Assembly: GCA_023663685.1 (NCBI GenBank)
Contig: JAMPHB010000001.1
Location: 1-41,665, forward strand
Direction of reading: 5' to 3'
DNA: 41,665 nt
Source of the DNA: Blautia sp.
GTDB taxonomy: Bacteria > Bacillota > Clostridia > Lachnospirales > Lachnospiraceae
Each line of letters starts with the position of its first letter. Positions within the stretch are counted from its first letter, which is position 1. The position numbers and the translations under genes are program-made. Shown piece after piece: positions 1 through 41,665 of the stretch. The notes beneath the pieces are model-generated. The model saw only the letters and a list, made by a program, of their open reading frames with translations, was not told the DNA's origin and searched no databases.

Positions 1-173
1 AGGCGACCTCAGCACTCGATAACGAGACGGAAGAGGCAATTATGCGCTCGATTCACGCGCTGCATGGGAAAAAGACAATGATCATTATTGCGCACCGGCT
101 GACAACGATTGAGGGCTGCGATATCGTGTACAGGGTGGAAGATGGGAGGATTGTGAAAGAGGAGAGCTTATGA
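1..173 (+). CDS. ABC exporter ATP-binding subunit, C-terminal fragment
   Basis: Only the last 57 codons are in the window; the gene enters from the left. The fragment begins at ATSALD, the D-loop just after Walker B, and carries the H-loop as IIIAHRLTTI, followed by a short tail ending VKEESL. The spacing D-loop to H-loop and the AHRLTT form are typical of the nucleotide-binding domain of type IV exporters (MsbA/LmrA-like half or full transporters with a fused membrane domain). Substrate cannot be told from this piece. Nothing suggests damage to the end of the gene. Confidence 0.9.
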   Translation, partial: ATSALDNETEEAIMRSIHALHGKKTMIIIAHRLTTIEGCDIVYRVEDGRIVKEESL

Positions 174-294
174 GGAAATGATTTTGGCAATGTAATTTTG
201 AAAGAGCCACTTGAAATACAAGCGGCTCTGGTGTATAATCTGCTCAGAAGTGATCGGACATGAGTCCGATTGCCCTCAGTAATAAAACACTTAG

Positions 295-341
295 AATAAG
301 CATCCTACACTTTGGTCGGTAGAGGATGCTTATTTCTTTTT
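295..341 (+). terminator. Rho-independent terminator
   Basis: A perfect 12-bp stem (AATAAGCATCCT at 295-306 with its complement at 323-334) closes a 16-base loop and is followed on the plus strand by TCTTTTTAT. It could end the ABC exporter transcript. Confidence 0.75.
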
Positions 342-400
342 ATAATGATTGTCTATGTAAGACAAAAGTGCAAGTAACACTGTTCGGAAATACTGATAAA

Positions 401-427
401 TAGGGGGGCACAGTCTCAGCCCCCCTA
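401..427 (-). terminator. Hairpin, possible minus-strand terminator
   Basis: Perfect 9-bp stem TAGGGGGGC (401-409) with GCCCCCCTA (419-427) and a 9-base loop. Read on the minus strand it lies 44 bases past the end of the broken nuclease gene and is followed by a T-rich but interrupted run (TTTATCAGTATTTCC). A terminator is the simplest reading, though the U tract is poor. Confidence 0.4.
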
Positions 428-470
428 ATTCTGCATACTTCCCTCATCTGTTACATCCTCTCAAATTGTT

Positions 471-1212
471 TTACAGTTTTTCTGTATACCGTATTCTGTC
501 AGAATCTGAAATTTTTAATGCATCCATAGCTTGTTCGGCAGACAGCTTCATTGTTTCCATCAGATTTTTAATATTTTGCAATAGCGTATTTTCTATAGCC
601 TCTTTGGCAGCTTTTTTAGCAGCTTCATCTCTCATATCTTCCATGCTCTTACACATTATGTCCACCCCTTTCGGATTTTCTTTTAAATACTTTGTGCGCT
701 CTGCCAACAAACCAAAATTCATATCGGCAGCATTTGTACAGTTAAAATCATGCATCAGTTTTCCCAATTCAGATTCACCGCGATATTCGCCATTGACGTA
801 TAAAATATGCTCCCCGTCTCCGAATTCATTTCCAGTTGTCCGATTCATTCGTTCAATGAGGTAAAACGGCTCGCCTTTTCCATAAAAATCTTTTTCTGTA
901 ATAAAAATAGTATATGTGTCTGGTAGCTCTTTGGATTTCCAAGTCATACTTTTTCCCAGCAGAATCCGTTCCATATGCATCCAGACAGATAGAACGTGCC
1001 CCTGCCAGCCTTTTCATATCCTTCTGCGTCTCGCATTTTGTGATAACCAAATCTTGTTTGCCTGTAATAATCCGTAGCACCAGTTCCGCTAACGGAATAT
1101 TATCTTTAAACAGGCAACGCATAAAATCATCGTCTATTGGGCGAAAATCATGCAGCCGCTGCAAATCCTCCTGCCGCTCACGTTCTTTTATCTGCTGTTG
1201 TGTTTCGTTCAC
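471..1212 (-). pseudogene. PD-(D/E)XK nuclease family transposase (Rpn-type), broken
   Basis: The N-terminal part (853-1212, GTG start with GAAGG upstream) reads the family's usual opening: RPIDDDFMRCLF, then LVLRIITGK, then LDAYGTDSAGKKYDLEIQ, which includes the catalytic D...ExQ pattern. After EIQRA the frame is lost. The rest of the family continues in another frame from KELPDTYTIFITEKD through GDGEHILYVNGEYR and LGKLMHDFNC to the coiled C-terminus ending at 471. Family members normally have about 20-25 residues (the R-x-R-x-x-HS segment) between EIQR and ELPDTY; these are missing here. So this is a deletion plus frame loss, not a simple one-base slip. The CAAAGAGCT at the junction can be read both as the end of EIQRA and the start of KEL, which suggests deletion between short repeats. 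Rpn/PDDEXK_2 proteins are nucleases linked to recombination and phage defence. Non-functional as it stands. Confidence 0.8.
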
Positions 1213-1240
1213 TTGTCATGCCTTCTTTCAAATTAGAACT

Positions 1241-1295
1241 TATCTGTCATTATTATAATCGAAAAGTATCTAAAACTCAATCAGAAAAAACGGAA
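1241..1295 (+). repeat. Copy 1 of a dispersed leader-like repeat
   Basis: This stretch (TATCTG, TATTATAATC, then an A-rich tract with CAATCAGAAAAA) matches 2721-2775 in the same order and spacing, with roughly three quarters of positions alike by eye. It includes a TATAAT that could be a -10 box, but no good -35 is visible. It lies upstream of the intact nuclease gene and just behind the start of the broken one. Confidence 0.5.
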
Positions 1296-1297
1296 GA

Positions 1298-1598
1298 ATG
1301 CTCCTTTTCATCATGCGCGTAATGCAGGGAGATGTAGGAACGACATACAATCTGCCTGCCAGTCTGCCGGGCTTACTGAATCTGCAGGAGGAGCAGGTGC
1401 TGTCCGATGATTTTTATGCTGGATGGCTCCATATGGGACAATTTGATAAGCATATAGAAGAGGCGAACCGTTGCATTATGGCGCAACTTTTAAGTGCGGA
1501 TTGATTTTGAAGGCATTTCAGGTTATAATGAACTTGAGGTCATACACCTTTTGGGAATGGCTTTTCAGTTTTGCCAGCGGTACAAAAGGAGGAGACCT
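1298..1598 (+). pseudogene. Possible small frame-broken gene, unrecognised
   Basis: A 68-codon frame at 1298-1504 encodes a plausible soluble sequence (DVGTTYNLPASLPGLL, then DDFYAGWLHMGQFDKHIEE). Its last residues run straight into a second frame starting near 1494 (IDFEGISGYNELEVIHLLG, then FQFCQRYKRRR) that stays open into the next gene. The two halves read like one polypeptide split by a one-base change near 1500. No family is recognised. No strong ribosome site precedes 1298, so this may be non-coding spacer. The call is tentative. Confidence 0.25.
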
Positions 1599-2591
1599 AT
1601 GGATACAGAAATAAAAAATGCGGTAAGTGCGGCGGATGAGGCTGCCCAATATGACGAGAGGGCAAAACGCCTGTTGGGAAACAAAATCATTCTGGCGCAT
1701 ATTTTGGTAAAGACAGTCGATGAATTTCGGGGAATGAATCCGAATGATGTGGTACCTTATATTGAAAAAGATCCTTTTATCAGCACGGTTCCGGTAGAGC
1801 CGGGGCTGACCAATACCGAAAAGGAAGAGGCCGGACACAGAGTGGTCGGACTGAACACGGAAAATGCCGAAATCAACGAGGGGCTAATCCGGTTTGACAT
1901 TATTTTTTATGTGCGCATGAAGGATGGGATTTCGCAGGTCATCGTCAATGTGGAAGCACAGAAGGACGAGCCGACAAACTACCATATATTGAACCGGGCA
2001 GTGTTCTATGTAAGCCGCCTTGTTTCCTCACAGAAGGAAAGGGATTTTGTCAGGACGGATTATGATGACATAAAGCGCGTTTTCTCCATCTGGATATGCA
2101 TGAACATGGACGAAAACAGCATGGCTTATGTGCATCTGGCAAAAGATGATTTACTTGGCTCCTATTCGTGGAAAGGCAGGCTCGATCTGTTAAATATCGT
2201 CCTGATAGGTATAGCAGATCAGCTCCCGGAGCATGATGATACATATGAGCTGCATCGCCTGCTGAGTGCGCTGTTGTCAATGGAACTGTCTGTGGATGAA
2301 AAATTGGGAATTATGGAAACGGAATACAGTATTGTGGTAAACGATGGAATGAGAGAGGAAGTGAGCGCCATGTGTAACTTGTCGCAGGGGATCCGGGAGA
2401 AAGGGATAGCTGAAGGCCGGGAAAAAGGAATAGCCGAAGGCTGGGAAAAAGGCGGAGTAGAGAGAGAAGAAAAAATTATCCTGAATATGTACAAGAACAA
2501 TTTTGCACTTGAACAGATTGCGTTAGCAACAAATAAAAGTGTGGAAGAAGTCAGTGATATCATCAGGCAGGGAGAGCCCGTACTGGTCTAA
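1599..2591 (+). CDS. PD-(D/E)XK nuclease family transposase (Rpn-type), intact
   Basis: 330 aa from an ATG with a strong AAAGGAGGAG site 5-10 bases upstream; the frame is open further left but has no such site. The N-terminal half carries the nuclease fold: GLIRFDIIFYVR gives the catalytic Asp and VIVNVEAQKD the ExQ form of the (D/E)xK motif. The middle contains the family's FSIWICMN strand and helical region. The C-terminus has 8-residue repeats (REKGIAEG-like) and then EQIALATNKSVEEVSDII, a small helix-turn-helix-like end found in many members. Such proteins are called transposases in databases, but known Rpn proteins are DNA endonucleases, with toxic antiphage activity reported for some. 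It has its own terminator at 2619. It sits beside a broken relative on the other strand, at the edge of a defence-rich region. Confidence 0.85.
   Translation: MDTEIKNAVSAADEAAQYDERAKRLLGNKIILAHILVKTVDEFRGMNPNDVVPYIEKDPFISTVPVEPGLTNTEKEEAGHRVVGLNTENAEINEGLIRFDIIFYVRMKDGISQVIVNVEAQKDEPTNYHILNRAVFYVSRLVSSQKERDFVRTDYDDIKRVFSIWICMNMDENSMAYVHLAKDDLLGSYSWKGRLDLLNIVLIGIADQLPEHDDTYELHRLLSALLSMELSVDEKLGIMETEYSIVVNDGMREEVSAMCNLSQGIREKGIAEGREKGIAEGWEKGGVEREEKIILNMYKNNFALEQIALATNKSVEEVSDIIRQGEPVLV
2394..2441 (+). repeat. 24-bp tandem repeat inside the nuclease gene
   Basis: Two 24-base units (2394-2417 and 2418-2441), both of the form CGGGAnAAAGGnATAGCnGAAGGC, followed by the start of a third. Each codes for eight residues of the type REKGIAEG. 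Because the unit is a multiple of three, copy-number change would keep the frame. Confidence 0.85.
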
Positions 2592-2618
2592 CTAAAGTGA
2601 GTTATAACCGATACAGAT

Positions 2619-2662
2619 AAGCAGTGAATAAGTTTTGTAAAAAACGGTTCACTGCTTTTTTC
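2619..2662 (+). terminator. Rho-independent terminator
   Basis: Perfect 10-bp stem AAGCAGTGAA (2619-2628) with TTCACTGCTT (2648-2657), followed by a run of T. It ends the intact nuclease gene 27 bases after its stop. Confidence 0.85.
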
Positions 2663-2720
2663 ATGGAAAGGTAAGCCTATACGAATTGATGCTTACGGAT
2701 TAGAGATATATTTTAAAATT

Positions 2721-2775
2721 TATCTGCTGCTATTATAATCAAAATGCACCTGAAACACAATCGGAAAAATCGAGA
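2721..2775 (+). repeat. Copy 2 of a dispersed leader-like repeat
   Basis: Pairs with 1241-1295 (TATCTG, TATTATAATC, ACACAATCGGAAAAA). The intact nuclease gene is bracketed by the two copies, as expected of a duplicated or inserted cassette. Confidence 0.5.
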
Positions 2776-2804
2776 GGTATTATTCCACCTGCTCAAAATG
2801 CAAA

Positions 2805-2894
2805 TTTTCTGGCGAAAATATGAAAAAATATGGAGCTAAAACAGTCCTATTAGACGTTAAAATTCGGGTACAAAAAATATTTTCAGCCAGAAAA
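2805..2894. repeat. Spaced inverted repeat upstream of SIR2 gene 1
   Basis: TTTTCTGGCGAAAATAT at 2805-2821 is complemented by ATATTTTCAGCCAGAAAA at 2877-2894 with one extra base, leaving about 55 bases between arms. It lies just ahead of the putative promoter and has no U tract, so it is more likely an operator, structured leader or element end than a terminator. Confidence 0.5.
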
Positions 2895-2914
2895 CGACTA
2901 TTTTTGCCAAGCCC

Positions 2915-2943
2915 TTGCAATCAAAATTGATTTGTTGTATTGT
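2915..2943 (+). promoter_or_regulatory. Putative sigma-A promoter for SIR2 gene 1
   Basis: TTGCAA (2915-2920) and TATTGT (2938-2943) are 17 bases apart. Transcription would start near 2950, leaving a leader of about 70 bases. The match is moderate. Confidence 0.4.
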
Positions 2944-3021
2944 AGATATTATAGAGGGAATTTGTCGGCCAAAAAAGAGCGGCGTTTACAGGGAAGCAAA
3001 GGCTTGTTTAGGGGGAGAAAA

Positions 3022-5442
3022 ATGATTCCAGTAGTAGAATTCAGCGATATAAGCATGGAACTAAAGGATCATATTGAGAAGAGGCGAATTATTCCGGTTA
3101 TAGGTGCGGGATTTACCGCTGGCTGCAAGGCAAAGCAAGGGGATGTGCCGTCTGGGGATGAGATGAAGGGCGACATGCTGAGAGACATTATAAAGCAGGA
3201 GCCGGATGAGGATTTCAGCGAGCTGGAGACCGCAGATATTAAGAAGGTAGCGTCGATATATAAAAAAATTGTTCCGAAAAATGAAAGAATACAGTATTTG
3301 CAGGACCGCTTTACAAGAGTGAAGCTTCCACAGAACCGTAAGGACTTTATCAATATTGAGTGGAATTATATTTATACTTTTAATCTTGATACGGCTATTG
3401 AAGAGAATGGCGATCACAAGAAGAAAATTATTGCCAATAGACCTTTGACAGAGAAAACTATCGAGCAGATGGAAAATTGTGTGTTCAAGGTTCACGGCGA
3501 TGTTGAGGATTATATTACATACGATGACAGTAAGTGTTACATAATGGATGCGAAGGAATATATTGACAGCATCAAGCGAAACGAAGCCATTCTGACGAAA
3601 ATGCAGCAGGATTTTCAGAACGAAAATTTGCTGTTTGTCGGATGCAGCCTGAGAGACGAACTGGATATTTTGTCTCTGGATTTCAGCTATTCGCAAAAGC
3701 ATGGTATATCTCGATATTATATTACGGATCAGCGGCCGAACAGAGTGAGAGATCTTGAATTAGCCGAGTATGGAATTACGCAGGTCGTTCTGGTAGATGA
3801 CTATGAGGAATTCTATGATGCGATGAACATTATGCGTGGAGACGCGCATATAGAACAGAGTGAGACTAAGAATTATATTGTTAGTGGAACGGTTATAGAG
3901 CCGAATACCTTTGAAAAGGACAAGGATTTCCTATATTTTGGAAGGAAGCTGGTTTCCAATCAGGGAAAGCTTGCGCTTCCGGGATTTTTTGTAGAGAGGA
4001 AGCTGGTCGGCGATTTAGTAAGGGAAATGAAGAGTTTTTGCGTTCAGATCGTATATGGCGCAAGGGTATCAGGCAAGACATATATTTTAGCTTCCCTGGC
4101 GGATAAAATCAAGAACCGCGATGTATATTTTCTGGACAGCCGGTCATTGATTAACGAGCAGACATTTTTTGAGTTTCTGGAGATGAAAAATGCGGTCATT
4201 TGTATTGACAGTAATGCCGTGCGAAAGGATTTGATTTTTCATATAGACCAGTATCTGGGGAGCTTTGAAAAAAATAATACAAATATAGTTCTGACTATTA
4301 ACAAGTCGGATAAGGATGTGATATATGTTTTCTCCGGCAAGGAGGAGGATCATATTAAGCTGTATGAGCTGGATTCCAGGTTTTCAAAGGAGGAAATTGA
4401 AGAGCTGAATAGCCGGTTATCCGTTGCCTCCATAAACAAATTTAATGCCGATAAGACTTTGATTGATAACCTTATTTCGGTTTCCGGCGAAAAGAAAAAC
4501 AGCATTTTAAAAAAATACAAGCTTAAGAAAGATCCGAGTATTGCATATGTTGAGGCGTTGATTCTGCTGGCGATTAAGGAAAGAATTTCCACGCAGGAGA
4601 TGCAGCAGTATGGACTTACCTCTGAATTCCGGGTAATTTTGAACTCTTACACACCGATGATAGATGAGGGGTTAGTGGACGTTGGAGAGAAAACCTCGTT
4701 TGACGGTTCGAATTATAAGATGTTTACAAATGCGAAGTACTGGCTTCTGGATATGCTTGGCGAGCTTGCGGGAAACAATGCATATTACAAAAAGATTCTG
4801 GAGGCATATTACAATCTGGTGGATTCCTACATAATCATGCACCCGGATTCCAAGTATAGAAATCTGGAAGATTATATCAGGTTTGATGTGCTCAATGAGA
4901 TTTTCCGAAATTCTTCTGTAGATGGAAACCGTAGAATAATTGTCGGGATATATGACGAGTTAAACACATTGCTGGCAAGTGAACCGCAGTTTTACCACCA
5001 GCGTGCAAAATGCCATTTGTGGTACACGAGGACAAATAAAAGAGAGGAGGAGGTTAGAGATGCGTTAAGATATGCCAAAAAGGCGCTGCATGACTATAAG
5101 CTGGACAAACATGATGAAAATAACGTTAAGGTACGTTCGACCATCCGGCATATGAATGTTACCGTGGCAATCGCGCAAGCCCGGCTCGCGAGTGCATTGA
5201 ACTACGCGGATAAGGAGCAGTTCAAGGATTGTATTGGCGATTTGTATCAGATTGTTGTGACAGACGGAGAAGCGATTGCCTTTGAGAATCGCAGAGAACG
5301 CAAGCAGGAAATGGGTGATGTGGATGCATTTATCACATATTGCCAGACAAACGATTTGAGTGCCATGAATTTGTCCGCGCCAGAACGCAAAAAAATAGAT
5401 ATCATGTGCAGCGAGAATATGCGGCGGAAAATGCGGGTGTAA
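3022..5442 (+). CDS. SIR2-domain plus P-loop NTPase protein, probable antiphage NADase
   Basis: 806 aa from an ATG preceded by GGGGGAGAA; the frame is open 30 codons further left, but without a site. The SIR2-like domain spans about 20-260: PVIGAG (26-30 region), TFNLD (119-123), the catalytic-type His in VHGD (157-160) and FVGCSLRDE (205-213). There is no CxxC zinc ribbon, which in this superfamily points to NAD hydrolysis rather than deacetylation. A P-loop follows, GARVSGKT at 346-353, with a hydrophobic strand ending in ICIDS as a Walker B candidate, then a helical C-terminal half of about 400 residues. This order (SIR2 effector, STAND-like NTPase, C-terminal sensor) and length resemble Avs5-type proteins, which sense a phage protein and deplete NAD. 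The C-terminal sensor is not recognised, so the exact subtype is inference. The gene is visibly A/T-richer than the core genes, in line with transfer. It stands alone, between a nuclease gene and a recombinase. Confidence 0.8.
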   Translation: MIPVVEFSDISMELKDHIEKRRIIPVIGAGFTAGCKAKQGDVPSGDEMKGDMLRDIIKQEPDEDFSELETADIKKVASIYKKIVPKNERIQYLQDRFTRVKLPQNRKDFINIEWNYIYTFNLDTAIEENGDHKKKIIANRPLTEKTIEQMENCVFKVHGDVEDYITYDDSKCYIMDAKEYIDSIKRNEAILTKMQQDFQNENLLFVGCSLRDELDILSLDFSYSQKHGISRYYITDQRPNRVRDLELAEYGITQVVLVDDYEEFYDAMNIMRGDAHIEQSETKNYIVSGTVIEPNTFEKDKDFLYFGRKLVSNQGKLALPGFFVERKLVGDLVREMKSFCVQIVYGARVSGKTYILASLADKIKNRDVYFLDSRSLINEQTFFEFLEMKNAVICIDSNAVRKDLIFHIDQYLGSFEKNNTNIVLTINKSDKDVIYVFSGKEEDHIKLYELDSRFSKEEIEELNSRLSVASINKFNADKTLIDNLISVSGEKKNSILKKYKLKKDPSIAYVEALILLAIKERISTQEMQQYGLTSEFRVILNSYTPMIDEGLVDVGEKTSFDGSNYKMFTNAKYWLLDMLGELAGNNAYYKKILEAYYNLVDSYIIMHPDSKYRNLEDYIRFDVLNEIFRNSSVDGNRRIIVGIYDELNTLLASEPQFYHQRAKCHLWYTRTNKREEEVRDALRYAKKALHDYKLDKHDENNVKVRSTIRHMNVTVAIAQARLASALNYADKEQFKDCIGDLYQIVVTDGEAIAFENRRERKQEMGDVDAFITYCQTNDLSAMNLSAPERKKIDIMCSENMRRKMRV

Positions 5443-5580
5443 AGGTTGCAGATGGGGGAGCGGTTGGAGGAGTAAAAAAGCTGGCATATTTCTTTGAGAT
5501 TAGGAAAGTATGCGAGCCGAAGGGAATTGTGGGAAGTCGTAGGCAGGCAATAGGAAGTTTGGGGTATGTGGTAAAAACTC

Positions 5581-5605
5581 GATGGATAATTGAAAGTTAT
5601 CCATC
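5581..5605. repeat. Palindrome with 7-base centre, possible recombinase site
   Basis: Perfect 9-bp arms GATGGATAA (5581-5589) and TTATCCATC (5597-5605) flank TTGAAAG. Arms of 9-12 bp around a 6-8 base centre are the usual core layout for tyrosine recombinases, and such a recombinase gene ends 45 bases away. No U tract follows on either strand. Confidence 0.5.
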
Positions 5606-5639
5606 ATCCCCCTGCAAATCCTTCAATCTGCAGGGGGAT
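5606..5639. repeat. Second palindrome abutting the first
   Basis: Perfect 11-bp arms ATCCCCCTGCA (5606-5616) and TGCAGGGGGAT (5629-5639) with a 12-base centre, directly adjoining the palindrome at 5581-5605. It lies between the convergent ends of SIR2 gene 1 and the recombinase. It could be a two-way terminator, but neither strand has a run of T after the stem. Confidence 0.5.
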
Positions 5640-5649
5640 CCCTCACCTG

Positions 5650-6570
5650 CTATATCTCAAAATTATTCCTCGGATGCTTTGCGGCAAGTATATCTCTTTG
5701 CTTTGCAATCGACACATGGGTATATATTTCTGTGACGTTGATTGAGCTATGCCCCAGCATTTCCTGAATATAGCGAATGTCAACGTCCTGCTCCAGCAGG
5801 CTGGTCGCGAAGGTATGGCGGAACATATGAGGGGTGATATGTAAGTCTATACCGGCAAGGGCTGAGTATTTTTTGATCATTCTGCGGACGGCCTGATCGC
5901 TTAAAGCCTGCCCCGCCTGATTTACAAAAAAGTGGCTGCAGCCTTCCAGCTCGGCAGAAAAAATCTTCTGGTATTCTTTTAATGTCTGTATTGTGTCGGC
6001 GTTGCAAATCTGTATGCGTCTTTCTTTATTGCCCTTACCGTAAATGAGAATAGTTCCGTCGTACAGATTGATATCCTTTTTATCGAGTGAACACAGTTCC
6101 GAGATTCGCATTCCGGTTGTAAATAAGACTTCCGCCACAGCTGCGTCCCGCAGGGCATTTTTCCTTTGATATTCCGTCCCGGCGGAATCGCGCTGCTTAT
6201 AGATTGTGCGCAAAAACAGCTCGACGGTATGCAGGGGAATTATCTTGGGGAGGATAACCGGCTCACGGAAGTGCAACTGCAGTTTGTTAAATGGGTTTTG
6301 TATTAAGATATCTCTGTATTCAGAATAGTGAAAGAGCGCTTTTGATGAAGCGATTTTTCGCTTTACTGTCTTGGGCTTGTATTGCTGGTGAAGCTTTGCG
6401 ATATAGGCCTCCAGCATTCGTGGCGTTATTTCTGTTATTGCTGTTTGGGAAAAATGCAATGAAAATTGTTTTAAATCGATGCGATAGGCTTTGATTGTTT
6501 TCTCATCAAGCCTTTTCTGAATCTGACAGTATTCCAGATAATTGTTGATCAATTCTTCCATGCGGTTCAT
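5650..6570 (-). CDS. Tyrosine recombinase/integrase, XerC/D-like
   Basis: 306 aa from an ATG at 6570 with AAAGGAG six bases upstream; an upstream ATG at 6612 lacks a site. The N-terminal SAM-like core-binding domain (about 1-95) is typical: LINNYLEYCQIQKRLDEKT, then a YIAKL helix. The catalytic domain holds the full set: Arg in TGMRISEL, Lys in YGKGNKERR, HMFRHTFA, the His of LGHSS and the Tyr of TEIYTHV. It is a stand-alone gene, convergent with SIR2 gene 1 and divergent from SIR2 gene 2, without excisionase, phage or conjugation genes. So it may mobilise or invert something local rather than belong to a prophage. Two palindromes lie just downstream. It differs from the usual chromosomal XerC/XerD role only by context; a duty in dimer resolution cannot be excluded. 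Confidence 0.9.
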   Translation of the reverse strand: MNRMEELINNYLEYCQIQKRLDEKTIKAYRIDLKQFSLHFSQTAITEITPRMLEAYIAKLHQQYKPKTVKRKIASSKALFHYSEYRDILIQNPFNKLQLHFREPVILPKIIPLHTVELFLRTIYKQRDSAGTEYQRKNALRDAAVAEVLFTTGMRISELCSLDKKDINLYDGTILIYGKGNKERRIQICNADTIQTLKEYQKIFSAELEGCSHFFVNQAGQALSDQAVRRMIKKYSALAGIDLHITPHMFRHTFATSLLEQDVDIRYIQEMLGHSSINVTEIYTHVSIAKQRDILAAKHPRNNFEI

Positions 6571-6638
6571 AATGCTCTCCTTTGTTATCGTTTTTTCAAA
6601 TATATCGTACATGAAACGGACGGAAGAAATGGTTTTCC

Positions 6639-6667
6639 TTGATTTTCCGGCATTTCATAAGTAAAAT
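6639..6667 (+). promoter_or_regulatory. Sigma-A promoter for SIR2 gene 2 (and rsmI)
   Basis: TTGATT (6639-6644) and TAAAAT (6662-6667) with a 17-base spacer, giving a start near 6675 and a leader of about 47 bases. It lies in the 151-base gap shared with the divergent recombinase gene. Confidence 0.5.
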
Positions 6668-6721
6668 AAAAAAGAAGCCATACGTTTCAGCCAGAATTTC
6701 AGAACCGGAAGGGAAACTAAG

Positions 6722-9700
6722 ATGTCCATAGACGCAAGATATTTGAACAAGCTAAGAGATGCATACCTGAATAACAATCTGATCGTGTTTGTCGGAAGCG
6801 GGCTGTCCGTGCCTCTGCAGATGCCATCATGGGGAAAGCTGATTGCGGATCTGGCGGATGCGGAAGGATTTTCCGGCGGCAAGAGGCGGGAGATTCAGGA
6901 AGCGCTGGACAGCTATGCATATATGGAGGCAATCCGGCTGTTGATGGAGGAGACGGCATGGGACGAGGCGGAGATCCAGAGAAGGGTGGCGGAGTATTTT
7001 GGCGAGGCAAAGCGCGTCTGCGACCGTCTTGCAGACAACAATTACAAGGATCTTGCGGACATGGCGCTTGCAAGATTTTTTACAACGAACTATGATGAGT
7101 TTATCCATGATATAGCGGGCGGCGAAAGGATTTATTTTGACGAGGCGCAGAGGCGGATCATTTTGAACCAGTTCGACCAGCCGGAATACCGGAAGACAGC
7201 AATTCCATTGCATGGCGATATCAGCAGGCCGGAGGAGATTATTTTTACGGAGCAGTCCTATAAGAAGCTCTATGAAAACGAGGATTTTACTGATTTTTTT
7301 GAGCGGATTCGGTGCGGAAAGACTTTTTTGTTTATCGGATTTTCCTTTGACGATGCTTATTTTCAGACGCTTTTTCAAAAAGTGGTCGGCGGGTTTCAGA
7401 TGGAGCATTATATCCTTTTTTCGGAGGACAAGCGGGCGGATATCCATGTGCAGGAAAACTGCAGGCGGTACAGAGTGCGTGCGCTTTACTATGATGCAGC
7501 TGCGGGGCATGTGGAGGCAATCCGGGAGGTGCTGGAGGACATAACCAGAGTGATTCGGACGCCTGCCCATGAAATAGAGGTGCTTCCTAAAAAGGAACCG
7601 GCTGTTCTGCCGGAGGCGTTTCAGGAGCTCTACGAAAAATGCGGGCGGGCAGTGGAGAATGAGAGGCTGGCGGAGCTTAAGGAGCTGGCGGATACCATTC
7701 GGAGTATGTCGGGCTTTGGGGAGCTGGACGCAAAGCACAGACAGCGGACAGGCATCTATTATCTGTGGTATTACAGCAATCTGCAGGAGCATACGAAGGC
7801 AGAAGAGATTATGTACACCATGGACGCCGACCCTGAATTATACCCTCTGCGGAGTCATGCCGCCGTAATGTACGGGCAGATTTTGTGGAACGCCAGACAG
7901 TGGACGCAGGCGCTCGCCTTTCTCAACGGCATTGCGAAGGAGACGAAAATATTGCGGCTGCTCAGGGACGTGATTCTTGTCTCCCAGCGTTTTCTGCCGT
8001 CGGCATACGAAAAGCAGGGTTTTATTCCGGTGTATGAAGAAACGGAGAGGACAGATGTGCAAAAGGCGGAGTTTGCGGCTGCCTATCAGGAGCTTAAGGA
8101 AAAATATGTGGAGGATTCCTTTGCCCTTAAGGATTTAGAGGAATATGAGGATCGTGATATGCAAAAGCTCGCCTATCAGTGGCTGGGGATTGTGGCGGGG
8201 CAGGTATTCCATGAGCACAGGGACGCGGTGGAGTATCTGAGCCGCGCTCTTATGGTGGAGGAGAGCCGGGCGTTGTATGAGGAGCTTGCCCTGAACGATC
8301 TGGCCATTGGGGAGGCACGGACGAAATACAGAAAAGACGCGAAGCAGTATGAGTTTGACCGGAGGGCGCTGGCGGATGCGAAGCGTTGCTTTGCCTACGT
8401 TTTTGCGGCGGATGATAAGGACTTTCTTCTCTCTGCCTGCAGGCGTGTCGGTTCTGCCTATCTGCAGGTGCTCTTTGATTCCAGATGCTTCTATGAATAT
8501 GAGCAGTTTTATGAGCGGGCTGGGGAGTTTCTGCCGGAAAATTACCATAAATATATCCAGAAGGCGCAGGTGGATGCAGAGTATATGGGGGAGATTCCGG
8601 AGGAGATCCAGGCACATCTGACAGAGGATGACAGGCTTTGGCTGGAGCTGTCCCGCAGGGAATCTGTTTCCTCTATGCTGAATCAGCCGGATACAGAGAA
8701 GCAGAAGGTATTTGGGACTGTGACGGAGGAGATTGAGGACAGATTCGGCGAATATGCGCATATGCCGGAGCATTTTCAGGTGATGTACCGGTTTGCCCTG
8801 TTTAGCGCGGGACGATATGCAGAGTTTGCGGGTCTGGCAGACAGCGGGGACGAGGCGGAGGCCTGCTATCTGCCGGAGTGCCGCGGTGATGTAAACGGGG
8901 GGCAGGCGGCGTTTGAAAAACTGTTCCGCGGGCACCCGGATATGTCCTCTATGAGAGAGCTGGTCAATTTTTACAAACGGCATGGGAAAAAAGCGGAAGC
9001 CTGCGATCTGTTTGAGCGTATTCTGGCGGAGGCCTACGGTTTTATAGGCGATCGGGCAGATGTGCTGCGAACCTATATTTCGACAGCGCTGAACGGGTGG
9101 GGGGATACCGGGACGGCGCTTCGGGCATTTATTGCGCACAAGGACATTTTTGACAGCAGCGACGAACAGCTGGAGCTGGAGGAGATGCTTCTGCCGATGG
9201 TGATGGACTATAGCGACTGGCAGAGGCGGATCGAGTTTAGCCGGTATATGCTGACGATTTCCCCGAAGCTCATAGCGCAACAGTTTTACCGCTACATATT
9301 CCATCTGTATATAGCAAACATGAAATACCGGGAGGCGGGAAAATGTCTGGATGAGATGCGCGCCGCCGGGGTAGAGGTGCCGGAGGAATGGGAGCATGTG
9401 CAGGCGATTATGATGCGGCCGCAGAAGAGCAGACGCTACAGCAGGGCGCCGCAGCATTACGCGGCGGGAGCGATTGCCGGGATAAAACGGTCGGTGAATC
9501 AGCTGCCGTGGTTTGGGCTCTATTGCTTTGGGCGGGAAAATGGAGAGGTTCTGATTCCCATGACCACTATGATTATGCTGTTTGCAGTGGGACGGCAGAA
9601 AGAGCTTGCGCATTTTTCTAAGGTGTATGTTACATATGCGGGGCTGCTGCATCTGCAGAGCGACCTCGTTTGCCGGGAAACGTCCTTATACAGGCAGATA

Positions 9701-9877
9701 CTTGAGACGCTTGCGGGGCTGGCAAATCTGGAGCTGGCGGCCTGCTCCATGGAGGGATATGTGGAAGGGGAGAAAAAATATGGGAGGAGATACCCTGAAA
9801 AAATCCAGTACTTTCAGTTTTTGTCAGAGCACCGGGAGGTGACGGGCATTTGGGGAATCAGTCAGAAGGGAGTGTGA
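6722..9877 (+). CDS. SIR2-domain protein with long helical-repeat tail, probable antiphage NADase
   Basis: 1051 aa from an ATG with GGAAGGGAA upstream. The SIR2-like domain is at about 15-270: FVGSGLS (23-29), TTNYDE (121-126), LHGD (163-166) and FIGFSFDD (204-211), all NAD-site motifs. No zinc cysteines are present, so NAD cleavage is more likely than deacetylation. The remaining 780 residues are almost all amphipathic helices with TPR-like spacing (for example ALAFLNGIAKET, KKAEACDLFERILAEAYG). No P-loop was found, unlike the other SIR2 protein in this window. This architecture resembles defence-associated sirtuins (DSR-type), in which the helical tail senses phage proteins and the SIR2 head depletes NAD; exact family membership is inference. 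Base use is close to the core genes on the right. The stop is 3 bases before the rsmI start, so the two are probably co-transcribed and coupled. Confidence 0.85.
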   Translation: MSIDARYLNKLRDAYLNNNLIVFVGSGLSVPLQMPSWGKLIADLADAEGFSGGKRREIQEALDSYAYMEAIRLLMEETAWDEAEIQRRVAEYFGEAKRVCDRLADNNYKDLADMALARFFTTNYDEFIHDIAGGERIYFDEAQRRIILNQFDQPEYRKTAIPLHGDISRPEEIIFTEQSYKKLYENEDFTDFFERIRCGKTFLFIGFSFDDAYFQTLFQKVVGGFQMEHYILFSEDKRADIHVQENCRRYRVRALYYDAAAGHVEAIREVLEDITRVIRTPAHEIEVLPKKEPAVLPEAFQELYEKCGRAVENERLAELKELADTIRSMSGFGELDAKHRQRTGIYYLWYYSNLQEHTKAEEIMYTMDADPELYPLRSHAAVMYGQILWNARQWTQALAFLNGIAKETKILRLLRDVILVSQRFLPSAYEKQGFIPVYEETERTDVQKAEFAAAYQELKEKYVEDSFALKDLEEYEDRDMQKLAYQWLGIVAGQVFHEHRDAVEYLSRALMVEESRALYEELALNDLAIGEARTKYRKDAKQYEFDRRALADAKRCFAYVFAADDKDFLLSACRRVGSAYLQVLFDSRCFYEYEQFYERAGEFLPENYHKYIQKAQVDAEYMGEIPEEIQAHLTEDDRLWLELSRRESVSSMLNQPDTEKQKVFGTVTEEIEDRFGEYAHMPEHFQVMYRFALFSAGRYAEFAGLADSGDEAEACYLPECRGDVNGGQAAFEKLFRGHPDMSSMRELVNFYKRHGKKAEACDLFERILAEAYGFIGDRADVLRTYISTALNGWGDTGTALRAFIAHKDIFDSSDEQLELEEMLLPMVMDYSDWQRRIEFSRYMLTISPKLIAQQFYRYIFHLYIANMKYREAGKCLDEMRAAGVEVPEEWEHVQAIMMRPQKSRRYSRAPQHYAAGAIAGIKRSVNQLPWFGLYCFGRENGEVLIPMTTMIMLFAVGRQKELAHFSKVYVTYAGLLHLQSDLVCRETSLYRQILETLAGLANLELAACSMEGYVEGEKKYGRRYPEKIQYFQFLSEHREVTGIWGISQKGV

Positions 9878-9880
9878 GCC

Positions 9881-10735
9881 ATGGAAAAAGGAAGATTATA
9901 TTTGTGCGCCACGCCGATCGGCAATCTGGAGGATATCACCTGCCGGGTATTGCGCACATTGAAAGAGGTGGATCTCATTGCGGCGGAGGACACCCGCAAT
10001 TCCATCCGTCTGCTGAATCACTTTGAGATTCGGACGCCCATGACCAGCTATCACGAGCATAATAAGATTGAGAAGGCGTACCGGCTTGTGGAGAAAATGC
10101 GGGAGGGGAAAAATATTGCGCTGATCACAGATGCCGGGACGCCGGGAATCTCCGATCCGGGAGAGGAGCTGGTGCGCATCTGCTATGAGGAGGGCATCGA
10201 GGTGACGTCCCTTCCCGGGGCGGCGGCCTGCGTTACCGCGCTTACGGTGTCGGGACTTCCCACCCGGCGTTTTGCCTTTGAGGCCTTTCTTCCAAGGGAC
10301 AAAAAGGAGCGGCGGGCGGTGCTCGCGGAACTTGCGCAGGAGACGCGGACGATCATCCTCTACGAGGCGCCCCACCATCTGGTGGCGACGCTCACGGAGC
10401 TTTGCGAGGTTCTGGGCAAAGAGCGCAGACTCACGATCTGCCGGGAGCTGACCAAGCGGTATGAGGAGAAAATGCAGACGACCCTTGCGGACAGTCTGCA
10501 CTATTATGAGGGGCAGGAGCCCCGCGGGGAATATGTGCTTGTGATTGAGGGGAAATCCATAGCGCAGTGCAAAAAGGAGCAGCAGGCCGCATGGGAGGCG
10601 TTAAGCCTTGCGGAGCACATGGCCCGCTACGAGTCGCAGGGGATCGACCGCAGGGAGGCCATGAAGCTGGTGGCAAAAGACCGGGGCGTCAGCAAACGCG
10701 ACATTTATCAGGAGCTGCTGCAGGCAGACCGCTAA
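9881..10735 (+). CDS. rsmI: 16S rRNA (cytidine-1402-2'-O)-methyltransferase
   Basis: 284 aa, normal length. RsmI adds the 2'-O-methyl group to C1402 of 16S rRNA in the decoding centre using SAM. Diagnostic stretches of this tetrapyrrole-methylase-fold family are present: LYLCATPIGNLEDI at the start, AEDTRNS, the TDAGTPGISDPG loop near residue 85, and SLPGAAACVTAL. The ribosome site (GAAGGGAG) lies within the end of the SIR2 gene 3 bases upstream, which suggests translational coupling. The stop overlaps the convergent DUF885 stop by two bases. Confidence 0.95.
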   Translation: MEKGRLYLCATPIGNLEDITCRVLRTLKEVDLIAAEDTRNSIRLLNHFEIRTPMTSYHEHNKIEKAYRLVEKMREGKNIALITDAGTPGISDPGEELVRICYEEGIEVTSLPGAAACVTALTVSGLPTRRFAFEAFLPRDKKERRAVLAELAQETRTIILYEAPHHLVATLTELCEVLGKERRLTICRELTKRYEEKMQTTLADSLHYYEGQEPRGEYVLVIEGKSIAQCKKEQQAAWEALSLAEHMARYESQGIDRREAMKLVAKDRGVSKRDIYQELLQADR

Positions 10736-12465
10736 TCCAGCAGCTTTTCCTCCAGGAGAGAGAAGGGCGCGGGGCCGGTCTGCAGAATCTCTTCATGGAA
10801 TTTTACGGGGTCAAAGGAGCTTCCCTCCTTTTCCTCGCAGGCCTCCCGGAGCTGGTCAAATTTTAGATATCCCACATAGTATTTCAGATAATTTCCCGGC
10901 TCGTCTAAAATCAGATTGGTGATGGCGTTTACCGTGTCGGCATCGCTGATGCCATAGCCGCCCCAGAATTCCAGCATATCCTCCGATTCCCAGCCCAGAT
11001 AGTGAATGCCAATGTCGGAGGTCGCGTAGAGGCTTAAGGTGGAGGACTGGTTGTGCTGCAGCAGGGAAGCCAGATTTTCGTCAAGCCCGGCGTAGTAGTA
11101 GGCCTGCATCTCCACATAGGTTGCCCAGCCCTCGATATAGCCGGGATAGTTTAGGAGCGTGTGCATCGGATTCATGCCGTAGCTGTAAGATTGCACCGTC
11201 TGGTAGAGATGTCCGGGGAAGCCCTCGTGGGCAAGCGTGGTAAAAAGGTAGAGGCTGTCGGAGCCCACATCGTTGATATAGATGCGGTTGTTCAGGTAAT
11301 TATCAATGGGGGCCGTGATGTAGAAGGCGGGCGCAAGATATTCGGAGAGGGATTCGTCCACATGGCAGACCTCCCATTTAGATTCCGGCGCTTCCGGGAA
11401 ATCCTCCAGCATCGCATTCTGCAGGTGCTTAATCATCATAGTCTCGTCCTGCATGTCGCATGTTGCAGAATCCGCGGCAGTGAGGAGTCCGGGATCTTCT
11501 GCCAGAAGCTCGCCGCAGACCGTAAGGTCTGCATTTCTTTTTTCTTCAATCTGCGCCGCCAGCTCCTCCACGGAGTCGTCGCAGCCCGTATAGTAGGCCA
11601 CGAGTGCGGCATAGTAATCCTTTCCATTCTCATAGTGGCAGAGCCCCCAGTTGTTGCGTCCCTTTCCCATAAGCCGGGTAAGTCCCGTGGCCATGCTCTG
11701 GTAGGCGGGGATTACATGCGCGGCGATCGCTTCCCGGTTGCGCCCGCTGTATGCCTGCACCTCTGCGCCGCTCAGTCCCTCCAGCTCCGCCAGCCGGTTG
11801 TCGAAGGTGGTGACAAGAAAATTGTCGGTGGGATTGTTTAAAAAGACCTCGCAGCTTTCGATGACTTTTCCACAGCAGCGGTCGGACATGAAGAGGCCTG
11901 CATCCGCCTTTTCCTGCTCAAAGGCCAGAAGCTGTGCGAAATATGTATCCATCTGTGATAAAAGTGCAAGGTAGTCCTCGACGTCCTGCCTTGAGTTGAA
12001 ACGGTACTCCGCCAGCAGGATCGGGAGCTGGGACGTGGCGCCGCCGGAGGGAGTTAAGACCTCGTCGTACAGTGCGTAGTCTGAGAGTGTAAGCTGTCTG
12101 TCCAGATAATCTGTCAGCACATCATAGACAAGCTTTTCATCTGTGGACATCGAGCGGTAGGAATAGCCCTCCAGCTTCGAGCGGAGCTCACGCATATCAA
12201 GGATGCTCTTCTGCCGGGCTTCCTTTGAGAAGTCCCCGAAGGTTACATCGTAGTCCCTGATACCGACAGCGGCGGGATTGCTCAGCGTAAAATGCAGGTT
12301 GATTGTGTTGGAGCTGACCTCCTCCACGAACATCTGTGAGAGAAACTGGTTGAAGGCGTCGCCGTCTTTTCCGGTCAGCTTTGGCAGTCCCCACAGTCCC
12401 AGAAATAGCGCGAGGATAAGGCTTGCGGCGATTAAGACCGGAGATTTTTTACGAGATAGTTTCAT
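10732..12465 (-). CDS. DUF885 family membrane-anchored metallopeptidase-like protein
   Basis: 577 aa from ATG (a GTG 15 bases upstream is in frame; neither has a clear ribosome site). A short basic start and one hydrophobic segment (about 9-30) indicate a signal anchor or uncleaved signal peptide, so the body is outside the membrane. The DUF885 fold is marked by AHEGFPGHLYQ (zinc-type HExxxH, His413/Glu414/His419) and YIEGWATYVEMQAYY, whose Glu would be the third ligand. Members resemble gluzincin/M32-like peptidases; a role in processing peptides at the cell surface is likely but unproven. It is convergent with rsmI and divergent from spmA. Confidence 0.85.
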   Translation of the reverse strand: MKLSRKKSPVLIAASLILALFLGLWGLPKLTGKDGDAFNQFLSQMFVEEVSSNTINLHFTLSNPAAVGIRDYDVTFGDFSKEARQKSILDMRELRSKLEGYSYRSMSTDEKLVYDVLTDYLDRQLTLSDYALYDEVLTPSGGATSQLPILLAEYRFNSRQDVEDYLALLSQMDTYFAQLLAFEQEKADAGLFMSDRCCGKVIESCEVFLNNPTDNFLVTTFDNRLAELEGLSGAEVQAYSGRNREAIAAHVIPAYQSMATGLTRLMGKGRNNWGLCHYENGKDYYAALVAYYTGCDDSVEELAAQIEEKRNADLTVCGELLAEDPGLLTAADSATCDMQDETMMIKHLQNAMLEDFPEAPESKWEVCHVDESLSEYLAPAFYITAPIDNYLNNRIYINDVGSDSLYLFTTLAHEGFPGHLYQTVQSYSYGMNPMHTLLNYPGYIEGWATYVEMQAYYYAGLDENLASLLQHNQSSTLSLYATSDIGIHYLGWESEDMLEFWGGYGISDADTVNAITNLILDEPGNYLKYYVGYLKFDQLREACEEKEGSSFDPVKFHEEILQTGPAPFSLLEEKLLD

Positions 12466-12616
12466 AATGTGTGTATGCACCCATGAGCAGAAATTATTAG
12501 TTAGTTTATGCGCCGCCCTTCTTTGCTAGACCTGCGGGCGGAAGAATTGCAAAATGTGTCATATCCGGGAGCCCCTCTGGAATAGAATAGCGGTAACCAT
12601 AGCTGCGGAGCGCAAT

Positions 12617-13201
12617 ATGAATTATCTCTGGGCGTGTATGATTATGATAGGAGTGGTCTACGGGGCGCTGACGGGCAATCTGGGAGCCGTGACGGATCAG
12701 GCGCTGGCCTCTGCGAAGGAGGCGGTGACTCTGTGTCTTACGATGGCCGGAGTGATGGCGTTCTGGGTGGGAATCATGCGGATTGCCGAGCGGGCAGGGC
12801 TGGTGGAGGGCATCTCCGGCGCGCTTGGGCCGCTTTTGTCCTTTCTGTTTCCGGATGTGCCTAAAGACAGTGGCGCAAGAAAACACATAGCGACAAACAT
12901 GGTGGCAAATTTTCTCGGGCTTGGGTGGGCGGCTACGCCTGCGGGGCTGTCCGCCATGAAGGAGCTGAAAAAGCTGGACAAAGAAAGCGGCAGTGCCAGC
13001 GATGCGATGTGCGATTTTTTGATTCTAAACATCTCTTCGCTGCAGCTCATACCGGTGAACATCATTGCCTACAGAAGCCAGTATGGCTCTGTTGCTCCCG
13101 CCGCGATTGTGGGGCCCGCGATTCTTGCAACAGCGGTGTCCACGGGAGCGGCGGTGCTGTTCATTAAGCTGCGGCGGCTTTTGGGAGGCGGACGGACATG
13201 A
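12617..13201 (+). CDS. spmA: Spore maturation protein A
   Basis: 194 aa, start at MNYLWACM with GCGGAG six bases upstream. SpmA is a multi-pass nucleoside-recognition (Gate) domain membrane protein needed for full spore core dehydration in Bacillus, acting with SpmB. Family stretches visible here include GVMAFWVGIMRIAERAGL, the FPDVPKDSGAR loop, and ATNMVANFLGLGWAATPAGL. The stop overlaps the spmB start as ATGA, so the pair is translated together. Presence of spmAB argues for a spore-forming host. Confidence 0.95.
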   Translation: MNYLWACMIMIGVVYGALTGNLGAVTDQALASAKEAVTLCLTMAGVMAFWVGIMRIAERAGLVEGISGALGPLLSFLFPDVPKDSGARKHIATNMVANFLGLGWAATPAGLSAMKELKKLDKESGSASDAMCDFLILNISSLQLIPVNIIAYRSQYGSVAPAAIVGPAILATAVSTGAAVLFIKLRRLLGGGRT

Positions 13202-13722
13202 AAATGATTCTTTATATTTCGGAGGCAGTGATACCCCTGCTTGTGCTCTACATTGTGGGAATCGGACTCTCCCGCCGCCAGCGGGTGTATGAAGATTTTC
13301 TGGACGGGGCAAAAAGCGGAATCCGCACGGTGGTGGAAATCATGCCGACGCTGATCGGACTCATGGTAGCGGTGGGGATTCTGCGCGCCTCCGGCTTTTT
13401 GGATTTCCTCTCCGGCCTGCTGGGCAGGCTTATGCAGTATACGAATTTTCCGACGGAGCTGCTCCCGCTTGCTCTTGTTAAAATGTTTTCTTCCTCCGCA
13501 GCCACCGGCCTGCTTTTAGACCTCTACAAGACCCACGGCGCGGATTCACATCTCGGCATTGCCGCATCCATCATGCTGAGCAGCACAGAGACTATATTCT
13601 ACACCATGTCCATCTACTTTATGTCCGTGAAAATCAAAAAGACCCGCTATACACTGGCGGGGGCATTGACAGCGACCCTCGCGGGACTGATTGCAAGCGT
13701 GATGCTGGCGGGCTATTTGTAG
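13198..13722 (+). CDS. spmB: Spore maturation protein B
   Basis: 174 aa, four-base overlap with spmA. A Gate-domain integral membrane protein with the expected VVEIMPTLIGLMVAVGILRASG stretch in two hydrophobic segments, the MKMF-like VKMFSSSAATGLLLDLY region, and SSTETIFYTMSIYFMS. It works with SpmA in spore core dehydration. No terminator is obvious in the 79 bases that follow; that gap holds the promoter of the next operon. Confidence 0.95.
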   Translation: MKMILYISEAVIPLLVLYIVGIGLSRRQRVYEDFLDGAKSGIRTVVEIMPTLIGLMVAVGILRASGFLDFLSGLLGRLMQYTNFPTELLPLALVKMFSSSAATGLLLDLYKTHGADSHLGIAASIMLSSTETIFYTMSIYFMSVKIKKTRYTLAGALTATLAGLIASVMLAGYL

Positions 13723-13744
13723 AATATGCAGGACACAAAAGCAA

Positions 13745-13773
13745 TTGCATTTTTCATAGTCCTCATTTATAAT
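13745..13773 (+). promoter_or_regulatory. Sigma-A promoter of the methylase-sirtuin operon
   Basis: TTGCAT (13745-13750) and a consensus TATAAT (13768-13773) with a 17-base spacer. The start would fall near 13780, about 20 bases before the methylase ATG. Confidence 0.7.
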
Positions 13774-13801
13774 TGGTGTATTACGAAGGGAGGATGAAAG
13801 G

Positions 13802-16735
13802 ATGGGAAAGAGCGGCGATTCCTACAGTGAGAATGCGGCGTTGTTCATGGATTCATATCAGCAGCTTATTGACCTGCTCGAGTACAGGGATCACCCTCTT
13901 TACCAGCCGGATACGTCCGGGGTTTACGACTTTGTCTACTCCGTGACCGTGGAGTCGGAGGTCTGTCCCCTTGTCGGAATCAGGCAGTTTGCTTACATAG
14001 ATGAGACGGACGTCACGAAGCAGCATCTGCTGCACTGGAACCAGAACGATATCCCTATTTCCATACTGGTTTTCCCGGATGAGATCAGGGTATATAATAA
14101 CTTTACATGTAAAAAAGAAAAAGCGCTCCTGTATAACAGCAGGAGTAAACGGGGCAGGCAGAGTCACGCGGAGATATTGCAGGACTTAAAGGCCTCCCAT
14201 ATCACGACAAGGGCGGTCTGGGAGCGTCTGGAAAAATTGTCCGCTTCCAGTGACAGAGTAGACAGAAGGCTGCTGCTGAATTTAAGGACGACCGTGCTGG
14301 AGGCGCATCAGGAATATGGGATGCAGCTGGAGGCGGCATACAATTTCATGTCTCTGTGTATTTTTGTAAAATACCTGGAGGACAGAGAGATGCTCTCCTC
14401 CGCCTTTTTCGGCCGGTGGGGAGTCAGAAATTATACAGAATTTCTTGCGAAAGCGGCCTCCGTGGAGCTGGACGAATTTTTTAAAGTCCTCAAGGACAGA
14501 TTCAACGGAGACTTGTTTGCGCTGTCAGCGGACGAGCTTCCAAATGCCGCGCAGAAGGAGGTTTTTCACCGTTTTTTCAGGGGCGACGATATTATGGAAA
14601 ACGGGTGGAGCCAGCTGACCCTGTTTCCATACAATTTTTCCGTCATACCGATTGAGCTGATCAGCAATATATACGAGACGTTTCTCTCCGTGGACGATAA
14701 CGCAAGGAATGAGAAGAAGGCGTCGAAAACGGGGACGTACTATACCCCGCACTATCTGGCGGATTTTATGGTGCAGCAGTGCTTTCTGCCCTATAGGGAC
14801 AAACGGCGGATTCCGAGCGTGCTGGATCCGGCGTGCGGCTCCGGAGTGTTTCTGGTGGATTCGTTTAAGCAGCAGATACAGATGCTAAAAGAAGATAGGA
14901 CGAAGCTGGATGCGCAGGAGCTTGGCGAGCTTTTAGAGAATTCTATATACGGCGTGGACAAGAATCCAAACGCGCTGCGCATCACCTGCTTTAGCCTCTA
15001 TATCGCATTGCTGGAGGAGCTGAGTCCGAAGGATATTATGGAGAATGCATTTCATTTTCCGAATCTGATCGGCCGCAGCCTGATCGACAGCAACTTTTTT
15101 TCCGCGGAAGTCAGCGCCCTGATCCAGAAAAACTTTGACATTATTATTGGCAATCCGCCGTGGAAAAGTATGCCGGATTCTGACCATATGCCCTATTGCA
15201 GAGAGAGGGGGATTCCCATTGCGGATGCGCAGATTGCGCAGGCGTTTATGTGCAGGGTGGAGGATTTTGCGGATGCGCATACGCAGATATGCTTTCTGCT
15301 GACGAACTCGATTTTTACGAATAAGAACAGCAAAGATTTTTTGTCGCATGTACTGGAAAATTACTGTATTTCCAGTATCACGAATCTGGAAGCTGTCAGG
15401 GGGCAGCTTTTTGCCCATGCACAGTATCCCTGCTCGATTGTGACTTATCGCTGCGCGCAGAGGGAGGATTATCAGATTCATTATCAGGCTTTCCGTCCAA
15501 ACGGAATGTTCCGGCTGCTTCACAAGTTTATCTGTGATAAGAATGAGAGTGTGACGCTCAGTAAAAATAAGGTGCTGGGCAGGGAATATATCTGGACGGT
15601 TCTGGCCTACGGCGATGAATTTGACGTGGGCTGTGTGGAGACGCTGCGCCAGTTTCCGCCCCTGAAGGAAGCCGTGAAGGGAAAGCTGGAGTTTGTGCAG
15701 GGGTATATCACCGCCTCAAAGGGAAAGAGACACCCGGACTTTTACGGTTACCGGGGAGGCTCGCTGGCGGGCGTCTTTATGCCCTATGGCGTGGATTATG
15801 AGAATATCCCAAAGGTCGCGGAGGATACGCTTTATGACAGGCCGAGACCGCTTGAAATGTATACATGCCCCCACAAGCTGCTGGTCAAGCGGACATACAG
15901 TGAGGCGTGCTGGGGAGCCGCCTATGTGCAGGAGCCGTTAGTGTTTTGCAATGATTTTTCTACCTTCAATGATTATACCGGCGAACATGTGGGTCTGCTC
16001 CGGTATCTGGAGGGAATAATCAACTCGGTGGTTTTCCGTTATTATGGATTTTATGTATCGAAGATTAAGGCGGCAGGCAAGCCGGAGATGGTGAAGGAGG
16101 ATGTTTTTGATTTTCCGCTGCCCCCATATGATGGGCACAATGCGCTTATTGCAAAGGTGACTGACCTCGTGGCAAGGCTGGAACAGGCAGTGCATGAGGA
16201 GTGGAGGCAGAAAAGCCACAGCCCGCTGTTTATGGATGACCATGAAAAAGAAAGGCTGCAAAAGGAGCTGGACGAATGTATCTATAAGCTGTACGAGCTG
16301 GACGATTTCCAGATTTCCGTGATTCAGGAGGGCGTCGGGAGGTTTCACAGAGAGGAAGAGACGGTCTGTGCCGGTGATGCCGATTATCAGACGTATGCGA
16401 AGTATATATGTGATTATTTCAATTACTATATGGGAGGGATGTCCGGTCATTTGTGGAAAGCGCAGGTGACAGAGGGAAGCCTTTACACGACGGTCGGTTT
16501 TTCCTTTGCGCAGGAGGAGGAGCATATCGCTCCCGATTTACTGGGTATGGCAGGACTTGAGGAAATCAATGGGAAGCTGCTGGTACAGAGGAGAATTCTG
16601 GAGTATGGGAAGAGCGGCTTTTGCGTCATACAAAGCAGGGAGAAGAGGAACTGGACACTGGGAAAGGCGAAGAAAATGGCGGCCGCAATGACGCAGGAAA
16701 TTATGGGTATGGGAGGAAAAAGGCATGATCAATAG
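13802..16735 (+). CDS. N6-adenine DNA methyltransferase, type IIG-like
   Basis: 977 aa, ATG with GGGAGGATGAAAGG just upstream. The methylase core is clear: GTYYTPHYLADFMV (311-324), SAM-binding motif I LDPACGSGVFLVDSF (341-355), YGVDKNPNALRI (383-394), and catalytic motif IV IIIGNPPW (447-454). The region after about 650 (VQGYITASKGKRHPDFYGY, PHKLLVKRTY, FPLPP) looks like a type I/IIG target-recognition domain. The first 300 residues include IPISILVFPDEIRVYNNF, similar in feel to the nuclease-like N-terminal fold of restriction enzymes, but no D...ExK set is seen there. Cleavage, if any, must then come from elsewhere, perhaps the overlapping next gene. Function inferred: methylates adenine in a specific DNA site as part of restriction-modification or a related defence. 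Not recognised as BREX PglX or type ISP. Confidence 0.85.
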   Translation: MGKSGDSYSENAALFMDSYQQLIDLLEYRDHPLYQPDTSGVYDFVYSVTVESEVCPLVGIRQFAYIDETDVTKQHLLHWNQNDIPISILVFPDEIRVYNNFTCKKEKALLYNSRSKRGRQSHAEILQDLKASHITTRAVWERLEKLSASSDRVDRRLLLNLRTTVLEAHQEYGMQLEAAYNFMSLCIFVKYLEDREMLSSAFFGRWGVRNYTEFLAKAASVELDEFFKVLKDRFNGDLFALSADELPNAAQKEVFHRFFRGDDIMENGWSQLTLFPYNFSVIPIELISNIYETFLSVDDNARNEKKASKTGTYYTPHYLADFMVQQCFLPYRDKRRIPSVLDPACGSGVFLVDSFKQQIQMLKEDRTKLDAQELGELLENSIYGVDKNPNALRITCFSLYIALLEELSPKDIMENAFHFPNLIGRSLIDSNFFSAEVSALIQKNFDIIIGNPPWKSMPDSDHMPYCRERGIPIADAQIAQAFMCRVEDFADAHTQICFLLTNSIFTNKNSKDFLSHVLENYCISSITNLEAVRGQLFAHAQYPCSIVTYRCAQREDYQIHYQAFRPNGMFRLLHKFICDKNESVTLSKNKVLGREYIWTVLAYGDEFDVGCVETLRQFPPLKEAVKGKLEFVQGYITASKGKRHPDFYGYRGGSLAGVFMPYGVDYENIPKVAEDTLYDRPRPLEMYTCPHKLLVKRTYSEACWGAAYVQEPLVFCNDFSTFNDYTGEHVGLLRYLEGIINSVVFRYYGFYVSKIKAAGKPEMVKEDVFDFPLPPYDGHNALIAKVTDLVARLEQAVHEEWRQKSHSPLFMDDHEKERLQKELDECIYKLYELDDFQISVIQEGVGRFHREEETVCAGDADYQTYAKYICDYFNYYMGGMSGHLWKAQVTEGSLYTTVGFSFAQEEEHIAPDLLGMAGLEEINGKLLVQRRILEYGKSGFCVIQSREKRNWTLGKAKKMAAAMTQEIMGMGGKRHDQ

Positions 16736-17339
16736 TACTCCCGCATGGTTTGAGGATTTCCGGCGCAGCTATATCCGCAATTATATTTTCCTGATTATCC
16801 GTGCGTATCAAAGCATGCCGCAGGAGAGCTTTGCGGATATTAAAATAGAAGAGGACAGGCGCACCGAGCTGGTTGAGGTGATGAGGCCTCTGAAGAGCCG
16901 GTATCATATTGTGTTTCCGATTTCCTGCGAGGTGGCGGAGGGAAGGAAGCGCATGGATATATGCTGCTATCTGGACAATTTGTCAGAGGACAATTATATC
17001 TGCTTTGAGTGCAAGCGTTTTTTGAAGCGTGATCTCACAAAAAGCCATTTTGAAAAGCACTACTATGGAGAGGGAATCCGGCGCTTTGAGGCCTGCCAGT
17101 ACAGTCCCCATATGGCGGAAGCGGGTCTGTTGTCTTTTCTGGAAACGGGCTGCATGGATAAGTTAGAGGAGCTGATGCGCACAAATCTGCCACAGAAGGC
17201 GGCGGATGCAAAAATGGCGGACTGTTCTGAGGATTTTGATTTTCCATATGTCTACCGGACGCTGCATGAGCGCAGGGAGCAGGGAGATTATATTACGCTC
17301 TATCATGTGCTGCTGGATTTTACGGCGCAGGATGAGTGA
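16725..17339 (+). CDS. Small protein with PD-(D/E)XK-like motif, partner of the methylase
   Basis: 204 aa; the ATG lies 11 bases inside the end of the methylase gene, after AGGAAAAAGG, so the two are tightly coupled. No named family is recognised. Visible features: an N-terminal helix pair (WFEDFRRSYIRNYIFLIIRAYQS), an acidic helix with TELVEVM (48-53), then KRMDICCYL (Asp78) and YICFECKRF (Glu95, Lys97) on consecutive predicted strands. The E...D-x16-E-x-K arrangement is what a PD-(D/E)XK nuclease core looks like. A conserved-looking KSHFEKHYYGEGIRRFEACQ helix follows. The likely role is a restriction or DNA-recognition subunit of the upstream methylase; this is inference from the motif and the overlap. 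Confidence 0.65.
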   Translation: MINSTPAWFEDFRRSYIRNYIFLIIRAYQSMPQESFADIKIEEDRRTELVEVMRPLKSRYHIVFPISCEVAEGRKRMDICCYLDNLSEDNYICFECKRFLKRDLTKSHFEKHYYGEGIRRFEACQYSPHMAEAGLLSFLETGCMDKLEELMRTNLPQKAADAKMADCSEDFDFPYVYRTLHERREQGDYITLYHVLLDFTAQDE

Positions 17340-17374
17340 ATAGAATTATGAAAGAATATGAAAGGGGAAAAGCG

Positions 17375-18097
17375 ATGGAAGCAATCGAACAATTTCTGGA
17401 ATGGGTGAAGGAGTCTGACAATATTGTGTTTTTTGGCGGCGCGGGAGTGTCCACAGAGAGCGGCATTCCTGATTTTCGGAGTGTGGACGGGCTGTACAAC
17501 CAGCAGTACGATTATCCCCCGGAGACCATATTGAGCCATACTTTTTACCGCAGCAATCCCGAAGAGTTTTACCGTTTCTACCGGAACAAGATGCTCTGTC
17601 TCGATGCGGAGCCGAATGTCACACACAAAAAGCTGGCGGAGCTGGAAAAGGCGGGGAAACTCAAGGGTATTGTGACGCAGAATATTGACGGCCTGCACCA
17701 GAAAGCCGGAAGCAAAAATGTCATGGAGCTGCACGGGAGTGTGCTGCGCAATTATTGCGAGCACTGTAATGAATTTGTCCCGGCGGAGGACATTCTGCAC
17801 TCTGAGGGCGTGCCGGTGTGTCCGGCCTGCGGCGGCCCGGTGAAGCCGGATGTGGTGCTCTACGAGGAGGGTCTGAACCAGACGACGCTGCAGGATGCGG
17901 TATATTATATCAGCCATGCCGATATGCTCATTGTGGGTGGCACTTCTCTGGCAGTGTACCCGGCGGCGGGGCTTATTGATTATTACAGGGGCAGCAGGCT
18001 GGTGCTGATCAACAAGTCCGCGACGCCCCGGGACCGGCAGGCGGATCTGCTGATTCAGGACGGGCTGGGGAATGTATTTTCCAAAATCGAGGTATAG
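17375..18097 (+). CDS. cobB: NAD-dependent protein deacylase, sirtuin
   Basis: 240 aa from the ATG preceded by AAAGGGGAAAAGCG; an in-frame GTG at 17336 would overlap the previous gene but has a poorer site. All class U/III sirtuin elements are present: [16 protein letters not shown] (21-36), [12 protein letters not shown], the catalytic His120 in ELHGS, a four-cysteine zinc ribbon (C128, C131, C149, C152), and GGTSLAVYP. It removes acetyl or other acyl groups from protein lysines, consuming NAD. In many clostridia it is a housekeeping gene; here it is the third gene of an operon that starts with a DNA methylase. It is the only one of three SIR2-fold genes in the window with the zinc site. Confidence 0.95.
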
Positions 18098-18100
18098 GCT

Positions 18101-18328
18101 ATGAATTCCTACAATTATGAAGTGGGCGACACTGTCCGTCTGAAAAAGCCCCATCCCTGCGGGAGCAGTGAGTGGGAGATTCTTCGTGTGGGGGCGGATT
18201 TCAGGCTAAAATGCATGGGCTGCGGCCATCAGGTCATGCTGGCCAGACGGCTGGTGGAGAAGAACACGAAGGGGCTGAAAAAGCCCGGTTCGGAGGAAGT
18301 TCCTGTTAAAATTCCGTTCAAAAAGTAA
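18101..18328 (+). CDS. DUF951 domain-containing protein
   Basis: 75 aa, 3 bases after cobB. The family signature is present: VGDTVRLKKPHPCGSSEWEILR, then KCMGCGHQVMLAR, with Cys-His pairs that could bind zinc. DUF951 proteins are small SH3-like proteins of Firmicutes, often encoded just upstream of ychF or rpsF as here. Molecular role is unknown; the location suggests a link to translation or nucleic acid binding. Confidence 0.9.
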   Translation: MNSYNYEVGDTVRLKKPHPCGSSEWEILRVGADFRLKCMGCGHQVMLARRLVEKNTKGLKKPGSEEVPVKIPFKK

Positions 18329-18335
18329 AAAATGC

Positions 18336-18364
18336 TTGCGATTTTCCCGGAAACATGCTATCAT
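18336..18364 (+). promoter_or_regulatory. Extended -10 promoter for rpsF-ssb-rpsR
   Basis: TTGCGA (18336-18341) and TATCAT (18359-18364), spacer 17, with TGC right before the -10. The start near 18371 leaves a leader of about 70 bases with a small hairpin (TCACAG...CTGTGA, 18395-18411). S6:S18 autoregulation of this leader is known in other Firmicutes, but I could not find its CCG-loop motif with confidence here. Confidence 0.65.
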
Positions 18365-18440
18365 TTGTCTTTGTGATAACATATTTTTCCTTGTTCACAG
18401 TTTATCTGTGAGCCAGAGACCAAAAGGAGGTAACATTCGC

Positions 18441-18731
18441 ATGAACAAGTATGAATTAGCATTCGTTGTCAGTGCAAAGATCGAGGACGATGCGAGAACA
18501 GCGGCCGTTGAGAAGGCGAAGGAGTATATTACCCGCGCCGGCGGTACTGTCACCGAAGTGGAGGAGTGGGGCAAGAAGAAGCTTGCCTACGAGATCCGGC
18601 ATATGTCCGAAGGGTTCTACTACTTCATTCAGTTCGAGGGAGCGGCGACCGTTCCGGGAGCTGTGGAGCAGGATGTCCGTATCATGGACAACGTTCTTCG
18701 TTTCTTATGCGTGAAGAAAGACGAAGCATAG
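18441..18731 (+). CDS. rpsF: 30S ribosomal protein S6
   Basis: 96 aa, ATG after a near-perfect AAAGGAGGT site. S6 binds S18 and the central domain of 16S rRNA. Typical features: MNKYELAFVVS at the N-terminus, VTEVEEWGKKKLAYEI in the middle (the S6 hallmark), and YFIQFEG. First gene of the classic rpsF-ssb-rpsR operon; 21 bases to ssb. Confidence 0.97.
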   Translation: MNKYELAFVVSAKIEDDARTAAVEKAKEYITRAGGTVTEVEEWGKKKLAYEIRHMSEGFYYFIQFEGAATVPGAVEQDVRIMDNVLRFLCVKKDEA

Positions 18732-18752
18732 AGCAGACGATAAGGAGATTGT

Positions 18753-19199
18753 ATGAATAAGGTAATACTGATGGGAAGGCTGACCAGAGACGCAGAGATC
18801 CGCTATTCACAGGGGGAGAATTCCAGTGCGGTCGCGCGGTACACGCTCGCGGTTGACAGACGGGTGCGCCGCGACAGCGCGAATGGCGACCAGACGGCGG
18901 ATTTTATCAGCTGTGTTTCCTTTGGACGGACAGCGGAGTTTCTGGAGAGATTCGGGCGCAAGGGCACGAAGTTTGTGGCCGAGGGCAGGATTCAGACCGG
19001 GAGCTATACAAATAAGGAGGGGCAGCGCGTATACACGACCGATGTGGTGGTGGAGAATGTCGAGTTCGCCGAGAGCAAGAATGCCAGCGGCGGCGGGGAC
19101 AGTTACAACGCGCCGGGTATGCCGTCTCCGGGTGATGCTGCGGGGGATGGTTTTATGAATATTCCGGACGGAATTGATGAGGAATTACCATTTAATTAG
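18753..19199 (+). CDS. ssb: Single-stranded DNA-binding protein
   Basis: 148 aa with AAGGAGA upstream. An OB-fold in the first 110 residues (MNKVILMGRLTRDAEIRY, DFISCVSFGRTAEF, the KGTKFVAEGRIQTGSY strand), a glycine-rich linker, and the acidic tip DEELPFN that docks partner proteins. It protects single-stranded DNA in replication, repair and recombination. It lies between rpsF and rpsR, the conserved position in Firmicutes. Confidence 0.97.
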   Translation: MNKVILMGRLTRDAEIRYSQGENSSAVARYTLAVDRRVRRDSANGDQTADFISCVSFGRTAEFLERFGRKGTKFVAEGRIQTGSYTNKEGQRVYTTDVVVENVEFAESKNASGGGDSYNAPGMPSPGDAAGDGFMNIPDGIDEELPFN

Positions 19200-19223
19200 T
19201 TGGGTATGAAGGAGGTAACAGAC

Positions 19224-19484
19224 ATGGCTTACAATAAAGCAGCGGGCGACGGCGCTTCCGCAAAGAGAAGGCCGATGCGCAGAAGAAAAAAGGTATGCGT
19301 ATTCTGTGGCAAGGACAATGTCATTGATTACAAGGATATCAACAAGCTTAAGAGATACATCTCTGAGCGGGGCAAGATTCTTCCCCGTCGTATCACGGGC
19401 AACTGCGCAAAGCATCAGAGAGCTCTTACAGTAGCGATTAAGAGAGCGCGTCATCTGGCGATGATGCCCTATGTTTGCGATTGA
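19224..19484 (+). CDS. rpsR: 30S ribosomal protein S18
   Basis: 86 aa; the start chosen is the ATG of MAYNKAAG, which follows AAGGAGGT by 7 bases. Core S18 sequence: [36 protein letters not shown] and [21 protein letters not shown], split here by one residue group. Partner of S6 on the ribosome platform. Ends the operon at a strong terminator. Confidence 0.97.
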
Positions 19485-19496
19485 TTCATTGTGTAT

Positions 19497-19532
19497 AAAA
19501 GAACCGGAGGCTTTTGCCTCCGGTTCTTTTTT
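19497..19532. terminator. Bidirectional rho-independent terminator
   Basis: 11-bp stem GAACCGGAGGC (19501-19511) with GCCTCCGGTTC (19516-19526), flanked by AAAA and TTTTTT. It serves rpsR on the plus strand and probably the convergent MerR gene as well. Confidence 0.9.
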
Positions 19533-19576
19533 GATGCCGGTCAAATCAGGGAAGCCCCAGCCTTTTGCTCTGTAAA

Positions 19577-20275
19577 TCAGGTCAGGGAGGCCCTGGCCTT
19601 CTGCTTTGCGGCGGCGCGCTCGGCCTTTGTGGGCTTTGCGGGCTTCTCCTTCTTAGCCCCGGACTTTTCGAAAAGACTGTGTTTTTTGCGGATGCTGCCG
19701 CGAATCGCGGCGTCCAGCTTCTTAAAACGCTCCTCCTCGGCTTCCTCCTGCTCACGGAAAAGGTAATTCATCTCCTTGAGCACAGTCTCGTGCACCTCCT
19801 GACTGATGTTCTGGCTCAGCTCCTCATTGTTCTGCGAGATAGCACGTCCTACAATGTCGCTCATCAGCTCCCGGAACTGTGCCATGCGCTCCTCCGCACT
19901 GAGGGAGGACGCTGGCTGGGGCTTGTCCCCGGAAGCAGGGACAGTAACCTGAAGTGTTTGGGAAGGCGCTGTCTTTGCGGGCAGCGGTGTAGCGCTTTCG
20001 CTTTTCGGCGCCGCCATTTTTCCGGCAGGAGCCGGGGGCGTCTCCCCTTCATTATGTAAGATCATGCGGATTGCTTTGAGCTGATAGCCCTGCTCCTTCA
20101 ATTCTTTGATCTTTTGAAATTCCATTATATTTTCTCTTGTATAGTATCGGTGTCCCATCTCGTTGCGCGGAATGGTCAACTCGAGTTCATCTTCCCAGTA
20201 ACGTAACACATGGCTCTCAACACCGGCCATCGTAGCGGCGTCAGAAATCATGTAACGCACCTTTTCCACGGACAT
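19577..20275 (-). CDS. MerR-family DNA-binding regulator with coiled-coil tail
   Basis: 232 aa from ATG at 20275. AAAGGAGG sits only two bases ahead of this ATG, so the GTG two codons in (20269, better spacing) may be the real start. The winged-helix HTH is in the first 70 residues: MISDAATMAGVESHVLRYWEDE, then PRNEMGHRYYTRENI and LKEQGYQLKAIRMIL, a canonical MerR fold. No metal-binding cysteines or drug-binding domain follow. Instead come a proline/alanine-rich linker (about 75-125), a helical stretch with IVGRAISQNNEELSQNI and EMNYLFREQEEAEEERFKK, and a very basic Lys/Ala tail. Such proteins may act on chromosome organisation or sporulation-type regulons, like RacA; that is a suggestion only. 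Confidence 0.85.
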   Translation of the reverse strand: MSVEKVRYMISDAATMAGVESHVLRYWEDELELTIPRNEMGHRYYTRENIMEFQKIKELKEQGYQLKAIRMILHNEGETPPAPAGKMAAPKSESATPLPAKTAPSQTLQVTVPASGDKPQPASSLSAEERMAQFRELMSDIVGRAISQNNEELSQNISQEVHETVLKEMNYLFREQEEAEEERFKKLDAAIRGSIRKKHSLFEKSGAKKEKPAKPTKAERAAAKQKARASLT

Positions 20276-20371
20276 GTCCTCCTTTCAGATTTGCGGTTAC
20301 CTTCATTATACGGGTATGGGGACAGGACTTCAAACATTTTTCGTCGTCAAATTTCGACAACCGTTCAAACG

Positions 20372-20689
20372 GCACGGAAAATGCATAAGAGACGGAAATC
20401 CTTGCTGCAATTGCGGGCGGCGGAGGGCGCGAAGTGAATTTCAAAGCTGTCTTTGTGGCGGAAAATTGGATTTTCTTAGTGTTCTGTACAAGAATCAGCG
20501 ATTGCGGGACATGGACGTCCCGTAAAGCCCGCACTGAGCCACGACGGCGAATTGCGGGCGGTCGCGTCGGAGAATGCAGTCTTTTCAGAACATTTAGAAA
20601 ATCCATTTGACAGAGCAGACAGCGTGAATTCACTTCGCGCCCTCCGCCGCCCGCAATTGCAGCAAGGATTTCTGCACTCATTTCCGTGC
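20372..20689. repeat. 318-bp palindromic element (MITE-like or structured RNA)
   Basis: A perfect 45-bp inverted repeat (20396-20440 with 20627-20671) forms the core. It extends outward, imperfectly, to GCACGGAAA (20372) and TTTCCGTGC (20689), and inward through related segments around GGATTTTCTTAGTGTTCTG and its partner at 20586-20604. The centre has its own small hairpin (CGGGAC...GTCCCG, about 20504-20522). There is no convincing coding sequence. It occupies the space between the divergent MerR and Sua5 genes. The layout fits a non-autonomous transposable element or a repetitive extragenic palindrome; no clear target-site duplication was seen. The rest of the 20276-20777 gap holds only the Sua5 promoter. 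Confidence 0.8.
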
Positions 20690-20706
20690 GCAAAACGAAT
20701 CCTGAA

Positions 20707-20735
20707 TTGACTTGTCATTTTAACTATTATATAAT
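20707..20735 (+). promoter_or_regulatory. Sigma-A promoter of the Sua5-upp-dCMP deaminase operon
   Basis: TTGACT (20707-20712) and consensus TATAAT (20730-20735), spacer 17. It lies 18 bases outside the palindromic element, so the element has not displaced it. Confidence 0.8.
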
Positions 20736-20777
20736 AGAAAGAAGTGTAAAAAATGTGCATTACAGATGGTGAGGCAT

Positions 20778-21830
20778 ATGGAGACAAAGATTAAAAAGAT
20801 TGATCTGCAGCAGATTGACGAAAATGCAGTCGGTGAGGCGGGCAGGCTGATTGCAGAGGGAGAGCTGGTAGCGTTCCCGACAGAGACAGTTTATGGACTG
20901 GGGGCGGATGCGCTTCGGGCGGAGGCAGCGGCGAAGCTCTATGCAGTGAAGGGACGCCCCTCCGACAATCCGTTGATCGTGCATATTGCAGAGCTTGGGG
21001 ATCTGGAGCGGATCGCTTTCGTGCCGCCGGAGGCAAAGAAGCTTGCCGACGCTTTCTGGCCCGGCCCGCTGACGCTGATCCTAAAGAAGAAGGGGGCAGT
21101 TCCATACACGACGACCGGAGGTCTGGATACGGTTGCGGTGCGGATGCCCAATCACCCGGTCGCGCTGGAGCTGATTCGAAGGAGCGGCTGTCTGATTGCG
21201 GCGCCCAGCGCAAATACTTCCGGACGGCCGAGCCCCACGGAGGCAACGCATGTGAAGGAGGATCTCTCCGGCAGGATTCCGATGATTTTGGACGGAGGCC
21301 CGGTTGGCATTGGGATCGAATCCACGATTTTAGACTTGACGGAGGAGCAGCCCATGATTCTCCGCCCCGGTTATATTACGCAGGAGATGCTCGCAGAGCT
21401 TCTTGGCAGGGAGGTCGGACTGGATCCGGGGATTATGGGAGACGGCGGCGGAAGAGGGCCAAAGGCTCCGGGCATGAAGTACCGGCATTATGCGCCGAAG
21501 GCGAAGCTGGCAGTTGTGACAGGGCCGAGGGAGGCAGTCACGGCCAGAATCAATGAGCTGGTGCAGAGAGATCAGAATATTGGAAAAAAGGTGGCGGTCA
21601 TCGCTTCGGAGGAGACCGTGGAGTGCTACGATGCAGCCGCGGTTTTATGCATCGGCAGCAGAGAGGACGAAGAAACGATCGCACAGCGGCTGTATAGGAT
21701 TCTTCGGGAGTGCGACGAGCTTAAGGTGGGACAGATTTATTCGGAGAGCTTTGAGACGCCCCGCCTCGGGCAGGCAATTATGAATCGCCTGTTAAAGGCG
21801 GCAGGGCACACCATGATTCATGTATCATAG
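20778..21830 (+). CDS. L-threonylcarbamoyladenylate synthase (Sua5/YwlC)
   Basis: 350 aa from the ATG with GGTGAGG just upstream; an ATG four codons earlier lacks a site. It makes threonylcarbamoyl-AMP from threonine, bicarbonate and ATP, the first step of the t6A37 tRNA modification. The YrdC domain (about 1-200) shows FPTETVYGLGADAL, KGRPSDNPLIVHI, WPGPLTLIL, VAVRMPNHP and APSANTSGRPSPT. The C-terminal Sua5 domain (about 220-350) begins with the KAPGMKYRHYAPKA linker typical of the long form. First gene of a four-gene operon. Confidence 0.95.
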   Translation: METKIKKIDLQQIDENAVGEAGRLIAEGELVAFPTETVYGLGADALRAEAAAKLYAVKGRPSDNPLIVHIAELGDLERIAFVPPEAKKLADAFWPGPLTLILKKKGAVPYTTTGGLDTVAVRMPNHPVALELIRRSGCLIAAPSANTSGRPSPTEATHVKEDLSGRIPMILDGGPVGIGIESTILDLTEEQPMILRPGYITQEMLAELLGREVGLDPGIMGDGGGRGPKAPGMKYRHYAPKAKLAVVTGPREAVTARINELVQRDQNIGKKVAVIASEETVECYDAAAVLCIGSREDEETIAQRLYRILRECDELKVGQIYSESFETPRLGQAIMNRLLKAAGHTMIHVS

Positions 21831-21866
21831 GAGTATCAGTGCATGGACATATGAGAAAGGATTTCT

Positions 21867-22322
21867 ATGATGTACGATAAAATCATTTTTGTATCCCGGA
21901 CGGGAACCTGCAGGGAAGCCATGGCCGCAGGCATTCTGCGGGACCTTACCCTGCGGCATCCCGCCGAGATACTCTGCAGGGGAATGGTGGTGCAGTTTCC
22001 GGAGCCTATGAACCAGAAGGCGGAGGCGGTGCTGATCAGCAACGGGATCGACACCGCGGGCTTTACCTCCGTGCAGCTTAGCGAGGAGGACTTAACGCCC
22101 GGTACGCTGGTGCTGACGATGGAGGCGGCACAGCGGGACAGGCTCACGGAGCAGTACGAAAATGCTGCGCAGGCGGATGTCTTTGTGCTGACGGAGTATG
22201 TGGGGGACGAGCTGGAAATCTTAAATCCATACGGCGGCGCGCTTCCGGCATACGGACTCTGCTATGAGACTCTGCGCAAGTCAATCAAGAAACTGGTCAA
22301 TCTGTTAAACGAAGGAGAGTAG
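21867..22322 (+). CDS. Low-molecular-weight phosphatase homologue lacking catalytic Cys and Asp
   Basis: 151 aa, ATG after AGAAAGG. Length, order of secondary structure and position after Sua5 match YwlE-type protein-arginine/tyrosine phosphatases. The P-loop, normally V-C-x-G-N-T-C-R-S, reads [11 protein letters not shown]: the nucleophile Cys is Ser10, while the second Cys (15) and Arg16 remain. The acid loop, normally DPFGG, reads LNPYGG, so the general acid Asp is Asn120. Both catalytic residues are thus changed, and the usual two-step phosphatase chemistry should not work. The frame is intact and sits in a tight operon with upp, which argues against recent decay. A phospho-binding pseudophosphatase or a different reaction is possible. 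The two substitutions are direct observation; the loss of activity is inference. Confidence 0.8.
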
Positions 22323-22324
22323 GC

Positions 22325-22954
22325 ATGGGAAAAGTAGTAGTGATGGATCACCCCCTGATTCAGCACAAGATTGGGATTATGAGAAGGCTGGAGACAGGCT
22401 CGAAGGATTTCCGGACGCTTGTCAGTGAGGTGGCGATGCTGGAGTGCTATGAGGCAACCAGAGATCTGGAACTGTCCGACGTGGAGATCGAGACGCCCAT
22501 CTGTAAGACCACGGCGAAGGAGCTAAAGGGCAAAAAGCTTGCGGTAGTGCCGATTCTAAGAGCCGGACTTGGCATGGTGGACGGAATGCTGGAGATGATT
22601 CCGGCGGCAAAGGTGGGACATATCGGTCTTTACCGGGATCCGGAGACGGCGGAGCCCATCGAGTATTACTGTAAGCTGCCGGAGGACTGTGCGAACCGGG
22701 AGGTGTTTGTGGTAGACCCGATGCTGGCGACCGGGGGCTCCGCGGTGGCGGCGCTCACCATGTTAAAGGACAAGGGAGTGAGGAGCATACGCTTTATGTG
22801 CATCATTGCCGCCCCGGAGGGTGTGAAGCGTCTGACAGAGGCGCACCCGGACGTGGATCTCTATATAGGGGCGCTGGATGAGCGGCTGAATGAGCACAAA
22901 TACATTGTCCCGGGTCTTGGGGATGCAGGCGACCGTATTTTTGGGACAAAATAA
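22325..22954 (+). CDS. upp: Uracil phosphoribosyltransferase
   Basis: 209 aa, 2 bases after the previous stop, with GAAGGAGA in that gene's end. It salvages uracil to UMP using PRPP. Landmarks: the N-terminal [26 protein letters not shown], the PRPP loop [13 protein letters not shown], and the uracil-binding [23 protein letters not shown]. It is co-transcribed with Sua5 and dCMP deaminase, grouping pyrimidine salvage genes. Confidence 0.97.
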
Positions 22955-22969
22955 GGGGAGACTGAGCAT

Positions 22970-23449
22970 ATGAGTACAAAGCGGCAGGATTACATTGGTT
23001 GGGACGAGTACTTTATGGGAGTGGCGATGCTCTCCGCCAGACGTTCAAAAGACCCGAATACGCAGGTGGGAGCGTGTATTGTCAGCGATAAGCACAAAAT
23101 CCTTTCCATGGGCTACAACGGGCTTCCCATGGGCTGTTCGGACGATGAGTTCCCCTGGAACAGGGAGGGGGAGGACAACAAGTATTTCTACACGACCCAC
23201 AGCGAGCTGAATGCGATTTTAAATTACCGGGGCGGGAGCCTCGAGGGCGCGTCGATTTATGTCACGCTTTTTCCCTGCAATGAGTGTGCAAAGGCCATCA
23301 TACAGTCGGGAATCTGCGAGGTGGTCTACGCGGACGACAAATATGCGGACACGGCGATGGTGCGCGCCTCCAAGCGGATGCTCACGGCGGCAAAGGTCAG
23401 GGTGCGGCGGTATGAGCCCAGCGGAAGGGAGATAACCTTAAGCCTATAG
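22970..23449 (+). CDS. dCMP deaminase (ComEB-like)
   Basis: 159 aa with AAGGGGAG upstream. It is a zinc cytidine/deoxycytidylate deaminase converting dCMP to dUMP for thymidylate supply. The zinc site is seen as HSE (His77, Glu79) and PCNEC (Cys103, Cys106); GACIVSDKHKILSMGYNGLP is the family's early strand-turn. Some relatives are named comEB, but the role in competence is not required. Last gene of the operon; no clear hairpin terminator follows before the ATP synthase promoter. Confidence 0.95.
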   Translation: MSTKRQDYIGWDEYFMGVAMLSARRSKDPNTQVGACIVSDKHKILSMGYNGLPMGCSDDEFPWNREGEDNKYFYTTHSELNAILNYRGGSLEGASIYVTLFPCNECAKAIIQSGICEVVYADDKYADTAMVRASKRMLTAAKVRVRRYEPSGREITLSL

Positions 23450-23471
23450 CCAAAAAATGGAATTTGTATAT

Positions 23472-23498
23472 TTGATTAGCGCATAAATGTGCTATAAT
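23472..23498 (+). promoter_or_regulatory. Extended -10 promoter of the ATP synthase operon
   Basis: TTGATT (23472-23477), a short 15-base spacer, and TATAAT (23493-23498) preceded by TGC. The start would fall about 23505, only three bases before the atpZ ATG. Confidence 0.6.
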
Positions 23499-23507
23499 AG
23501 TATTGTT

Positions 23508-23756
23508 ATGAAAAAAGAGAACAGTCAGATCATGCGTGCGCTGATTCTGGTATTTCAATTTGGAATCAATATGCTGGTGCCAATCTTTATGTGTTCCCTT
23601 GCGGGTATCTGGATTGGCAATAAGACCGGGATTTCCTGGATGATGATCCCCTTCTTCTTTGTGGGCGCCCTCGCGGGCGGGACGAATGTCTACAAGATGG
23701 CGAGAAGGGAATGGAAGGAGCCGGACAAGGATGCGAAACATGCTAAAAAGAATTAA
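23508..23756 (+). CDS. atpZ: AtpZ/AtpI family protein
   Basis: 82 aa. Two hydrophobic helices (ALILVFQFGINMLVPIFMCSLAGIWIG in two stretches, and MMIPFFFVGALAGGTNVY) with a short linker and a charged tail match AtpZ, the small membrane protein that opens F-type ATP synthase operons and forms a Mg2+/Ca2+ channel or assembly factor with AtpI. The ATG has no ribosome site and lies almost at the predicted transcript start; an ATG seven codons further left would fall inside the promoter. It overlaps atpI. Confidence 0.85.
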   Translation: MKKENSQIMRALILVFQFGINMLVPIFMCSLAGIWIGNKTGISWMMIPFFFVGALAGGTNVYKMARREWKEPDKDAKHAKKN

Positions 23757-24188
23757 CGACGCCCTGCCGGGGCTGGTCGGGGGAATTCTGCTGTATGGAG
23801 TGTGCCTGCAGCTTACCGGCGTGTGGTTTGCCAGCGACAGGCTGGCGTACTCTGTGGGGCTGTGGTTTGGGGCTGCCGTGGCGGTGGGACTTGCGGTTCA
23901 TATTGCCACTGTGATCTATGATTCGGTCACACTGGGGGACGGGAAGAACGCCAGCCGGAGGATTATCGCGCAGTCTGTGCTCCGGTATGCGGTTGTGGCC
24001 ATTTTGTTTCTGTTATATGGCTATTTTGAGCTGGGGAGCCTGCTCATGGCATTTATAGGGGTGCTGGGGCTTAAGGTTTCCGCTTATCTTCAGCCGCTCT
24101 TTGAAAAAATCGGTAACAAATTGCACGGGAGAGGTGATGCGGCTTCCGGCGATAAAATTACGAATATTACAGATAAGGAGGTGATATA

Positions 24189-24189
<1 letters not shown>
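23740..24189 (+). CDS. atpI: ATP synthase subunit I
   Basis: 149 aa from the ATG of MLKRINDALPG, with ACAAGGA 8 bases upstream; an ATG three codons earlier is also possible. Four hydrophobic helices (GGILLYGVCLQL, YSVGLWFGAAVAVGLAVHI, SVLRYAVVAILFLLYGYF, LLMAFIGVLGLKVSAYL) are the AtpI pattern. AtpI helps assemble the c-ring, notably in sodium-type enzymes. It overlaps atpZ by 17 bases and shares one base with the atpB GTG start. Confidence 0.85.
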
Positions 24190-25236
<1,047 letters not shown>

Positions 25237-25287
25237 TGAAGGAGAAGCGGTGGTGAATGCCACAGATTAAGAAAGGAGAGTAAGAGA

Positions 25288-25805
25288 TTGTTATTAGCAG
25301 AACAGACGTTTTTATTCAATCTTGACGATCAGCTTCTCTTTGATGCAATTTTACTTGCTGTTGCAGTGTTTTTCCTGTTTCTTCTGATGTCGTATCTGCT
25401 GTTCAATCCGGCCCGCAAGTTCCTAAAGGACAGGCAGGAGCGGATTGAGGGAGATATCAGCAGTGCTAAGGAGGACAAGGAAAGCGCGGCAGCGCTGAAA
25501 GCCGAGTATGAGGAAAGGCTTAAGGGCGTGGACAAGGAGGCGGAAGCGATTCTCACCGAGGCGCGGCAGAAGGCTGTGAAAAACGAGGCCAAAATTGTCG
25601 CGGAGGCGAAGGAGGAGGCAGCCCGCATCATTAAGAGAGCCCAGGAGGAGGCTGAGCTGGAGAAGAAACATGCGATGGATGACATGAAGCAGGAGATGAT
25701 TGTGATTGCGTCCATGATGGCGCAGAAGGTCGTTGCCGCTTCCATCGATGCAAAAATCCAGAGCTCGCTTGTGGATGAGACATTGAAGGAGATGGGTGAA
25801 TCGAC

Positions 25806-25818
<13 letters not shown>
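25288..25818 (+). CDS. atpF: ATP synthase F0 subunit b
   Basis: 176 aa from a TTG start with AAAGGAGAG 9 bases upstream; the rare start may tune its level against the c subunit. One N-terminal membrane helix (FDAILLAVAVFFLFLLMSYLL) is followed by NPARKFLKDRQERIEGDI, the signature entry to the b stalk, and a long charged coiled coil. It is the peripheral stalk linking F0 to F1. The end overlaps atpH by 13 bases. Confidence 0.95.
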
Positions 25819-27874
<2,056 letters not shown>

Positions 27875-27887
27875 GGGGGGATGAGAT

Positions 27888-30159
<2,272 letters not shown>

Positions 30160-30170
30160 GGGGTGTATAT

Positions 30171-30584
30171 ATGGCAGAGGGAAATAATTTATTTAAGGTA
30201 GAGATTGTTACGCCCGACCGTGTGTTTTACACGGGGGATGCGGACATGCTGGAGTTCAATACGATTGACGGACAGATTGGCGTGTACAAGCATCACATTC
30301 CGATGACGACGGTGCTCGAGCCGGGCGTAGTGATCATCCACGAGGCTGGAGAGCAGAAGATTGCGGCTGTCCATGCCGGCTTTGCGGAGATTCTTGGTGA
30401 GAAGGTCACGCTTTTGGCAGAGGTGGCAGAATGGCCGGAGGAGATTGACTTAAACCGGGCGGAATCTGCCCGCGACCGCGCCGAGGAGAGAATCTCGGCC
30501 AAGGCGGAAACTACCGATTTGAAGCGCGCTGAGTTTGCACTTCACAAAGCGCTGACCCGCATCAATGCGGCGGGCTATAAGTAG
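30171..30584 (+). CDS. atpC: ATP synthase F1 subunit epsilon
   Basis: 137 aa, start preceded by AGGGGGTG. Beta-sandwich in the first 85 residues (VEIVTPDRVFYTGDADML, IDGQIGVYKHHIPM) and a C-terminal helix pair (NRAESARDRAEERI, LKRAEFALHKALTRI) that can inhibit ATP hydrolysis. Last gene of the operon, followed by a terminator. Confidence 0.95.
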   Translation: MAEGNNLFKVEIVTPDRVFYTGDADMLEFNTIDGQIGVYKHHIPMTTVLEPGVVIIHEAGEQKIAAVHAGFAEILGEKVTLLAEVAEWPEEIDLNRAESARDRAEERISAKAETTDLKRAEFALHKALTRINAAGYK

Positions 30585-30596
30585 ATATGTAGGACG

Positions 30597-30649
30597 AAAA
30601 AGAGGGCATTCCCTGCCATGGACATGTGGCCGGAGATGCTCTCTTTTTA
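30597..30649 (+). terminator. Rho-independent terminator of the ATP synthase operon
   Basis: AAAAAGAGGGCAT (30597-30609) pairs with ATGCTCTCTTTTT (30636-30648) apart from one G-U, with a further internal stem. The T run is part of the 3' arm. Confidence 0.85.
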
Positions 30650-30695
30650 TAGGCCGGGATAGTCCTGCATATGGAATTTAGGCCGGAGGAAAATA

Positions 30696-31382
30696 ATGAC
30701 TGGAAAAAAGCTTTTAATAGTAGATGATGATTTGGATTTGTCCATGGTAATAAAAGACATGCTGGAGAGTTACGGCTATGGGGTGGACTGTGCGCCGGAC
30801 GCAGACCGCGCGTTTGAGCTGTTGTCAGACGGACGCTATGACCTGATTCTTCTGGATATCAATCTGTCCGGCGCCACAGGTTTTGAGCTCTGCAGGGAGC
30901 TTCGGCGCGTGTCCACGGTGCCGGTGATTTTTGCAAGTGCGAGAAGCAGCGAGAGTGACAGGATTGCGGGTTTTGATCTTGGAGGGGATGACTATCTGCC
31001 AAAGCCCTATTCGATGAAGGAGCTTTTATCGAGGGTCAACGCGCTGATCCGCAGAACCTACGGCTACAGTGGGCAGGAGGAGGCAGTAGCCTTCGGGGAT
31101 GTGGAGGTGCTGCTTGCGGCGCGCACGGTGCGAAAGGGCGGAAGAGAGCTGCCCCTCCCGCTCCGGGAGTTTGACCTGCTGGCGTGCCTGTGCCGTCACA
31201 GGAATACGGCGGTTGCAAAGGAGACCCTGCTGTCAGAGGTCTGGGGCGCTTTTTCTATGGTGGAGCCCTCCACGCTGACTGTGCATATCCGCTGGCTCAG
31301 GGAGAAGCTGGAGGAGGATCCGGCGAAGCCCAGATATATTAAGACGGTGTGGGGCGTCGGATATATGCTGGCAGTGGAGTGA
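30696..31382 (+). CDS. OmpR-family response regulator
   Basis: 228 aa with GGAGGA upstream. Receiver domain (about 1-118) with acidic pocket VDDD, phospho-acceptor Asp54 in LILLDINLSG, switch Ser81 and Lys103 in LPKPYS. The winged-helix DNA-binding domain (about 130-228) shows LPLREFDLLACLCRH, LLSEVWG, STLTVHIRWLREKLE and IKTVWGVGYML. It would be phosphorylated by the kinase encoded next. Likely targets include the ABC transporter at 33371, but no operator could be proven. Confidence 0.93.
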   Translation: MTGKKLLIVDDDLDLSMVIKDMLESYGYGVDCAPDADRAFELLSDGRYDLILLDINLSGATGFELCRELRRVSTVPVIFASARSSESDRIAGFDLGGDDYLPKPYSMKELLSRVNALIRRTYGYSGQEEAVAFGDVEVLLAARTVRKGGRELPLPLREFDLLACLCRHRNTAVAKETLLSEVWGAFSMVEPSTLTVHIRWLREKLEEDPAKPRYIKTVWGVGYMLAVE

Positions 31383-31429
31383 AGCGGTGATACGGTATAC
31401 GGGAAGCGGAGTGTGCGGGAGGTAGCAGA

Positions 31430-32569
31430 GTGAAAGGGCGTATATTGCGAATCGGTGCAGGTTTTGCGGCAGTTTTGCTGCTTTTGGCGTTTGCCTGTGT
31501 GTGGCTGGGCGGGCAAAAGCAGCCGGAGGAAAGTCTGGCGGATCAGATTGTGGCGGTCAATGAGATTGAGCAGCTTGCCCGGGCAGGGGAAGCGGAGGAG
31601 GCCGCACAAAAGGCCGCTGTTTTAAAAATGGAGCTGGAAGGTGGTACGGGAAACGGGGCTGTCTCTGTCTGGTTATTTTGCGGAGTCTCTCTTGTGTTTC
31701 TGGCGGCGGTGCTGGGATATGTATATGCGGCAGTTTTGCGCCCATTTGACAAGCTGAAAACATTTGCGGAGGAGATTGCGGGGGGAAATCTTGATCTGGC
31801 GCTCGACTATGAGCGCGCCAATTATTTCGGAGCTTTTACATGGGCCTTTGACAGTATGCGCAGGGAGATTACGAGGGCAAGAGCCTGCGAGCGGGAGGCC
31901 ATTGAGAACAATAAGACGATTATCGCCACGCTTTCCCACGATATCAAGACGCCGATTGCCTCGATCCGGGCCTACGCGGAAGGGCTGGAGGCGAATCTGG
32001 ACAGCACGCCGGAGAAGCGGCAGCGCTATGTCTCTGTCCTAATGAGAAAATGTGATGAAGTATCCCGGCTGACGAACGATTTGTTTCTGCACTCTCTGGC
32101 GGATCTCGATAAGCTGCAGCTTAATCTGGAGGAGTTTGAGCTTGTCGCATGGGCAAAAAGTGCCGTGGGTGAGCTTGCCGGGGATAAGGAGTGCGTCCGC
32201 TTTTGTGAGCAGGAGCTTTCCGCGAGAGTTTTTGCAGACCCGAACCGTCTGCTTCAGGTGCTGGAGAATCTCATCAGCAATGCAGGGAAGTACGCAAAAA
32301 GCCGCATCGATGTGGGAATCCGGCACGGCGGAGCGGACGTGGAGCTCTATGTCCGCGACTACGGCGCAGGAATACCGGATGAGGATATGCCTTTTATTTT
32401 TGACAGGTTTTACCGGGGAAAAAACAGCGGCGGGGAGCAGGGCTCCGGGCTGGGGCTGTATATTGTCCGCTATATCATGGAGAAGATGGGCGGCACGGTC
32501 ACACTCTGTAACCGCCCGGACGGGCTGGAGGCGGTCGTCAGCCTTCCGGTTCTGGAGGATACATTCTAG
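31430..32569 (+). CDS. Sensor histidine kinase
   Basis: 379 aa from GTG after GGGAGGTAGCAGA. Two membrane helices (about 10-28 and 79-101) enclose an outer segment of only 50 residues, followed by a HAMP-like linker, the dimerisation helix with phospho-acceptor His170 in ATLSHDIKTPIASI, and an ATPase domain (N box LENLISNAGKYAK, G1 DYGAGIPDEDMPFIFDRFYRG, G2 GSGLGLYIV). The short outer segment suggests sensing at the membrane or through a partner, as with kinases tied to peptide-antibiotic ABC transporters. It pairs with the regulator 47 bases upstream. Confidence 0.93.
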   Translation: MKGRILRIGAGFAAVLLLLAFACVWLGGQKQPEESLADQIVAVNEIEQLARAGEAEEAAQKAAVLKMELEGGTGNGAVSVWLFCGVSLVFLAAVLGYVYAAVLRPFDKLKTFAEEIAGGNLDLALDYERANYFGAFTWAFDSMRREITRARACEREAIENNKTIIATLSHDIKTPIASIRAYAEGLEANLDSTPEKRQRYVSVLMRKCDEVSRLTNDLFLHSLADLDKLQLNLEEFELVAWAKSAVGELAGDKECVRFCEQELSARVFADPNRLLQVLENLISNAGKYAKSRIDVGIRHGGADVELYVRDYGAGIPDEDMPFIFDRFYRGKNSGGEQGSGLGLYIVRYIMEKMGGTVTLCNRPDGLEAVVSLPVLEDTF

Positions 32570-32578
32570 GGATATTTC

Positions 32579-32962
32579 TTAGAAAAATGCCCCGATGTAT
32601 TTGTTCAGTTTTTTGTCAAAGCTGAACACCTTTTCTTTATTGATTTTGTTATATGCGACTAATAGGCAATCCACAAAATCGAGGGCAACATCTGCATATA
32701 AGTTTAGGGCATACCGGACACTCTTTTCTTCGGAACAGAAAACCAGATCAAGTATTTGGTTAAGCATAGCTTTGATTTGCTGGCGTTGTACGGAATAGAC
32801 CTTTTGCAACACATAGACAACCTCTGCTATGATTTCAGGTTTTGTGTAAGCACCATTGTTAATAACTTTTATGGCTTGTTCTGTCATTTCAGGATAATCG
32901 TCCAAAATGCATCGAAGTATTACATTGGCATCAATCAATTGCATGTTTTTCGACCATTGCAT
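32579..32962 (-). CDS. PIN-domain toxin, VapC-like ribonuclease
   Basis: 127 aa; the ATG at 32962 has a very good AAAAGGAGG site 9 bases ahead, while the ATG at 32944 would give the textbook MQLIDANVIL start. Acidic PIN residues are seen at Asp11 (LIDANVI), Glu47 (EIIAEVVYVL), Asp95/Asp98 (ALDFVDCLLVA) and Asp116 (FSFDKKL). VapC toxins cut tRNA or rRNA when freed from the antitoxin. Coding overlaps the antitoxin end by 32 bases, which fits coupled translation. Convergent with the histidine kinase. Confidence 0.88.
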   Translation of the reverse strand: MQWSKNMQLIDANVILRCILDDYPEMTEQAIKVINNGAYTKPEIIAEVVYVLQKVYSVQRQQIKAMLNQILDLVFCSEEKSVRYALNLYADVALDFVDCLLVAYNKINKEKVFSFDKKLNKYIGAFF

Positions 32963-33164
32963 TAGCGAACGCCTCCTTTTCTAATGATATCATATCGGTG
33001 TTGGCATATTGTTTAGCCAGCCCAGCAATAGAGCTTGCATCCTTTTTCGGGGAAGATGCTTCTTCTGTCTGTGCGTTCACAAAGCGTACATACATATAGA
33101 CGGCTTCAAGCTTTTGCTCTGGCATTTCCTGCAATAGGTTAATGGTTTTTTCCAAGGTTGACAT
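32931..33164 (-). CDS. Antitoxin of the PIN-domain pair
   Basis: 77 aa with AAGGAG upstream. The N-terminal half is helical (MSTLEKTINLLQEMPEQKLEA, then VYMYVRFVNAQ). The C-terminal half (SSIAGLAKQYANTDMISLEKEAFANAMVEK) is likely disordered until it wraps the toxin. Small proteins of this type regularly sit upstream of PIN toxins in Lachnospiraceae. No AbrB or ribbon-helix-helix motif is evident, so the DNA-binding class is not assigned. Confidence 0.75.
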   Translation of the reverse strand: MSTLEKTINLLQEMPEQKLEAVYMYVRFVNAQTEEASSPKKDASSIAGLAKQYANTDMISLEKEAFANAMVEKHAID

Positions 33165-33370
33165 ATCATTCTCCTTATTTAGAATTGAGTTTGTAGCATG
33201 GCACGATTTAGTTTTAATATCTACTGTAACATAACGATTGGTAATTGGAATGAAAATATTGTAACTTAGTTTATAAAAGGAGTCAATGCACCTTAAGGAC
33301 TTCTTAATATCTTTTTCGGTAGAATTGGGCTAACATATAAGAGAGCATATACGGAGGAAAGGAAATAAGG
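33165..33370. promoter_or_regulatory. Divergent control region between toxin pair and ABC transporter
   Basis: A/T-rich 206-base gap. TGTAAC occurs twice on the plus strand (33225-33230, 33260-33265), 35 bases apart, close to whole helical turns, and could be a paired regulator site. A -10-like TATAAG lies near 33335. No gene is supported. The operator idea is tentative. Confidence 0.35.
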
Positions 33371-34132
33371 ATGAAACAGACAATTCTATCGGCGAAGGGA
33401 CTGTGCAAGAGCTTCGCCCACAACGGCGGACAGCTCCATATTCTCTCCCAGGTGGAGCTGGAACTCTACGAGGGAGATTTTACAGTTATTATGGGAGCCT
33501 CGGGCTCCGGGAAATCTACGCTTCTCTATGCCTTGAGCGGCATGGACCGGGCCAGCGCGGGGACAGTCATGTATGATGGCAGGGACATTGTGTCTATGAA
33601 CGAAAAGGAGCTGGCGGGATTAAGGCACCGGGATTTTGGATTCATTTTTCAGCAGATGCATCTGGTCAGCAATCTTTCACTTTTTGAGAATGTGGCTGTG
33701 CCGGGATATCTCAACAAAGAAAAATCCGCTGCCGAAGTCAGGGCAAGGGCAGAGGAGCTGCTGGAACAGATGGGGCTCACAGAGGTGCAGACGCACATGC
33801 CCTCGCAGGTATCCGGCGGAGAGCAGCAGCGGTGCGCCATTGCAAGAGCAATGATCCACACGCCGAAGCTCTTGTTTGCAGACGAACCGACCGGGGCGCT
33901 GAACCGGAAAAATACGCTTGAGGTATTGAACCGGATGAGCGCGCTGAACGGGGAGGGACAGAGCATCCTCATGGTAACGCATGACCTGCGGGCAGCCCTG
34001 CGGGCGACACGGCTTCTGTATCTCGAGGACGGAAAAATCATCGGGGAGCTGACGCTTTCTCCCTACCGCTCCGGGGAGGAAAAGAGCCGGGAGGCACAGA
34101 TCAACGCATGGCTGGGCTCCATGGAATGGTAG
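33371..34132 (+). CDS. ABC transporter ATP-binding protein, MacB/BceA-like
   Basis: 253 aa after GGAGGAAAGGAAATAAGG. Walker A GASGSGKST near residue 42, Q-loop FIFQQMHLVSNLS, signature VSGGEQQR, Walker B LLFADEPTGALN and the MVTHD H-loop are all intact. The LVxNLSLFENV and EPTGALN forms are those of the LolD/MacB/BceA class, which pairs with FtsX-type permeases and does mechanical work rather than classic transport. The next gene is that permease, starting 11 bases downstream. The upstream two-component system may control it. Confidence 0.93.
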   Translation: MKQTILSAKGLCKSFAHNGGQLHILSQVELELYEGDFTVIMGASGSGKSTLLYALSGMDRASAGTVMYDGRDIVSMNEKELAGLRHRDFGFIFQQMHLVSNLSLFENVAVPGYLNKEKSAAEVRARAEELLEQMGLTEVQTHMPSQVSGGEQQRCAIARAMIHTPKLLFADEPTGALNRKNTLEVLNRMSALNGEGQSILMVTHDLRAALRATRLLYLEDGKIIGELTLSPYRSGEEKSREAQINAWLGSMEW

Positions 34133-34143
34133 GGGGTGGCAGT

Positions 34144-36483
34144 ATGGATATTCTGGTATTACTGAAAGCAAACATTCGAAAGAAAAAGGGAACCTTCCTT
34201 TGTATTGTGCTTCTTACCGTGATTATTGTGGCGCTGATGCTTGCCGCCCTGAGTGTGAGGGAAAATTTTGACCGTGCGGTGGAGAGAGCCTATGCCGCGA
34301 CGGACAGCGGTGATATTGCCGCATTTATAAAAGAACATGCACTGACGGACAGCCTGCGGGAGTCCGTGGAAAACCATGAGCTGGTGGAGCGCGTGAAATA
34401 TCTGGACGCAATCTGTGCGGACTCCGCCCGCGTGGGGGACAAAAGGGACGGAAACGGCTGGTATCTCATGGAGCTTCGGGAGGGAATCTTTCTCTACAAC
34501 GAGAAGCTTGACGGCTTTCAGGAGGAGATTCCGGAATTGAAGGAAGGGGAAATTTATTTACCCTTAGGCATAAAGTCCAAGATGGGATGCGCGGAGGGGG
34601 ACACCCTTACCCTGCAGTGCCTGGACGGGGAACATAGCTTTTGCATCAGGGGCTTTGTGCAGGAGCCGGTCACGGGTTCAGAAAATATGGGCTGGAAGCA
34701 GGTCTTTATCAGTGGGGAGGATTTTAACAAAATCCTTGAGAATTGCGGTGATCAAAAGGATGAGGCGGGAATGCAGCTGATGCTGATATACAAGGCGAAG
34801 GACTGTGGGCTGTCCGACATGAAATTCCAGAGGCAGCTGAATCTGGACACAAAGATCATCGCGAAAGCTCACGGGTCGCTGACAAAGCAGCAGTCGGTAA
34901 ACTATACCGGGCTTCTGCAGAATATGTTTGCCTATGTGCTTTTAGTATTCGGCGGCTTTCTCTTTGTGATTGTACTTATTGTTATGAGCCACAGCATCTC
35001 CTCGGAGCTGGAGACGGACTATGTCAATCTGGGAATCTTAAAATCGCAGGGATTTACAAGAGGACGTATCCGGGTGGTGCTCGCGTTGCAGTATCTGCTT
35101 GCGGAGTTTTTGGGTATTGTGGCCGGTTGTATACTGGCGTATCCGCTGGAGAGGGGCTTTTGCCTTACCATGATAGGCAATACGGGGATTCTTCCGGTCA
35201 GCGGAGTCTCTGTTCCCAAAAGTGCGGCGGTCGTCGGGGTAATCATAGTGTTTACAGTTGTTATGATTTATCTGCGGACGGGAAAAATCGGAAAAATCTC
35301 CCCAATCCGCGCAATTGCGGGGGGAAGGGAGGAAATCTGGTTTGACAGCCGTATACATTTGCCTGTATCAAAGCGGCTGCTCACCCTAAGCCTGTCATTC
35401 CGCCAGTTTACTTCCAGCAAAAAGCGGTATGTGGGGACAATCTTCATTGCGGCGATACTCATGTTTTTTCTGCTGTCCGCCCAGCTGATTGGAAATCTGA
35501 TGACCTCGAGAAACGCATTGTCCGCGATGGGAATGGATATCGGCGATGTGGAGGTGGTCTGGAAGGACGAAACCCAGAAGGGAGAACGGGCAAAAGAAAT
35601 CGAGGATTTTGCGGACAGCGTGACGGAGGTGGAGAAAAAATATTTCGCAAGCGTTGTCTATATGTCTGTCAATGGGGAAAATCTGCGGGGGAGCTGCTAC
35701 CAGTACCCGGAATATATCCATCCCATTTTAAAGGGCAGGGCGCCTCTCTATGACAATGAGATTGTGATTACGGAGATGGTGGCGGACGCTCTTGAGACAG
35801 GGATGGGGGACGAGGTCACTGTGGCGTACAGAGACGAGGAGGTACACTATCTGGTCTCCGGAATCTACCAGAGCGGCAGCGACAGCGGCATGACCTTTGC
35901 CCTCTCTATGGAGGGAGCGAAACGCCTGGGGATCGACCATGTATCTTATATGGATTTTTCTCTGGCGGATCCATCGGAAAGCGAAGCGCTTGCCAGCGCA
36001 ATTGAGAAAGAATTTGGGGATCTGGTCGAGGCGGAGACCTTTACCCTGAATGTGTACCTTGGGGACTCCGTGCAGCAGGGCGTGCTGGCGATACAGATAC
36101 TCATCTACGGTCTGTCCGTTCTGTTTATTCTGCTGGTGGTTCGAATGGTGTGCGCCAAGAATTTCGTGCAGGAGCGCACAGATATCGGCATCTACAAGGC
36201 GATAGGTTTTACCGTGGGAAAGCTCCGTCTGCAGTTTGCCCTCCGTTTTCTTGTTGTGGCGCTGATCGGGGCCGCGCTGGGGACGATCTTAAGCGTTTTG
36301 TTCTCCGCGCCGCTGCTGGGAGCGTTTTTAAGCATGATCGGGCTGTCTACTGTCAGCACAGAATATACAGCCGCAACCATTCTGCTTCCCGTCGCTGTCA
36401 TGGGGATATGCTTCTTTGTCTTTGCATGGCTGTCCGCCCGCCGGGTAAAGAAGGTGGAGGTTCGGGAGCTGATTGTAGAATAG
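34144..36483 (+). CDS. FtsX-like ABC transporter permease
   Basis: 779 aa from the ATG of MDILVLLK after GGGGGTGGC. A membrane helix at about 18-38 is followed by an outer domain. Then comes a first FtsX block of three helices (around LLVFGGFLFVIVLIVMSHSI, YLLAEFLGIVAGCIL, VGVIIVFTVVMIYL), a middle helix starting RYVGTIFIAAILMFF, a second outer domain, and a second FtsX block to the C-terminus. The duplicated layout is that of the large Gram-positive exporters or sensors for antimicrobial peptides and related lipoprotein-type transporters. It works with the ATPase encoded before it; the substrate is unknown. Confidence 0.9.
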   Translation: MDILVLLKANIRKKKGTFLCIVLLTVIIVALMLAALSVRENFDRAVERAYAATDSGDIAAFIKEHALTDSLRESVENHELVERVKYLDAICADSARVGDKRDGNGWYLMELREGIFLYNEKLDGFQEEIPELKEGEIYLPLGIKSKMGCAEGDTLTLQCLDGEHSFCIRGFVQEPVTGSENMGWKQVFISGEDFNKILENCGDQKDEAGMQLMLIYKAKDCGLSDMKFQRQLNLDTKIIAKAHGSLTKQQSVNYTGLLQNMFAYVLLVFGGFLFVIVLIVMSHSISSELETDYVNLGILKSQGFTRGRIRVVLALQYLLAEFLGIVAGCILAYPLERGFCLTMIGNTGILPVSGVSVPKSAAVVGVIIVFTVVMIYLRTGKIGKISPIRAIAGGREEIWFDSRIHLPVSKRLLTLSLSFRQFTSSKKRYVGTIFIAAILMFFLLSAQLIGNLMTSRNALSAMGMDIGDVEVVWKDETQKGERAKEIEDFADSVTEVEKKYFASVVYMSVNGENLRGSCYQYPEYIHPILKGRAPLYDNEIVITEMVADALETGMGDEVTVAYRDEEVHYLVSGIYQSGSDSGMTFALSMEGAKRLGIDHVSYMDFSLADPSESEALASAIEKEFGDLVEAETFTLNVYLGDSVQQGVLAIQILIYGLSVLFILLVVRMVCAKNFVQERTDIGIYKAIGFTVGKLRLQFALRFLVVALIGAALGTILSVLFSAPLLGAFLSMIGLSTVSTEYTAATILLPVAVMGICFFVFAWLSARRVKKVEVRELIVE

Positions 36484-36490
36484 AAAAAGC

Positions 36491-37840
36491 CTAAAGCCTG
36501 CCCTTTTTGCGGAAAGCGAGATAGACTGTCACACAGATCAGTGCCGACAGGAGCGAGCCGAGGGGGGCGGCCATACCCATGGGGAGCAGGGTATCGGGAA
36601 AGAGCTTCGAGGCATAGTAAGAGCCGGGAATCCGCACCAGAATAATGGAAGCGATATTGTGGAAAAAGGATACCATGGAGTATCCGTAGGCGCAGAAAAA
36701 TCCGCTAAAGCAGAAATGGATTCCCGCGAAAGCGCAGTCGAACGAGTAGGTGCGCAGATACTGTGCTCCCAGCCGGATCACGTCAGCGTCGTCCGTGAAC
36801 AGTCCGATGAGCGGTTCGGTGGCGAGGTTGCACACGAGGGCGAACAAAAGTCCGCAGCCGAGGGCGATTGCGGTGGCAAAGCCGAGCGTTTTTCTGGCGC
36901 GGTCATGCCGGTTCGCCCCGACATTCTGTGCGGCGATGGCGGACACGGAGGAGAGCATCGCCGAGGGTATCAGAAAGAGAAAACTGATGATTTTTTCCAC
37001 GATTCCCACGCTGGCGGCAATGGTGACGCCCCGGCTGTTGGCAATGATGGTAATAACGATAAAAGAAACCTGAATAAGCCCGTCCTGCAGCGCCACGGGT
37101 ACGCCGACTTTCATAATTCTTCCCAGTATGGCACGCTGGGGACGTAAGTCCGCGCGCATAAGGGAGAGGTCACTCCTGCGGGAGGTGTGCCGCAGGGCGG
37201 CAAGGGCACAGATTACACTGATGGTCTGGGAGATGACCGTGCCGAGGGCGGCTCCGGCGGCTCCCATGCGAAATCCTCCCATAAACAGCACGTCCAGCAG
37301 GATATTCGAGACGCAGGCAATTGCAATGAAATACATCGGCGTCCGCGAGTCCCCGAGTCCCCGGAAAATACAGCTGATAATATTGTAGGCAGTAATAAAG
37401 ACAATCCCCCCAAAGCAGATGGCGAGATACATGCGGGTGTCCGCCACCGCCTCCGCGGGCACAGACATGATACGGATAATTCCGCCAAGGCACAAAAGGG
37501 CGAGGATAGTAGCGGCAATTGCCACGGCGAGAAAAAGCGTGACGGTATTGCCGACGGCAAGCGACGCCTCCTTTTGCCTGCCTGCGCCGACGGCCTGACT
37601 GATCAGCACGGTGGAGCCCATGGCAAGCCCTACAATAATAACTGTCACCATGTGCATAATCTGGCTGCCGGTGGATATCGCGGTAATGACCGCCTTGCCG
37701 CAAAACTGTCCCGCGATGAACAAATCGGCCATGCCGTAAAAGGTCTGCAAAAAGCAGGACAGCAGGTAGGGCAGGGAGAAATAGATTAAATTTTTTAAAA
37801 TGCTTCCTTTTGTCAAATCCCGTTTCATGGGAAATATCAT
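36491..37840 (-). CDS. MATE family efflux transporter
   Basis: 449 aa, about 12 hydrophobic helices in two related halves. Family stretches: LPYLLSCFLQTFYGMADLFIAGQF, GSQIMHMVTVIIVGLAMG, ISQAVGAGRQKEA in the first half and VGANRHDRARKTLGFA in the second. MATE proteins export cationic drugs or metabolites using Na+ or H+. The start at 37840 has AAGG 12 bases upstream, a weak site; the ATG four codons later has none. Convergent with the FtsX permease, 7 bases apart. Confidence 0.93.
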   Translation of the reverse strand: MIFPMKRDLTKGSILKNLIYFSLPYLLSCFLQTFYGMADLFIAGQFCGKAVITAISTGSQIMHMVTVIIVGLAMGSTVLISQAVGAGRQKEASLAVGNTVTLFLAVAIAATILALLCLGGIIRIMSVPAEAVADTRMYLAICFGGIVFITAYNIISCIFRGLGDSRTPMYFIAIACVSNILLDVLFMGGFRMGAAGAALGTVISQTISVICALAALRHTSRRSDLSLMRADLRPQRAILGRIMKVGVPVALQDGLIQVSFIVITIIANSRGVTIAASVGIVEKIISFLFLIPSAMLSSVSAIAAQNVGANRHDRARKTLGFATAIALGCGLLFALVCNLATEPLIGLFTDDADVIRLGAQYLRTYSFDCAFAGIHFCFSGFFCAYGYSMVSFFHNIASIILVRIPGSYYASKLFPDTLLPMGMAAPLGSLLSALICVTVYLAFRKKGRL

Positions 37841-37954
37841 AACACATAACGCCTTTTCTTGACAATCCTCTATAAAAATGGTTTAATTTTGATGGTACTA
37901 TAGGCTGCTTTGGTACTGTAAAGTGGCAAAATTTAGAAATAAGGAGAGTATGAG

Positions 37955-38956
37955 ATGAAGAAGAAAAAGTTTTTAGCGGCCCTGATGGCTGCGGCTATGG
38001 TAGTTTCTCTTGGAGCCTGCGGCTCAAATGATTCTGCAAAGAGCAGCACGGAGAATGGAGACGGGGGGGCAGATGGAAAGGTTTACAATGTCGGCATCTG
38101 CCAGCTGGTACAGCATGACGCGCTCGATGCGGCGACGCAGGGCTTTCAGGACGCCCTTAAGGAAGAGCTCGGTGAGGAGAATGTGAAGTTTGATCTGCAG
38201 AACGCGCAGAATGACTCCAACACCTGTGCGACAATCGTAAACGGCTTTGTATCCTCGAATGTGGATTTGATCCTCGCGAATGCGACTCCTGCCCTGCAGG
38301 CGGCTGCGGCGGCTACGGACACCATTCCGATCCTTGGAACTTCTGTGACGGAGTACGGTGTTGCCCTTGAGCTCTCCGAGTTCGACGGGACAGTGGGACG
38401 CAATATTTCCGGTACATCCGATCTGGCGCCGCTGGACGAGCAGGCACAGATGTTAAAGGAGCTGTTCCCCGATGCACAGAATGTAGGACTTTTGTATTGC
38501 TCTGCGGAGGCGAACTCCCAGTATCAGGTGGATACCGTGAAGGCGAGCCTTGACGAGATGGGCTATGCCACACAGTATTACTCATTTTCCGATTCCAACG
38601 ATCTTTCTTCCGTAGTGACGAAGGCGGCAGAGGAGTGCGATGTGCTCTATGTTCCGACAGACAACACCTGCGCGAACAATACAGAGATCATCAAGAATGT
38701 ATGTATGCCGGCAAATGTTCCGATTATTGCGGGCGAGGAAGGCATCTGCGCCGGCTGCGGCGTGGCGACTCTGTCGATCAGCTATTACGATCTTGGCGTA
38801 GCGACCGGAAAGATGGCGGCGAAGATCCTTAAGGGTGAGTCCAGCATCGAGGAGATGCCCATCGAGTACGCTCCGAATTTCACCAAGAAGTATAACAAGG
38901 AGATTTGCGACGGGCTGGGAATTACAATCCCGGACGGATACGAAGTAATCGAGTAG
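37955..38956 (+). CDS. ABC transporter substrate-binding lipoprotein, TrpX-like
   Basis: 333 aa after AAGGAGAG. A lipoprotein signal (KKKKFLAALMAAAMVVSLGAC, cut before the Cys of SLGAC) puts it on the outer face of the membrane. The mature part is a two-lobed periplasmic-type fold with VYNVGICQLVQHDALDAATQG, LILANATPALQAA, and GEEGICAGCGVATLSISYYDLG, as in the ABC_sub_bind family that includes TrpX. With the next two genes it forms a complete importer, probably for an aromatic or branched amino acid; the substrate is inferred from family only. Confidence 0.9.
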   Translation: MKKKKFLAALMAAAMVVSLGACGSNDSAKSSTENGDGGADGKVYNVGICQLVQHDALDAATQGFQDALKEELGEENVKFDLQNAQNDSNTCATIVNGFVSSNVDLILANATPALQAAAAATDTIPILGTSVTEYGVALELSEFDGTVGRNISGTSDLAPLDEQAQMLKELFPDAQNVGLLYCSAEANSQYQVDTVKASLDEMGYATQYYSFSDSNDLSSVVTKAAEECDVLYVPTDNTCANNTEIIKNVCMPANVPIIAGEEGICAGCGVATLSISYYDLGVATGKMAAKILKGESSIEEMPIEYAPNFTKKYNKEICDGLGITIPDGYEVIE

Positions 38957-38977
38957 TCATAAGCAGGAGAAAAGACT

Positions 38978-39910
38978 ATGGACGTTAGCAGCTTAATCTC
39001 CGCCCTGCCGGGAGCGGCAGCGCAGGGGCTGATTTGGGGAATTATGGCGATTGGCGTATATATCACCTTTCGCATTCTGGATATCGCCGACCTCACGGTG
39101 GACGGCACTATGTGTACGGGGGCGGCAGTTTGTATAATGATGATGCAGGGCGGGGCCAGTGTATGGACAGCCCTGCTTGTGGCGACGCTTGTGGGAATGC
39201 TTGTCGGCTTTGTCACCGGCTTTTTCCATACGGTGATGGGAATTCCGGCGATACTGGCGGGAATACTGACACAGCTCGGCCTGTGGGGCGTCAATCTAAA
39301 GATTATGGGAAAGTCCAATCAGGCAATCAATGTGGACAAATATAATCTTCTGGTTTCCCTGCGCTATGTGAAAAATGCATTACTGGACAAAAATACAATT
39401 TTTGTCGTATTTCTTTTTATCATTGCCATCATAGCGGTTCTGTACTGGTTCTTCGGGACGGAGCTGGGCTGCAGCCTGCGGGCGACCGGCTGTAATGAAA
39501 ATATGGCGAGAGCGCAGGGCATCAACACAGACCTCGGCAAGGTGCTGGGGCTTATGATCTCCAACGGCCTTGTGGCTCTTTCGAGCGCGCTGCTCGGACA
39601 GTATCAGGGTTTTGCGGATATCAATATGGGAAAGGGTGCGATTGTGATCGGCCTTGCGGCGGTAATTATCGGCGAGGCGGTCTTTGGCCGGATCTTCAAG
39701 AATTTTGCGCTCAAGCTCTTCGGCGTAGCGCTGGGCGGCGTAATCTACTATATCGTGCTGCAGATCGTAATCTGGTGCGGCATAGACACGGATCTTTTGA
39801 AGCTGTTCCAGGCGCTGGTGGTGGCGGTGTTCCTTGCAATCCCCTACTGGAAGGGCAAATATTTTTCCCGGGTAAAGACCGGAACGGCTCCGGGGAAGGA
39901 GGCGGCGTAG
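38978..39910 (+). CDS. ABC transporter permease, TrpY-like
   Basis: 310 aa after AGCAGGAG. Eight or nine hydrophobic helices of the branched-chain amino-acid permease class, with LDIADLTVDGTMCTGAAV near the N-terminus and the coupling loop CSLRATGCNENMARAQGINT. The gene follows the lipoprotein by 21 bases and ends one base before the ATPase start. Confidence 0.9.
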   Translation: MDVSSLISALPGAAAQGLIWGIMAIGVYITFRILDIADLTVDGTMCTGAAVCIMMMQGGASVWTALLVATLVGMLVGFVTGFFHTVMGIPAILAGILTQLGLWGVNLKIMGKSNQAINVDKYNLLVSLRYVKNALLDKNTIFVVFLFIIAIIAVLYWFFGTELGCSLRATGCNENMARAQGINTDLGKVLGLMISNGLVALSSALLGQYQGFADINMGKGAIVIGLAAVIIGEAVFGRIFKNFALKLFGVALGGVIYYIVLQIVIWCGIDTDLLKLFQALVVAVFLAIPYWKGKYFSRVKTGTAPGKEAA

Positions 39911-39911
39911 T

Positions 39912-40706
39912 ATGTTAGAGCTTAAGAATGTATACAAGACCTTCAACCCGGGAACTGTCAATGAGAAAATGGCGCTTAAGGGACTCTCCCTCACTCTGGA
40001 GGACGGCGATTTTGTTACCGTTATCGGGGGCAACGGCGCAGGCAAATCCACGATGCTCAATGCCATCGCGGGCGTCTGGCAGGTGGACAGCGGCTCCATT
40101 GCCATCGACGGGATGGAGGTGACAAAGCTAAAGGAGTACAAGCGGGCGCGGTTTTTGGGGCGGGTATTTCAGGATCCGATGACCGGAACCGCCGCGACAA
40201 TGGAGATTGAGGAGAATCTTGCCCTCGCTATGCGAAGGGGGAAGAGCCGTACCCTGCGCAGAGGCATCCGGGAGAAGGAGCGGCAGCAGTATAGGGAGAT
40301 GCTGGCAACCCTCGGACTCGGGCTGGAGGACAGGATGACCTCGAAGGTTGGACTTCTTTCCGGCGGGCAGAGGCAGGCGCTGACGCTTCTCATGGCGACG
40401 CTGAAAAAGCCGAAGCTTTTGCTGCTGGATGAGCACACGGCGGCTCTCGACCCCAAAACGGCCGCGAAGGTGCTGGAGACCACGGACATGATTGTGAACC
40501 GCGATAAGCTGACAACGCTGATGATCACCCACAACATGCGGGACGCGATCGCCCACGGCAACCGCCTGATTATGATGATGGACGGCAAGATTATTTTAGA
40601 TATCCGGGGCGAGGAGAAAAGTAAGCTTACCGTGGAGGATCTGCTTCACAAGTTTGAGCAGGCCAGCGGAGAGGAATTCTCGAGCGACAAGGCAATTTTA
40701 GGTTGA
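39912..40706 (+). CDS. ABC transporter ATP-binding protein, TrpZ-like
   Basis: 264 aa; its ribosome site AAGGAGG lies inside the end of the permease gene. Walker A GGNGAGKST (about 38-46), signature LLSGGQRQAL, Walker B LLLLDEHTAALDP, and H-loop MITHN are all intact. It closes the importer operon. Its stop codon falls inside the -35 box of the tyrS promoter. Confidence 0.93.
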   Translation: MLELKNVYKTFNPGTVNEKMALKGLSLTLEDGDFVTVIGGNGAGKSTMLNAIAGVWQVDSGSIAIDGMEVTKLKEYKRARFLGRVFQDPMTGTAATMEIEENLALAMRRGKSRTLRRGIREKERQQYREMLATLGLGLEDRMTSKVGLLSGGQRQALTLLMATLKKPKLLLLDEHTAALDPKTAAKVLETTDMIVNRDKLTTLMITHNMRDAIAHGNRLIMMMDGKIILDIRGEEKSKLTVEDLLHKFEQASGEEFSSDKAILG

Positions 40707-40731
40707 CAAGGCGTGAATTGGCGGCTATAAT
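40703..40731 (+). promoter_or_regulatory. Consensus sigma-A promoter of tyrS
   Basis: TTGACA (40703-40708) and TATAAT (40726-40731), both perfect, spacer 17. The -35 box contains the stop codon of the preceding gene. The start is near 40738. Confidence 0.9.
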
Positions 40732-40737
40732 TAGTGT

Positions 40738-41016
40738 CAAATTCATACAGATACAGGCTGTGACGGGAAGAAGTACATTTTGTGGAACAGACAGAGAGCT
40801 ACCGGCTGGTGAGAGGTGCATGGAAAGCAGACTGGAATTACATCCCCGAGCTTCGTTTTTGAAATGGCTGACAGAGTAGGAAGCGGCGGAGTGGCGCACG
40901 TTATAGAGGCTGGAGTTTGATAGAACTCGCGGAGGCATACTGTGTGAGCAGTGTGCGAACTAAGGTGGTAACACGGGAATCCCCCCTCGTCCTTATTTTA
41001 GGACGGGGGGTTTTTT
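40738..41016 (+). promoter_or_regulatory. T-box leader (tRNA-Tyr sensing) of tyrS
   Basis: A T-box riboswitch that senses uncharged tRNA-Tyr and then lets transcription read into tyrS. Visible parts: a stem I region with the specifier codon TAC at 40774-40776 (Tyr), the AGAGAGCTACCGGCTGGTG stretch at about 40792-40811 typical of the stem I/II junction, and the T-box core AAGGTGGTAACACGGG (40962-40977). Its TGGT would pair with the tRNA acceptor end, the last T matching discriminator A73 of tRNA-Tyr. The terminator stem follows directly. Confidence 0.92.
40983..41016 (+). terminator. T-box regulated terminator
   Basis: Ten-pair stem (CCCCTCGTCC with GGACGGGGGG, one G-U), loop TTATTTTA, then TTTTTT. 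Mutually exclusive with the antiterminator formed by the T-box core. Confidence 0.92.
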
Positions 41017-41037
41017 ATCGGATAGGAGGAAAAAGAA

Positions 41038-41665
41038 ATGACATTGTACGATGAACTGGTTGCCAGGGGTCTGATTGCCCAGGTGACGAACGAGGAAGAG
41101 ATTAAGAACATGATCAACGAGGGAAAAGCGACCTTTTATATCGGCTTTGACTGTACGGCGGATTCCCTGACCGCAGGACATTTTATGGCGCTGACCCTGA
41201 TGAAGCGTCTGCAGATGGCGGGGAACAGGCCCATCGCCCTGATTGGAGGCGGAACTACGATGATTGGAGATCCCTCCGGCAGGACGGATATGCGCAGAAT
41301 GCTGACGAAGGAGGACATTGACCACAATGCGGAATGCTTCCGGCGGCAGATGGAGAAATTCATTGATTTCGGCGAGGGAAAGGCCATGATGGTAAACAAC
41401 GCGGACTGGCTGCTGGAGCTGAACTATGTGGAGCTGCTCCGGGAGGTGGGCTCGTGTTTCAGCGTCAACAATATGCTGCGGGCAGAGTGCTACAAACAGC
41501 GCATGGAGAAGGGCTTAAGCTTCTTAGAGTTCAACTACATGATTATGCAGAGCTATGACTTTTACATGCTGTTCCAGAAATACGGCTGCAATATGCAGTT
41601 CGGGGGAGATGACCAGTGGAGCAATATGCTGGGCGGCACGGAGCTGATCCGCCGCAAGCTGGGGA
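41038..41665 (+). CDS. tyrS: Tyrosyl-tRNA synthetase, N-terminal part (cut by window end)
   Basis: 209 codons present, start ATG after AGGAGGAAAAA. Class I synthetase that charges tRNA-Tyr. Seen: [17 protein letters not shown] (the HIGH motif in its GH form), [34 protein letters not shown] (tyrosine pocket) and [12 protein letters not shown]. The KMSKS loop and the S4 domain lie beyond the window. The upstream T-box with a Tyr codon supports the identification. Confidence 0.97.

Follow-up and report, generated by a model that had tools for sequence, protein, structure and literature searches.

Integrons carry a tyrosine recombinase beside its own site together with exchangeable gene cassettes, and the known layout of Thoeris is an operon. 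The closest described invertible loci are those of hsdS in Streptococcus (type I restriction, with a PsrA-type tyrosine recombinase), which, in the portions of PMC7096588 and PMC4948785 consulted, place the recombinase beside inverted repeats and flip defence-related DNA, giving rise to population diversity; RecV and other site-specific switches, in the part of PMC5903667 consulted, likewise combine short inverted repeats, a tyrosine recombinase and clonal variation. Defence genes commonly have recombinases next to them, whose role the passages of PMC12529663 consulted state as unknown.

The locus type described here shares these traits but departs from each system. The hsdS loci recombine parts of one specificity gene (same portions of the sources), whereas the sites of the present family enclose whole, unrelated gene pairs, and cassettes are interchanged as complete units. 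The C. difficile switches in the part of PMC5903667 at hand span 154-230 bp and are mostly intergenic, unlike the cassettes here, and that part of the text contains neither 'phage' nor 'convergent'. As in integrons, a recombinase sits next to its own site and cassettes are exchangeable, but integrons form direct arrays, whereas here inverted site pairs surround a usually two-gene unit. The SIR2-STALD and TIR proteins of three cassettes (L080, L082 and L174) resemble Thoeris ThsA and ThsB, but the cassette genes are convergent between inverted recombination sites rather than forming an operon. No description of such cassettes was recognised among the matches listed from the open-licence PMC literature, bioRxiv being outside the scope of that search.

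Two SIR2 genes and a lone recombinase

The window, the whole 41,665-nt stretch of Blautia sp. DNA that was analysed, starts at the terminus of its contig. The first-pass annotation had described two SIR2 genes flanking a lone tyrosine recombinase, and the open reading frame coordinates agree: the recombinase (5650-6612, minus strand) is convergent with gene 1 (3022-5442, plus strand) and divergent from gene 2 (6722-9877, plus strand). Its statement that phage genes are absent was borne out by the proteins scanned, a part of the reading frames between 474 and 16732, none of which matched a phage structural family. The SIR2 domains of genes 1 and 2 both exceed the Pfam cut-off of PF13289 (24.5 bits), and no further match to it was found in the 82%-complete window genome. 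Three bases after the end of gene 2 lies the start of rsmI (9881-10735, plus strand; TIGR00096, 268.5 bits against a cut-off of 167.9), a chromosomal anchor on the right for which 59 of the 62 genomes of the genus gave a match. Conserved gene order was ruled out: among the same 62 genomes, gene 1 is full-length in one and gene 2 in two, with matches of any length in 6 and 9, respectively.

Gene 1 encodes 806 residues from the ATG at 3022, with a TTG at 2932 as alternative start. Its SIR2 domain scored 49.5 bits against PF13289, and residues 19-688 align with 9nah, a solved structure titled 'SIR2 family protein' (E 2.9e-45). A P-loop NTPase had been placed after the SIR2 head, which agrees with the span of the NCBIfam Avs5 model NF041814 (residues 11-695) and with a GARVSGKT motif in register with 9nah; N121 and H158 are also in register with that structure. 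The protein matched the PADLOC Avs5 model at 207 bits; since its score against NF041814 (261.2 bits) is far under the curated cut-off of 1000, we call it Avs5-like only. Avs5 (AVAST type 5), in the part of PMC12931631 consulted, shares with gene 1 the Sir2-STAND layout, an asparagine motif (TTNXD there, TFNLD in gene 1), the HG variant and the P-loop.

Gene 2 (1051 residues; PF13289, 79.9 bits) has the predicted arrangement of a SIR2 head followed by a long tail, the latter with weak TPR-like matches, and its residues N123 and H164 are in register with ThsA. By eye, zinc-type cysteine pairs were seen in neither SIR2 head, as had been claimed. The head of gene 2 scored 200.9 bits against PADLOC LmuA and 79.1 bits against ThsA; although it matches the LmuA model, a Lamassu system with an adjoining LmuB was rejected, the neighbours being the recombinase and rsmI. 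DSR1/DSR2 was likewise rejected (NF041818 Dsr, 18.7 bits against a cut-off of 1400; PADLOC Dsr1, head only, 51.5 bits). Of 397 genomes sampled from the family, only the window's own gave a match to gene 2 at E 1e-20; no phage match was obtained at 1e-5, and among the plasmid records listed (20 of 55) only the SIR2 head was matched.

The recombinase family and its core site

The recombinase (320 residues) is XerC/XerD-like and stands over the cut-offs of PF00589 (144.5 bits) and PF02899 (52.2 bits). It is not a housekeeping XerC/XerD, falling short of both cut-offs (234.6 against 335.15 bits and 229.5 against 329.6 bits), and other NCBIfam models tried were likewise below theirs; its close relatives are absent from many genus genomes. 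R169, K193, H262, R265, H288 and Y297, which we take to be the catalytic residues, are invariant in an alignment of 16 family members. A phage origin was rejected: 24 phage records match at the limits used, and among the 15 listed only three exceed 40% identity (66, 59 and 50%), all unannotated fecal fragments. A plasmid origin was rejected as well, the 12 plasmid records that match at the limits used all being below 60% identity. To judge from sequence comparison, the family is a gut-bacterial one, mostly from Lachnospiraceae, with its own recombination site. Rpn-type elements and toxin-antitoxin genes occur nearby, and two family members (L101, L102) are interrupted.

The core of this site, GGATAAT-N5-ATTATCC, consists of 7-bp inverted arms around a 5-nt spacer (19 bp) and lies 3' of the recombinase gene in 53 of 99 family loci; in the other 46, no near site passed the threshold used. 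Across the 62 genus genomes the pattern gave 28 sites, compared with 3 for a reversed control. The window copy, absent from the first-pass annotation, is GGATAAT-TGAAA-GTTATCC on the plus strand (5584-5602; 13 of 14 arm matches). Between it and the recombinase stop codon is a hairpin (5606-5639, minus strand), an inverted repeat with a folding z of -6.07 that none of 200 shuffles equalled in stability; in the window this hairpin has no T run.

In 22 of the 53 loci with a near site, a second site was found in inverted orientation, usually 2-7 kb away, with an exactly complementary spacer; such pairing next to a recombinase is the layout expected of a site-specific inversion locus. Exact inverted spacers were present in 24 of 106 other sites and same-strand spacers in none, against 43 of 5512 (0.8%) in a cross-locus control; the 101 recombinase genes sampled include no pair more than 98.8% identical. 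The remaining 31 loci show no exact partner, and many of them, though not all, are cut by contig ends. Over 80 loci, a contig end came as close as 300 bp or less to the 3' end of the recombinase in 22 and to its 5' end in 5. An integron integrase with a direct attC array was rejected (102.6 bits against a cut-off of 265, and no same-strand spacers). In the nearest relative of the window, the recombinase 3' end is present again as a 79-bp copy, which had prompted the reading of an integrase-type direct-repeat array, which was dropped because the recurring sites are inverted. Among the repeats listed, none inverted has both arms between the recombinase and gene 2, and an invertible promoter there was therefore rejected.

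Cassettes between paired sites and the window copy

The end genes face inward in 20 of the 23 delimited cassettes, and the near-end gene starts at the site in all but one (L084) of 23 near ends. TIR, SIR2 or Mrr domains are over the Pfam cut-off in 10 of the 23, a metabolic or sugar enzyme is present in 18, and 6 have no immune-like Pfam match. The Thoeris combination of a SIR2-STALD ThsA and a TIR partner was found in L080, L082 and L174, in all of which TIR is over the cut-off; ThsA was matched at 596 bits in L080 and 335 bits in L174, while the ThsA-like protein of L082 was judged from sequence only. Both orientations were observed for five pair types that recur; the sole cassette seen in two genomes (L095/L198) has an identical orientation in both. 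Outside promoters were not significantly one-sided, the far flank scoring higher in 12 of 20 (p 0.13), and none was seen at the Avs5-side flank of the window (p 0.71).

Loci L095 and L102 share 98.2% identity in the ~7 kb that lead to the near site and 98.8% in the 1.25 kb available past the far site, with unrelated interiors. Mapped on the tree of the recombinases, the types of cassette are scattered, with 13 changes against a shuffled mean of 14.3; the CAP12-type cassettes cluster. L124 and L139 also differ just beyond the recombinase, though both are without a site at the threshold used. The sites, their complementary spacers, both orientations and the interchange of cassettes can be read from the sequences; we infer catalysis by the recombinase, an effect on expression and an anti-phage function.

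From the recombinase stop codon rightwards, the window is collinear with its nearest relative (93-96% nucleotide identity), and leftwards the two differ. Gene 2, 97% identical in amino acids between them, is shared, 5' of the recombinase and abutting rsmI; it is a neighbour rather than cassette cargo, and the SIR2 genes should not be treated as the same kind of cargo, gene 1 alone lying on the 3', exchange side, pointing toward the core site. The proposal of a defence hotspot with recombinase-driven exchange stands in part: the cargo next to the recombinase varies, both SIR2 genes lack conservation, and relatives carry exchangeable, often immune-type cassettes on the 3' side, but movement of either SIR2 gene by this recombinase finds no support. 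Inversion was not among the earlier proposals.

What the locus would do

We consider it probable that this recombinase locus type is a dedicated inversion and cassette-exchange locus, of which the window holds an atypical copy, emptied or altered. The recombinase would act on two sites, the core immediately 3' of the gene that encodes it and the inverted copy usually 2-7 kb off; recombination between both would invert the enclosed cassette, and over longer times the stretch between them would be replaced as a unit. As a rule a cassette holds two facing end genes: often these are an enzyme and an immune-type gene (TIR, SIR2, Mrr, AAA/STAND), or else ThsA and TIR of Thoeris. With such pairs between its sites, the locus would serve both to switch immunity and to renew it. 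In the window, the Avs5-like gene would adjoin the emptied or altered copy, with gene 2 as 5' neighbour. In favour of this reading are the near sites with their exact inverted spacers, the inward-facing end genes, the pair types in either orientation, the L095/L102 comparison, the scatter of cassette types, the excess of contig ends on the recombinase 3' side and the point at which the window and its nearest relative part. Against it are the loci lacking a near site or an exact partner, the cassettes without an immune-like match, the constant orientation in L095/L198, the clustering of CAP12-type cassettes, the L124/L139 difference, the non-significant promoter asymmetry and, in the window itself, the missing partner and the flipped core.

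That the window cassette is instead alive, with its far site beyond the contig start and Avs5 as its cargo, is possible but rather doubtful. The site lies 5.6 kb from the contig end, while the L102 cassette measures 7.3 kb, and those of L098 and L102 include SIR2-STAND proteins; yet Avs5 points at the site, where site-proximal genes otherwise start (save in L084), and the window core is flipped in recombinase orientation relative to most relatives, the same inner bases being found in 1 of 45 near sites. No partner of at least 10 of 14 arm matches with a complementary spacer was found in 1-5583, nor an exact-spacer partner elsewhere in the window genome; allowing up to 3 mismatches yielded the site itself and one 2-mismatch match on another contig (C8; spacer TTTGA), also present in the nearest relative and probably due to chance. 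An ordinary defence island, with the recombinase as the relic of a decayed integrase and the SIR2 genes acquired independently, seems unlikely: the loci lacking a site, the interrupted recombinases and the Rpn-type and toxin-antitoxin genes close by would suit it, but the window recombinase is intact and keeps its site, and the spacer rule is true across many independent loci.

The sites might also serve capture and exchange rather than switching, both end genes being on in either orientation and inversion a by-product, which we regard as somewhat unlikely. The scatter of cassette types on the recombinase tree and the L095/L102 pair, differing in the cassette only, are consistent with this, as are site pairs with different spacers nested in L122, L129, L093 and L095, which resemble a cassette inside a cassette. 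Thoeris ThsA and TIR should, moreover, require joint expression. However, when a tyrosine recombinase integrates DNA, the resulting sites are normally direct, and no same-strand spacer match was found; homologous recombination in the flanks would give the same picture as site-specific exchange. A more elaborate scheme, recombination-gated immunity, strikes us as decidedly improbable: a resting cell would express only one flank's end gene, so that immune halves such as ThsA and its TIR partner would not be co-expressed, and a phage-triggered flip would add the second half while the first persists, arming the system. The family would then provide a recombinase-run platform on which two-part immune systems are exchanged, among them enzyme/STAND pairs so far not recorded as defence.

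For the dedicated inversion and exchange locus, the sequences suggest that bacteria reshuffle their defences through a recombination site bracketing swappable, apparently flippable immune-type gene pairs. The family offers a readable site, a testable rule in that the 5-nt spacers of a pair match, and cassettes that interchange and are often of immune type. Were this reading correct, it would supply a concrete mechanism for immunity turnover and clonal variation in gut bacteria; new two-gene systems could be found by searching between paired sites, and the enzymes that recur as partners (glycosyltransferase, ATP-grasp, SHMT-like, radical SAM) would become candidate immune components.

Genes of the recombinase locus

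The first-pass annotation had described two SIR2 genes on either side of a lone tyrosine recombinase, and an ORF check bore out this three-gene layout: an Avs5-like SIR2-STAND gene (gene 1; 3022-5442, forward strand), a XerC/D-like recombinase (5650-6612, reverse strand) and a second SIR2 gene (gene 2; 6722-9877, forward strand). Most of the length of gene 1 resembles the solved 'SIR2 family protein' 9nah, and its score lies far under NCBI's Avs5 cut-off. The SIR2 head of gene 2 is closest to the LmuA and ThsA models, and its long tail gave weak TPR-like matches; assignment of gene 2 to DSR and to Lamassu was tested, and both failed. These two genes are the sole SIR2_2 matches in the available, 82%-complete genome. 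The nearest relative genome, G031, is 93-96% identical to the window and has in common with it gene 2, the recombinase and the rightward stretch to 38453, with two gaps; leftward, the two part company starting at the recombinase stop codon.

Several other features were observed along the window. Two Rpn-type (PDDEXK_2) genes lie at 471-2591, the first broken into overlapping ORFs (by eye) and the second below cut-offs, and a 60-nt direct repeat (77%), related to stretches in many genomes of the genus, occurs at 1233 and 2713. A large 977-aa adenine methyltransferase-like protein (13802-16735) gave sub-cut-off matches (at most 57 bits) to BREX PglX and MAD2 models, and an ORF of 977 aa occupies the equivalent position in G031. 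Absent from G031 are a ~300-bp stretch with long inverted ends (20386-20692), which looks like a small non-autonomous element, and a ~740-bp insertion (32550-33291) with genes for a possible antitoxin and, by eye, a PIN-toxin-like protein. Members of the genus differ in the genes that precede rsmI (loci L103-L117), with an apparent prophage in L112 (by eye).

Core sites and their inverted partners

When recombinase-downstream sequences were lined up, a core, GGATAAT-N5-ATTATCC, proved common to relatives, ~10 to 240 bp past the gene in most loci (window copy, 5584-5602). The 101 recombinase loci comprised the window, 20 genus loci and 80 public loci, the latter being the best 80 of 569 stretches encoding the recombinase and mostly titled Lachnospiraceae, with a few others, including one Alistipes and one Thermoflexaceae; known duplicates L085 and L086 were excluded by hand, and the remaining recombinase pairs were all at most 98.8% identical. 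A near site (at least 12 of the 14 arm bases, at most 450 bp past the gene) was present in 53 of the 99 loci for which 40 bp or more of downstream sequence was available, and those 53 held 106 other sites (at least 11/14). The exact reverse complement of a near-site spacer was found in 24 of these 106, spread over 22 loci, and the same-strand spacer in none; in a cross-locus control, spacers from other loci matched in 43 of 5512 comparisons. Many of the 82 sites with neither spacer form are probably chance matches at the 11/14 threshold. Paired sites lie 2-7 kb apart, except in L090 (0.26 kb). Crossover sites of tyrosine recombinases need overlap homology, and sites paired through complementary spacers are as expected for an inverted pair of crossover sites served by a single such enzyme. 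Five loci (L082, L093, L095, L122 and L129) have two nested pairs per cassette (the stretch between paired sites), ~45-100 bp apart and differing in spacer, with mismatched inner spacers in L082; they may record the insertion of one cassette inside another.

A stringent site pattern occurred 28 times in 62 genus genomes versus 3 times for its reversed control, and a contig end lay no more than 60 bp away in 10 or more of these 28 cases. Among the 80 public loci, a contig end fell within 300 bp of the recombinase gene on its 3' side in 22 and on its 5' side in 5, an excess as expected if both orientations were mixed in the samples, although other repeats could cause the same.

Cassette orientation, content and exchange

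Twenty-three cassettes were delimited, that of L164 through an inverted repeat of 81 bp that took the place of the motif, that of L091 at a lower threshold, that of L100 with a site 5' of the recombinase, and that of L082 on a separate contig whose site sequence is common with the end of recombinase contig L081. End genes face inward from both sites in 20 of 23 (exceptions L084, L098 and L194), often beginning 20-60 bp inside the site, and their tails often overlap or nearly touch. Relative to the recombinase, five pair types were seen either way round: ThsA with TIR (ThsA adjoining the recombinase in L080 and L082, TIR in L174); Mrr/AAA STAND with family-2 glycosyltransferase (STAND in L086 and L126, glycosyltransferase in L083 and L164); CAP12-TIR-like protein with glycosyltransferase (the former in L154, the latter in L188); ATP-grasp/radical SAM with pentapeptide protein (the ATP-grasp/radical SAM side adjoining it in L122, the pentapeptide protein in L187); and ATP-grasp with TPR/AAA proteins (ATP-grasp in L194 and L088, AAA in L170 and, by eye, L093; also L084). 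A sixth type joins an SHMT-like protein to an AAA or TPR protein (L129, L100). Only one cassette occurred in two genomes (L095 and L198, at 78% nucleotide identity); it has the same orientation in both, which counts against flipping.

The domain scan took in 49 proteins, a subset of cassette ORFs, two of them from L088, which is without a far site. TIR, SIR2, STALD or Mrr domains exceeded Pfam cut-offs in 10 of 23 cassettes (L080, L082, L083, L086, L092, L095, L098, L102, L174, L194) and AAA domains in two further ones (L129, L172); five gave sub-cut-off TIR-like or AAA/STAND matches (L126, L154, L164, L170, L188), and among the proteins scanned from the other six (L084, L091, L093, L100, L122, L187) there was no TIR/SIR2/Mrr/AAA/STAND-type match. 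Of the 23, 18 encode an enzyme with a role in sugar or small-molecule metabolism, scored over cut-off. PADLOC matched 10 of 20 cassette proteins tried, nine of SIR2 or TIR type and one weak AAA, so most pair types are unlisted as defence in that 2023 library.

Cassette type is unclustered on the recombinase tree (13 changes against a minimum of 6 and a shuffled mean of 14.3, with 46 of 200 shuffles no higher than the observed count; labels for L143, L182 and L093 by similarity or eye), CAP12 alone forming one group. Loci L095 and L102, from two genus members, are 98.2% identical over ~7 kb ending at the near site and 98.8% identical over the available 1.25 kb past the far site, yet their cassettes differ, L095 having one of TIR/radical SAM type (~3 kb) and L102 one of SIR2-NACHT/PLP-enzyme type (7.3 kb); the L102 recombinase is split across two frames. 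Flanks are thus alike and interiors different, and the replacement unit is therefore the stretch between the sites. Divergence starts 5 bp beyond the near site between L129 and L158 (92%), no partner site being found in L158, and at the near site or 38 bp before it between L178 and L193; L152 and L169, both without sites, show no such break, and L124 and L139 break just beyond the recombinase gene without a recognised site. Exchange by the recombinase and exchange through flank homology would leave the same picture.

A hairpin lies between recombinase gene and site in several loci (by eye; folding computed for the window and G031). Promoter-like scores were obtained for 8 of 20 far flanks and for 3 of 20 near ones (p at most 0.10 versus shuffles; paired test for the difference, p 0.13). 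We hypothesise that one promoter could switch cassette expression.

The window copy

The window and G031 are alike in layout (recombinase end, hairpin, site), and the window site sits between the recombinase and gene 1. Read in the direction of the recombinase, the core of the window site is the exact reverse of the one at the G031 contig end (GGATAACTTTCAATTATCC versus GGATAATTGAAAGTTATCC), and of 45 near sites from public loci, one has the same inner bases (C, A). Gene 1 is directed toward the site, unlike the gene at the near end in 22 of the 23 cassettes. No partner site was found in the 5583 bp up to the contig end, and no other exact-spacer site in the window's genome. The site could well be the scar of a misaligned recombination that lost the cassette; that the cassette instead continues past the contig end is possible but rather doubtful, and simple decay of the site seems unlikely. 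In G031, past the recombinase stop codon (L079, 13774-14724), the recombinase gene is immediately followed by what looks by eye like a gene for a VapC-like toxin (13833-14237, reverse strand). After it come a second copy of the recombinase 3' end (79 bp, 82% identical), a hairpin, the core site and the contig end, as though an insertion had duplicated the end of the gene.

The earlier suggestion that the recombinase drives gene exchange here was right in kind, and would be better put at the level of the family. Catalysis by the recombinase, an effect on expression and a role in defence are proposed; on the comparisons made here, the family would be one of loci that invert and exchange cassettes, often of immune type, the window holding an atypical copy.
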